A DNA stretch of 64,000 nucleotides, taken from contig NC_084811.1 of assembly GCF_963583255.1 (NCBI RefSeq), positions 14,712,088-14,776,087 on the forward strand. The letters are read 5' to 3'. The position numbers and the translations under genes were made by a program. Origin of the DNA: Pyrus communis (lineage: Eukaryota; Streptophyta; Magnoliopsida; Rosales; Rosaceae). The notes below the pieces were generated by a model, which was not told where the DNA came from, did no database searches, and saw nothing but the letters and a program-made list of their open reading frames with translations. Below, piece after piece: positions 1 through 64,000 of the stretch (positions are counted from its first letter, which is position 1; every line of letters starts with the position of its first letter).

Positions 1-409
1 TTTGTTTGAATGTTTGCAATGATGAAATGGATGGGAGTGGTTTGATGAATGAGTGGATGGAATGATGAAAGAATAAAGGGAATGATGAAAGGGGAACAAG
101 TGCATGTGGCTGCAATGATGGTGAAAGAATGTGTGGATGCATGGTTGTGTTGGTGATGAATGTGAACTCTTTGTTCTTCATTTTCATTCCTTTGGTCTTC
201 AATTTCGTCCATCTTCTTGGCTTTAAGCATATGCAATCCATTCCAATCTCTAATTTGCTCCAAAAGGCTCCGAAAGGCATCCTTTTGCATCCTTAGCCAT
301 ATGAACCTATAAACACACGAAAATGACTTTAAACACTAAATTAAGTAAGAAAACACAACATAAATGCATAAGAACTAGCTAACTAAGGCGCATAAATATG
401 CTTCTATCA
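1..409 (-). mobile_element. LTR fragment, U3 end, minus orientation
   Basis: The block ends at 409 with the complement of TGATAGAAGCATA. This is the same LTR start variant as the LTR beginning at 3332. The sequence before it has the ATGCATG-rich U3 character of that LTR. The rest of the element lies left of the window. It abuts the middle of a plus-strand LTR at 410, so it appears inserted there; 410-414 (TGCAT) would be the right copy of its target duplication. No gene is seen. Confidence 0.75.
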
Positions 410-1197
410 TGCATGAATATGACGCTAGAATATAAGTGATTTTCACCTAATCGTTATGAACTTATATTCACAAGTAGTGGAGGTTGCTTATAAACAATCG
501 CGTTAAATGAATTCTTGGCACGAGTTTCATGCTCATCATAGTAACGAATGCCTTGTCAACACTTATAGTTTTCATGATACTTAATGATCTTTGATTGTAT
601 CTTTATTGTGCTGTTCACGTAAAGGACTTTTGGAGAATGTGGTGAATTGCGTTGCGCTAACCCATCCAATTCATTAACTTAAGGAGAACTTGACGGTTAA
701 TTTAAGCGGACCTAGTTAACCCGGGGTGTTGAGTTTCATAATTTATCGAAAGACCAACTGAGAATCAATATTGTATGCAAGTGTAACATGTGTGGAGAAG
801 AACCCCTTGGCTATTCCATCATCCATTCAAATCCATCACATTCATATTTACATTCTGTTTTAATTGCAATTTGTTCATTTAGTTTAATTTTGTCAAAACC
901 TAAATCCCCCTTTACTTTAATGTCAAATTAGTTAGAAATCAATTTAGTTTGTGTTTTTAAGAGTTTTGAGTCTTTTGAACTTGTTTGAATCTTTTGGTTT
1001 GTTTTAGTGTTTTAAGCATTTAGTTTTGTATTCTTTGAGTCTAGTTTAGTGTTTTATATTGTTTTTACGTTTTTGAGTCAGTTTCCAAGAGATTAACAAT
1101 CCCTCCTAATCCCCGGTCCAGAACGATCCCTACTTATACTTATACTACAATTTGACAAAAAGAGGGTTTAATTTGTGTGCGTGTAATTCTCGCATCA
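410..1197 (+). mobile_element. 3' part of an LTR, plus orientation
   Basis: This starts inside the conserved LTR leader (GCATGAATATGACGCTAG) and runs to the LTR end CGCATCA at 1191-1197. It contains the conserved stem-loop with loop TTCACCTAATCGTT and the conserved LTR end segment with AATCCCCGGTCCAGAACGATC. After the LTR end only AATTT of the usual sequence leading to the primer-binding site remains before a minus-strand LTR begins. The internal region of its element is therefore missing here. Confidence 0.8.
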
Positions 1198-3226
1198 AAT
1201 TTACGCACACAAATTAAACCCTCTTTTTGACAATTGTAGTATAAGTATAAGTAGGGATCGTTCTGGACCGGGGATTAGGAGGGATTGTTAATCACTTGGA
1301 ATTGACTCAAAAATGTAAAATAAAGTTTAAAACACTAAACTAGACTCAAAGAATGCAAAATTAAAGTTTAAAACACTAAGACAAACCAAAAACGCAAAAT
1401 GCTTTAAAAACACAAACTAAATTGAATTCTAACTAAAATGAACATTAAAGCAAAAGGGGGATTGAGGTTTTTACGAAGATTGAAATAACGAAACAAGTTA
1501 ATAAACTAGACAGAATGTAAATATGAAATTTATGGATGAATGCTAGCTAAGGGGTTCATCTCCATACATGTTACACTTGCATACAAGATTGATTCTCAGT
1601 TGGTCTTTCGATAAATTATGAAACTCAACACTCTGGGTTAATTAGGTCCGCTTAAATTAACCGTCAAGTTTTCCTTAAGTTAATGAATTGGATGGGTTAG
1701 CGCAACGCAATTCACAACATTCTCCAAAAGTCCTTTACGTGAACAGCACAATAAAGATACAATCAAAGATCATTAAGCATCATGAAAACTATAAGTGTTG
1801 ACAAGGCATTCGTTACTATGGAATACGCATGAAACTCGTGCCAAGAATTCATTTAACGCGATTGTTTATAAGCAACCTCCACTACTTGTGAATATAAGTT
1901 CATAACGATTAGGTGAAACTCACTTATATTCTAGCGTCATATTCATGCATGAAAATTAAGCGCGCATTCTTAATAAACATACATAAATAAGTTATCAATC
2001 AAACGGTTAAACAAATTGAATCAACAACTTATGAAATTCCAACGAAAGTTAATCAATTCATATTGCAAATATAAACATAGTTTCGAATCACCCCCTAGCT
2101 AAAGGGGAATTAGTTCCTCATAACTTTGAAATCAAAGAAACACCTAAACATTCCAACAACTCAAACTTGAATTGTATGAACGTTTAGGCACTCTTCTCTT
2201 CCATTCCTCATACGTACAAAACAAAGAGAATTGAATTTAAACTTTGAAATCAAAGAAACACCTAAACATTCCAACAACTCAAACTTGAATTGTATGAACG
2301 TTTAGGCCCTCTTATCTTCCTCGTTGTTGTAGCACAAGGTCTAAGGTGAGGTTTAGGGGATGGAAGTGTGGAATGGAAGAGGAGTGGTGGAGAAGTGGAA
2401 GGGGAATGGAAAAATGGTGTTTGGATTATAAGGGGAGAGATGGGAAGCTCACGGCTAGGGAAGGTTAAATGTGTTTGTAATGTGTTGTGTATGAAATGAG
2501 ATGTTCATGAATGAATGAATGCAAGGGTATTTATAGGAGTAGTGGAGGGAACATATGGCTATGTCATTTGTAGGTGAAGTAGGTGGATGTTGTAGGTGAA
2601 GTAGGTGGATGTTGTAGGTGAAGTGGGTGGATGTTGTAGGTGAAGTAGGTGGATGTTGTAGGTGAAGTGGGTGGATGTTGTAGGTGAAGTAGGTGGATGT
2701 TGTAGGTGAAGTGGATGTTGTAGGTGAAGTAGGTGGATGTTATGTTAAGTGATAAGTGATAAGTGATATGATATGTGGTTATGATATGATAAGTGGTTAA
2801 GTGGTGATGATAAGTGATAAGTGATTAAGTGATATGATATGTGGTGATGATAAGTGATAAGTGCATGTGGGTTAACTAATGAAGGAAATGCATGTTCAAT
2901 GACAATGTGTTAGAATGGATGTGTGTTATGCATGGCATGATTGGGATTAGGAAAGGTTTAAATGTCCTAAAACTAAAGAGAACAAGGTTCCAACACTTTG
3001 GCTCCAATTAGGTCTTCAATTTCGTCCAACACTTTGGCTTCAAGCATAAGCTATCCGTCCTTAGCCCAAAAGTGCTCCAAAAGTCTCCAAAATGCATCTT
3101 TTTGCTCCTTTAGCCCTTTGGACCTACAAACACACGAAAATAGCTTAAAGTACTAAAATAACTAAAGAAACATAACGTAAATGTACGAGAACAAGCTATT
3201 TAAGTCGCATGAATATGCTCCTATCA
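1198..3226 (-). mobile_element. LTR, minus orientation, truncated at its terminus
   Basis: About 2.0 kb of LTR read in reverse, ending with ATATGCTCCTATCA at 3226. The terminal TGATGCGTGAT expected at the left end is missing: sequence resumes at ACGCACACAAATTAAACCC directly after the end of the plus LTR. The two LTRs therefore form a large inverted repeat. It interrupts the internal end of element D, which resumes at 3227. It carries a U3 minisatellite and no gene. Confidence 0.8.
2570..2741 (-). repeat. U3 minisatellite, 22/18-bp units
   Basis: Tandem units start GTAGGTGAAGTAGG and end GGATGTT (22 bp). A shortened 18-bp variant lacks one TAGG. The array is followed by AAGTGATAAGTGAT-type repeats to about 2860. 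It lies upstream of the LTR TATA box (TATTTATAGG read in reverse near 2530). The same array recurs in most LTRs of the window with different unit numbers. Confidence 0.9.
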
Positions 3227-3331
3227 GTCATGTACCATTGGAAATCCCTGAGGTGAACGTTGGAAGGTTTAGGTTATGTTTTGTTTCTTTGTTTTGCTCG
3301 AGGACTAGCAAAAGCTAAGTGTGGGGGAATT
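3227..3331 (+). mobile_element. Element D, 3' internal remnant with polypurine tract
   Basis: A short stretch homologous to the extreme 3' internal region of the other elements (compare 37927-38044). It ends with CTCGAGGACTAGC, then AAGTGTGGGGGAATT directly before an LTR start at 3332. The purine run 3319-3328 is the plus-strand primer. The rest of D's interior was lost or displaced by the minus LTR ending at 3226. Confidence 0.8.
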
Positions 3332-4049
3332 TGATAGAAGCATATTTATGCGCCTTAGTTAGCTAGTTCTTATGCATTTATGTTGTGTTTTCTTACTTAA
3401 TTTAGTGTTTAAAGTCATTTTCGTGTGTTTATAGGTTCATATGGCTAAGGATGCAAAAGGATGCCTTTCGGAGCCTTTTGGAGCAAATTAGAGATTGGAA
3501 TGGATTGCATATGCTTAAAGCCAAGTAGATGGACGAAATTGAAGACCAAAGGAATGAAAATGAAGAACAAAGAGTTCACATTCATCACCAACACAACCAT
3601 GCATCCACACATTCTTTCTCCATCATTGCCGTGGCTTACATGCACTTCCCACTACCTTTCATTTCAGCCAAATCACATGCATTCCCACATGCATTTCCAC
3701 CCACACACACCCATAATTATTCAACACATGCATCCATAATCATCTCTCAAAACCGTGCATTTCATGTTCATTCCAACCTTTATTCCACATGCACTCCCTT
3801 TAAATAATCAACCCACATGCACCATTCAAACATAAACCCATTCACCACCAGAAAACAACCATGCCGTGGGTTCCCATTCCAGATTTTCAGCATTCCCTTT
3901 TATTTTCTGTCAAAACACATGCATTCCCACCCTTTAATCACATGCATTTCTGCCACATGCATCTCCCATCACCATTTCAGCTTTCCACCTAATTCCTAGT
4001 CATCATGTTCCCCCCATTTCACCTATAAATAAGCATGCATTGCAGCCAC
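3332..4049 (+). mobile_element. Element D 3' LTR, left part
   Basis: Starts TGATAGAAGCATATTTATGCG right after a polypurine tract, so it is a 3' LTR. It holds a CATGCA-rich U3 and a TATA box TATAAATA at 4024-4031. About 20 bp past the TATA box it is split by element C. The LTR resumes at 26445; the target duplication GCCAC lies at 4045-4049 and 26445-26449. Short open frames here are low-complexity and not credible genes. Confidence 0.85.
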
Positions 4050-4198
4050 TGATGCGTGATTTATACGCACACAAATTAAACCCTCTTTTCGTCAAATTGT
4101 AGTAAGTATATAAGTAGGGATCGTTCTGGACCGGGGATTAGGAGGGATTGTTAATCACTTGGATTTGACTCAAAAACGTAAAAACGTAATAATAAACA
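4050..4198 (-). mobile_element. Element C 3' LTR, left piece
   Basis: The first 149 bp (as displayed) of C's 3' LTR, from TGATGCGTGATTTATACGC to AATAATAAACA. Element B then interrupts it, and it resumes after 15935. The TSD AAACA lies at 4194-4198 and 15931-15935. The joined LTR is about 2.0 kb. Confidence 0.9.
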
Positions 4199-7100
4199 TG
4201 GTGCGTGATTTATACGCACACAAATTAAACCCTCTTTTTGTCAATTGTAGTATAAGTATAAGTAGGGATCGTTCTGGACCGGGGATTAGGAGGGATTGTT
4301 AATCACTTGGATTTGACTCAAAAACATAAAAACAAAGTTAAAAAACGTTCACAAAGACTCAAAGGACTCAAAACAAGTTCAAAAGACTCAAAACTGCCTA
4401 AAAACACTAACTAGGCAGTTTCTGACCTTAACCCCAATGTTGGACGAATTTAGGATTATGGCTTGATTCAAACGTAAAATAACAATATAAAACACTATAC
4501 TAGACTCAAAGAATGCAAAACTAAACTTTAAAACACTAAAACAAACCAAAAGACTCAAACATCACCCAAAACACTCAAAACAGCCTTAAAATCACTTTCT
4601 GGGCAGTTTTGAGCACTTTGGTGAATTTGGACGAATTTTGGGAAATAAATTGAATCAAAACACTTTAAAACATAAACTAAACAAAGTCTAAACACTAAAG
4701 AACAAGAAATTAAAGGGGGGGGTTAGGTTTTGACGAATTTAAACTAAAAGAACAGATTGTAAGTAAAAGCAAAATGTAAATGTGAATGTGTGATAGAATT
4801 GAATGGAATGAAGGCTAGCTAAGGGGTTCATCTCCATACATGTTATACTTGCATAATAAAATGATTTCCAATTGCATTTCAATAAACTATGATACTCAAC
4901 ACCCCAAGTTAACCGTGATGCACTAATTAACCTTCAAATCGTCCTAACGTTATTGAATTGGATGATGCATGCGACAATTCAAAACATTCCCCACAAGTCC
5001 TCAACATGAATGCATAGAAGAGGTACAAGCAAGAATCATTACGCTCTATGAAAATTATAAGTGTTGACGAGGCATTCGTTACTATGATTGCATGAAACTT
5101 ATGCCAAGAATTTGTTTAACACGATTGTTTATAAGCAACCTCCACTACTTGTGAATATAAGTTCGTAACTATTAGGTGAAACTCACTTATATTCTAGCGT
5201 CATATTCATGCATGAAAATTAAGCGCGCATTCTCAATAAACATACATAAATAAGTTATCAATCAAACGGTTAAACAAATTGAATCCACAACTTATGAAAC
5301 GCAATTAGAAGTAATCAAATCAAAATGCAAGCATAAACATATATTTCGAATTCCCCCCTAGCCAAGGGGGGTTTAGTTGAATTTAAACATTGGAATCAAA
5401 GAAACACCTAAACATTCCAACAACTCAAACTTGAATTGTATGAACGTTTAGGCACTCTTCTCTTCCATTCCTCATACGTACAAAACAAAGAGTATTGAAA
5501 TTAAACATTGAAATCAAAGAAACACCTAAACATTCCAACAACTCAAACTTGAATTGTATGAACGTTTAGGCACTCTTCTCTTCCTCTTCGTTGTAGCACA
5601 AGGTCTAAGGATAGTTTGATGGTGTGAATGGTTTGGGGAGTGGTTGGAGTGGCTGCAATGGAGGAGTGATAGGAGCATATTTAGGCGACTTAACTAGCTT
5701 ATTCTTGTGCATTTGTGCTATTATTTCTTAGTTAATGTCGTATTACAACTCAATTTCGTGTGTTTGTAGGTCCTATGGGTTAAAGTATCAAGAAAGTGCA
5801 TTTTGGTGCATTTTGGAGCTATTTTGGACACTAGGTGGTGAGCTTGCATGTGGGCTAACATGGATGGACGAATTTGGACTTCAAGAAGTTGGAAATGTGA
5901 TAAGAAGAGGAAGGAACTAAGCTAAGGACAAAGTGGATAAGGAAAGTGCAAGAAAAGAGGAAACATTATCCAAAATATTATCCAACCTTATCCAACATTA
6001 TCCAATTATCCAAAACATTATCCAAACCTTATCTCATCTTATCCTATCCAAACCTTATCATGTCTTACTCCTAATTACATGGGGACTTAAATGGATCATT
6101 CTAGAACCTATTTCTAGAAGCATCCTAGTCTAGAAGGCCCAAATCTGCCACAAAACCTATTCTTTCTAGAAACCCTAGAAAAGTGGCGCCCAAACCTTTC
6201 TAGAAGGCTTTACCTTGCCTTGCAAGCCAAGCTACCCTCTCCCCTAAATCAGCCGCACCTTCCTAGGCCTAATCCCTTTGGGATTCTGAATTCCAAGGCC
6301 TAATCCTTGTGGATTTGGGTATACAAATCAGTTTATAAAAATATGTGGGCCAAAACCTTCTCCTAAGTGGATTTGATTAACCCTAGCCGAATTCTAGGGC
6401 CCTAATCCACCAAACCTGTTAAGTAAACCCTAATCTAATAAACCCTAGGACTATATAAACATATTTTCAGCCACAAATTCGTACACCCCTTATGCTAGAG
6501 AGAAAACCCTTGTGCCGCACCTCCATTCTCCATTCTAAGCCTCCATAGACCTCCCTACACATCCATACATCTCTGCCGCACCCTTCCCCACCATAATCAA
6601 CCATCCTCCATCCCTCCATACTAGAAAACACCATCCAAAACCACCAATTCCATCACCCAAACTTTGTGCCGCAGCAAGGAGGAGGAAGAGGAGCCAATCT
6701 GTGCATCGAATCCATCTTGGAATTGCTGGGCATTTAGGTGTAATCTTTCTTATGATTTCAATGTTTAAATTCAATACTTTTTGTTGTGCAAGCATGAGGA
6801 ACTAATCCCCCCTTTGGCTAGGGGGGAAATTCGAAACCATGGTTATATTTGCATGATGATTTGATTACTTTCAGTTGTGATTGCATGAATGATGAATTCA
6901 ATTTACTTATCTATTTTAATTAAAACTAGTTTATGTATATGAATTGAGAGTGCACGCTTGATTTGCATGCATAAACATGATGCTAGGATATGAGGGAACT
7001 TCACCTAATCGTTGGGAACTCATATCCATGAGTAGTTAAGATTGTTGGTCGCAATTATGTTAAGTAAATTCTTGGCATAAGTATCATGCGCTTTCATAGT

Positions 7101-8585
7101 TACGAATGCCTCGTCAACACCTATGATTTCCATAGAACCTAATGATCTTTGATTGTCTTTCTATCATGCGCTTTCATATAGAAAACTTTTAAGGAATAAT
7201 TTGATTGCTATGCGCTAATTCCATTCAATTCAATGACCTAAGGGAAATCTGAGAGTTAATTTAAGCGTACCTAATTAACTTGGGGTGTTGAGGTTCATAA
7301 ATTCATCGAATAAGCAACTGGAGATTATTTTGTATGCAATTATGCCATGTGTGGAGAAAAACCTCCTAGCCATCTCACCATTCATTTAATTTCACCAATT
7401 TCGTCAGAATCTGCCTATTTTACATATTTGTTTTGTTTGTTTGATTTTCGTCAAAAACCAAATCCCCAATTGTCTTAGAGTGTCTAATTGGTCCAAATAT
7501 GTTTTAGATTGTGTTTTTAAGAGTTTTGAGTCAAGTTAGAATCAATTTTCGTCCAAAAGTGTGTTTAGGCTCAAAACTGCCCAGATTGTGTTTTTGAGGC
7601 AGTTTTGAGTGTTTTTAGCCTATTTTGAGTTTTGTGAACGTGTTTGAGTCTTTTTAAGTGAGTTTAAGTGTTTTAAAGATTAAGTTTATTTATTTGAGTC
7701 AGTTTAGAGTGTTTAGCAAGCCCTCCTAATCCCCGGTGTAAGAACGATCCCTACTTATTTATATGCTACAATTGTCAAAAGAGGGTTAATTTGTGTGTTA
7801 AGTTAATTTTCGCATCAAGGAGAAAAGTGTTTTGGTGGCTGCTGCAAGGGTGCGGAGAGGTTTTGACGAATTTTTGGAATATGGAAGAGTGAATGAGTGT
7901 GAATGAATGTTGTGTGAAGTGTGTATGGTTTTTATAGGGAGATGAATGGATGGGAGAGGGAACATGACAGCTAGGTTAAGTGAATGCATGTGCAAAACAG
8001 CTAGGATGGCTGAAATTGTAAGGGGAATGCATGTGCAATGTTGGAAATCTGATGGGAATGAATGATTAAATGTGCAATGAAGTGGAATGACAGCTAGGTT
8101 ATGATGATGAATGCATGTGGCTGATTTAATTGAATAGGAAAGCATGTGGATTTAATGGTTTAAAGGGTGAATGCATGTGGATGCATGTGTTGATGAATGG
8201 GATTGTGGAGTGGCTGGAATGATAAAAGAATAAAGGGTGCATGTGGGTTAATTAATTAAAGGGAGTGCATGTGCAATGTTGTTGTTGGTGCAATGATGGA
8301 GGAACAAGTGCATGTGGCTGAAATGTGGAAGGTGAGTGGCTACTTCAAGTAGGAATCCTTGTGACATCAACTCTTCAATTTCGTCCATTCCTTTTGCTCC
8401 AAGTATATGTTATCCCTTCCAAGTCCAATTTTGCTCCAAAATGCTCCAAAATGCATCTTTTTGCTTCCTTAGCCACATGAACCTAAAAACACACGAAAAT
8501 GGCTTAAACGCCAAAAACAACTATGAATTAACAATATAAATGCACGAAAACAAGCCATTTAAGTCGCATGAATATGCTCCTATCA
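4199..8585 (-). mobile_element. Element B 3' LTR, interrupted by a solo LTR
   Basis: Matches 13701-15930 almost base for base once 5667-7817 and one TSD copy are removed. It ends GCTCCTATCA at 8585, next to the polypurine tract. Its U3 differs from that of C: a CATGTGGAT-type low-complexity U3 replaces the 22-bp minisatellite, although the internal regions of B and C are nearly identical. No gene is present. Confidence 0.9.
5667..7817 (+). mobile_element. Solo LTR (2151 bp) of a divergent subfamily
   Basis: Starts TGATAGGAGCATATTTAGGCG and ends TTTTCGCATCA. It is flanked by the duplication AGGAG (5662-5666 and 7818-7822). No internal sequence is attached, so it is a solo LTR left by LTR-LTR recombination or an equivalent loss. 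It has a TATA box TATATAAA at 6462-6469. The C6/G6 hairpin is at 6807-6826, the conserved stem-loop at 6986-7027, and three ATGCGC-type words at 7086, 7166 and 7210. Its U3 resembles the LTR beginning at 62374 (TCTAGAA-rich). Confidence 0.92.
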
Positions 8586-8605
8586 AATACCCCCACACTT
8601 ATCTT
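8586..8605 (-). promoter_or_regulatory. Polypurine tract of element B
   Basis: Read on the minus strand this is AAGTGTGGGGGTATT directly before the 3' LTR. It is preceded by the conserved CTCGAGGACTAGCAAAAG. This is the expected plus-strand primer for reverse transcription. Confidence 0.85.
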
Positions 8606-10440
8606 TTGCTAGTCCTCGAGCAAAACAAAACAACAAAAGAACACGAAACTAGACAAAACGAACAAAACACAACCTACACCTTCCAACAATCGTCTCACGG
8701 ATTTCCAATGCACATGACAAGTTAAAAATCATTATTCCCACATATTTTAGCCATCTTTACACTCAAGTACATTCTTACTCATAGTCACCACATACTAGTT
8801 CACAATTAAGCATTTAAAACCATGATTTGAATGTAGTAACATGCCTTAGAGAATTTGCTCAATTCCTTACAAGATATGCACTCAATTTTCACTCAGATTT
8901 TCTGACTACACACCCTAAACTAGTTATATGTGAGAAGATTGATGTAAACATAAAAACGAACACTCACATATATGTATTTCAAAGGAAGCAATTTCTGGAG
9001 TTAATAAGCATGTTTAGATATGATCTCATGAATGGAATGCTACTACTTAGATGCAAGAACCAGTGACACCATAAGCTCATATCAATTCGAAACTCCACAT
9101 TTTGAAACACATAACACTCAAGATAGAAGTCAAAGGGTTGTAACGGGGCTAGGGTATTGGCTAACAATGAAAGGTGAAGGATAAACAAACATTCTTAAAG
9201 CAATAGTGAGCAAAGTATTGAATTAGGCACTTAGAATTCCCTTAAGAACGCAGAAGTCAACTTTGAACACCCAAGGGAAAGTCACACAAAACTTAGGGCC
9301 ATATTCAACTTTTTGGACCCTTTTTTCAACCATCAACGCTCGTTCGTTCATTCTTACTTATTTTCACTCCTTTTTTTTTTCTTTTCTTCTTCTTTTTCTT
9401 TTGAATCTCAAAACATACATATAAACGTAAGAACAAACTTTTACTCCCCCACACTCATTTTCTTGCATAATGTAACTCAAATGGAATTCATTTAAGTCAT
9501 GCTCACTATACTTTAAGAACAAGGGTATAGGAAAGTCCTACTCTAGGCTAGGTAAGGGGTGATGTGGGTTAACAAAGAATAAAGGCTAAACGAGGCTCAA
9601 CGGGGTTAAAACTTACAACAAATACGAAATATGGGAAGTAAGGCTATTTGGTTATGGTGGCAACTACACAACTTCATCTTGATATATGTTATGCAATTCA
9701 ATGTCATGCTTTGAATGAAACGGATATAAGTTCTAGCATTTAGTTCTATCATGATACAATTGCATTCTAAGTAGCAACCAAGCAAGGAATAATGAGATCA
9801 TGCAAGAACTTTAGAAAATAAAGAATCACAGAAAATAACTCTCCAAAGAAGGTAATGGCTCGAGTCTCACAGGGTTGTAGCGTTTGTTTGAGTTTCTTCC
9901 TTCAAGCATGTTACAAAAACGAATTTTTCTTTTCTGATTGCATGTGAAGTCATACATTATAACCATAACCAAGCATATACCAAGAGTAAATCAAACTTTC
10001 ATCCATGTTTATAACTCTCTTTAACAGTCATGCAATTACAAACCAAATCCTTATCATTGTGTTGGAAGGTACCCTAAGACACAAACACACAAAAACGACT
10101 CAAAACACTCTTTTTAGGCTTTTCAAAACATGTTTTTCAAATTTTTATGTGATTTTCGGAGTTATAAAACAAAACACACTAAAAACACTCTAAAACAACT
10201 TAAAAACACCTTAAAACAGCAAGGAACAACATTTGAAGTTATGGGTGATAAAATCCCACGAATTTGCATTAACAACATTAGTTACCCCCCCCACACTTAA
10301 ATCAAACATTGTCCTCAATGTTTTAAGCATAGATTCACACAAAACATAAGTAAACACACAAAAAGCATTTAAACATACTAAGCATGGCAGAATGTAATTA
10401 ACAAAGAGAAGAGTTTAGGGACGCAAATCTGGTTATGGAG
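8606..10440 (-). other. Element B 3' noncoding internal region
   Basis: About 1.8 kb with no credible open frame, homologous to 45037-46870 of the autonomous element G, where it lies between pol and the 3' LTR. It holds two further GTGTGGGGG tracts (complement at 9446-9456 and 10285-10298), a T-rich run near 9370-9410, and the conserved word TTGTGTTGGAAGGTACCCTAAG at about 10057. No envelope-like frame is seen. Confidence 0.75.
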
Positions 10441-11195
10441 TGTAAATTCCCTCTTCTCCTTGGTGATTGCATTGAGGCATTGATCTTGGTGATTCCACAG
10501 GCATACTCTTGAACTGGGCTGCATGATTCTTTTGGTCTCCTCCACTTGTTGATTTTCCTTTGTGCTACCGGGCTGGAGGATTCTTTTGGTCTTCCCCGAA
10601 GGTCTGAGCTTACCCCTTTGGTCTGTTTCTTTGTTCAATCTTTCCAATTCGTATTGAAAAGGGTTGGAGGATAACTCAGCCTATGTTTGTCTCCACATGC
10701 TTCAATGTATCATTTTCACTTGCCTTACTCGCTCCCCTTTGCAGAAGTGGTCCCTTCTCCGAAAGTGTATCAACCGTTGAAGATGACTACTCGAGAGCAA
10801 CGCTAGGTAAGCAATCAGGAATAGATTCCAGGCAGTTGGCTCCAGATCGGAAGATTGACTCCAAGTGCCAGCTGATTGCTTCTTTTACTTTGCCATGCGA
10901 GTAAGAACAAGGACAAAGAAAAAGACAGGGAAAGAGCATGATATGAGATACTTTTGCTTTTGACCTTGATGATATGAGATACCTTTGCTTTTGAAGAAGC
11001 GGTGAATGAATCAGCACATGTATTTGTTGTGCTGTTTCCTCCTGGGTCATATGTACTCCAGGCATCTGGTATCATCTTTGGGGAAGAAGAAAGAATTGAG
11101 TCTTTCGAAAGGCTTTGCTGGGAGTGCGCCCTCAGAGGTGAGGGAGAGTTGGGCATTTTCTTCAGGTTTGCCCTGCCATAAAAGACGAAGGTCGA

Positions 11196-11204
11196 CATAT
11201 ATAG
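11196..11204 (-). promoter_or_regulatory. TATA-like element pointing along the retrotransposon
   Basis: Minus strand CTATATATG, about 420 bp from the opposite TATA box of the antisense gene. It is conserved in C, A and H. It suggests the block between the two could act as a divergent promoter. Start sites are not known. Confidence 0.4.
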
Positions 11205-11284
11205 AGATAATATCAAGTGGTTGTACTTTTTACCCTTGTCGACAAACGTTTTGATCCCGCAAATCCGGCTCTTTGAAATAGTGG

Positions 11285-11378
11285 CGCCTCTTCGATCTTT
11301 GAATACGCCTCTTCGATTTCTGAGCAGGCGCCCCTTCGATTTCTGAACGACGCCCCTTCGCTTTCTGAACGACACGTG
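11285..11378 (+). promoter_or_regulatory. Four tandem ~22-bp repeats ending in a G-box
   Basis: Four units of the form CGCCyCTTCGATTTCTGAA start at 11285, 11305, 11328 and 11351. They end in the palindrome CACGTG at 11373-11378. A second CACGTG is at 11494-11499. Tandem repeats plus G-boxes upstream of a TATA box look like an enhancer. In the old copy X both G-boxes are altered (CACGTA and CATGTG). Confidence 0.55.
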
Positions 11379-11397
11379 GTAGTGCAGATGCGGCTCC

Positions 11398-11568
11398 TTT
11401 TGACAAAGCTGCACGCGTCTTCTGAAAAGCAGAGAAAGCGTCGCCGAACTTTGCGCTTGTCGGCTAAAGATGTGTAGATGCGATGATGGCCTCCACGTGT
11501 TTTCAGCTTTGTCAGAAATCTTTTGACAAAGTTGAACGCGTTTTCTGAAAAGCCGAGGGAGCGTCGCC
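11398..11568 (+). promoter_or_regulatory. 48-bp direct repeat pair with TTGAC cores
   Basis: Copy one 11398-11445 and copy two 11521-11568 both begin TTTTGACAAAG and end GCGTCGCC, separated by 75 bp. Each holds a TTGAC core, which is the W-box core. Together with the upstream tandem repeats they form the upstream region of the antisense gene. Confidence 0.5.
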
Positions 11569-11621
11569 TAAATTATGCCGGAAAATCCGGCTCTTTGAAT
11601 CGGTGGACGCGTCGTCTTGGC

Positions 11622-11630
11622 TTTTTATAG
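11622..11630 (+). promoter_or_regulatory. TATA box of the antisense gene
   Basis: TTTTTATAG lies about 120 bp upstream of the ATG at 11749 and is preserved in C, A, X and H. The leader between (CACACACACTCTGAAG...) has no upstream ATG that I noticed. Confidence 0.55.
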
Positions 11631-11748
11631 AGCTATCAATCACCCCAACACACACACTCTGAAGATTTCCCATTCCTGAAACTCGACTCCGGCCCTTTGT
11701 GAAATTTTAACTCCATCCACCCCTTCTCTTTGAACACTTTTGAAAAAA

Positions 11749-12420
11749 ATGGCAAACTCATCGAACCTTAGCTTAGATTTGAGTCTCAGCAGCGATCCGG
11801 TTGCGCCCCGTCAAGGTAATGTATGGCGCCCTTCTTTTTTATCTTCTAACGGTCCTCTTTCAGGTGAAGACTCTGTGATGCAGGACGCCACAACAGCTAC
11901 AATAGTAGCTAAAAACCTCCTCACTCCGAAAGATAGTAGGCTGCTGTCAGGACGGTCCGATGAGTTGGCCGTTCAAGAGTCCCTCGCACTTAGTGTTCAG
12001 TGTGCGAGTTCTGTGTCCAACATGGGCCAACGCCTGCTTGCTCGGTCCCGCCAAGTGGAATCGTTGATGGCAGAGGTGGAAAGACTTAAGCAAGAGAACC
12101 AGCAGCTTAAGTACGAGAATAGAAGTTTGCATGTGCTTGCAAATAACTATTCATCGGGGATGAAGAGGAAGCTTGATGAGCTGCAAGAATCTGAGGGTCG
12201 AATTCACAGTGACCGTCAAAGGCTTGCGTCTTATCTCCAGAGGCACCTTTTTCCTGGGTCATCCAGCGCTTGGCCAAGTATTGAGGCCTGGAATGCTCTA
12301 GCTCCGATGCCTCCCGCTCCGATGGCTTCCGCTCCGATGCCTCCCGCTTCTATGCCTCCCGCTTCTATGCCTTCCGCTTCTGCGCCTCGTAGTGGGGCTT
12401 CACGCAAACAACCTTTGTGA
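11749..12420 (+). CDS. Antisense cassette protein, EAR-like motif plus leucine zipper (copy in B)
   Basis: 223 residues with no intron, read opposite to the retrotransposon. The ATG at 11749 is chosen because it is conserved in all five copies and has the context AAAAAAATGGC. Residues 7-13 are LSLDLSL, two overlapping LxLxL motifs of the EAR repression type. Residues 102-165 look like a coiled coil, with leucines at 106, 113, 120 and 127 spaced by seven (leucine zipper). No clear basic DNA-binding region precedes it. Residues 185-212 are Met-Pro-Pro-Ala-Ser/Pro repeats. I do not recognise a named family. A nuclear co-repressor-like role is inference from the motifs only. Promoter-like sequence lies directly upstream. 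Confidence 0.7.
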   Translation: MANSSNLSLDLSLSSDPVAPRQGNVWRPSFLSSNGPLSGEDSVMQDATTATIVAKNLLTPKDSRLLSGRSDELAVQESLALSVQCASSVSNMGQRLLARSRQVESLMAEVERLKQENQQLKYENRSLHVLANNYSSGMKRKLDELQESEGRIHSDRQRLASYLQRHLFPGSSSAWPSIEAWNALAPMPPAPMASAPMPPASMPPASMPSASAPRSGASRKQPL

Positions 12421-12460
12421 AGCTCCACCTTTCTCCATGTTTAGTATCTTTCTATCTCTC

Positions 12461-12494
<34 letters not shown>

Positions 12495-12502
12495 AAATAA
12501 AA

Positions 12503-13588
12503 TCAAACGGCATGGAATTGGTCCTTGAATGGAAGGTGATACTTGAAGTGAACCGGCAATGGTTTGAATTCTAGTGTAGGTGCCTGATTCATAAAAAACA
12601 GCAAGTTAGTATAAAATGTAAAGGAATTTGAAAAAAACTTACTTGTTTTGTCCGACAAGAACTCAATGACAAACACCACTCCTTTGAAAGTTTCAGGGAT
12701 ATTGGACTTGGCCAGATTGCAAGTGATGGTTATGACTTGTCCAATGTCATCAAATTTAACTTCTTTGGATTTTGTGGTTTCAAGAACGTCCTCTTTGATG
12801 AATTCATGACATTCCCTACTTGTCACCTTTGAAAGGGCTTCCAATATGTCTTTTTCACCTTCTTCTTCCTTGGAAGTCTTGAATCTGCAAGGAATAAGGA
12901 TACTTGTTGGAACGGGGTTAAAAATAATGAAATTTGGAACAACCATACCTGTATTAGATGGCATAGGAGCAATAGGTGTCTCCGGTAAAGGTGTTTCCAC
13001 CCTTTCCGTGGGTTGGGTGTATTCCTCTTCCTTGTGATTTGATTTTGATGGTTGAGGGTCCGTTCCAACCTCCTTGTCACTTCTCAACATGATAGCATTG
13101 GTGTTTTCAAATTTTCCCTTCTGATTTGCAATGGTTGAACTAGGGAGTTCGCCTTGGTCTCGAAACTGTCCTACGAACTCCGCGATCTGCCCAATTTGCT
13201 TATCCAAGTGGTCCAACCTTTGTGGTGGCTGCATAGGCGTTGAATAGAACTCCTCATATGGCTGCCAATATCCTTCTTGTTGAGCCTCATTGTCTTGATT
13301 TTGTGAGCCCTGCACCAAACAAATTAATTCATTAAGCTTTTGATTATAATCTATTGACGAACTTGAGTTTGGTTGGGCATATTGAATATGAGGTTGTGGT
13401 GGCTGCCAATATCCTCCTTGTTGAGCATTTTGAGGTTCCCACCACATAGAGTTTGAATGATCACTCCAATCCGAATTGTAAGTATTGGAAAACACGTTAT
13501 TCCTTGATTGAAGATTAGATATATCAACTCTTTGCATTTGGGACCTTTCCATGAGCTGTGACAAAAGAGAAGCGTTATCAAGTGCCAT
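12503..13588 (-). CDS. Gag C-terminal remnant frame (copy in B)
   Basis: 361 residues from an ATG at 13588 (MALDNASLL), about 90 bases inside the primer site; the frame upstream of that ATG runs through the primer site and is not coding. The middle (QIGQIAEFVGQFRDQGELPSS) aligns with the C-terminal gag of element G. RFKTSKEEEGEKDILEALSKV and the tail QAPTLEFKPLPVHFKY align with G's protease frame. The capsid domain, zinc knuckle and protease are absent. The segment between, including KFDDIGQVITITCNLAKS, has no counterpart in G and I do not recognise it. It stays open in A, B and C, but function is unproven. Confidence 0.55.
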   Translation of the reverse strand: MALDNASLLSQLMERSQMQRVDISNLQSRNNVFSNTYNSDWSDHSNSMWWEPQNAQQGGYWQPPQPHIQYAQPNSSSSIDYNQKLNELICLVQGSQNQDNEAQQEGYWQPYEEFYSTPMQPPQRLDHLDKQIGQIAEFVGQFRDQGELPSSTIANQKGKFENTNAIMLRSDKEVGTDPQPSKSNHKEEEYTQPTERVETPLPETPIAPMPSNTGMVVPNFIIFNPVPTSILIPCRFKTSKEEEGEKDILEALSKVTSRECHEFIKEDVLETTKSKEVKFDDIGQVITITCNLAKSNIPETFKGVVFVIEFLSDKTSKFFSNSFTFYTNLLFFMNQAPTLEFKPLPVHFKYHLPFKDQFHAV

Positions 13589-13678
13589 GTTGTTCTTAAC
13601 AAACAAAACACAAATAAAAACTAAATCTAAAAGACAATACAGAAACAAACAATCCAAGGGATTAGCAAATTTTCTAAT

Positions 13679-13695
13679 CCCCGGCAACGGCGCCA
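13679..13695 (-). promoter_or_regulatory. Primer-binding site, tRNA-Asp type
   Basis: The plus strand reads CCCCGGCAACGGCGCCA, which is the 3' end of plant tRNA-Asp as I know it. It lies 5 bp from the LTR end. tRNA-Asp priming is typical of Athila elements. Confidence 0.88.
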
Positions 13696-13700
13696 AAATT

Positions 13701-15930
13701 TGGTGCGTGATTTATACGCACACAAATTAAACCCTCTTTTTGTCAATTGTAGTATAAGTATAAGTAGGGATCGTTCTGGACCGGGGATTAGGAGGGATTG
13801 TTAATCACTTGGATTTGACTCAAAAACATAAAAACAAAGTTAAAAACGTTCACAAAGACTCAAAGGACTCAAAACAAGTTCAAAAGACTCAAAACTGCCT
13901 AAAAACACTAACTAGGCAGTTTCTGACCTTAACCCCAATGTTGGACGAATTTAGGATTATGGCTTGATTCAAACGTAAAATAACAATATAAAACACTATA
14001 CTAGACTCAAAGAATGCAAAACTAAACTTTAAAACACTAAAACAAACCAAAAGACTCAAACATCACCCAAAACACTCAAAACAGCCTTAAAATCACTTTC
14101 TGGGCAGTTTTGAGCACTTTGGTGAATTTGGACGAATTTTGGGAAATAAATTGAATCAAAACACTTTAAAACATAAACTAAACAAAGTCTAAACACTAAA
14201 GAACAAGAAATTAAAGGGGGGGGTTAGGTTTTGACGAATTTAAACTAAAAGAACAGATTGTAAGTAAAAGCAAAATGTAAATGTGAATGTGTGATAGAAT
14301 TGAATGGAATGAAGGCTAGCTAAGGGGTTCATCTCCATACATGTTATACTTGCATAATAAAATGATTTCCAATTGCATTTCAATAAACTATGATACTCAA
14401 CACCCCAAGTTAACCGTGATGCACTAATTAACCTTCAAATCGTCCTAACGTTATTGAATTGGATGATGCATGCGACAATTCAAAACATTCCCCACAAGTC
14501 CTCAACATGAATGCATAGAAGAGGTACAAGCAAGAATCATTACGCTCTATGAAAATTATAAGTGTTGACGAGGCATTCGTTACTATGATTGCATGAAACT
14601 TATGCCAAGAATTTGTTTAACACGATTGTTTATAAGCAACCTCCACTACTTGTGAATATAAGTTCGTAACTATTAGGTGAAACTCACTTATATTCTAGCG
14701 TCATATTCATGCATGAAAATTAAGCGCGCATTCTCAATAAACATACATAAATAAGTTATCAATCAAACGGTTAAACAAATTGAATCCACAACTTATGAAA
14801 CGCAATTAGAAGTAATCAAATCAAAATGCAAGCATAAACATATATTTCGAATTCCCCCCTAGCCAAGGGGGGTTTAGTTGAATTTAAACATTGGAATCAA
14901 AGAAACACCTAAACATTCCAACAACTCAAACTTGAATTGTATGAACGTTTAGGCACTCTTCTCTTCCATTCCTCATACGTACAAAACAAAGAGTATTGAA
15001 ATTAAACATTGAAATCAAAGAAACACCTAAACATTCCAACAACTCAAACTTGAATTGTATGAACGTTTAGGCACTCTTCTCTTCCTCTTCGTTGTAGCAC
15101 AAGGTCTAAGGATAGTTTGATGGTGTGAATGGTTTGGGGAGTGGTTGGAGTGGCTGCAATGGAGGAGAAAAGTGTTTTGGTGGCTGCTGCAAGGGTGCGG
15201 AGAGGTTTTGACGAATTTTTGGAATATGGAAGAGTGAATGAGTGTGAATGAATGTTGTGTGAAGTGTGTATGGTTTTTATAGGGAGATGAATGGATGGGA
15301 GAGGGAACATGACAGCTAGGTTAAGTGAATGCATGTGCAAAACAGCTAGGATGGCTGAAATTGTAAGGGGAATGCATGTGCAATGTTGGAAATCTGATGG
15401 GAATGAATGATTAAATGTGCAATGAAGTGGAATGACAGCTAGGTTATGATGATGAATGCATGTGGCTGATTTAATTGAATAGGAAAGCATGTGGATTTAA
15501 TGGTTTAAAGGGTGAATGCATGTGGATGCATGTGTTGATGAATGGGATTGTGGAGTGGCTGGAATGATAAAAGAATAAAGGGTGCATGTGGGTTAATTAA
15601 TTAAAGGGAGTGCATGTGCAATGTTGTTGTTGGTGCAATGATGGAGGAACAAGTGCATGTGGCTGAAATGTGGAAGGTGAGTGGCTACTTCAAGTAGGAA
15701 TCCTTGTGACATCAACTCTTCAATTTCGTCCATTCCTTTTGCTCCAAGTATATGTTATCCCTTCCAAGTCCAATTTTGCTCCAAAATGCTCCAAAATGCA
15801 TCTTTTTGCTTCCTTAGCCACATGAACCTAAAAACACACGAAAATGGCTTAAACGCCAAAAACAACTATGAATTAACAATATAAATGCACGAGAACAAGC
15901 CATTTAAGTCGCATGAATATGCTCCTATCA
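13701..15930 (-). mobile_element. Element B 5' LTR
   Basis: 2230 bp, TGGTGCG to CTATCA, followed by the duplication AAACA. It contains a TATA-like TATAAAAA (complement near 15272-15281), a duplicated segment around CCTAAACGTTCATAC (14900-15085, displayed in reverse), the CCCCCC/GGGGGG hairpin near 14855-14873 and the conserved stem-loop near 14650-14700. No gene. Confidence 0.92.
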
Positions 15931-17789
15931 AAACACTAAACTAGACTCAAAGAATGTAAAACTAAACTTTAAAACACTAGGACAAACCAAAGACTCAAAA
16001 TGCTTTTAAAAACACAAACTAAAATGATTTCTAACTAAATTGACATTAAAGTAAAGGGGGATTTAAGTTTATACGAAATTAAATTAAATGAACAAATTAA
16101 AACAGAATGTAAATATGAAATTGATGAAATAGAATGGATGAATGCTAGCTAAGGGGGTCATCTCCACATATGTTACACTTGCATAATAAAAAGATTTCCA
16201 GTTGATCTTTCGATAAATTATGAATTCTCATCACCCCAAGTTAATTAGGTCCGCTTAAATTAACCGTCAAGTTTTCCTTAAGTTAATGAATTGGATGGGT
16301 TAGCGCAACGCAATTCACTACATTCTCCAAAAGTCCTTTACGTGAACAGCACAATAAAGATACAATCAAAGATCATTAAGCATTATGAAAACTATAAGTG
16401 TTGACGAGGCATTCGTTACTATGATGAGCATGAAACTTGTGCCAAGAATTCATTTAACGCGATTGTTTATAAGCAACCTCCACTACTTGTGAATATAAGT
16501 TCATAACGATTAGGTGAAACTCACTTATATTCTAGCGTCATATTCATGCATGAAAATTAAGCGTGCACTCTCAATAAACATACATAAATAAGTTATCAAT
16601 CAAACGGTTAAACAAATTGAATCCACAACTTATGAAACGCAATTAGAAGTAATCAAATCAAAATGCAAACATAAACATTTATTTCGAATCCCCCCCTAGC
16701 CAAGCGGGGTTTAGTTCCTCATAACTTTGAAATCAAAGAAACACCTAAACATTCCAACAACTCAAACTTGAATTGTATGAACGTTTAGGCACTCTTCTCT
16801 TCCATTCCTCATACGTACAAAACAAAGAGAATTAAATTTAAACTTTGAAATCAAAGAAACACCTAAACATTCCAACAACTCACACTTGAATTGTATGAAC
16901 GTTTAGGCCCTCTTATCTTCCTCGTTGTTGTAGCACAAGGTCTAAGGTGAGGTTTGGGGGATTATGGAAATGGATGAGGAGTGGTGTTTGGATTATAAGG
17001 GAATGGATGGGAAGCTCACGGCTAGGGAAGGGAGAATGTGTTTGTAATGTGTTGTGTATGAAATGAGATGTTCATGAATGAATGAATGCAAGGGTATTTA
17101 TAGGAGTAGTGGAGGGAACATATGGCTATGTCATTTGTAGGTGAAGTAGGTGGATGTTGTAGGTGAAGTAGGTGGATGTTGTAGGTGAAGTGGATGTTGT
17201 AGGTGAAGTAGGTGGATGTTGTAGGTGTAGTGGATGTTGTAGGTGAAGTGGGTGGATGTTGTAGGTGAAGTAGGTGGATGTTGTAGGTGAAGTAGGTGGA
17301 TGTTATGTTAAGTGATAAGTGATAAGTGATATGATATGTGGTTATGATATGATAAGTGGTTAAGTGGTGATGATAAGTGATAAGTGATTAAGTGATATGA
17401 TATGTGGTGATGATAAGTGATAAGTGCATGTGGGTTAACTAATGAAGGAAATGCATGTTCAATGACAATGTGTTAGAATGGATGTGTGTTATGCATGGCA
17501 TGATTGGGATTAGGAAAGGTTTAAATGTCCTAAAACTAAAGAGAACAAGGTTCCAACACTTTGGCTCCAATTAGGTCTTCAATTTCGTCCAACACTTTGG
17601 CTTCAAGCATAAGCTATCCGTCCTTAGCCCAAAAGTGCTCCAAAAGTCTCCAAAATGCATCTTTTTGCTCCTTTAGCCCTTTGGACCTACAAACATACGA
17701 AAATAGCTTAAAGTACTAAAATAACTAAAGAAACATAACGTAAATGTACGAGAACAAGCCATTTAAGTCGCATAAATATGCTCCTATCA
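15931..17789 (-). mobile_element. Element C 3' LTR, right piece
   Basis: Continues the LTR begun at 4050-4198. It begins with the AAACA duplication and ends CTATCA at 17789, directly before the polypurine tract at 17790. It carries a TATA box (TATTTATAGG read in reverse near 17095) and a minisatellite. Confidence 0.9.
17137..17304 (-). repeat. U3 minisatellite in element C 3' LTR
   Basis: Same 22/18-bp GTAGGTGAAG units as at 2570-2741, in a different order, including a variant GTAGGTGTAG. Confidence 0.9.
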
Positions 17790-17809
17790 AATACCCCCAC
17801 ACTTAGCTT
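17790..17809 (-). promoter_or_regulatory. Polypurine tract of element C
   Basis: Minus strand AAGTGTGGGGGTATT, adjacent to the 3' LTR. Confidence 0.85.
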
Positions 17810-19648
17810 TTGCTAGTCCTCGAGCAAAACAGAAAAACAAAACAAAAAGAACAAAACACAACCTACACCTTCCAACAATCGTATCAGGGACTTCCAATGC
17901 ACATGACAAGTTAAAAATCATTATTCTCACAGATTTGAGCCATCTTTACACTTAAGTACATTCTTAATCATAGTCACCACATACTAGTTCACAATTAAGC
18001 AATTAAAACACATTTCAAATGTAGTAACATGCCTTTAGAGAATTCCCTCAATTTCTTACTAGATGTACTCTCGTTTTTCACACAGATTTTCTGACTACAC
18101 ACCCTACACTAGGTATATGTGAGAAGATTGATGTAAACATGTAGACGAACACTCACATATGTTATAATAAGGAAAGCATTTTCTGGAGTTAATAAGCATG
18201 TTTAGATATGATCTCATGAATGGAATGCTACTACTTAGACGCGAGAACCAGTGACACCATAAGCTCATACCAAGTTCAAACTCCACAATTGAAATACATA
18301 ACACTCAATATAGAAGTCAAAGGGTAGTAACGGGGCTAGGGTATTGGCTAACAATGAAAGGTGAAGGATAAACAAACATTCTTAAAGCAATAGTGAGCAA
18401 AGTATTGAATTAGGCACTTAGAATTCCCTTAAGAACGCAGAAGTCAACTTTGAACACCCAAGGGAAAATCACACAAAACTTAGGGCCATATTCAACTTTT
18501 TGGACCCTTTCTTCAACCATCAACGCTCGTGAGTTCATTCTTACTTATTTTCACTCCTTTTTTTTTTTTTTTTTTTTTTTTTTTTCTTTTCTTCTTTTTC
18601 TTTTGAATCTCAAAACATACATATAAACGTAAGAACAAACTTTTACTCCCCCACACTCATTTTCTTGCATAATGTAACTCAAAAGGAATTCATTTAAGTC
18701 ATGCTCACTAAACTTTAAGAACAAGGGTATAGGAAAGTCCTACTCTAAGCTAGGTAAGGGGTGATGTGGGTAAACAAGGAATAAAGGCAAAACGAGGCTC
18801 AACGGGGTTAAAACTTACAACATATACGAAGTATGGGAAGTAAGGCTATTTGGCTATGGTGGTGGTCACTACACAACTTCTTCTTGAATATGTGTTATGC
18901 AAATCAATAACATGCTTTGAATGAAATGGGCATGAGTTCTAGCATTTGGAACTATATGATGAAACGCCTTCTAAGTAGTAACCAAGCAAAGAATAATGAG
19001 ATCATGCAACGACTTTAGAAAACAAGAAATCACAGATTATACTCTCCAAAGAACGTTATAGGCTCAAGTCTCTCAGGGTTGTAGCGTTTGTTTGAGTTCC
19101 TTCCTTCAAGCATGTTACAAAAACGAATTTTTTTCTTTTATGATTGCATGTGAAGTCATACATTATAACCATAACCAAGCATATACCAAGAGTAAATCAA
19201 ACTTTTCTCTATGTTTATAACTCTTTCTAACCGTCATGCAATTATAAACCAAATCCTTATCATTGTGTTGGAAGGTACCCTAAGACACAAACACACAAAA
19301 ACGACTCTTAAAACAACTCTTTTTGGGTTTTTCAAAACAATTTTTCAAATTTTTATGGGATTTTCGAATTATAAAACAAAACACACTAAAACACTCTAAA
19401 ACAACTTAAAAACACCTTAAAACAGCAAGGAACAACATTTGAAGTTATGGGTGATAAAATCCCACGAATTTGCATTAAATATACTTAGTTACCCCCCCAC
19501 ACTTAAATCAAACATTGTCCTGAATGTTTTAAGCATAGATTCATACAAAGCATAAGTAAACACACAAAAAGCATTTAAACATACTAAACATGGCAGAATG
19601 TAATTAACAAAGAGAAGAGTTTAGGAACGCAAATCTGGTTATGGAGTG
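17810..19648 (-). other. Element C 3' noncoding internal region
   Basis: Homologous to 8606-10440 in B. No credible gene. It includes a long T run near 18557-18586 and two further GTGTGGGGG tracts (complement near 18649-18657 and 19492-19503). Confidence 0.75.
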
Positions 19649-21640
19649 TAAATTCCCTCTTCTCCTTGGTGATTGCATTGAGGCATTGATCTTGGTGATT
19701 CCACAGGCATACTCTTGAACTGGTTTCCGCCCATCGTTGATTTTCCTTTGTGCTACTTCTTGAACTGGGCAGCAGGATGGTTCTTTTGGTCTCCCCCGAA
19801 GGTCTGAGCTTATCCCTTTTATCTGTTTCTTTGTTCAATCTGTGCAGGAGTGGTCCCTTCTCTGGAAGTGTATCAACCGTTGAAGATGACTACTCGAGAG
19901 CAACGCTAGGTAAGCAATCAGGAATAGGTTCCAGGCAGTTGGCTCCAGATCGGAAGACTGACTCCAAGTGCCGGCTGATTGCTTCTTTTACTTTGCCATG
20001 CGAGTAAGAACAAGCACAAAGAAAAAGACAGGGAAAGAGCATGATATGAGATACTTTTGCTTTTGACCTTGATGATATGAGATACCTTTGCTTTTGAAGA
20101 AGCGGTGAATGAATCAGCACATGTATTTGTTGTGCTGTTTCCTCCTGGGTCATCTGTACTCCAGACATCTGGTATCATCTTTGGGGAAGAAGAAAGAATT
20201 TAGTATTTCGAAAGGCTTTGCTGTGAGTGCACCCTCAGAGGTGAGGGAGAGTTGGGCATTTTCTTCAGGTTTGCCCTGCCATAAAAGACGAAGGTCGACA
20301 TATATAGAGATAATATCAAGTGGTAGTACTTTTTACCCTTGTCGACAAACGTTTTGATCCCGCAAATCCGGCTCTTTGAAATAGTGGCGCCTCTTCGATC
20401 TTTGAATACGCCTCTTCGATTTCTGAGCAGGCGCCCCTTCGATTTCTGAACGACGCCCCTTCGCTTTCTGAACGACACGTGGTAGTGCAGATGCGGCTCC
20501 TTTTGACAAAGCTGCACGCGTCTTCTGAAAAGCAGAGAAAGCGTCGCCGAACTTTGCGCTTGTCGGCTAAAGATGTGTAGATGCGATGATGGCCTCCACG
20601 TGTTTTCAGCTTTGTCAGAAATCTTTTGACAAAGTTGAACGCGTTTTCTGAAAAGCCGAGGGAGTGTCGCCTAAATTACGCCGGAAAATCCGGCTCTTTG
20701 AATCGGTGGACGCGTCGTCTTGGCTTTTTATAGAGCTATCAATCACCTCAACACACACACTCTGAAGATTTCCCATTCCTGAAACTCGACTCCGGCCCTT
20801 TGTGAAATTTTAACTCCATCCACCCCTTCTCTTTGAACACTTTTGAAAAAAATGGCAAACTCATCGAACCTTAGCTTAGATTTGAGTCTCAGCAGCGATC
20901 CGGTTGCGCCCCGTCAAGGTAATGTATGGCGCCCTTCTTTTTTATCTTCTAACGGTCCTCTTTCAGGTGAAGACTCTGTGATGCAGGACGCCACAACAGC
21001 TACAATAGTAGCTAAAAACCTCCTCACTCCAAAAGATAGTAGGCTGCTGTCAGGACGGTCCGATGAGTTCGCCGTTCAAGAGTCCCTCGCACTTAGTGTT
21101 CAGTGTGCGAGTTCTGTGTCCAACATGGGCCAACGCCTGCTTGCTCGGTCCCGCCAAGTGGAATCGTTGATGGCAGAGGTGGAAAGACTTAAGCAAGAGA
21201 TCCAGCAGCTTAAGTACGAGAATAGAAGTTTGCATGTGCTTGCAAATAACTATTCGTCGGGGATGAAGAGGAAGCTTGATGAGCTGCAAGAATCTGAGGG
21301 TCGAATTCACAGTGACCGTCAAAGGCTTGCGTCTTATCTCCAGAGGCACCTTTTTCCTGGGTCATCCAGCGCTTGGCCAAGTATTGAGGCCTGGAATGCT
21401 CTAGCTCCGATGCCTCCCGCTCCGATGGCTTCCGCTCCGATGCCTCCCGCTTCTATGCCTCCCGCTTCTATGCCTTCCGCTTCTATGCCTCCCGCTTCTA
21501 TGCCTTCCGCTTCTGCGCCTCGTAGTGGGGCTTCACGCAAACAACCTTTGTGAAGCTCCACCTTTCTCCATGTTTAGTATCTTTCTTTCTCTTTTTTTTT
21601 TTTTTATTTTATTTTATTTTTTTTTTATTTTTTTATTATT
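19649..21640. other. Gene cassette in element C
   Basis: Equivalent to 10441-12490 of B. The tandem promoter repeats start at 20388, with G-boxes near 20476 and 20597. It is shorter than B at its left end, lacking the stretch around 10648-10735. The T-rich tract after the gene has expanded to about 45 bp of T with interspersed A. Confidence 0.8.
20852..21553 (+). CDS. Antisense cassette protein (intact copy in C)
   Basis: 233 residues. Same start, EAR-like LSLDLSL and zipper leucines as the copy at 11749. Differences I see include a 30-bp in-frame duplication that adds one more MPPASMPSAS block to the C-terminal tail, Leu to Phe at residue 73, and Asn to Ile in the zipper at residue 117. The promoter block upstream is nearly identical to B, including both G-boxes. 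It lies inside C antisense to the gag remnant. With B's copy it is one of two uninterrupted versions in the window, so it is the best candidate for expression. The family is unknown to me. Confidence 0.7.
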   Translation: MANSSNLSLDLSLSSDPVAPRQGNVWRPSFLSSNGPLSGEDSVMQDATTATIVAKNLLTPKDSRLLSGRSDEFAVQESLALSVQCASSVSNMGQRLLARSRQVESLMAEVERLKQEIQQLKYENRSLHVLANNYSSGMKRKLDELQESEGRIHSDRQRLASYLQRHLFPGSSSAWPSIEAWNALAPMPPAPMASAPMPPASMPPASMPSASMPPASMPSASAPRSGASRKQPL

Positions 21641-22437
21641 AACATAAATAAAATCAAACGGCATGGAATTGGTCCTTGAATGGAAGGTGATACTTGAAGT
21701 GAACCGTCAATGGTCTGAATTCTAGTGTAGGTGCCTGATTCATAAAAAACAGCAAGTTAGTATAAAATGTAAAGGAATTTGAAAAAAACTTACTTGTTTT
21801 GTCCGACAAGAACTCAATGACAAACACCACTCCTTTGAAAGTTTCAGGGATATTGGACTTGGCCAGATTGCAAGTGATGGTTATGACTTGTCCAATGTCA
21901 TCAAATTTAACTTCTTTGGATTTTGTGGTTTCAAGAACGTCCTCTTTGATGAATTCATGACATTCCCTACTTGTCACCTTTGAAAGGGCTTCCAAGATGT
22001 CTTTTTTATTTTATTTTATTTTTTTTTTATTTTTTTATTTTATTTTATTTTTTTTTTATTTTTTTATTATTAACATAAATAAAATCAAACGGCATGGAAT
22101 TGGTCCTTGAATGGAAGGTGATACTTGAAGTGAACCGTCAATGGTTTGAATTCTAGTGTAGGTGCCTGATTCATAAAAAACAGCAAGTTAGTATAAAATG
22201 TAAAGGAATTTGAAAAAAACTTACTTGTTTTGTCCGACAAGAACTCAATGACAAACACCACTCCTTTGAAAGTTTCAGGGATATTGGACTTGGCCAGATT
22301 GCAAGTGATGGTTATGACTTGTCCAATGTCATCAAATTTAACTTCTTTGGATTTTGTGGTTTCAAGAACGTCCTCTTTGATGAATTCATGACATTCCCTA
22401 CTTGTCACCTTTGAAAGGGCTTCCAAGATGTCTTTTT
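21641..22437. repeat. Tandem duplication of gag-remnant 3' end in C
   Basis: 366 bp at 21641-22006 is repeated at 22072-22437 with about one difference by eye. The copies are separated by a TTTTATTTTATTTT-rich linker that is itself shared with the tract before copy one, so the duplicated period is 431 bp. The outer copy is only a fragment of the gag-remnant frame (up to 21995). Confidence 0.85.
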
Positions 22438-23170
22438 CACCTTCTTCTTCCTTGGAAGTCATGAATCTGCAAGGAATAGGGATACTTGTTGGAACGGGGT
22501 TAAAAATAATGAAATTTGGAACAACCATACCTGTATTAGATGGCATAGGAGCAATAGGTGCCTCCGGTAAAGGTGTTTCCACCCTTTCCGTGGGTTGGGT
22601 GTATTCCTCTTCCTTGTGATTTGATTTTGATGGTTGAGGGTCCGTTCCAACCTCCTTGTCACTTCTCAACATGATAGCATTGGTGTTTTCAAATTCTCCC
22701 TTCTGATTTGCAATGGTTGAACTAGGGAGTTCGCCTTGGTCTCGAAACTGTCCTACGAACTCCGCGATCTGCCCAATTTGCTTATCCAAGTGGTCCAACC
22801 TTTGTGGTGGCTGCATAGGCGTTGAATAGAACTCCTCATATGGCTGCCAATATCCTTCTTGTTGAGCCTCATTGTCTTGATTTTGTGAGCCCTGCACCAA
22901 ACAAATTAATTCATTAAGCTTTTGATTATAATCTATTGACGAACTTGAGTTTGGTTGGGCATATTGAATATGAGGTTGTGGTGGCTGCCAATATCCTCCT
23001 TGTTGAGCATTTTGAGGTTCCCACCACATAGAGTTTGAATGATCACTCCAATCCGAATTGTAAGTATTGGAAAACACGTTATTCCTTGATTGAAGATTAG
23101 ATATATCAACTCTTTGCATTTGGGACCTTTCCATGAGCTGTGACAAAAGAGAAGCGTTATCAAGTGCCAT
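22085..23170 (-). CDS. Gag C-terminal remnant frame (copy in C)
   Basis: 361 residues from the ATG at 23170, nearly identical to the frame at 13588-12503. It has the gag C-terminal match QIGQIAEFVGQF, the RFMTSKEEEGEKDIL match to G's protease frame and the same unrecognised insert segment. A partial second copy of its 3' end lies downstream at 21641-22006. Capsid, zinc knuckle and protease are missing. It is conserved as an open frame in three elements. Confidence 0.55.
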   Translation of the reverse strand: MALDNASLLSQLMERSQMQRVDISNLQSRNNVFSNTYNSDWSDHSNSMWWEPQNAQQGGYWQPPQPHIQYAQPNSSSSIDYNQKLNELICLVQGSQNQDNEAQQEGYWQPYEEFYSTPMQPPQRLDHLDKQIGQIAEFVGQFRDQGELPSSTIANQKGEFENTNAIMLRSDKEVGTDPQPSKSNHKEEEYTQPTERVETPLPEAPIAPMPSNTGMVVPNFIIFNPVPTSIPIPCRFMTSKEEEGEKDILEALSKVTSRECHEFIKEDVLETTKSKEVKFDDIGQVITITCNLAKSNIPETFKGVVFVIEFLSDKTSKFFSNSFTFYTNLLFFMNQAPTLEFKPLTVHFKYHLPFKDQFHAV

Positions 23171-23260
23171 GTTGTTCTTAACAAACAAAACACAAATAAA
23201 AACTAAATCTAAAAGACAATACAGAAACAAACAATCCAAGGGATTAGCAAATTTTCTAAT

Positions 23261-23277
23261 CCCCGGCAACGGCGCCA
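23261..23277 (-). promoter_or_regulatory. Primer-binding site of element C
   Basis: CCCCGGCAACGGCGCCA on the plus strand, tRNA-Asp type, 5 bp from the LTR at 23283. Confidence 0.88.
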
Positions 23278-23282
23278 AAATT

Positions 23283-26200
23283 TGATGCGTGATTTATACG
23301 CGCACAAATTAAACCCTCTTTTCGTCAAATTGTAGTAAGTATATAAGTAGGGATCGTTCTGGACCGGGGATTAGGAGGGATTGTTAATCACTTGGATTTG
23401 ACTCAAAAACGTAAAAACGTAATAATAAACACTAAACTAGACTCAAAGAATGTAAAACTAAACTTTAAAACACTAGGACAAACCAAAGACTCAAAATGCT
23501 TTTAAAAACACAAACTAAAATGATTTCTAACTAAATTGACATTAAAGTAAAGGGGGATTTAAGTTTATACGAAATTAAATTAAATGAACAAATTAAAACA
23601 GAATGTAAATATGAAATTGATGAAATAGAATGGATGAATGCTAGCTAAGGGGGTCATCTCCACATATGTTACACTTGCATAATAAAAAGATTTCCAGTTG
23701 ATCTTTCGATAAATTATGAATTCTCATCACCCCAAGTTAATTAGGTCCGCTTAAATTAACCGTCAAGTTTTCCTTAAGTTAATGAATTGGATGGGTTAGC
23801 GCAACGCAATTCACTACATTCTCCAAAAGTCCTTTACGTGAACAGCACAATAAAGATACAATCAAAGATCATTAAGCATTATGAAAACTATAAGTGTTGA
23901 CGAGGCATTCGTTACTATGATGAGCATGAAACTTGTGCCAAGAATTCATTTAACGCGATTGTTTATAAGCAACCTCCACTACTTGTGAATATAAGTTCAT
24001 AACGATTAGGTGAAACTCACTTATATTCTAGCGTCATATTCATGCATGAAAATTAAGCGTGCACTCTCAATAAACATACATAAATAAGTTATCAATCAAA
24101 CGGTTAAACAAATTGAATCCACAACTTATGAAACGCAATTAGAAGTAATCAAATCAAAATGCAAACATAAACATTTATTTCGAATCCCCCCCTAGCCAAG
24201 CGGGGTTTAGTTCCTCATAACTTTGAAATCAAAGAAACACCTAAACATTCCAACAACTCAAACTTGAATTGTATGAACGTTTAGGCACTCTTCTCTTCCA
24301 TTCCTCATACGTACAAAACAAAGAGAATTAAATTTAAACTTTGAAATCAAAGAAACACCTAAACATTCCAACAACTCACACTTGAATTGTATGAACGTTT
24401 AGGCCCTCTTATCTTCCTCGTTGTTGTAGCACAAGGTCTAAGGTGAGGTTTGGGGGATTATGGAAATGGATGAGGAGTGGTGTTTGGATTATAAGGGAAT
24501 GGATGGGAAGCTCACGGCTAGGGAAGGGAGAATGTGTTTGTAATGTGTTGTGTATGAAATGAGATGTTCATGAATGAATGAATGCAAGGGTATTTATAGG
24601 AGTAGTGGAGGGAACATATGGCTATGTCATTTGTAGGTGAAGTAGGTGGATGTTGTAGGTGAAGTGGATGTTGTAGGTGAAGTAGGTGGATGTTGTAGGT
24701 GTAGTGGATGTTGTAGGTGAAGTGGGTGGATACTAAACTCGAAGAATTCAAAACTAAAAATAAGAAAGATTAAGACTAAGACTTAAACGAAATATGGGGG
24801 GATTGATTTTGGACGAATTTAAACTAAAATGGATAGATTGTAAAGAAAACAAATTGTAAATATGAAATTGACGGAAATGAATGGATGGTATGGCTAGCTA
24901 AGGGGTTCATCTCCATACATGTTACACTTGCATAATAAAATGATTTCTAATTGTATTTCAATAAACCATGAATTCTCAACACCCCGGGTTAATTAGGTCC
25001 GCTTAAATTAACCGTCAAGTTTTCCTTAAGTTAATGAATTGGATGATTGCATACGACAACCCAAAGCATTCCTCACAAGTTCCCTACATGAATTGCATAA
25101 TAGAGATACAAGCAAGAATCATTAAGCATCATGAAAACTATAATTGTTGACGAGGCATTCGTTACTATGATTGCATGAAACTTATGCCAAGAATTTGTTT
25201 AACGCGATTGTTTATAAGCAACCTCCACTACTTGTGAATATAAGTTCATAACTATTACGTGAAACTCACTTATATTCTAGCGTCAAATTCATGCATGAAA
25301 ATTAAGCGTTCATTCTTAATAAACATACATAAATAGGTTATCAATCAAACAGTTAAACAAATTGAATTCACAATTTATGAAACGTAATTAAAAGTAATCA
25401 AATCATATTACAAACATAAACATAATTTCGAATCACCCCCAAGCTAAAGGGGGGTTTAGTTCCTCATACAAAACAAAGAGAATTGAAATTAAACATTGAA
25501 ATCAAAGAAACGCCTAAACATTCCAACAACTCAAACTTGAATTGTATGAACGTTTAGGCCATCTTCTCTTCCTCTTTATTGTAGCATAAGGTCTAGGGAT
25601 AATTGGTTTGGGGGATGGAAGTGTGGAATGGAAAAATGGTGTTTGGATTATAAGGGGAGAGATGGGAAGCTCACGGCTAGGGAAGGGAGAATGTGTTTGT
25701 AATGTGTTGTGTATGAAAATGAGATGTCATGAATGAATGAATGCAAGGGTATTTATAGGAGTAGTGGAGGGAACATATGGCTATGTCATTTGTAGGTGAA
25801 GTAGGTGGATGTTGTAGGTGAAGTAGGTGGATGTTGTAGGTGAAGTGGATGTTGTAGGTGAAGTAGGTGGATGTTGTAGGTGTAGTGGATGTTGTAGGTG
25901 AAGTGGGTGGATGTTGTAGGTGAAGTAGGTGGATGTTGTAGGTGAAGTAGGTGGATGTTATGTTAAGTGATAAGTGATAAGTGATATGATATGTGGTTAT
26001 GATATGATAAGTGGTTAAGTGGTGATGATAAGTGATAAGTGATTAAGTGATATGATATGTGGTGATGATAAGTGATAAGTGCATGTGGGTTAACTAATGA
26101 AGGAAATGCATGTTCAATGACAATGTGTTAGAATGGATGTGTGTTATGCATGGCATGATTGGGATTAGGAAAGGTTTAAATGTCCTAAAACTAAAGAGAA

Positions 26201-26444
26201 CAAGGTTCCAACACTTTGGCTCCAATTAGGTCTTCAATTTCGTCCAACACTTTGGCTTCAAGCATAAGCTATCCGTCCTTAGCCCAAAAGTGCTCCAAAA
26301 GTCTCCAAAATGCATCTTTTTGCTCCTTTAGCCCTTTGGACCTACAAACATACGAAAATAGCTTAAAGTACTAAAATAACTAAAGAAACATAACGTAAAT
26401 GTACGAGAACAAGCCATTTAAGTCGCATAAATATGCTCCTATCA
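23283..26444 (-). mobile_element. Element C 5' LTR, chimeric with internal duplication
   Basis: 3162 bp against about 2.0 kb for the 3' LTR. 23283-24731 runs from the LTR end into the U3 minisatellite (array at 24634-24731). At 24732 the sequence jumps back to an early LTR position (ACTAAACTCGAAG) of another subfamily and runs to a second U3 and the proper end at 26444. The outer target duplication GCCAC is intact. There are two TATA regions, near 24591 and 25750. Confidence 0.85.
25793..25958 (-). repeat. U3 minisatellite, second array of C 5' LTR
   Basis: 22/18-bp GTAGGTGAAG units with the same order as the array at 17137-17304. Confidence 0.9.
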
Positions 26445-27825
26445 GCCACAAAACACACACTCTTCCATTTCAGAAAACCATCTCTCATACACATTCATTC
26501 ACGCCAGAAATTCCTCCCCTCTCTCTAGCACTACCATACTTCACCATTCTTCATATTTTCTGCCCAAAAACACTCCTTACCTTCCCCTACATCCATCCCT
26601 ACCCTAAACACATCCTTCTACATCATCCATAACCCCCAAAACTCACCAAAACCCCTTGTGCCGCAGCAACTAGAGGAGAAGAGGCCTAAACGTTCATACA
26701 ATTCAAGATTGAGTTGTTGGAATTTTTAGGTGTACTTCGATTCTTGTTTTCAATGTTTACTTTGTTATTACTCTCTAAGTTTGTTGTAATCATGAGTGGC
26801 TAAACCCCTAATTAGTTAGGGGAAAGTTTGAAGCCATGGATATGTTTGAAATATGAATTGATTTCTTCCAATTGTGATTTGTTAATTTGTGATTGCAATT
26901 CAATTATCATGTTTATTAAAGACTTGTTTTTGTATGTTGATTAGGGATGCATACTTAGTCTTCATGCATAAACTCGATGCTAGTTTATAAACGAGTTTCA
27001 CCTAATCGTCACAAGTTTATAAACATGAGTAGTGAAGGTTGCTAGTCACAACCGCGTTAATTGAATTCTTGGCAAAAGTATCATGCATTCATAGTTACAA
27101 TTGCCTCGTCAACACTTATAATTTTCATAGAGCATAATGATCTCTCATTGTATCTCTTCTATGCATTCATGTTGAGAACCATTGGAGAATGATTTGAATT
27201 GTCGCATGCATCATCCAATTCAATAACTTAAGGAAAATTTGAGAGTTAATTAGTGCATCACGGTTAACTTGGGGTGTTGAGCATCATAGTTAATGAAAAA
27301 AAATTGGAGAATCGATTCATATATAAATGTGTCATGTGTGGAGAATGGACCTCTAACTAATCCATCCATCATCTTGTTTCTCAAATCCGTTTATACAATC
27401 TGCCTAGTTTATTAACTTGTTTTATTTAATTTAATTTCGTCAAAACCTTAATCCCCCTTTACTTTAGTGTCCAACTTAGTTAGAAAGTGTCTTAGTTTGT
27501 GTTTTTAAGTGTTTTGATTCAATTTGTTACACAAATTCGTCCAATTTCACCAAAGTGTCCAAAACTGCCCAGAAAGTGTTTTTAAGGCAGTTTTGAGTGT
27601 TTTGGGTGATGTTTGAGTCTTTTGGTTTGTTTTAGTGTTTTAAAGTTTAGTTTTGCATTCTTTGAGTCTAGTAAGTGTTTTATATTGTGTTCTTACGTTT
27701 TTGAGTCAATTTCACATTGATTAGCATCCCTAGTTAATCCCCGGTCTAGAACGATCCCTATTTGCTCATTTACTACAATTGTCATCCATAGGGTTTAATT
27801 TGTGTGTTTAACTATTTTCGCATCA
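26445..27825 (+). mobile_element. Element D 3' LTR, right part
   Basis: Resumes with the GCCAC duplication and ends TTTTCGCATCA at 27825. With 3332-4049 it makes an LTR of about 2.1 kb. It holds the hairpin CCCCTAATTAGTTAGGGG (26805-26822), the stem-loop 26983-27024 and the words ATGCATTCAT (27083 and 27161). What follows (TCTAC, 27826-27830) would be the right target duplication in element F. The left copy is not visible. Confidence 0.85.
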
Positions 27826-28822
27826 TCTACCCATTCTAGCCCATTACAAGCCATACCTTATAGTTTGGGGAATACCAAGGTGATGAAGACTAAAGGTAAA
27901 TTGAGCTTAGAATAAGATTGTGGCATGTACCGAGGGCACCTATGTTGAAGATGCTTCTAAAAAAAAAAAAAAGTTATAAAAAAAAAAAAAGAGGAGAATT
28001 AAAATGGATACAAGTTCCAAATCTCCTCATTATAAGACATAGGGCCTGGATGCCAAAAACAAAGAAGAAAAAAACAAATGCAAGTGAAGAGCATGATCCT
28101 CAAGAACACTTTGGTATGCCCCAAGCTCTAGTACTTCATATCACTTCTTTCGTAACCTATAACCTAAGCCTTACATTACAATCTTGAGAAAGACCTAGCT
28201 GATCATTGAGGATGTATTCATGGGTGATGGTAAGTGTGTGTGTTATCTATATTCTTAGCATTTGATTCATTTCATGAGATCTACTCAGAAATTGTGCTTC
28301 CATTTCAGATTTCATATGTGAGAATTTTGATTCCCTTTACATAATTTCGCTCATATATACTTGTGGTGAGACTAAAACCTTAGGGTCTGAGTAAGAACTT
28401 GAGTGGAATCTGTGAGGAGTAGAGTTGAGGCGAATTCTATCTTAAGCATTTGGGTATGGTGACCTTGAAGTTGTAAGACATGGAGAAATATCTTTATACG
28501 TTACAATTGATACGATTCTTTGAAGTGGCAAACTTTTGAGTTTGAATGTATAACAAGGCTATCATTGGTTCTTATTAGTTTGTTTAAAGTATGTTTTAAC
28601 CAAGTTGTTTGCAGATTTTGTAAATGTTTGTGGGTGTCATCACTGTAAACCCTCAGGAGACACAACTCCTCCAACTAGGGACACCTAGGGGTTCAAAGGC
28701 TTGTTGCACATGCTCAGTGCAATCGTTTGGCCAGCGAAAGTGGTTTAGTTAGATGTTTGTATTTTGTGTGTTTTAGTTTTAAGTTTGCTCGAGGACTAGC
28801 AAAAACCAGGTTTGGGGGTATT
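27826..28822 (+). mobile_element. Element F, 3' internal region
   Basis: About 1 kb of noncoding sequence. It includes A-rich runs at 27959-27990 and ends CTCGAGGACTAGCAAAAACC then TTTGGGGGTATT directly before an LTR at 28823. The purine tract marks it as the 3' internal end of another gypsy-like element. The frame at 27918-28187 is lysine-rich low complexity and not convincing. Confidence 0.75.
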
Positions 28823-30780
28823 TGATAAGTCATATTTTGCATGCATGTATATCTTTCTTATTTGCGTTTTTGTATTGTTTTTGGATTAAACTAGTTGCAT
28901 TTTACATTGTTTGGTGTTAGTGTGCAGCCAAGTGTGTAATAAGATCAATTGGAGGGCAAATGAAGGAATGTGGTGCAATTCGGCCATATTGGGTGAATCT
29001 AAACAAGGCAAAAAGATTGAAGTCAGATTGGGTGGTTCTAACACCAAAACATGCATTCACATGCATGTTCAAACACCTTGCCGAGCACTCACATGCATTT
29101 CCAGCTCCCTTTGCATTTCCAACTCATTCATTTCCATCCCGTGCACTTCCACACCCATTCCCATTAACTAAAACATTCAGCCATATTTCTACCAACAAAC
29201 ACAATCATGTCATGCAAATCCCATGTGGTTCCAAGTCAGATTATGCATTTCTAAACACCAAAACATGCATTCACATGCATGCTCACATCCATTCCGTGCA
29301 TTCCATTATCTTTCTCATGTTTCATCTTTGCAGAAATCCACATGCTTGCACATCTCCCTTTTTGTTATTCACCCATTATTCCAGAAATTCACTCATTCCT
29401 TGTTCATGCCGTGTGCTTTATTCTCCTTTCCAGATTTGTACAAACAATTTCTGGTGATCCAATTCACCTTTGCAGGTTCCACTCACTTGTTGCAGCAAGG
29501 GCACATGCTTCTTTGAATACATTAACACATACTTGCAGATCTTGTCCATGCCATGCGTCCACTACCTCAGAAACCCATCATTCCAGCTGACTTATGCACT
29601 GCCATCTGAATTAAACATATTCCAGATCCAATCTGAGTGTTGGAGCCACATTCCTTTCTATAAAACAAGTTCTTCTTCACACATCAAGGGGTTCGACATT
29701 TTTTCTTCTTCACTCATTCTCATTAATCACACTCATTCTCCCCCTCCATTCCATTGTACTCGACATTCTCTCCCTTTCACAGAAACTGTCCACTTTCTCT
29801 ACCATTCACAGAAACTGTTCTTGATTCATCCCATTTTCACACACATAGCCGCTCCATTCCCACTCCATTTCTGTCCCATTGGCAGCAACCATTCAACCAT
29901 CATCGATCAACATCCATTTACATCACATTTGGAGAACCAACACCGAAGGCACTCCTCAAGGAATTCAACATCAGTTTTGCTTCAAGGGTTTCTTCTTATT
30001 AATTCTATGTTCATTCATGTTTTATATTTTTATGTTAAATCTTTTGTAAACATGAATTGTAACTAATCCTCCTCTAGGGATTCGATGTAACCTTGCAAAG
30101 TTTGCCATGTAATTAAGTTAGAATGCTCAGTTTGTCCATCTATTTCTTGTTTCATTCTCTGATTTAATGGTGACTTAGTATGTTTAATGTTTGATCATCA
30201 TTTGAATTAATCACTAAGTTGTGTAGCCAAGATTAAAACACACATCATGCATAATCTTGGTGGATATGTGAATGAATGAAGGGGATATTTAGCACACATC
30301 CTGCCGAGTTATTCCCTTTGGTTTTATGAAAGTTTCTTGTGCATTACATACTCTTGATCATGAACCAAAGTTGCACATCACAACTAGGTTCATGATTAAA
30401 GACATTTGATCAAATCCACACATCATATGGTTGATCATGTCCAAGTGAAACAAACTCAAGAAATAGGTAGATGAATGAGTATAAACTAACTTAACAAACA
30501 TGGACTTGGTTTAGCAATGGTGAAACCGAATCCCTAGTTTCATCTCCATTGGTACTATCTCATTTTATTAATTGTTGAGTCATTTATTTGTGTTAACTTC
30601 ACTTTCTTATACTTTCAAGTTACAACAACAAATCTGCCTATTCTGTTTAGTTTGATTCATTTCATAGAGTTCTTGCAAAACAAGTCATTACATAGGTCCA
30701 ATTAGTCCCTGCGGATTCGACACCCTTGCTTGTGCCATTATACTAAATATATTCTAGCATTAGGAAGGAATAATACATCA
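28823..30780 (+). mobile_element. Element F 3' LTR (different LTR family)
   Basis: 1958 bp, TGATAAGTCATATTTTGC to AATACATCA, following a polypurine tract. A TATA box TATAAAA is at 29659-29665. The U3 is rich in CATGCATT and CACATGC repeats that create long Pro/His/Phe/Ser-rich frames (28960-29457, 29470-30066); these are composition artefacts. Four TTGATCA sites lie at 30192, 30354, 30406 and 30431. It is followed at 30781 by cassette sequence of element X. Confidence 0.8.
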
Positions 30781-30948
30781 ACAATAATATCAAGTGGTGG
30801 TACTCTTCTTTTACCCTTGTCGACAAACGTTTTGATCCCGCAAATCCGGCTTTTTGAAATAGTGACGCCCTTTCGATTTCTGAATACGCCTCTTCGATTT
30901 CTGAGCAGGCGCCCCTTCGCTTTCTGAACGACACGTAGTAGTGCGGAT
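30781..30948 (+). mobile_element. Element X cassette remnant, promoter part
   Basis: Homologous to 11208-11388 of B (ATATCAAGTGGTGGTACT through the tandem CGCCTCTTCG repeats), but lacking one repeat and with the first G-box changed to CACGTA. It is cut on the left by F and on the right by element A (duplication CGGAT at 30944-30948). It continues at 40042. Confidence 0.85.
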
Positions 30949-31437
30949 TGATAGGAGCATATTTATGCGACTTAAATGGCTTGTTCTTGTACATTTACGT
31001 TATGTTTCTTTAGTTATTTTAGTACTTTAAGCTATTTTCGTGTGTTTGTAGGTCCAAAGGGCTAAAGGAGCAAAAAGATGCATTTTGGAGACTTTTGGAG
31101 CACTTTTGGGCTAAGGACGGATAGCTTATGCTTGAAGCCAAAGTGTTGCACGAAATTGAAGACCTAATTGGAGCCAAAGTGTTGGAACCTTGTTCTCTTT
31201 AGTTTTAGGACATTTAAACCTTTCCTAATCCCAATCATGCCATGCATAACACACATCCATTCTAACACATTGTCATTGCACATGCATTTCCTTCATTAGT
31301 TAACCCACATGCACTTATCACTTATCATCACCACATATCATATCACTTAATCACTTATCACTTATCATCACCACTTAACCACTTATCATATCATAACCAC
31401 ATATCATATCACTTATCACTTATCACTTAACATAACA

Positions 31438-31604
31438 TCCACCTACTTCACCTACAACATCCACTTCACCTACAACATCCACCCACTTCACCTACAACAT
31501 CCACCTACTTCACCTACAACATCCATCTACTTCACCTACAACATCCACTTCACCTACAACATCCACCTACTTCACCTACAACATCCACCTACTTCACCTA
31601 CAAA
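31438..31604 (+). repeat. U3 minisatellite in element A 5' LTR
   Basis: Complement of the 22/18-bp units (CACCTACTTCACCTACAACATC type), just upstream of the TATA box. The 3' LTR copy is at about 38534-38699. Confidence 0.9.
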
Positions 31605-32231
31605 TGACATAGCCATATGTTCCCTCCACTACTCCTATAAATACCCTTGCATTCATTCATTCATGGACATCTCATTTCATACACAACACACCACAAACAC
31701 ATTCTCCCTTCCCTAGCCGTGAGCTTCCCATCTCTCCCCTTATAATCCAAACACCATTTTTCCATTTCCCTATTAATCCAAACACCACTCCCCAAACCAT
31801 TCACACCATCAAACTATCCTTAGACCTTGTGCTACAACAACGAGGAAGAGAAGAGTGCCTAAACGTTCATACAATTCAAGTTTGAGTTGTTGGAATGTTT
31901 AGGTGTTTCTTTGATTTCAATGTTTAAATTCAATTCTCTTTGTTTGTACGTATGAGGAATGGAAGAGAAGAGTGCCTAAACGTTCATACAATTCAAGTTT
32001 GAGTTGTTGGAATGTTTAGGTATTTCTTTGATTTCAAAGTTATAATAAACTAAACCCCCTTTAGCTAGGGGGTGATTCGAAATATATGTTTATGCTTGCA
32101 TTTTGATTTGATTACTTCTAATTGCATTTCATTAGTTGTGAATTCAATTTGTTTAACTGTTTTATTGATAACCTATTTATGTATGTTTATTGAGAGTGCA
32201 CACTTAATTTTCATGCATGAATTTGACGCTA

Positions 32232-32273
32232 GAATATAAGTGAATTTCACCTAATTGTTATGAACTTATATTC
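32232..32273 (+). promoter_or_regulatory. Conserved leader stem-loop
   Basis: GAATATAAGT (32232-32241) pairs perfectly with ACTTATATTC (32264-32273) across a 22-base loop holding TTTCACCTAATTGTTA. The loop is conserved in other LTR subfamilies while the stem changes with compensating substitutions. Being downstream of the TATA box it would be in RNA. Confidence 0.6.
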
Positions 32274-32332
32274 ACAAGTAGTGGAGGTTGCTTATAAACA
32301 ATCGCGTTAAACGAATTCTTGGCATAAGTTTC

Positions 32333-32466
32333 ATGCAATCATAGTAACGAATGCCTCGTCAACACTTATAGTTTTCAAAGAACTTAATGATTCTTACTTG
32401 TATCTCTATTATGCAATTCATGTAGGGAACTTGTGAGGAATGCTTTGGGTTGTCGTATGCAATCAT
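32333..32466 (+). repeat. Three spaced ATG-word-CAT sites
   Basis: ATGCAATCAT at 32333-32342, ATGCAATTCAT at 32411-32421 and ATGCAATCAT at 32457-32466. Other LTR subfamilies have a different shared word at the same three places, with similar spacing. Confidence 0.65.
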
Positions 32467-32946
32467 CCAATTCATTAACTTAAGGAAAACTTGACGGTTA
32501 ATTTAAGCGGACCTAATTAACTTGGAGTGTTGAGAATTAATGATTTATTGAAATGCAATTGGAAATCGTTTTATTATGCAAGTATAACATGTATGGAGAT
32601 GAACCCCTTAGCTAGCATTCATCCATTCAATTCCATCACATTCATATTTACATTCTGTCTAGTTTATTAACTTGTTTCGTTATTTCAATTTTCGTAAAAC
32701 CTAAACCCCCCTTTACTTTCTTGTTCTTTAATGCTTAGAATCTGTTTAGTTTATGTTTTAAAGTATTTTTGAATTCTTTGAGTCTAGTTTAGTGTTTTAT
32801 ATTGTGTTTTTATGTTTTTGAGTCAAATCCAAGTGATTAACAATCCCTCCTAATCCCCGGTCCAGAACGATCCCTACTTGCACATATACTACAATTTGAC
32901 GAAAAGAGGGTTTAATTTGTGTGCGTATAAATCTCGCATCAAATTT

Positions 32947-32963
32947 TGGCGCCGTTGCCGGGG
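32947..32963 (+). promoter_or_regulatory. Primer-binding site of element A
   Basis: TGGCGCCGTTGCCGGGG, complementary to the 3' end of tRNA-Asp, 5 bp after the LTR. Confidence 0.9.
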
Positions 32964-33056
32964 ATTAGAAAATTTGCTAATCCCTTGGATTGTTTGTTTC
33001 TGTATTGTCTTTTAGATTTAGTTTTTTTTATTTGTGTTTTGTTTGTTAAGAACAAG

Positions 33057-34142
33057 ATGGCACTTGATAATGCTTCTCTTTTGTCACAACTCATGGAAAG
33101 GTCCCAAATGCAAAGAGTTGATATATTTAATCTTCAATCAAGGAATAACGTGTTTTCCAATACTTACAATTCGGATTGGAGTGATCATTCAAACTCTATG
33201 TGGTGCGAACCTCAAAATGCTCAACAAGGAGGATATTGGCAGCCACCACAACCTCATATTCAATATGCCCAACCAAACTCAAGTTCGTCAATAGATTATA
33301 ATCAAAAGCTTAATGAATTAATTTGTTTGGTGCAGGACTCACAAATTCAAGACAATGAGGCTCAACAAGAAGGATATTGGCAGCCATATGAGGAGTTCTA
33401 TTCAATGCCTATGCAGCCACCACAAAGGTTGGACCACTTGGATAAGCAAATTGGGCAGATCGCGGAGTTCGTAGGACAGTTTCGAGACCAAGGCGAACTC
33501 CCTAGTTCAACCATTGCAAATCAGAAGGGAGAATTTGAAAACACCAATGCTATCATGTTGAGAAGTGACAAGGAGGTTGGAACGGACCCTCAACCATCAA
33601 AATCAAATCACAAGGAAGAGGAATACACCCAACCCACGGAAAGGGTGGAAACACCTTTACCGGAGGCACCTATTGCTCCTATGCCATCTAATACAGGTAT
33701 GGTTGTTCCAAATTTCATTATTTTTAACCCCGTTCCAACAAGTATCCCTATTCCTTGCAGATTCATGACTTCCAAGGAAGAAGAAGGTGAAAAAGACATC
33801 TTGGAAGCCCTTTCAAAGGTGACAAGTAGGGAATGTCATGAATTCATCAAAGAGGACGTTCTTGAAACCACAAAATCCAAAGAAGTTAAATTTGATGACA
33901 TTGGACAAGTCATAACCATCACTTGCAATCTGGCCAAGTCCAATATCCCTGAAACTTTCAAAGGAGTGGTGTTTGTCATTGAGTTCTTGTCGGACAAAAC
34001 AAGTAAGTTTTTTTCAAATTCCTTTACATTTTATACTAACTTGCTGTTTTTTATGAATCAGGCACCTACACTAGAATTCAAACCATTACCGGTTCACTTC
34101 AAGTATCACCTTCCATTCAAGGACCAATTCCATGCCGTTTGA
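33057..34142 (+). CDS. Gag C-terminal remnant frame (copy in A)
   Basis: 361 residues from ATG 33057, uninterrupted. Like the B and C copies it keeps the gag C-terminal part (LDKQIGQIAEFVGQF), a fragment matching the start of G's protease frame (EKDILEALSKV), an insert absent from G, and the QAPTLEFKPLPVHFKY tail. Capsid, zinc knuckle and protease are missing. The frame being open in three copies fits either selection or recent common origin; I cannot separate these by eye. Confidence 0.55.
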   Translation: MALDNASLLSQLMERSQMQRVDIFNLQSRNNVFSNTYNSDWSDHSNSMWCEPQNAQQGGYWQPPQPHIQYAQPNSSSSIDYNQKLNELICLVQDSQIQDNEAQQEGYWQPYEEFYSMPMQPPQRLDHLDKQIGQIAEFVGQFRDQGELPSSTIANQKGEFENTNAIMLRSDKEVGTDPQPSKSNHKEEEYTQPTERVETPLPEAPIAPMPSNTGMVVPNFIIFNPVPTSIPIPCRFMTSKEEEGEKDILEALSKVTSRECHEFIKEDVLETTKSKEVKFDDIGQVITITCNLAKSNIPETFKGVVFVIEFLSDKTSKFFSNSFTFYTNLLFFMNQAPTLEFKPLPVHFKYHLPFKDQFHAV

Positions 34143-36205
34143 TTTTATTTATGTTAATAAAAAAAAATAAAAAAAAATAAAAAAAAAAAAGAGAAAGAAA
34201 GATACTAAACATGGAGAAAGGTGGAGCTTCACAAAGGTTGTTTGCGTGAAGCCCCACTACGAGGCGCAGAAGCGGAAGGCATAGAAGCGGGAGGCATAGA
34301 AGCGGGAGGCATCGGAGCGGAAGCCATCGGAGCGGGAGGCATCGGAGCTAGAGCATTCCAGGCCTCAATACTTGGCCAAGCGCTGGATGACCCAGGAAAA
34401 AGGTGCCTCTAGAGATAAGACGCAAGCCTTTGACGGTCACTGTGAATTCGACCCTCAGATTCTTGCAGCTCATCAAGCTTCCTCTTCATCCCCGACGAAT
34501 AGTTATTTGCAAGCACATGCAAACTTCTATTCTCGTACTTAAGCTGCTGGATCTCTTGCTTAAGTCTTTCCACCTCGGCCATCAACGATTCCACTTGGCG
34601 GGACCGAGCAAGCAGGCGTTGGCCCATGTTGGACACAGAACTCGCACACTGAACACTAAGTGCGAGGGACTCTTGAACGGCCAACTCATCGGACCGTCCT
34701 GACAGCAGCCTACTATCTTTTGGAGTGAGGAGGTTTTTAGCTACTATTGTAGCTATTGTGGCGTCCTGCACCACAGAGTCTTCACCTGAAAGAGGACCGT
34801 TAGAAGATAAAAAAGAAGGGCGCCATACATTACCTTGACGGGGCGCAACCGGATCGCTGCTGAGACTCAAATCTAAGCTAAGGTTCGATGAGTTTGCCAT
34901 TTTTTTTCAAAAGTGTTCAAAGAGAAGGGGTGGATGGAGTTAAAATTTCACAAAGGGCCGGAGTCGAGTTTCAGGAATGGGAAATCTTCAGAGTGTGTGT
35001 GTTGGGGTGATTGATAGCTCTATAAAAAGCCAAGACGACGCGTCCACCGATTCAAAGAGCCGGATTTTCCGGCGTAATTTAGGCGACGCTCCCTCGGCTT
35101 TTCAAGAAAACGCGTTCAACTTTGTCAAAAGATTTCTGACAAAGCTGAAAACACGTGGAGGCCATCATCGCATCTACACATCTTTAGCCGACAAGCGCAA
35201 AGTTCGGCGACGCTTTCTCTGCTTTTCAGAAGACGCGTGCAGCTTTGTCAAAAGGAGCCGCATCTGCACTACCACGTGTCGTTCAGAAAGCAAAGGGGCG
35301 TCGTTCAGAAATCGAAGGGGCGCCTGCTCAGAAATCGAAGAGGCGTATTCAAAGATCGAAGAGGCGCCACTATTTCAAAGAGCCGGATTTGCGGGATCAA
35401 AACGTTTGTCGACAAGGGTAAAAAGTACCACCACTTGATATTATCTCTATATATGTCGACCTTCGTCTTTTATGGCAGGGCAAACCTGAACAAAATGCCC
35501 AACTCTCCCTCACCTCTGAGGGCGCACTCCCAGCAAAGCCTTTCGAAATACTCAATTCTTTCTTCTTCCCCAAAGATGATACCAGATGTCTGGAGTACAG
35601 ATGACCCAGGAGGAAACAGCACAACAAATACATGTGCTGATTCATTCACCACTTCTTCAAAAGCAAAGGTATCTCATATCATCAAGGTCAAAAGCAAAAG
35701 TATCTCATATCATGCTCTTTCCCTGTCTTTTTCTTTGTCCTTGTTCTTACTCGCATGGCAAAGTAAACGAAGCAATCAGCCGGCATTTGGAGTCAGTCTT
35801 CCGTTCTGGAGACAACTGCCTGGAATCTATTCCTGATTGCTTACCTAGCGTTGCTCTCGAGTAGTCATCTTCAACGGTTGATACACTTCCGGTGAAGGGA
35901 CCACTTCTGCAAAGGGGAGCGAGTAAGGCAAGTGAAAATGATACATTGAAGCATGTGGAGACAAACATAGGCTGAGTTATCCTCCAACCCTTTTCAATAC
36001 GAATTGGAAAGATTGAACAAAGAAACAGACCAAAGGAGTAAGCTCAGACCTTCGGGGAAGACCAAAAGAACCATCCTGCTGCCCAGTTTAAGAAGTAGCA
36101 CAAAGGAAAATCAACGATGGGCAGAAACCAGTTCAAGAGTAAGCCTGTGGAATCACAAAGATCAAAAGCCTCAATGCAATTACCAAGGAGAAGATGGAAT
36201 TTACA
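34143..36205. other. Gene cassette in element A (inverted relative to window)
   Basis: Same cassette as in B and C in the reverse orientation, because A is plus-oriented. It begins with an A-rich tract (34158-34190), then the broken gene, TATA at about 35019-35027, the 48-bp direct repeats, the tandem CGCC repeats and the second TATA (about 35445). A plus-strand frame 35237-35836 runs across the promoter block and is not counted as a gene. Confidence 0.8.
34229..34900 (-). pseudogene. Antisense cassette gene, premature stop (copy in A)
   Basis: Full-length homologue of the 223-residue protein, ATG at 34900 and ancestral stop at 34231-34229. Codon 164 (Gln in other copies) is TAG at 34411-34409, so only 163 residues would be made. 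These keep the EAR-like motif and zipper but lose the Met-Pro-Ala tail. The frame beyond is otherwise intact, consistent with a recent break. Confidence 0.85.
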
Positions 36206-37257
36206 CTCTATAACCAGATTTGCGTCTCTAAACTCTTCTCTTTGTTAATTACATTCTGCCATGTTTAGTATATTTAAATGTTTTTTGTGTGTTTACTTAT
36301 GTTTTGTGTGAACCATATGCTTAAAACATTGAGGACAATGTTTGATTTAAGTGTTGGGGGGGGGGGGGGGGTAACTAAGTTTATTTAATGCAAATTCGTG
36401 GGATTTTATCACCCATAACTTCAAATGTTGTTCCTTGCTGTTTTAAGGTGTTTTTAAGTTGTTTTAGAGTGTTTTAGTGTGTTTTGTTTTATAACTCCGA
36501 AAATCACATAAAAATTTGAAAAACTTGTTTTAAAAACCCTAAAAAGAGTGTTTTGAGTCGTTTTTGTGTGTTTGTGTCTTAGGGTACCTTCCAACACAAT
36601 GATAAGGATTTGGTTTATAATTGCATGACGGTTAGAAAGAGTTATAAACATAGAGAAAAGTATGATTTACTCTTGGTATATGCTTGGTTATGGTTATAAT
36701 GTATGACTTCACATGCAATCATAAAAGAAAAAAAATTCGTTTTTGTAACATGCTTGAAGGAAGGAACTCAAACAAACACTACAACCCTGAGAGACTTGAG
36801 CCTATAACGTTCTTTGGAGAGTTTAATCTGTGATTTCTTGTTTTCTAAAGTCGTTGCATGATCTCATTATTCTTTGCTTGGTTACTACTTAGAAGGCGTT
36901 TCATCATATAGTTCCAAATGCTAGAACTCATGCCCATTTCATTCAAAGCATGTTATTGATTTGCATAACACATATTCAAGAAGAAGTTGTGTAGTGACCA
37001 CCACCATAGCCAAATAGCCTTACTTCCCATACTTCGTATATGTTGTAAGTTTTAACCCCGTTGAGCCTTGTTTAGCCTTTATTCTTTGTTTACCCACATT
37101 TTCCTCACCTAGCCTAGTTTAGGACAATCCCCACCCTTGTTCTTAAAAGATAGTGAGCATGACTTAATTGAATTCCTTTTGAGTTACATTATGAAAGAAA
37201 ATAAGTGTGGGGGAGAGAATGTTTAAGTGTTGATGTTTTGAGATTCAAAAGAAAAGG

Positions 37258-37297
<40 letters not shown>

Positions 37298-38027
37298 GAA
37301 AAAAATGAAAGAATAAGTGATTGAAGAAAGGTTCCAAAACACCAATTCTGGGTGTAAATTGTCTAAACTCTCCCTTTTTGTTCAAAAGTTGAGTTTTCAT
37401 TCAAAAGTGAATTCTAAGTTGATACAAATGCTTTGCTCACTATTTCTTTAAAAACCTTTGTTTTCCATATCCCTTCTTTGTTATCCACATACCCCAAGCC
37501 CCGTTACAACCCTTGACTTCTATCTTGAGTGTTGTGTATTTCAATTTGTGGAGTTTGAACTTGGTATGGGCTTATGGTGTCACTGGTTCTCGCGTCTAAG
37601 TAGTAGCATTCCATTCATGAGATCATATCTAAACATGCTTATTAACTCCAGAAAATGCTTTCCTTATTATAACATATGTGAGTGTTCGTCTACATGTTTA
37701 CATCAATCTTCTCACATATACCTAGTGTAGGGTGTGTAGTCAGAAAATCTGTGTGAAAAACGAGAGTACATCTAGTAAGAAATTGAGGGAATTCTCTAAA
37801 GGCATGTTACTACATTTGAAATGTGTTTTAATTGCTTAATTGTGAACTAGTATGTGGTGACTATGATTAAGAATGTACTTAAGTGTAAAGATGGCTCAAA
37901 TCTGTGAGAATAATGATTTTTAACTTGTCATGTGCATTGGAAGTCCCTGATACGATTGTTGGAAGGTGCAGGTTGTGTTTTGTTCTTTTTGTTTTGTTTT
38001 TCTGTTTTGCTCGAGGACTAGCAAAAG
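36206..38027 (+). other. Element A 3' noncoding internal region
   Basis: Homologous to 8606-10440 (reverse). Contains a run of 16 G at 36356-36371 where other copies have seven or eight, a second tract AAGTGTGGGGG near 37203-37213 and a poly(A) run at 37258-37290. No credible gene. Confidence 0.75.
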
Positions 38028-38044
38028 CTAAGTGTGGGGGTATT
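38028..38044 (+). promoter_or_regulatory. Polypurine tract of element A
   Basis: CTAAGTGTGGGGGTATT directly before the 3' LTR at 38045. Confidence 0.87.
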
Positions 38045-40036
38045 TGATAGGAGCATATTTATGCGACTTAAATGGCTTGTTCTTGTACATTTACGTTATG
38101 TTTCTTTAGTTATTTTAGTACTTTAAGCTATTTTCGTGTGTTTGTAGGTCCAAAGGGCTAAAGGAGCAAAAAGATGCATTTTGGAGACTTTTGGAGCACT
38201 TTTGGGCTAAGGACGGATAACTTATGCTTGAAGCCAAAGTGTTGCACGAAATTGAAGACCTAATTGGAGCCAAAGTGTTGGAACCTTGTTCTCTTTAGTT
38301 TTAGGACATTTAAACCTTTCCTAATCCCAATCATGCCATGCATAACACACATCCATTCTAACACATTGTCATTGCACATGCATTTCCTTCATTAGTTAAC
38401 CCACATGCACTTATCACTTATCATCACCACATATCATATCACTTAATCACTTATCACTTATCATCACCACTTAACCACTTATCATATCATAACCACATAT
38501 CATATCACTTATCACTTATCACTTAACATAACATCCACCTACTTCACCTACAACATCCACTTCACCTACAACATCCACCCACTTCACCTACAACATCCAC
38601 CTACTTCACCTACAACATCCATCTACTTCACCTACAACATCCACTTCACCTACAACATCCACCTACTTCACCTACAACATCCACCTACTTCACCTACAAA
38701 TGACATAGCCATATGTTCCCTCCACTACTCCTATAAATACCCTTGCATTCATTCATTCATGGACATCTCATTTCATACACAACACACCACAACACATTCT
38801 CCCTTCCCTAGCCGTGAGCTTCCCATCTCTCCCCTTATAATCCAAACACCATTTTTCCATTTCCCTATTAATCCAAACACCACTCCCCAAACCATTCACA
38901 CCATCAAACTATCCTTAGACCTTGTGCTACAACAACGAGGAAGAGAAGAGTGCCTAAACGTTCATACAATTCAAGTTTGAGTTGTTGGAATGTTTAGGTG
39001 TTTCTTTGATTTCAATGTTTAAATTCAATTCTCTTTGTTTGTACGTATGAGGAATGGAAGAGAAGAGTGCCTAAACGTTCATACAATTCAAGTTTGAGTT
39101 GTTGGAATGTTTAGGTATTTCTTTGATTTCAAAGTTATAATAAACTAAACCCCCTTTAGCTAGGGGGTGATTCGAAATATATGTTTATGCTTGCATTTTG
39201 ATTTGATTACTTCTAATTGCATTTCATTAGTTGTGAATTCAATTTGTTTAACTGTTTTATTGATAACCTATTTATGTATGTTTATTGAGAGTGCACACTT
39301 AATTTTCATGCATGAATTTGACGCTAGAATATAAGTGAATTTCACCTAATTGTTATGAACTTATATTCACAAGTAGTGGAGGTTGCTTATAAACAATCGC
39401 GTTAAACGAATTCTTGGCATAAGTTTCATGCAATCATAGTAACGAATGCCTCGTCAACACTTATAGTTTTCAAAGAACTTAATGATTCTTGCTTGTATCT
39501 CTATTATGCAATTCATGTAGGGAACTTGTGAGGAATGCTTTGGGTTGTCGTATGCAATCATCCAATTCATTAACTTAAGGAAAACTTGACGGTTAATTTA
39601 AGCGGACCTAATTAACTTGGAGTGTTGAGAATTAATGATTTATTGAAATGCAATTGGAAATCGTTTTATTATGCAAGTATAACATGTATGGAGATGAACC
39701 CCTTAGCTAGCATTCATCCATTCAATTCCATCACATTCATATTTACATTCTGTCTAGTTTATTAACTTGTTTCGTTATTTCAATTTTCGTAAAACCTAAA
39801 CCCCCCTTTACTTTCTTGTTCTTTAATGCTTAGAATCTGTTTAGTTTATGTTTTAAAGTATTTTTGAATTCTTTGAGTCTAGTTTAGTGTTTTATATTGT
39901 GTTTTCATGTTTTTGAGTCAAATCCAAGTGATTAACAATCCCTCCTAATCCCCGGTCCAGAACGATCCCTACTTGCACATATACTACAATTTGACGAAAA
40001 GAGGGTTTAATTTGTGTGCGTATAAATCTCTCATCA
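38045..40036 (+). mobile_element. Element A 3' LTR
   Basis: 1992 bp. Differs from the 5' LTR by a few substitutions and one single-base indel. It ends TCTCATCA, where the 5' LTR has TCGCATCA. It contains its own minisatellite (38534-38699) and TATA box (near 38733). Confidence 0.93.
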
Positions 40037-40398
40037 CGGATGCGGCTCCTTTTGACAAAGCTGCACGCGTCTTCTGAAAAGCAGAGAAAGCGTCGCCGAA
40101 CTTTGCGCTTGTCGGCTTAAGATGTGTAGTTGCGATGATGGCCTCCATGTGTTGTCTGCTTTGTCAGAAATCTTTTGACAAAGTTGAACGCGTTTTCTGA
40201 AAAGCCGAGGGAGCGTCGCCTAACTTACGCCGGAAAATCCGGCTCTTTGAATCGGTGGACGCGTCGCCTTGGCTTTTTATAGAGCTATCGATCATCGCCA
40301 ACATACACACTCTGAAGATCTCCCATTCTTGAAAATCGTCTCCGGCCCTTTGAAAATTTACTCCATCCACCCCTTCTCTTTGAACACTTTTGAAAAAA
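40037..40398 (+). mobile_element. Element X cassette remnant, promoter and leader
   Basis: Continues from 30948 after the CGGAT duplication. It has both 48-bp direct repeats and the TATA box TTTTTATAG (about 40275). The second G-box has become CATGTG. It is more diverged from B, C and A than they are from each other, so it is the oldest cassette copy here. Confidence 0.85.
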
Positions 40399-40994
40399 AT
40401 GGCAAACTCATCGAACCTTAGCTTAGATTTGAGTCTCAGCAGCGATCCGGTTGCGCCCCGTCAAGGTAATGTATGGCGCCCTTCTTTTTTATCTTCTAAC
40501 GGTCTTCTTACAGGTGAAGACTCCGTGATGCAGGACGCCACAACAGCTACAATAGTAGCTAGGAACCTCCTCACTCCAAAAGATAGTAGGCTGCTGTCAG
40601 GACGGTCCGATGAGTTGGCCGTTCAAGAGTCCCTCGCACTTAGTGTTCAGTGTGCGAGCTCTGTGTCCAACATGGGCCAACGCCTGCTTGCCCGCTCCCG
40701 TCAGGTGGAATCATTGATGGCAGAGGTGGAAAGTCTTAAGCAAGAGATCCAGCAGCTTAAGTACGAGAATAGAAGTTTGCATGTGCTTGCAAATAACTAT
40801 TCGTCGGGCATGAAGAGGAAGCTTGATGAGCTGCAAGAATCTGAGGGTCGAATTCAAAGTGACCGTCAAAGGTTTGCGGCTTATCTCCAGAGGCACCTTT
40901 TTCCTGGGTCATACAGCGTTTGGCCAAGTATTGAGGCCTGGAATGCTCTAGCTCCGATGCCTCCCGCTTCGATGCCTTCCGCTCCGATGCTTCC
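40399..40994 (+). pseudogene. Antisense cassette gene truncated by element H (copy in X)
   Basis: ATG at 40399. About 198 codons match the 223-residue protein (EAR-like LSLDLSL and zipper present) before the LTR of H enters at 40995. The open frame then runs on into LTR sequence to 41058, which is spurious. Against B I count about nine replacement and seven silent differences by eye. That is below the excess of replacements expected without constraint, weakly suggesting past selection. Confidence 0.85.
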
Positions 40995-42962
40995 TGATGC
41001 GAGATTTATACGCACACAAATTAAACCCTCTTTTCGTCAAATTGTAGTATATGTATAAGTAGGGATCGTTCTGGACCGGGGATTAGGAGGGATTGTTAAT
41101 CACTTGGATTTGACTCAAAAAAACGTAAAAACACAAAATAAATGTATTTCTAACTAATCTAACACTTTAAAATAAATGGGGGATTGGTTTTGGACGAAAT
41201 TAAACTAAAATAGAAACTTGGAAACAAAACAGATTGTACAAACGAAATTGATGGAATAGAATGAAGAAAAACTAGTTAGAGGGTTCCTTATCCACACATG
41301 AACATAAGCATATAATTTGACTCCCAGTTATGACTTCAACAAACGATGAATGACAATGCTCCAAGTTAATTAGGTCCGCTTAAATTAACCTTCAGATTTC
41401 CCTAGATTCATTGGATTGAATGGGATACGCATTACAACCAAATTATTCCTAATCAAAGTCTCTCACATGGAATACGCATGATAGAGACATTCAACAAAGA
41501 TCATTAAGTTCAACGGAAATCATAAACATTGACTAGGCATTCATAACTATGGAATACGCATGTTAATCCAGCCTAGGGTTTACTAAACACAATCGTGACT
41601 AGCGATTTTTACTACTCATGAATATAAGTTCATAACGATTAGGTGAAATTCCCTTATATCCTAGCATCAAATCTTAGGCATGCAAATTAAGTGTCGACCC
41701 TCAACACACATACGTAAACAAGTTCTTAATCAAAACAGAAAAGTAACCCACATCTAAAGTTCATGAATTCATAACTGGAGTAAATCAAATCATAACCAAC
41801 ATATGTCCATGGCTTCAAATTCGCCTCTAACTAAAAAGAAATTAGTTTCACATGTTTAACATAATTGAATAACAAGTTAAATTAAACATGAAAACAGAAA
41901 CAAGAAAAGAAAGAACAAATGGATGGAAAGTTAGCTACGGGGTTCATCTCCACATATGTTATACTTGCATAATAAAACGATTTCCAATTGCATTTCAACA
42001 AATCATTAATTCTCAACGCCCCGGGTCAATTAGGTCCGCTTAAATTAACCGTCAAGTTTTCCTTAAGTTAATGAATTGGATGGGTTAGCGCAACGCAATT
42101 CACAACATTCTCCAAAAGTCCTTTACGTGAAAAGCACAATAAAGATACAATCAAAGATCATTAAGCATCATGAAAACTTTAAGTGTTGACGAGGCATTCG
42201 TTACTATGGACTACGCATGAAACTTATGCCAAGAATTTATTTAACGCGATTGTTTATAAGCAACCTCCACTACTTGTGAATATAAGTTCGTAACTATTAG
42301 GTGAAACTCACTTATATTCTAGCGTCATATTGATGCATGAAAATTAAGCGCGCATTCTTAATAAACATTCATAAATAAGTTATCAATCAAACGGTTAAAC
42401 AAATTGAACCACAACTTATGAAACGCAATTTAGAATTAATCAAATCAAAATGCAAGCATAAACATATATTTCGAATCACCCCCTAGCTAAAGGAGGTTTA
42501 GTTTATTATAACTTTGAAATCAAAGAAATACCTAAACATTCCAACAACTCAAACTTGAATTGTATGAACGTTTAGGCACTCTTCTCTTTCATTCCTCATA
42601 CGTACAAACAAAGAGAATTGAATTTAAACATTGAAATCAAAGAAACACCTAAACATTCCAACAACTCAAACTTGAATTGTATGAACGTTTAGGCACTCTT
42701 CTCTTCCTCGTTGTTGTAGCACAAGGTCTAAGGATAGTTTGATGGTGTGAATGGTTTGGGGAGTGGTGTTTGGATTAATAGGGAAATGGAAAAATGGTGT
42801 TTGGATTACAAGGGAACTCACGGCAAAGAGAAGGAATGGAAGTGTTTGTGGTGTGTTGTGTATGAAATGAGATGTCCATGAATGAATGAATGCAAGGGTA
42901 TTTATAGGAGTAGTGGAGGGAACATATGGCTATGTCATTTGTAGGTGAAGTAGGTGGATGTT
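40995..42962 (-). mobile_element. Element H 3' LTR, left part (chimeric LTR)
   Basis: Starts TGATGCGAGATTTATACGC. 40995 to about 41930 is LTR body of one subfamily, with ATACGCAT words. From about 41931 a second, different LTR body (GGGGTTCATCTCCACATATG, GCGCAACGC words) follows and leads into the U3. The 5' LTR at 60969 has the same double structure. Broken by G at 42963. Confidence 0.85.
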
Positions 42963-45016
42963 TGATGCAAAATATATTAAGCACACAAATTAAACCCTCT
43001 TCTGACAATTGTAGCAAAGTATGTAAGTAGGGATCGTTCAAAACCGGGGATTAGGAGGGATTGCTAAACTCTTGAAAACTGACCTAAGAAGTCCAAAACA
43101 AAGTTAAAAACACTAATTTGGACTCAAAGAATGAAAAACCAAAGTTAAAACACTAAAATAAAACAAAAACTCAAAACAGCAACTAGAAGACTCAAAACTG
43201 CCTAAAAACCACTTTCTGGGCAGTTTTGAGCACCTACACTAACTTGGACGAAATTGGTTGAAAACATGACTCAAAACACTTAAAAACATGAACCAAAACA
43301 ATTTCTAACTAAATTGAGACTTCAAAGTAAAGGGGGATTTGATTTGGACGAAATTAAAGTTGAGAAAACAGATTGCAAAGTAAAACTGATCTTGAAACGT
43401 TTTTGGGGTTTTTAATGGATGATGGACTAGTTAGGGGTTCTTTCTCCACACATGACAAGTATGCAAATGACTCGATTTCCAGTTATTCCTTCATAGAATT
43501 ATGAATGACAATGCCCCAAATTAACCGTGACATCACTAGTTAATTCTCAAGTTTTCCTTGTGTTATTGAATTGGATGACATCATACGACAACCCAAAGCA
43601 TTCTTCAAAAGTTCCTTACATGACATCATAATAAAGATACAATCAAAGATCATTACGTTCAATGAAAACTATAAGCATTAACAAAGCACTTGTGACTATG
43701 ACATCATGACACTTATGCTAGGAATTGAACTTAACGCGATTGTGACTAGCAATCTTCACTACTTGTGCATATAAGTGTGTGACAATTATGTGAAACAAAC
43801 TTATATTCTAGCATCATATTCATGCAAGCCAATTAAGTGTCGACCCCTAATTAACAAACACAAATACGTTATTACTCGCACAGTTAAGCCAATTGCATTC
43901 ACGATTCAAGAACTCATAACTGGAATTTATCAAATCAACTTGCACACATAGTTATGGCTTCGAAATCACCCCTAACCAATAGGGGTTTAGCCACTCATGT
44001 TCATAGCAAAATGAAAGGAAAATAAATTAAACATTGAAATCATAAAACGAATTACACCTAGAATGCACCAACGACGAAGCTTGAGCATCCAAGAGTCCTT
44101 CCTTCTTTCTCCTTGCTACGGCACAAAGGTGGATGGGATGGTTGGGATGTGTTTTAGGATCAGGGATTATGGAATTGGATGGAGGATAGGCACGGCAAGG
44201 TGTAGTGTTTGGTTGGAATTGTGTTTCTAGGATTTTAGGATGTGGAGAGTGGTGTGGCTAGATGAATGGACGAAAATTGGGTGAATGAGTGATTCCCCTA
44301 GTGCCTTGCTGCAAACCCTTATATATAGGGCTAGGAAAGGTTTTGAAACACTTAAAGGATATATGTGTGTAGCTTGGACAAGGTAGGACGGCTAGTGACA
44401 AGCTAGGAAGGCTAGGAGACAAGGTAGGACGGCTAGGAGACAAGCTAGGACGGCTAGTGACAAGCTAGGACGGCTAGTGACAAGCTAGGACGACTAGGAG
44501 ACAAGGTAGGACGGCTAGGAGACAAGGTAGGACGGCTAGGAGACAAGCTAGGACGGCTAGTGACAAGCTAGGATGGCTAGGAGACAAGCTAGGACGGCTA
44601 GGAGACAAGCTAGGACGGCTAGTGACAAGCTAGGACGGCTAGGAGACAAGCTAGGACGGCTAGGAGACAAGCTAGGACGGCTAGTGACAAGCTAGGACGG
44701 CTTGTTCTTCCAATACAGAAATTAGGCACCATGTGTGAATAGATAAAGCCTTCTAGAAATAAGGTTTTTAGGCCCCCTTGCAGCTCCCTAACTGAATTCA
44801 AGCCTTCAAATTCGTCCATCCTCATGCCTCCATGCTTGCACTATCCAATCTTGGCCCAAAAATGCTCTAGAATGCTCCAAATTGCTTCTTTTTGCATACT
44901 TTGACACTAAAACCTGAAATTGCACGAAAATGACTTTAAACACTAAACTAACTAAGGAAAAACAACATAAATGCATGAGAACAAGCCAATTAAGTCACAT
45001 AAAAATGCTCCTATCA
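42963..45016 (-). mobile_element. Element G 3' LTR
   Basis: TGATGCAAAATATATTAAGC to CTATCA. Hairpin CCCCTA/TAGGGG at 43969-43985. Stem-loop 43769-43806. The word ATGACATCAT occurs three times (43575, 43620, 43698), with GTGACATCAC at 43527. TATA region 44316-44330. Confidence 0.95.
44373..44703 (-). repeat. U3 minisatellite of element G, 20/21-bp units
   Basis: Tandem GACAAGCTAGGACGGCTAG units with alternating endings T or GA, lying between the TATA box and the U3 terminus. It is unrelated in sequence to the 22-bp arrays of the other LTRs. Confidence 0.92.
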
Positions 45017-45036
45017 AATTCCCCCACACTTAGCTT
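45017..45036 (-). promoter_or_regulatory. Polypurine tract of element G
   Basis: Minus strand AAGTGTGGGGGAATT beside the 3' LTR, preceded by CTCGAGGACTAGC. Confidence 0.87.
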
Positions 45037-46973
45037 TTGCTAGTCCTCGAGCAAAACAAAGAAATAAAACAAGACAAAACAAACAAACATAATCTAAACC
45101 TTCCAACGTTTGCCTCAGGGATTTCCAATGCACATGACATGTTAAAGATTATCATTCCCACAGATTTGAGTCAATTTAACACTTAAGCACATGCTTAATC
45201 ATAGTCACTACTTACTAGTTCACAATTAACCAATTAAAACAATGTTTTGAATGTAGTAACATGCCTTAGAGAATTCCCTCAATCCTTAATAGATTTGCAC
45301 TCTATTTTCACTCAGATTTTCTAACTACACACCCTATACTAGTTATATGTGAGAGAATTGATGTAGATATAAAAACGAATGCTCACATATATGTATCACA
45401 AAGAACGCAATTTCCGGACTTAATAGGCATGTTTAGATATGATCTCATGAATGGAATGCTACTACTTAGATGCGAGAACCAGTGACACCATATGCTCATA
45501 CCAAATTCAAACTCAACAAATTGAAACACATAACACTCAAGATAGAAGTTTAAGGGTTGCAACGGGGCTTGGGGTATTGGTTAACAAAGAAATGATAGGG
45601 AAAACAAACGTTCTTCAAGCATTAGTAAGCAAAGTAATGAAGTTAAGACTTAGAATTCACTTAGTTTGCAGAAATTAACTTAAAAATACAAGGGGAAGAC
45701 TTTAAACAACTTCTTGGGGCCGAATTCAACTTTTTGGACCCTTTCTTCAACAAACAACACCTTGGAACTTTTTTTCTCATATTGTTCAACTCTTTTCATA
45801 CTTTATTTATTTTTTTTTTTTTTCACGAATTTTTCTTTTCTTTTCTTTCTACCCGTGCTTATGGCACATAATTCTCAAAATAAAAACTTCCCCCACACTT
45901 GGTTTCTGTCATAAAGGAATTCCATTTGAATCATGCTTACTATACTTTAAGAACGAGGGTATGGATAGTCCTAATCTAGGCTAGGTGAGGGTAATGTGGG
46001 TTAACAAAGAAAAGGCTAAACAAGGCTCAATGGGGTTAACACCTAAACATATAATGGAGTAGGGCACACGGCTTTTTGGCTAAAGTGGTGGTCACTACAC
46101 AACTTCATCTTGAATATGTGTTATGCTAATCAATACCATGCTTTGAATGAAATGGGCATGACTTCTAGTGTTTGGAACTAAATGATGAAACGCCTTCTAA
46201 GTAGCAACCAAGCAAAGAATAATGAGATCATGCAACGATTTTAGAAAACAAAGAATGCACAGATTTGAACTCTCCAAATAAACGTTTAGGTTCAAGTCTC
46301 ACAAGGTTGTAGCGTTAATTTGAGTTCCTTCCTTCAAGCATGTTACAAAAACTGATTTTTTATTTTTATTTTTATTTTTATTTTTTATGATTGCATGTGA
46401 ATTCATAAGTTATAACCACAACCAAGCATAAACATAGAGTAAATCAAACTTTCATCCATGTTAATCACTCTCTTTAACAACCATGTATTTAAAAACCAAA
46501 TCCTCATCATTGTGTTGGAAGGTACCCTAAGACACAAACAAACACACAAAAACAACTCTTTTTTGGGTTTTTTAAAACAAATTTTTCAAATTTTTCTTTG
46601 ATTTACGGATTTTTACTTCAAAACATACTAAAACACACCAAAACTGCTTAAAAACACTTAAAAACAGCAAGGAACAAGTTTTGAAATAATGGGTGATAAA
46701 ATCCCACGAATTTGAATGAAAAACACTTAGTTACCCCCCCACACTTAAATCAAACATTGTCCTCAATGTTTTAAGCATAGAATCACACAAAGAAACACAC
46801 AAACAGCAAGTAAAACAACTAAATAGGCAGATTAGAAGGAATCAACAAAGAGAAGGGTTTAGGAACGCAAATCTGGAATTGGAGTGCTTTCTAGGTCTTC
46901 CTTTGTTGAATGGCATGGGTTGCCTCCCAAGTAGCGCTTTCTTTAACGTCTTGCAGCCGGACGAAGAACACGT
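45037..46973 (-). other. Element G 3' noncoding region
   Basis: About 1.9 kb between pol and the 3' LTR without an envelope-like frame. Two further GTGTGGGGG tracts (complement at 45890-45898 and 46734-46745). T-rich runs near 45806-45823 and 46358-46386. Shared in order and spacing with A, B, C and H. Confidence 0.8.
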
Positions 46974-49766
46974 TCAGGCACCATTGGTGCCCACGGCATG
47001 GAGTGAGATCTCCTCCACAACCTGCCCCATGGCATTCTCATAGTATGGCTTCAATCTATGTCCGTTGACCTTGAATTCCACCCCATTCCTTAAGCTTTGG
47101 ACTTGAACTGCACCATGTGGGAAAACATTAGTAACAACAAAAGGTCCAATCCATTTAGAACGTAACTTTCCGGGAAATAAACGTAAACGAGAATTAAAAA
47201 GTAAAACTTTCTGCCCAATTGTGAAGGTTTTGCCCCTAATCATCTTGTCATGAAACGCCTTCGTCTTTTCCTTGTAAATGCGGGCATTCTCGTAGGCTTC
47301 ATTCCTTAGTTCCTCAAGCTCATTCAATTGGAGCTTCCGATGCATTCCAGCAGCATCTAAGTCCAAATTGAACGTTTTGATGGCCCAATGTGCCTTATGC
47401 TCTAGCTCCACGGGTAAGTGACAAGGTTTTCCATAAACTAGCCGAAATGGAGACATCCCTAGGGGTGTTTTGTAGGCAGTGCGATATGCCCATAGTGCAT
47501 CGTCTAAACGCATGCTCCAATCCTTCCGGTTAGGCCCCACGGTCTTCTCCAAGATTTGCTTGACCTCTCTATTTGATACTTCGGCTTGGCCACTTGTTTG
47601 TGGGTGATAAGGTGTTGAAACCTTATGCTTGACATTGTACTTCTTGAAGAGTGCCTCAATGGTCCTATTGCAGAAATGTGAACCTCCATCACTTATAAAT
47701 ACCCGCGGCATCCCAAATCTAGAGAAAATGTTAGTCTTGATGAAATCTGAAACCACTCTAGAATCGTTAGTACGGGTAGCTTTTGCTTCTACCCATTTAG
47801 AAACATAATCAACCGCAAGCAAAATATAAGTGAAACCAAATGAAGAAGGAAAAGGACCCATGAAATCAATACCCCAAACATCAAAGATTTCAACATTGAA
47901 GATGGGTGTTTGCGGCATTTGGTCTTTTGCACCAATAGAACCTGTTCTTTGACATCTATCACATGTTAAGCAAAACATTCTAGCATCTTTGAACAATGTA
48001 GGCCAATAAAAACCAGATTCTAACACTTTACGAGCTGTCCTTTGGGTACCAAAATGGCCTCCACATGCATAAGAATGACAAAATGCTAGAATTGAGTTAA
48101 AATCAGAAGTTGGCACACATCTTCTAATAATCTGATCTGGGCAATATTTCCATAGATATGGATCATCCCACACATAAAATCTTGCATCATGTATCAATTT
48201 ATCACGTTGGACCTTGCTTAGGGTGTTAGGAACTTGCTTAGTCACCAAGAAATTGACCAAATCGGCATACCAAGGGGTACTTACCTCAATGGACAGAAGT
48301 TGTTCATCCGGAAACATCTCAGAAATGGGGAGGGACTCTTCTTCACGCACCAATCTACTCAAGTGGTCAGCCACCACGTTTTCACAACCTTTCTTGTCCC
48401 TAATTTCAATATCGAACTCTTGAAGTAGGAGCATCCAACGAATGAGCCTTGGTTTGGCCTCCTTTTTGGTGAAAAGATACTTCAAGGCTGCATGGTCAGT
48501 GAAAACAATTACTTTAGTGCCAATAAGATATGATCTAAACTTATCTAAAGCAAATACAACCGCCAAGAGTTCTTTTTCGGTTGTAGAATAATTCAATTGA
48601 GCATCATTTAAAGTGCGGGAAGCATAATAAATAACATGTGACTGTTTATTTTTCCTTTGACCCAAAACAGCCCCAAGTGCATAATCCGAGGCATCACACA
48701 TCAATTCAAATGGAATGGACCAATCCGGGGGAGTTATGATGGGTGCCGTGGTTAGGAGCTCTTTGAGATGCTTGAATGACTTCTCGCATGCCTCGTTGAA
48801 CTCAAAAGACACATCTTTTTGGAGGAGGCGGCATAGGGGTTGTGCAATCTTGGAAAAGTCCTTGATAAATCGTCTATAGAATCCTGCATGACCAAGAAAA
48901 GAACGAACCTCTCTAACCGAAGTAGGAGAGGGTAAGTAGCGTACAAGATCTACTTTAGACTTATCAACTTCAATTCCTTTTTCAGAGATTATATGACCCA
49001 AAACAATACCTTGTTTAACCATAAAATGGCATTTTTCCCAATTTAAAACAAGGTTTGTTTCAACACAACGTTTCAAGATTAACGTGAGATTATCCAAGCA
49101 TTTATCAAAAGAATCACCAAAAACACTAAAGTCATCCATGAATATTTCAATAATCCTTTCAACATAATCAGAAAATATGCTTACCATACACCTTTGAAAC
49201 GTGGCAGGGGCATTGCACAAACCAAATGGCATGCGTCGATATGCAAATGTTCCAAAGGGACAAGTAAAAGTGGTCTTTTCTTGATCATCCGGGGCAATGA
49301 CAATTTGATTATAACCTGAATATCCATCAAGAAAGCAATAAAAAGAATGACCCGCTAACCTTTCCAACATTTGATCTAGGAACGGCAATGGGAAGTGGTC
49401 CTTCCTTGTGGTGGCATTTATCTTCCTATAATCGATGCATACACGCCAACCGGTTTGGATTCTCATGGGTACAAGCTCATTCTCGGCATTCTCCACAACC
49501 GTCACTCCGGATTTCTTAGGCACACATTGGATAGGTGAAACCCAACGACTATCGGAGATAGGATAAATGACTCCACAATCAAGAAGTTTGATTATCTCTT
49601 TTTTCACAACTTCCATCATTGGAGGGTTAAGACGGCGTTGAGCCTCTCTAGTTGGTTTGGTCCCCTCCTCAAGAAATATGTGATGCATACAAGTTGTGGG
49701 GCTTATACCTTTGATATCGGCCAATGTCCATCCTAGGGCAGATTTGTACTCCTTCAACACATGCAT
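46974..49766 (-). CDS. pol: Pol: reverse transcriptase, RNase H, integrase (element G)
   Basis: 930 residues without a stop. RT occupies about residues 60-240, with the active-site FMDD at 209-212 and the motif [14 protein letters not shown]. RNase H is about 350-470 ([19 protein letters not shown]). Integrase has a zinc-binding part with H564, H571, C602 and C605. Its catalytic residues are D634, D693 and E729, the last two separated by 35 residues. The C-terminus lacks a chromodomain, as in Athila. The frame starts just after the protease frame ends, in a different frame, so a one-base break or programmed shift lies near 49760-49775. It would copy RNA into DNA and integrate it. All key residues are present. 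Confidence 0.95.
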
Positions 49767-50989
49767 GAGTTTTCCTCCTCTTGTGTCGTGAGGGATGATG
49801 ATATGATGGCAGGCAATGTCTCATTTTTTCCCAAGAAAATGTACTTCAAATGGCTTGGCAAAGGTTTGAGTTCAAGGATAGGTGCCTGAATTATGGATGG
49901 AAGCAACTTGTTAGTCGAAATGGGAATGGACTCTTTGTTAGGAAACTTACCATCATGTATTGGTGATGACTCAAGGGCAGCAACTACTTCAAGAAAATCC
50001 TCACTAGGAGGCACGGCATAGGATAGTGTATTTGTGCCGTGGGGTTGCATGGATGTTGCTCCCTTGGTTTTGACTTCTACACCACTTGTAATGACTTTTT
50101 CAAGCATATCATCATTCAAATCTTCAAGGTATCCCTGCGCCAAAGAGTCAACAGTATCAATAGAGAAACATGAATGATCTTCACTAGGATACTTAATAGA
50201 ATCGGAAAGATTGAAATTAACAACTTCCCCATCAAATTCCATGGACAAAGTTCCATTAAACACGTCAATCTTAGTCCGGGCCGTTTTCATGAATGGCCTT
50301 CCAAGTAGAATGGGCAGCGAGGTTGCATGATCCGATTCATCCATCTCAAGGACATAGAAATCCGCCGGAAAGATCAAATGATTAACCTGCACCAAAACAT
50401 CTTCCAAAACTCCCTTTGGATAGGCATTAGATCTATCGGCCAATTGTATGATAACACCATCCTTTTTCAATGCTCCTAGGTTCATAGATGCATATATGGA
50501 ATATGGCATAACATTTATAGAAGCACCTAAGTCAAGCATAGCAGATTCAAATCTAGTGTTACCTATGACACAAGGAATGGTGAAACTACCCGGATCTTTG
50601 CATTTGGGAGGTAGTTTGCGTTGCAAGATGGCGGACACATTCTCACCTACTTTTACCACTTCCTTGGTCGACATCCTCTTCCTAGTGGTGCACAACTCCT
50701 TCAAAAACTTGGCGTATCTAGGGACTTGCTTGATTGCATCCAACAAGGGTATGTTCACTTGAACTTTCCTAAATGTCTCAAGGATGTCCTTTTCAGCTTC
50801 TTCCTTCCTTGTTTGCATAAACCTACTAGGAAAAGGAGCATTCGAAGGAAAAGCATTAGTAGAAACTGAATTTGACACATTCTTACCCTTTTTGGCCGAA
50901 TTAGACAGTTTTGGGGCACTAGGAACTTGCGGCAAAGACTCTCCCACCTTTGCCGTGGGTTTGCTTGATTCTTCCTCTTCAATTTGCAA
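49754..50989 (-). CDS. Protease frame of gag-pol (element G)
   Basis: 411 residues in the same frame as gag but separated by one TAA at 51016-51014. The residues between that stop and 50989 are also open. The aspartic protease core LDLGASINV is at about residues 152-160, and ILLGRPF lies further on, both typical of Athila proteases. The N-terminal part is a gag-protease linker with matches in the gag remnants of A, B and C. The frame ends just inside the pol start. The protease would cleave the polyprotein. Confidence 0.88.
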
Positions 50990-51013
50990 GTTTTCATCAC
51001 CTTTGGGACCTGA

Positions 51014-52516
51014 TTATGATGGTGTAGGATCTGCCCCAATCTCTTCTCCACTTCTCAAGGTTATGGCCTTTGCACTTTCGAAGCTTCCCTTTGGATTTGG
51101 AACGGTGGAACTAGGGAGCTTTCCTTGTTCACGAAACTGCCCCATAAACTCGGCAATTTGCCCCATTTGTTTCTCCAATTGATCCACCCTTTTGTCTTGG
51201 TTTTGCATAGCCTTAGCTTGATCGTCCTGCCCATTAGACAACTTAGTTAGTATCTTAAGAAGTGCATCATTGTCAAGGGACGTACCTGAGGCACTTGGGC
51301 CGGATTGGGCTTGATTTTGGGGTGGGCCGTAGGTTTTGGGAAAGAACCCAGGGGGTTGTTGCCTAAAGCCTCCTTGGTTTTGAGATTGTTGGGGCTCCCT
51401 CCATTTGAAATTTGGGTGGTCTCTCCAACCGGGATTATATGTGTTGGAATAAGGATCGTTCCTTGGTTGGTTTTGGCCTTGAAACCCAATTGCATTGGCG
51501 CTTTCCCATCCACCATTTTCAATCAACTGTGGACATTTTTCAGAGGCATGTCCATGCATAGAACATACGCCACATACAATTGGTCCTTGCATCTTCATGC
51601 CCTCGGCCAACTGAGACACAATAGAAGTAAGATTAGCCAATTGTGAATTAATGTCAGAAGTAGAACTTACCTCATGAACATGTTGCCGTGGGGGTCCTCT
51701 TTGGCCTACTCCTTCGTATTGTTGATCGTTCAACGCTCGATTAGAAATCAAGGTCTTGGCAGCCATAGGTGTTTTGTCCACTAATGCTCCACCTGCCGAG
51801 GCATCGAGCATTTGACGTTCTAATGGTAGGAGGCCCTCGTAGAAGTATTGCAAAAGTAGCTCCTCCTTCATCTGATGTTGTGGACAAGAAGCAACAAGTG
51901 ATTTAAAACGTTCATAGTATGCAGGAAAAGACTCACCTTCATCTTGTTGAATTCCACTTATTTTTTTACGAAGAAGAATGATGCGAGAAGTTGGGAAAAA
52001 CTTCTCCAAAAACGCTCTTTTCATACTCTCCCATGAAGTGACAGTGCCAGGAGCCAACTCGTATAACCAATCCTTAGCTTTATCCATTAAAGAGAACGGA
52101 AAAGCTTTCATCTTCAAAATACTTCCGTCAACATTGACGGGAGTCATGCTTGAACAAACTACTTCAAACTCTTTAAGATGCTTGTTTGGATCTTCCATGG
52201 AAAGCCCATGGTATTTAGGAATGTGGTGCAACAAGCTTGACTTCAACTCGAATTCATCGGTCTTGCCTTGGGCAGCCGCGGGGTATTGAATGCATAATGG
52301 TGCGGCATTGGCCAACCCTGAGGCCGAAAGCTCTTTAATGGTCCGATTGTCCGCTGCCATAACTTCTTCTTCCACTTCTTCAAACTCAGATTCGGCCTCT
52401 GAACTTGAACTAGGTTCACTATGTTTGGGATGCCTCCTCTTTCTTCTCAAATCACGTTCAAAATCGTCGTTAAAGTCTAAGATATGTGCATGCACAGTTT
52501 GAGAACTCCGCGTCAT
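51014..52516 (-). CDS. gag: Gag: capsid and nucleocapsid (element G)
   Basis: 500 residues from ATG 52516, which lies about 120 bp inside the primer site and is the first long-frame ATG. A retrotransposon gag (capsid) domain spans about residues 85-265 (WLYELAPGTVTSWESMKRAF). A CCHC zinc knuckle has C315, C318, H323 and C328. The C-terminal part has QMGQIAEFMGQF, which is kept in the remnants of A, B and C. The frame ends at a TAA at 51016-51014, where the remnants have a lysine codon (AAA). This looks like a point mutation, though readthrough cannot be excluded. Gag forms the particle that packages element RNA. Confidence 0.93.
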   Translation of the reverse strand: MTRSSQTVHAHILDFNDDFERDLRRKRRHPKHSEPSSSSEAESEFEEVEEEVMAADNRTIKELSASGLANAAPLCIQYPAAAQGKTDEFELKSSLLHHIPKYHGLSMEDPNKHLKEFEVVCSSMTPVNVDGSILKMKAFPFSLMDKAKDWLYELAPGTVTSWESMKRAFLEKFFPTSRIILLRKKISGIQQDEGESFPAYYERFKSLVASCPQHQMKEELLLQYFYEGLLPLERQMLDASAGGALVDKTPMAAKTLISNRALNDQQYEGVGQRGPPRQHVHEVSSTSDINSQLANLTSIVSQLAEGMKMQGPIVCGVCSMHGHASEKCPQLIENGGWESANAIGFQGQNQPRNDPYSNTYNPGWRDHPNFKWREPQQSQNQGGFRQQPPGFFPKTYGPPQNQAQSGPSASGTSLDNDALLKILTKLSNGQDDQAKAMQNQDKRVDQLEKQMGQIAEFMGQFREQGKLPSSTVPNPKGSFESAKAITLRSGEEIGADPTPS

Positions 52517-52634
52517 GCACTAGTACCTAAAAAAAAACAAGAAACAAAAATAGGTCAGAAACTAAAACAAAATCAGAAACAAAGTGAAATAAATGAAACA
52601 AAAACAATCCAAGGGATTTAGCAAAGTTGCTAAT

Positions 52635-52651
52635 CCCCGGCAACGGCGCCA
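52635..52651 (-). promoter_or_regulatory. Primer-binding site of element G
   Basis: Plus strand CCCCGGCAACGGCGCCA, tRNA-Asp type, 6 bp from the 5' LTR. Confidence 0.9.
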
Positions 52652-54010
52652 AAAATTTGATGCAAAATATATTAAGCACACAAATTAAACCCTCTTCTGA
52701 CAATTGTAGCAAAGTATGTAAGTAGGGATCGTTCAAAACCGGGGATTAGGAGGGATTGCTAAACTCTTGAAAACTGACCTAAGAAGTCCAAAACAAAGTT
52801 AAAAACACTAATTTGGACTCAAAGAATGAAAAACCAAAGTTAAAACACTAAAATAAAACAAAAACTCAAAACAGCAACTAGAAGACTCAAAACTGCCTAC
52901 AAACCACTTTCTGGGCAGTTTTGAGCACCTACACTAACTTGGACGAAATTGGTTGAAAACATGACTCAAAACACTTAAAAACATGAACCAAAACAATTTC
53001 TAACTAAATTGAGACTTCAAAGTAAAGGGGGATTTGATTTGGACGAAATTAAAGTTGAGAAAACAGATTGCAAAGTAAAACTGATCTTGAAACGTTTTTG
53101 GGGTTTTTAATGGATGATGGACTAGTTAGGGGTTCTTTCTCCACACATGACAAGTATGCAAATGACTCGATTTCCAGTTATTCCTTCATAGAATTATGAA
53201 TGACAATGCCCCAAATTAACCGTGACATCACTAGTTAATTCTCAAGTTTTCCTTGTGTTATTGAATTGGATGACATCATACGACAACCCAAAGCATTCTT
53301 CAAAAGTTCCTTACATGACATCATAATAAAGATACAATCAAAGATCATTACGTTCAATGAAAACTATAAGCATTAACAAAGCACTTGTGACTATGACATC
53401 ATGACACTTATGCTAGGAATTGAACTTAACGCGATTGTGACTAGCAATCTTCACTACTTGTGCATATAAGTGTGTGACAATTATGTGAAACAAACTTATA
53501 TTCTAGCATCATATTCATGCAAGCCAATTAAGTGTCGACCCCTAATTAACAAACACAAATACGTTATTACTCGCACAGTTAAGCCAATTGCATTCACGAT
53601 TCAAGAACTCATAACTGGAATTTATCAAATCAACTTGCACACATAGTTATGGCTTCGAAATCACCCCTAACCAATAGGGGTTTAGCCACTCATGTTCATA
53701 GCAAAATGAAAGGAAAATAAATTAAACATTGAAATCATAAAACGAATTACACCTAGAATGCACCAACGACGAAGCTTGAGCATCCAAGAGTCCTTCCTTC
53801 TTTCTCCTTGCTACGGCACAAAGGTGGATGGGATGGTTGGGATGTGTTTTAGGATCAGGGATTATGGAATTGGATGGAGGATAGGCACGGCAAGGTGTAG
53901 TGTTTGGTTGGAATTGTGTTTCTAGGATTTTAGGATGTGGAGAGTGGTGTGGCTAGATGAATGGACGAAAATTGGGTGAATGAGTGATTCCCCTAGTGCC
54001 TTGCTGCAAA

Positions 54011-54025
54011 CCCTTATTTATAGGG
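54011..54025 (-). promoter_or_regulatory. TATA box of element G 5' LTR
   Basis: Minus strand CCCTATAAATAAGGG. The 3' LTR has CCCTATATATAAGGG. It is followed about 1.3 kb later by the primer site, so the leader is long. Confidence 0.7.
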
Positions 54026-54067
54026 CTAGGAAAGGTTTTGAAACACTTAAAGGATATATGTGTGTAG

Positions 54068-54398
54068 CTTGGACAAGGTAGGACGGCTAGTGACAAGCTA
54101 GGAAGGCTAGGAGACAAGCTAGGACGGCTAGGAGACAAGCTAGGACGGCTAGTGACAAGCTAGGACGGCTAGTGACAAGCTAGGACGACTAGGAGACAAG
54201 GTAGGACGGCTAGGAGACAAGGTAGGACGGCTAGGAGACAAGCTAGGACGGCTAGTGACAAGCTAGGATGGCTAGGAGACAAGCTAGGACGGCTAGGAGA
54301 CAAGCTAGGACGGCTAGTGACAAGCTAGGACAGCTAGGAGACAAGCTAGGACGGCTAGGAGACAAGCTAGGACGGCTAGTGACAAGCTAGGACGGTTT
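54068..54398 (-). repeat. U3 minisatellite of element G 5' LTR
   Basis: Same 20/21-bp array and unit order as 44373-44703, with a few base changes. Confidence 0.92.
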
Positions 54399-54711
54399 GT
54401 TCTTCCAATACAGAAATTAGGCACCATGTGTGAATAGATAAAGCCTTCTAGAAATAAGGTTTTTAGGCCCCCTTGCAGCTCCCTAACTGAATTCAAGCCT
54501 TCAAATTCGTCCATCCTCATGCCTCCATGCTTGCACTATCCAATCTTGGCCCAAAAATGCTCTAGAATGCTCCAAATTGCTTCTTTTTGCATACTTTGAC
54601 ACTAAAACCTGAAATTGCACGAAAATGACTTTAAACACTAAACTAACTAAGGAAAAACAACATAAATGCATGAGAACAAGCCAATTAAGTCACATAAAAA
54701 TGCTCCTATCA

Positions 54712-55249
54712 ATGTTGTAGGTGAAGTAGGTGGATGTTGTAGGTGAAGTGGATGTTGTAGGTGAAGTAGGTGGATGTTGTAGGTGAAGTAGGTGGATGTT
54801 GTAGGTGAAGTAGGTGGATGATATGTTAAGTGATAAGTGATAAGTGATATGATAAGTGGTTAAGTGGTGATGATAAGTGATAAGTGCATGTGGGTTAACT
54901 AATGAAGGAAATGCATGTGCAATGACAATGTGTTAGAATGGATGTGTGTTATGCATGGCATGATTGGGACTAGGAAAGGTTTAAATGTCCTAAAACTAAA
55001 GAGAACAAGGTTCCAACACTTTGGCTCCAATTAGGTCTTCAATTTCGTCCAACACTTTGGCTTCAAGCATAAGCTATCCGTCCTTAGCCCAAAAGTGCTC
55101 CAAAAGTCTCCAAAATGCATCTTTTTGCTCCTTTAGCCCTTTGGACCTACAAACACACGAAAATAGCTTAAAATACTAAAATAACTAAAGAAACATAACG
55201 TAAATGTACGAGAACAATCCATTTAAGTCGCATAAATATGCTCCTATCA
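54712..55249 (-). mobile_element. Element H 3' LTR, right part
   Basis: Starts with the ATGTT duplication, continues the 22/18-bp minisatellite to about 54829 and ends CTATCA at 55249. Together with 40995-42962 the LTR is about 2.5 kb. Confidence 0.88.
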
Positions 55250-55269
55250 AATACCCCCACACTTAGCTT
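55250..55269 (-). promoter_or_regulatory. Polypurine tract of element H
   Basis: Minus strand AAGTGTGGGGGTATT next to the 3' LTR. Confidence 0.85.
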
Positions 55270-57133
55270 TTGCTAGTCCTCGAGCAAAACAGAAAAACAA
55301 AACAAAAAGAACAAAACACAACCTACACCTTCCAACAATCGTATCAGGGACTTCCAATGCACATGACAAGTTAAAAAATCATTATTCTCACAGATTTGAG
55401 CCATCTTTACACTTAAGTACATTCTTACTCATAGTCACCACATACTAGTTCACAATTAAGCATTTAAAACCATGTTTTGAATGTAGTAACATGCCTTAGA
55501 GAATTCCCTCAATTTCTTACTAGATGTACTCTCGTTTTTCACACATATTTTCTGACTACACACCCTACACTAGGTATATGTGAGAAGATTGATGTAAACA
55601 TGTAGACGAACACTCACATATGTTATAATAAGGAAAGCATTTTCTGGAGTTAATAAGCATGTTTAGATATGATCTCATGAATGGAATGCTACTACTTAGA
55701 CGCGAGAACCAGTGACACCATAAGCTCATACCAAGTTCAAACTCCACAATTGAAATACATAACACTCAATATAGAAGTCAAGGGTTGTAACGGGGCTTGG
55801 GGTAATTGGCTAAAAATGAAAGGTAAGGATAACAAACGTTCTTCAAGCAATAGTGAGCAAAGTATTGAATTAGGCACTTAGAATTTCCTTTAGAATGCAG
55901 AAGTCAACTTTGATCACCCAAGGGGGAATTACACAGAACTTAGGGCCATATTCATCTTTTTTGGACCCTTTCTTCAACCATCAACGCTCGTGAGTTCATT
56001 TTCACTTATTTTCATTTTTTTTCTTTTAAGCTCTTTTTTCTTTCTTTCTTTCTTTTCTCTTTTTTTTTTTTTTTTTTTTCTTTTCTTTTTCTTTTCTTTT
56101 GAATCTCAAAACATAAACACTTAAACATTCTCTCCCCCACACTTATTTTCTTTCATAATGTAACTCAAAAGGAATTCAATTAAGTCATGCTCACTATCTT
56201 TTAAGAACAAGGGTGGGGATTGTCCTAAACTAGGCTAGGTGAGGAAAATGTGGGTAAACAAAGAATAAAGGCTAAACAAGGCTCAACGGGGTTAAAACTT
56301 ACAACATATACGAAGTATGGGAAGTAAGGCTATTTGGCTATGGTGGTGGTCACTACACAACTTCTTCTTGAATATGTGTTATGCAAATCAATAACATGCT
56401 TTGAATGAAATGGGCATGAGTTCTAGCATTTAGTTCTATCATGATACAATTGCATTCTAAGTAGCAACCAAGCAAGGAATAATGAGATCATGCAACAACT
56501 TTAGAAAATAAAGAATCACAGAAAATAACTCTCCAAAGAAAGTAATGGCTCGAGTCTCACAGGGATGTAGTGTTTGTTTGAGTTTCTTCCTTCAAGCATG
56601 TTACAAAAACGAATTTTTCTTTTATGATTGCATGTGAAGTCATACATTATAACCATAACCAAGCATATATCAAGAGTAAATCAAACTTTTCTCTATGTTT
56701 ATAACTCTTTCTAACCGTCATGCAATTATAAACCAAATCCTTATCATTGTGTTGGAAGGTACCCTAAGACACAAACACACAAAAACGACTTTTAAAACAA
56801 CTCTTTTTGGGTTTTTCAAAACAATTTTTCAAATTTTTATGGGATTTTCGAATTATAAAACAAAACACACTAAAACACTCTAAAACAACTTAAAAACACC
56901 TTAAAACAGCAAGGAACAACATTAGAAGTTATGGTGGATAAAACCCTACGAATTTGCATCAAAACACTTTAGTTACCCCCCCCCACACTTAAATCAAACA
57001 TTGTCCTCAATGTTTTAAGCATAGATTCACACAAAACATAAGTAAACACACAAAAAGCAACTAAACATTTTAAACATGGCATAATGTAATTAATAAAAAG
57101 AAGAGTTTAGGGACGCAAATCTGGTTATGGAGT
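55270..57133 (-). other. Element H 3' noncoding internal region
   Basis: Homologous to the same region in A, B, C and G. Contains CTTT-rich and T-rich runs (56028-56100) and extra GTGTGGGGG tracts (complement near 56132-56141 and 56976-56988). No gene. Confidence 0.75.
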
Positions 57134-58257
57134 GTAAATTCCCTCTTCTCCTTGGTGATTGCATTTAGGCTTTGATCTTTGTGATTCCACAGGCTTACTC
57201 TTGAACTGGTTTCTGCCCATCGTTGATTTTCCTTTGTGCTACTTCTTGAACTGGGCAGCAGGATGGTTCTTTTGGTTTCCCCCGAAGGTCTGAGCTTCCT
57301 CCTGTTATCTGTTTCTTTGTTCAATCTTTGCAGGAGTGGTCCCTTCTCTGGAAGTGTATCAACCGTTGAAGATGACTACTCGAGAGCAACGCTAGGTAAG
57401 CAATCAGGAATAGATTCCAGGCAGTTGGCTCCAGATCGGAAGACTGACTCCAAGTGCCGGCTGATTGCTTCTTTTACTTTGCCATGCAAGTAAGAACAAG
57501 GACAAAGAAAAAGACAGGGAAAGAGCATGATATGAGATACTTTTGCTTTTGACCTTGATGATATGAGATACCTTTGCTTTGAAGAAGCGGTGAATGAATC
57601 AGCACATGCTTCAATCCGCCGTTTCCTCCTGGGTCATATGTACTCCAGGCATCTGATATCATCTTTGGGGAAGAAGAAAGAATTGAGTATTTTGAAAGGC
57701 TTTGCTGGGAGTGCGCCCTCAGAGGTGAGGGAGAGTTGGGCATTTTCTTCAGGTTTGCCCTGCCATAAAAGACGAAGGTCGACATATATAGAGATAATAT
57801 CAAGTGGTGGTACTTTTTACCCGTGTCGACAAACGTTTTGATCCCGCAAATCCGGCTCTTTTAAATAGTGGCGCCTCTTCGATCTTTGAATACGCCTCTT
57901 CGATTTCTGAGCAGGCGCCCCTTCGATTTCTGAACGACGCCCCTTCGCTTTCTGAACGACACGTGGTAGTGCAGATGCGGCTCCTTTTGACAAAGCTGCA
58001 CGCGTCTTCTGAAAAGCAGAGAAAGCGTCGCCGAACTTTGCGCTTGTCGGCTAAAGATGTGTAGATGCGATGATGGCCTCCACGTGTTTTCAGCTTTGTC
58101 AGAAATCTTTTGACAAAGTTGAACGCGTTTTCTTGAAAAGCCGAGGGGGCGTCGCCTAAATTACGCCAGAAAATCCGGCTCTTTGAATCGGTGGACGCGT
58201 CGTCTTGGCTTTTTATAGAGCTATCAATCACCCCAACACACACACTCTGAAGATTTC

Positions 58258-60158
58258 TGATAGGAGCATATTTATGCGACTTAAATGGCTTGTTCTCGTA
58301 CATTTAAGTTATGTTTCTTTAGTTATTTTAGTACTTTAAGCTATTTTCGTGTGTTTGTAGGTCCAAAGGGCTAAAGGAGCAAAAAGATGCATTTTGGAGA
58401 CTTTTGGAGCACTTTTGGGCTAAGGACGGATAGCTTATGCTTGAAGCCAAAGTGTTGGACGAAATTGAAGACCTAATTGGAGCCAAAGTGTTGGAACCTT
58501 GTTCTCTTTAGTTTTAGGACATTTAAACCTTTCCTAATCCCAATCATGCCATGCATAACACACATCCATTCTAACACATTGTCATTGCACATGCATTTCC
58601 TTCATTAGTTAACCCACATGCACTTATCACTTATCATCACCACATATCATATCACTTAATCACTTATCACTTATCATCACCACTTAACCACTTATCATAT
58701 CATAACCACATATCATATCACTTATCACTTATCACTTAACATAACATCCACCTACTTCACCTACAACATCCACTTCACCTACAACATCCACCTACTTCAC
58801 CTACAACATCCACCCACTTCACCTACAACATCCACCTACTTCACCTACAACATCCACTTCACCTACAACATCCACCTACTTCACTTACAACATCCACCTA
58901 CTTCACCTACAACATCCACCTACTTCACCTACAAATGACATAGCCATATGTTCCCTCCACTACTCCTATAAATACCCTTGCATTCATTCATTCAATTCAC
59001 ATCTCATTTTCATACACAACACATTACAAACACATTCTCCCTTCCCTAGCCGTGAGCTTCCCATCTCTCCCCTTATAATCCAAACACCATTTTTCCATTC
59101 CACACTTCCATCCCCCAAACCAATTATCCCTAGACCTTATGCTACAATAAAGAGGAAGAGAAGAGGGCCTAAACGTTCATACAATTCAAGTTTGAGTTGT
59201 TGGAATGTTTAGGCGTTTCTTTGATTTCAATGTTTAATTTCAATTCTCTTTGTTTTGTATGAGGAACTAAACCCCCCTTTAGCTTGGGGGTGATTCGAAA
59301 TTATGTTTATGTTTGTAATATGATTTGATTACTTTTAATTACGTTTCATAAATTGTGAATTCAATTTGTTTAACTGTTTGATTGATAACCTATTTATGTA
59401 TGTTTATTAAGAATGAACGCTTAATTTTCATGCATGAATTTGACGCTAGAATATAAGTGAGTTTCACGTAATAGTTATGAACTTATATTCACAAGTAGTG
59501 GAGGTTGCTTATAAACAATCGCGTTAAACAAATTCTTGGCATAAGTTTCATGCAATCATAGTAACGAATGCCTCGTCAACACTTATAGTTTTCATGATGC
59601 TTAATGATTCTTGCTTGTATCTCTATTATGCAATTCATGTAGGGAACTTGTGAGGAATGCTTTGGGTTGTTGTATGCAATCATCCAATTCATTAACTTAA
59701 GGAAAACTTGACGGTTAATTTAAGCGGACCTAATTAACCCGGGGTGTTGAGAATTCATGGTTTATTGAAATACAATTAGAAATCATTTTATTATGCAAGT
59801 GTAACATGTATGGAGATGAACCCCTTAGCTATTCCATCATCCATATTTTTATCATATTTATATTTACGTTTTGCCTTTAATTACAATTTGTGCATTTTAG
59901 TTAATTTTCGTCAAATCAAACCCCCCCCTTTACTTTCTTGTTCTTTAATGCTTAGAATTTGTTTAGTTTATGTTTTAAAGTATTTTTGAATTCTTTGAGT
60001 CTAGTATAGTGTTTTATATTGTGTTTTTACGTTTTTGAGTCAGTTTCCAAGAGATTTGCAATCCCTCCTAATCCCCGGTCCAGAACGATCCCTACTTATA
60101 CTTATACTACAATTGTCAAAAAGAGGGTTTAATTTGTGTGCGTATAAATCACGCATCA
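58258..60158 (+). mobile_element. Solo LTR in the antisense gene's 5' leader
   Basis: 1901 bp, TGATAGGAGCATATTTATGCG to AATCACGCATCA, duplication ATTTC (58253-58257, 60159-60163). It lies between the cassette TATA box and the ATG at 60244, in the same direction as the gene, with its own TATA box (CTATAAATACC near 58966-58976) and minisatellite (58748-58935). It lacks internal sequence. Confidence 0.92.
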
Positions 60159-60243
60159 ATTTCCCATTCCTGAAACTCGACTCCGGCCCTTTGTGAAATT
60201 TTAACTCCATCCACCCCTTCTCTTTGAACATCGTTGAAAAAAA

Positions 60244-60683
60244 ATGGCAAACTCATCGAACCTTAGCTTAGATTTGAGTCTCAGCAGCGATCCGGTTGCG
60301 CCCCGTCAAGGTAATGTATGGCGCCCTTCTTTTTTATCTTCTAACGGTCCTCTTTCAGGTGAAGACTCTGTGATGCAGGACACCACAACAGCTACAATAG
60401 TAGCTAAAAACCTCCTCACTCCAAAAGATAGTAGGCTGCTGTCAGGACGGTCCGATGAGTTGGCCGTTCAAGAGTCCCTCGCACTTAGTGTTCAGTGTGC
60501 GAGTTCTGTGTCCAACATGGGCCATCTAGCGCTTGGCCAAGTATTGAGGCCTGGAATGCTCTAGCTCCGATGCCTCCCGCTCCGATGGCTTCCGCTCCGA
60601 TGCCTCCCGCTTCTATGCCTCCCGCTTCAATGCCTTCCGCTTCTGCGCCTCGTAGTGGGACTTCACGCAAACAACCTTTGTGA
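60244..60683 (+). pseudogene. Antisense cassette gene with 232-bp deletion (copy in H)
   Basis: ATG at 60244. The first 92 or so residues match the 223-residue protein (MANSSNLSLD...). After GGGCCA at about 60525 a 232-bp segment that encodes the zipper is missing, and sequence resumes at TCTAGCGCTTGG. Breakpoints in intact copies are GGGCCA and GGGTCA, so a short-homology deletion is likely. 232 is not a multiple of three, so the frame shifts and stops at 60564. The ancestral stop is at 60681-60683. Confidence 0.88.
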
Positions 60684-60732
60684 AGCTCCACCTTTCTCCA
60701 TGTTTAGTATCTTTTTTTTTTTTTTTTTTTTT

Positions 60733-60946
60733 CAAAATGCATTGGGTTGCCTTCCAAGTAGCGCTTTCTTTTACGTCTTGCAGCCGGACGAAGAACCCAA
60801 TCACTCCAGGATACGTTCACGAATCGGATGAGAACTCCGAGTCATAAACTAGTACCTAGAACAAGAAACAAAATAACATAAGAATCTGGAATAAAATAAA
60901 AACAAACGAAAATAAAACAATCCAAGGGATTAGCAAATTTTCTAAT
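60733..60946 (-). pseudogene. Gag-pol deletion remnant of element H
   Basis: 60733-60800 matches the sequence just downstream of G's pol (GGTTGCC, AAGTAGCGCTTTC, GTCTTGCAGCCGGACGAAG; compare 46910-46970). 60820-60860 matches the start of G's gag (GAGAACTCCGAGTCAT; compare 52500-52520). Nearly 5.5 kb of gag-pol has therefore been lost between these points. The first gag codons remain. Confidence 0.8.
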
Positions 60947-60963
60947 CCCCGGCAACGGCGCCA
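60947..60963 (-). promoter_or_regulatory. Primer-binding site of element H
   Basis: CCCCGGCAACGGCGCCA, tRNA-Asp type, 5 bp from the LTR at 60969. Confidence 0.9.
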
Positions 60964-60968
60964 AAATT

Positions 60969-62373
60969 TGATGCGAGATTTATACGCACACAAATTAAAC
61001 CCTCTTTTCGTCAAATTGTAGTATATGTATAAGTAGGGATCGTTCTGGACCGGGGATTAGGAGGGATTGTTAATCACTTGGATTTGACTCAAAAAAACGT
61101 AAAAACACAAAATAAATGTATTTCTAACTAATCTAACACTTTAAAATAAATGGGGGATTGGTTTTGGACGAAATTAAACTAAAATAGAAACTTGGAAACA
61201 AAACAGATTGTACAAACGAAATTGATGGAATAGAATGAAGAAAAACTAGTTAGAGGGTTCCTTATCCACACATGAACATAAGCATATAATTTGACTCCCA
61301 GTTATGACTTCAACAAACGATGAATGACAATGCTCCAAGTTAATTAGGTCCGCTTAAATTAACCTTCAGATTTCCCTAGATTCATTGGATTGAATGGGAT
61401 ACGCATTACAACCAAATTATTCCTAATCAAAGTCTCTCACATGGAATACGCATGATAGAGACATTCAACAAAGATCATTAAGTTCAACGGAAATCATAAA
61501 CATTGACTAGGCATTCATAACTATGGAATACGCATGTTAATCCAGCCTAGGGTTTACTAAACACAATCGTGACTAGCGATTTTTACTACTCATGAATATA
61601 AGTTCATAACGATTAGGTGAAATTCCCTTATATCCTAGCATCAAATCTTAGGCATGCAAATTAAGTGTCGACCCTCAACCCACATACATAAACAAGTTCT
61701 TAATCAAAACAGAAAAGTAACCCACATCTAAAGTTCATGAATTCATAACTGGAGTAAATCAAATCATAACCAACATATGTCCATGGCTTCAAATTCGCCT
61801 CTAACTAAAAAGAAATTAGTTTCACATGTTTAACATAATTGAATAACAAGTTAAATTAAACATGAAAACAGAAACAAGAAAAGAAAGAACAAATGGATGG
61901 AAAGTTAGCTACGGGGTTCATCTCCACATATGTTATACTTGCATAATAAAACGATTTCCAATTGCATTTCAACAAATCATTAATTCTCAACGCCCCGGGT
62001 CAATTAGGTCCGCTTAAATTAACCGTCAAGTTTTCCTTAAGTTAATGAATTGGATGGGTTAGCGCAACGCAATTCACAACATTCTCCAAAAGTCCTTTAC
62101 GTGAAAAGCACAATAAAGATACAATCAAAGATCATTAAGCATCATGAAAACTTTAAGTGTTGACGAGGCATTCGTTACTATGGACTACGCATGAAACTTA
62201 TGCCAAGAATTTATTTAACGCGATTGTTTATAAGCAACCTCCACTACTTGTGAATATAAGTTCGTAACTATTAGGTGAAACTCACTTATATTCTAGCGTC
62301 ATATTGATGCATGAAAATTAAGCGCGCATTCTTAATAAACATTCATAAATAAGTTATCAATCAAACGGTTAAA
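60969..62373 (-). mobile_element. Element H 5' LTR, visible part
   Basis: Same chimeric double LTR body as 40995-42962, with only a few differences noted (for example near 61680). Words ATGGGATACGCAT/ATGGAATACGCAT at 61394, 61441 and 61523. The stem-loop is at 61594-61635. Interrupted by a plus LTR at 62374. The U3 half is outside the window. Confidence 0.88.
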
Positions 62374-64000
62374 TGATAGGAGCATATTTACGCACCTTAG
62401 TTTAGCTTGTTTTTGTGCATTTATAGTGTTTTTCCTTAGTAAAGTAGTCTTTTAAGCTAGTTCTATGTGTTTTCAGGTTTTAAGGGCAAAGTATGCAAAA
62501 GGATGCATTTTGGAGCCTTTTGGAGCAAATTAGAGCTTGGAATGGACATCATATGCTTGGAGCCAAGAGGATGGACGAAATTGAAGACTTGAAGATGATG
62601 ATTCCTACTTGAGCAAGGTTTCCTAGTTGAAGTAGGAAAGTCCCTGATGGAAGATGGTTTCCTAGTTGAATTAGGATTCCTAGTTAAAATGGGTTTCCTA
62701 GTTGAATTAGGATTCCTAGAAGAATGAAGATTCCTACTCAAATAAGGTTTCCTACTTGATGAAGGAAAGTCAAAATCCAAATGGTCTCAAGTGAAGCAAC
62801 AAAGAAGTTTTCCAAGTCCAAGAAGGAAAAGAATTCCAAGATGAAGAAGGATTAGCTTTCCTAATCCTAATGCACAAGGTTTTCAGCCACAAAGAGGAGT
62901 CCTAAACACTTTAGGACACCTTATCCTAATCCTATAGGGATGCCATGCACTTTACCTTATCTTGGAGGGTTTCTAGAAGCCTTAGATGCCCTATCCTATC
63001 TTTGCCGTGGGTTTTATCCAAATCCCCTTAGTTTTTAGGCTTTCTAGAAGCCCTAACATTATCCCTACAAAGGTGCTGCACCCTTATCTCTTTTTCCCTA
63101 CAAATTTGGCCCTTAAAACATGATTCTAGGAACCTTATCTTATCTCCTACAAAAGTGGCGCCCCAAATCCTTCTAGAAGTGCCAATTTCTGCCACAAAAC
63201 ACTTTGTTTCTAGAACCCTAAAAATCTGGCGCCTCTATTCCTTTTCCTTTGGGGTTTCCTACCTTCTAGATGGCCTATTTCCTTGTGGATTTGGGTTATT
63301 CAAGTCCATATCTGATTACACTAGGGTTTTAAGTGCCAATATATACTCATATTAACCCCTAGATCAGATCACCACCTCTCATACACATTCATTAATTCCA
63401 GAAATTCGTCCAACCCTCTCCACACCCTTGCCGCAGCCACCAAACACCTTTCTCCTTAGTTTTAAGCCTTGCCGCACCATCCCCTTCCCCTAAACACTAC
63501 TACATCCCTCCATAACCATTCATCCATACACCTAAGGCCCTAAAACCTGTCCCTAGACCTTTGCCGCACCAAGGAGGAGGAGAAGGAAGCTCGGAAGTTC
63601 ATGCAATTCAAGTTCGCGTCGCTGGAATTTCTAGGTGTTTCTTTTCCTTTGAATTCAATGTTTAATTTCAATTCTCTTTGTTTTGTGCGTATGAGGAACT
63701 AAACCCCCCCTTGGCTAGGGGGGGATTCGAAACCATGAACATACTTGCTATATGAATTGATTACTTCTAATTGCGTTTCATAAGTTGTGAATTCAATTTA
63801 CTTATCTATGTGAATTACATTGATTTGTGTGTGTTGGTTGAGAGTGCACGCTTAATTATCATGCATAAATTGGATGCTAGGATATAAGGAAATTTCACCT
63901 AATCGTTATGGAATTATATTCACAAGTAGTAAAGGTTGATGATCTCAATCGCGTTAAGTAAATTCTTGGCATAAGTTTCATGCAATCATAGTAACAAGTG
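62374..64000 (+). mobile_element. LTR entering element H, partial, plus orientation
   Basis: Starts TGATAGGAGCATATTTACGC, preceded by TTAAA (62369-62373, possible duplication). U3 has repeats of TTTCCTAGTTGAATTAGGA (62600-62760) and TCTAGAA-rich sequence. TATA-like ATATATA lies near 63339, the CCCCCC/GGGGGG hairpin near 63706-63724 and the stem-loop near 63880-63925. It resembles the solo LTR at 5667-7817. The end lies beyond the window. Confidence 0.85.

Follow-up and report, generated by a model that had tools for sequence, protein, structure and literature searches.

What is the gene that a family of pear retrotransposons carries at the place of pol, on the strand opposite to the element itself, and what might its product do? 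The question arises in a 64-kb stretch of the Pyrus communis genome (the window, that is, the whole 64,000-nucleotide stretch of DNA analyzed here), where related LTR retrotransposons are nested, one inserted into another.

Element B and its pol-bearing relative

One copy of the antisense gene is hosted by element B, which has the following features:

4199..15930, minus strand: host element B, a non-autonomous gypsy-type LTR retrotransposon of 11,732 bp, with TSD AAACA on both sides and LTR ends TG...CA
13701..15930, minus strand: 5' LTR of element B
4199..8585, minus strand: 3' LTR of element B, interrupted by a solo LTR at 5667-7817 (TSD AGGAG)
13678..13695, minus strand: primer binding site TGGCGCCGTTGCCGGGGA, identical in elements B, A and H and in the pol-bearing element
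12503..13711, minus strand: Gag-tail frame of 402 codons, with its first ATG near 13588
10443..12502, plus strand: cassette, at the place that pol has in the pol-bearing element, as defined by element comparison
8590..8598, minus strand: polypurine tract GTGTGGGGG, common to B, A and the pol-bearing element

The interior of element B thus comprises the primer binding site, the Gag-tail frame, the cassette, a 3' region and the polypurine tract. Its LTR pair is 99.93% and 99.87% identical over aligned stretches of 1468 and 770 columns respectively, and this near-identity indicates that the element moved recently.

The window also contains a relative that retains pol:

42963..54711, minus strand: pol-bearing element, with TSD ATGTT and LTRs that are 99.76% identical
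51017-52519, minus strand: Gag frame
49757-51013, minus strand: protease frame
46977-49820, minus strand: RT-RNase H-integrase frame of 948 codons

Pfam recognizes Gag, RT, RNase H and integrase domains in this element above the cut-offs, together with a weak protease match of 18.4 bits that falls under the Pfam cut-off of 24.3. One in-frame stop lies between the Gag and protease frames, and pol is in a different frame; because the element is not in one open frame, it is best described as a candidate helper that is largely open and of unproven activity, and it may possibly act as helper of the cassette elements in trans. Its RT contains FMDDF, which we take to be Athila-like. Within the pol frame, RNase H ends at residue 469 and the integrase zinc domain starts at residue 569 of 948, and no match to a second RNase H (aRH) was found at E≤0.01. 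This additional RNase H is given as the mark that separates Tat from Athila in one survey (PMC6317226), so that the pol-bearing element, being without it, is best placed in Athila, and from its sequence it looks like a member of that lineage.

Comparison of the two elements bears out the original prediction that the cassette replaces pol, since B matches the pol-bearing element on both sides of it. The two share the primer binding site and the polypurine tract core, and their 3' regions are 80% identical over 1.9 kb, a match that covers 8590-10442 in B and reaches 46886 in the relative, overrunning the pol frame, which ends at 46977, by approximately 90 nt. On the other side the match resumes from position 12555 of B, in scattered pieces that correspond to the end of the protease frame, the Gag tail and the 5' leader. 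The Gag-tail frame of B aligns with Gag residues 351-501 of the pol-bearing element (43% identity over 167 columns) and also with residues 12-84 and 297-391 of its protease frame, and is without the capsid (Gag 139-231) and protease (147-241) stretches. Because these stretches are skipped, not only pol but also capsid and protease seem to be gone from the cassette elements. The Gag-tail frame of B has no Pfam match at E≤1; dN/dS for this frame is 1.27 for the pair B/C, 0.63 for B/A and 0.59 for C/A.

The antisense gene and its flanking signals

The cassette of element B contains the gene under study and several candidate signals around it:

11749..12420, plus strand: antisense gene of copy B, 223 aa and open, with an EAR-like N-terminus, a conserved core and a P/A/M-rich repeat tail
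11285..11373, plus strand: 22-bp tandem repeat in 4 copies, upstream of the gene
11373..11378, plus strand: first G-box, CACGTG
11494..11499, plus strand: second G-box, CACGTG
11624..11631, plus strand: TATA-like TTTATAGA (TTTATA at 11624), 125 nt upstream of the ATG
12496..12501, plus strand: AATAAA, a candidate poly(A) signal 76 nt beyond the stop, where the Gag-tail frame ends

As had been proposed, the gene lies on the strand opposite to its element, reading on the plus strand against a Gag-tail frame and an LTR order that are both on the minus strand, and it has the coding region on one side and the 3' LTR on the other. The TATA sequence, the two CACGTG sequences and the tandem repeat noticed earlier upstream of it are all present. 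Other copies of the gene, and the sequences associated with them, are found elsewhere in the window:

20852..21553, plus strand: antisense gene of copy C, 233 aa and open
34229..34900, minus strand: antisense gene of copy A, with a TAG in frame at codon 164
30949-40036, plus strand: element A, the carrier of copy A, with TSD CGGAT and LTRs that are 99.75% identical
40399..40994, plus strand: antisense gene of copy X, open until an LTR at 40995 truncates the gene
60244..60683, plus strand: antisense gene of copy H, with a deletion inside the gene
58258-60158: solo LTR of 1.9 kb in the leader region of copy H, with TSD ATTTC

The gene or a remnant of it is therefore present in all five cassettes of the 64-kb window, with two copies open (B and C) and three broken (A, X and H). 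The original prediction had spoken of five elements with the same cassette, which holds for B, C and A, while X and H are present only as damaged copies; its claim of an uninterrupted frame of about 223 residues in two copies is correct for B and for C, with the tail repeat of the latter lengthened in frame by 30 nt relative to B. Element A has the same layout as element B.

The TATA-like stretch is kept in 5/5 copies, and all eight CACGTG sequences of the window fall within cassettes B, C, A and H, two in each, with none in X. The AATAAA stretch (ACATAAATAAAATC) is present also in C and A, and is absent from the 110 nt examined for H. Because cassette copies B, C, A and H closely resemble one another in sequence, the conservation of these leader signals constitutes weak evidence for function. 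The succession TATA-ORF-AATAAA would nonetheless make up an opposite-strand transcription unit within the cassette. When the cassette was shuffled 300 times under a first-order Markov model, an ATG frame of at least 223 codons appeared once; this result is only suggestive, so it is the homologues that decide whether the frame is a protein gene.

Homologues and constraint

A search with copy B yielded 1379 homologues at E≤1e-3 among 2005 candidates, a more distant query yielded 1723 among 4047 candidates, and a third search 139 among 150. Among the matches listed, the best homologue is 96% identical and the best with a named organism, from Pyrus ussuriensis x communis, is 82% identical. The homologues form clusters (at 90%) of 2492 and 1030 member sequences in apple databases, counts that are pooled over many assemblies and do not represent copies per genome. 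Some Pyrus entries are labelled 'S ribonuclease', which we read as a database misnomer; Pfam recognizes no RNase in copy B. A match to a viral contig, at a single locus and involving 28 coiled-coil residues, was taken as chance.

These searches bear on the suggestion, made in the original prediction, that a captured host gene may be spreading; a gene spread with the element in this way might encode a co-repressor adaptor or a zipper protein. The promoter-like region that the gene has of its own and the plant-type EAR-like motif would fit such an origin, but copy B matches no Pfam family at the cut-off, its matches to solved structures are mostly short coils, and the clusters reach 2492 members. 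Moreover, among the best 120 each of the 1379, 1723 and 139 homologues, those with a named organism are all from Malus or Pyrus and no host-type orthologue is found, a scope within which a diverged host relative could be hidden. We therefore regard host capture as highly unlikely.

We aligned 54 homologues of 50-96% identity, all of them annotated open frames (alignment A1, from which four non-redundant sequences were left out), and found 11 invariant columns among the 54 sequences. Constraint was assessed over residues 24-170 by neutral codon simulation on the family tree with mean identity matched, at kappa values of 2 and 4. The mean BLOSUM62 score of the observed differences is +0.09, versus −0.58 and −0.56 (sd 0.10 and 0.09) under neutrality at kappa 2 and 4 respectively, and ten core columns are invariant versus about two in the neutral simulation; 0/60 simulations at either kappa reached the observed BLOSUM62 score or invariant count. 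Core columns of at least 90% identity are not above neutral in number (63 versus 61 and 60). Gamma shape by region was too coarse a measure, with only 6 usable rows in the tail.

Within the window, dN/dS was calculated from the five copies. The B/X pair has 11 synonymous and 13 nonsynonymous changes (dS 0.084, dN 0.029, dN/dS 0.34), and its noncoding leader differs at 18 of 359 positions (5.0%). The other pairs with X give 0.43 (C/X), 0.44 (A/X) and 0.42 (X/H). Values of 0.31 for B/C, 0.42 for B/A and 0.32 for B/H rest on 4, 7 and 2 changes, and that of 1.26 for C/A on five; C/H and A/H have 2 and 3 nonsynonymous changes, respectively, and no synonymous ones. The ratio is thus below 1 in most window pairs and, together with the protein-level simulation, this departs from the dN/dS near 1 that the original prediction had named as telling against it. 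We conclude with good confidence, on the strength of sequence comparison, that the antisense frame is a real protein gene and that its family is under constraint.

Homologues and constraint also rule out a chance ORF. A reverse-strand shadow of an old pol was likewise rejected, as three of four pol pieces gave no match and there was one match of 13 residues (E 0.028). It is decidedly unlikely that the antisense RNA is the working product, pairing with the genomic RNA, making siRNA and limiting copy number with the ORF as a passenger: the unit and the Gag-tail frame converge, the unit is by position complementary to the genomic RNA, and a dsRNA role is among those discussed for antisense ORFs in the literature (PMC7264820), but the amino acid changes are far more conservative than neutral and dN between B and X is below the divergence of the leader. 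Nor does a decaying relic, a former accessory gene that is now carried without function, account well for these data, and we consider it quite improbable. Three of the five window copies are broken and young pairs such as C/A are without constraint; against this, copy B is open in an element with nearly identical LTRs and the constraint is family-wide.

Predicted structure and motifs

The AlphaFold model of copy B has one long helix at residues 71-167, with block means of pLDDT of 81-99, mostly above 90. A short helix at 47-57 is uncertain, and the remainder is of low confidence (mean 68.4, pTM 0.40). The long helix covers the heptad leucines pointed out earlier at residues 106, 113, 120 and 127, and the lack of any predicted coiled coil, which the original prediction had listed as adverse to it, is thus not what we find. 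These leucines are present in copy B and conserved in 54/54, 54/54, 52/54 and 53/54 sequences, respectively; Tyr134 is conserved in 54/54 and KRK (139-141 in B) in 51/54.

Copy B has no Pfam family at the cut-off, and searching with the 54 members gave a best E of 3.6e-5 and 21 families, mostly generic coiled coils and some of them cytoplasmic. Solved structures in the PDB gave 10 matches, the best with an E of 0.12 and mostly to short coils. Neither a basic region nor a DNA-binding domain is recognized by Pfam in copy B or the 54 members, and a bZIP transcription factor was rejected because there is no basic region or bZIP match in Pfam. With no recognized DNA-binding domain, an adaptor reading of the protein is missing a target.

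EAR-motif repressors are characterized by an LxLxL or DLNxxP motif, with DLN or LxLxL beside an interaction domain. Copy B conforms to this definition through LSLDLSL, which is located at residues 7-13 as first reported. The N-terminus is the most variable part of the protein, with a mean pairwise identity of 0.47 versus 0.72 in the core, and the pattern [LF]xLx[LVIF] occurs in 50 of the 54 N-termini, compared with a mean of 1.5 and a maximum of 6 in shuffles that treat the 54 related sequences as independent. An LxLxL or DLN core is found in 46/54 N-termini (strict LxLxL in 22/54 and DLN in 26/54), and DLNxxP in 0/54 family members. Three of the four non-redundant sequences outside A1, in which the N-terminus was examined, are without the EAR-like motif. 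The cassette protein therefore shares the LxLxL/DLN core with EAR-type repressors but differs from them in having neither DLNxxP nor a recognized DNA-binding domain. The retention of two EAR-like core types in a fast-changing stretch is the best hint of function that the sequences offer.

Relation to known antisense genes

Antisense genes of plant gypsy elements have long been known, with no function found for them (PMC7264820, PMC11963269). The original prediction was right to recall them, such ORFs having been described in Grande, RIRE2, Retand and bean elements, as a review sets out (PMC7264820). According to the same review, gene23 of maize Grande is driven by a promoter of its own and its product is nuclear (PMC7264820). 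Grande gene23, of maize and teosinte, resembles the cassette gene in being antisense within a gypsy element, but Grande carries it besides pol whereas the cassette gene replaces pol, a comparison made by description only.

Grande is counted with the Retand lineage, whose TRP28 antisense ORFs are reported in a 2025 survey from 97% of young Retand clusters and are suspected there of a regulatory role (PMC11963269). The TRP28 ORFs share with the cassette gene their antisense orientation, a position near the 3' LTR and conservation in young elements, and the likeness extends to tandem repeats nearby in about half and to some elements being non-autonomous (PMC11963269). TRP28 is, however, a different protein from the cassette gene product: 0/54 members match TRP28 (PF04195) at E≤0.01, and copy B has no such match at E≤1.

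Beans provide a further parallel, in that the pvRetro13 group has an opposite-strand ORF2 in 15 gypsy families, of which pvRetro137 and pvRetro143 are listed with ORF2 and without an RT domain (PMC4093653). An antisense gene combined with a lost RT is thus not new. Bean ORF2 is of 211-939 aa with SMC similarity in some cases (PMC4093653); in Pfam, the cassette protein (54 members, ORF2 being compared by description) has weak generic coils only and no SMC family. In the same account the RT-bearing ORF2 families do not group with Athila4, Calypso and Cyclops2 but form a separate clade (PMC4093653), in contrast to the likely Athila placement of the pol-bearing element here.

The position of the cassette gene, opposite gag-pol and before the 3' LTR, is that of an aORF-3R or eORF-3'R, and within the window all five cassettes have the gene or a remnant of it, with a sequence that is conserved in the family. 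The eORF-3'R class consists of reverse-strand extra ORFs in the 3' part of gypsy elements, like the cassette gene; the survey had a lower limit of 250 codons, so that ORFs of 205-224 aa would have been unseen by it (PMC6317226). In the open PubMed Central literature we found no description of the cassette protein family and nothing relevant on retrotransposon proteins with EAR motifs. What is new is the protein family, its occurrence in what looks like another lineage (Athila), and its presence in elements lacking pol, capsid and protease. An antisense trait thus appears in what seems to be the Athila lineage, and is retained by elements that lost pol.

A possible function for the cassette protein

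We tentatively favor the interpretation that a non-autonomous gypsy-type family in the apple/pear tribe carries this as an accessory gene, whose product may be a nuclear co-repressor adaptor tuning transcription. Besides the Gag-tail frame, the cassette elements would keep what they need in cis (the LTRs, the primer binding site and the polypurine tract). Reverse transcriptase, integrase, capsid and protease would presumably be supplied by the Athila-type relative, and the place of pol is taken by the putative opposite-strand transcription unit (TATA, ORF and AATAAA). The product, of about 24 kDa, is predicted to dimerize via its long coiled coil, which would link the protein to itself or to a partner. 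It is most likely nuclear, and the basic KRK patch and the co-repressor motif would fit an adaptor, with an LxLxL/DLN-type N-terminus that would recruit a TOPLESS-type co-repressor. The target could be transcription of the element family, with the protein acting in trans as a product that all copies share, or that of host silencing genes. The original prediction of an element-encoded repressor protein thus stands as regards a conserved antisense protein, motifs kept in the family and a heptad region that is one predicted helix; repressor activity as such is something that we infer.

A second reading, next in likelihood, makes the protein part of the particle or integration complex. It would then serve the element's particle or DNA by attaching to the pre-integration complex or the Gag tail, and would guide nuclear entry or packaging. 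Retention of the gene alongside a Gag-tail frame that is without the capsid and protease stretches is consistent with such a role, as is the commonness of long coiled coils in assemblies, and nuclear entry is discussed for antisense ORFs of other elements in the literature (PMC7264820). But the pol-bearing element of the window carries no antisense gene, showing that not every member needs the gene, and the EAR-like N-terminus is left without an explanation. We consider this reading unlikely.

Returning to the nuclear adaptor, its strongest form would be that a retrotransposon family evolved a nuclear co-repressor adaptor of its own, with an EAR motif mounted on a coiled coil, a motif that the family retains while it changes between two forms, LDLSL-type and LDLN/FDLN-type; stated in full, this is rather improbable. 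If true, an adaptor made in antisense by pol-less elements would work in trans at the chromatin of the host or of the elements, might draw TOPLESS away from, or towards, silencing targets, and would give a selfish pol-less element simultaneous control over its helper and its host. The family is small, numerous in apple databases and measurably constrained, and because its protein offers a single interaction domain and a single short motif for mutation, it makes the function of antisense genes testable by a simple binding assay.

For some of the homologues the source is an ENA contig of about 0.9-1.8 kb, near the predicted transcript size, and for others an ENA contig as long as 38.7 kb. Should the short contigs be transcriptome assemblies, expression would be shown.

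Frames and G-boxes in the antisense-gene leader

The promoter region of the antisense coiled-coil gene is overlapped in two of the non-autonomous elements, B and A, by a sense-strand frame with internal repeats, and perhaps this frame is a mere by-product of those repeats. The corresponding frame in copy C is shorter, at only 156 codons, and a 199-codon stretch of the one in B, searched against Pfam, returned no matches. The antisense-gene leaders also hold all eight CACGTG sites of the 64-kb window.

10818-11567 (-): sense-strand frame in B, 250 codons, internal repeats
35078-35833 (+): sense-strand frame in A, 252 codons, internal repeats
11373, 11494, 20476, 20597, 35152, 35273, 57960, 58081: CACGTG sites

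At its other end the antisense gene carries an in-frame 15-bp repeat of Ala-Pro-Met-Pro-Pro type (12301-12388 in B, and at the equivalent place in C). The B and C repeats differ in length by 30 nt, or two units, leaving the frame intact.

Related elements and solo LTRs

The pol-bearing element lacking the antisense gene (42963-54711) has LTRs that are 99.76% identical, indicating a recent insertion, and its Gag, protease and RT-RNase H-integrase frames are all long; a single in-frame stop separates Gag from protease, and RT-RNase H-integrase lies in a different frame. The Gag-tail frame stays open in three elements despite the absence of the capsid and protease stretches, and would encode a linker-only protein. 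Two nested solo LTRs with target-site duplications (TSDs) are themselves signs of LTR recombination.

12503-13711, 22085-23293, 32931-34142: Gag-tail frame, ~402 codons, open
5667-7817: solo LTR, 5-bp TSD AGGAG, nested in related element
58258-60158: solo LTR, 5-bp TSD ATTTC, nested in related element

Database naming

Among the homologues listed (the best 120 of 1379), Pyrus entries label these retrotransposon proteins 'S2-RNase' or 'S ribonuclease'. The naming appears to be an error of annotation and could misdirect self-incompatibility studies.
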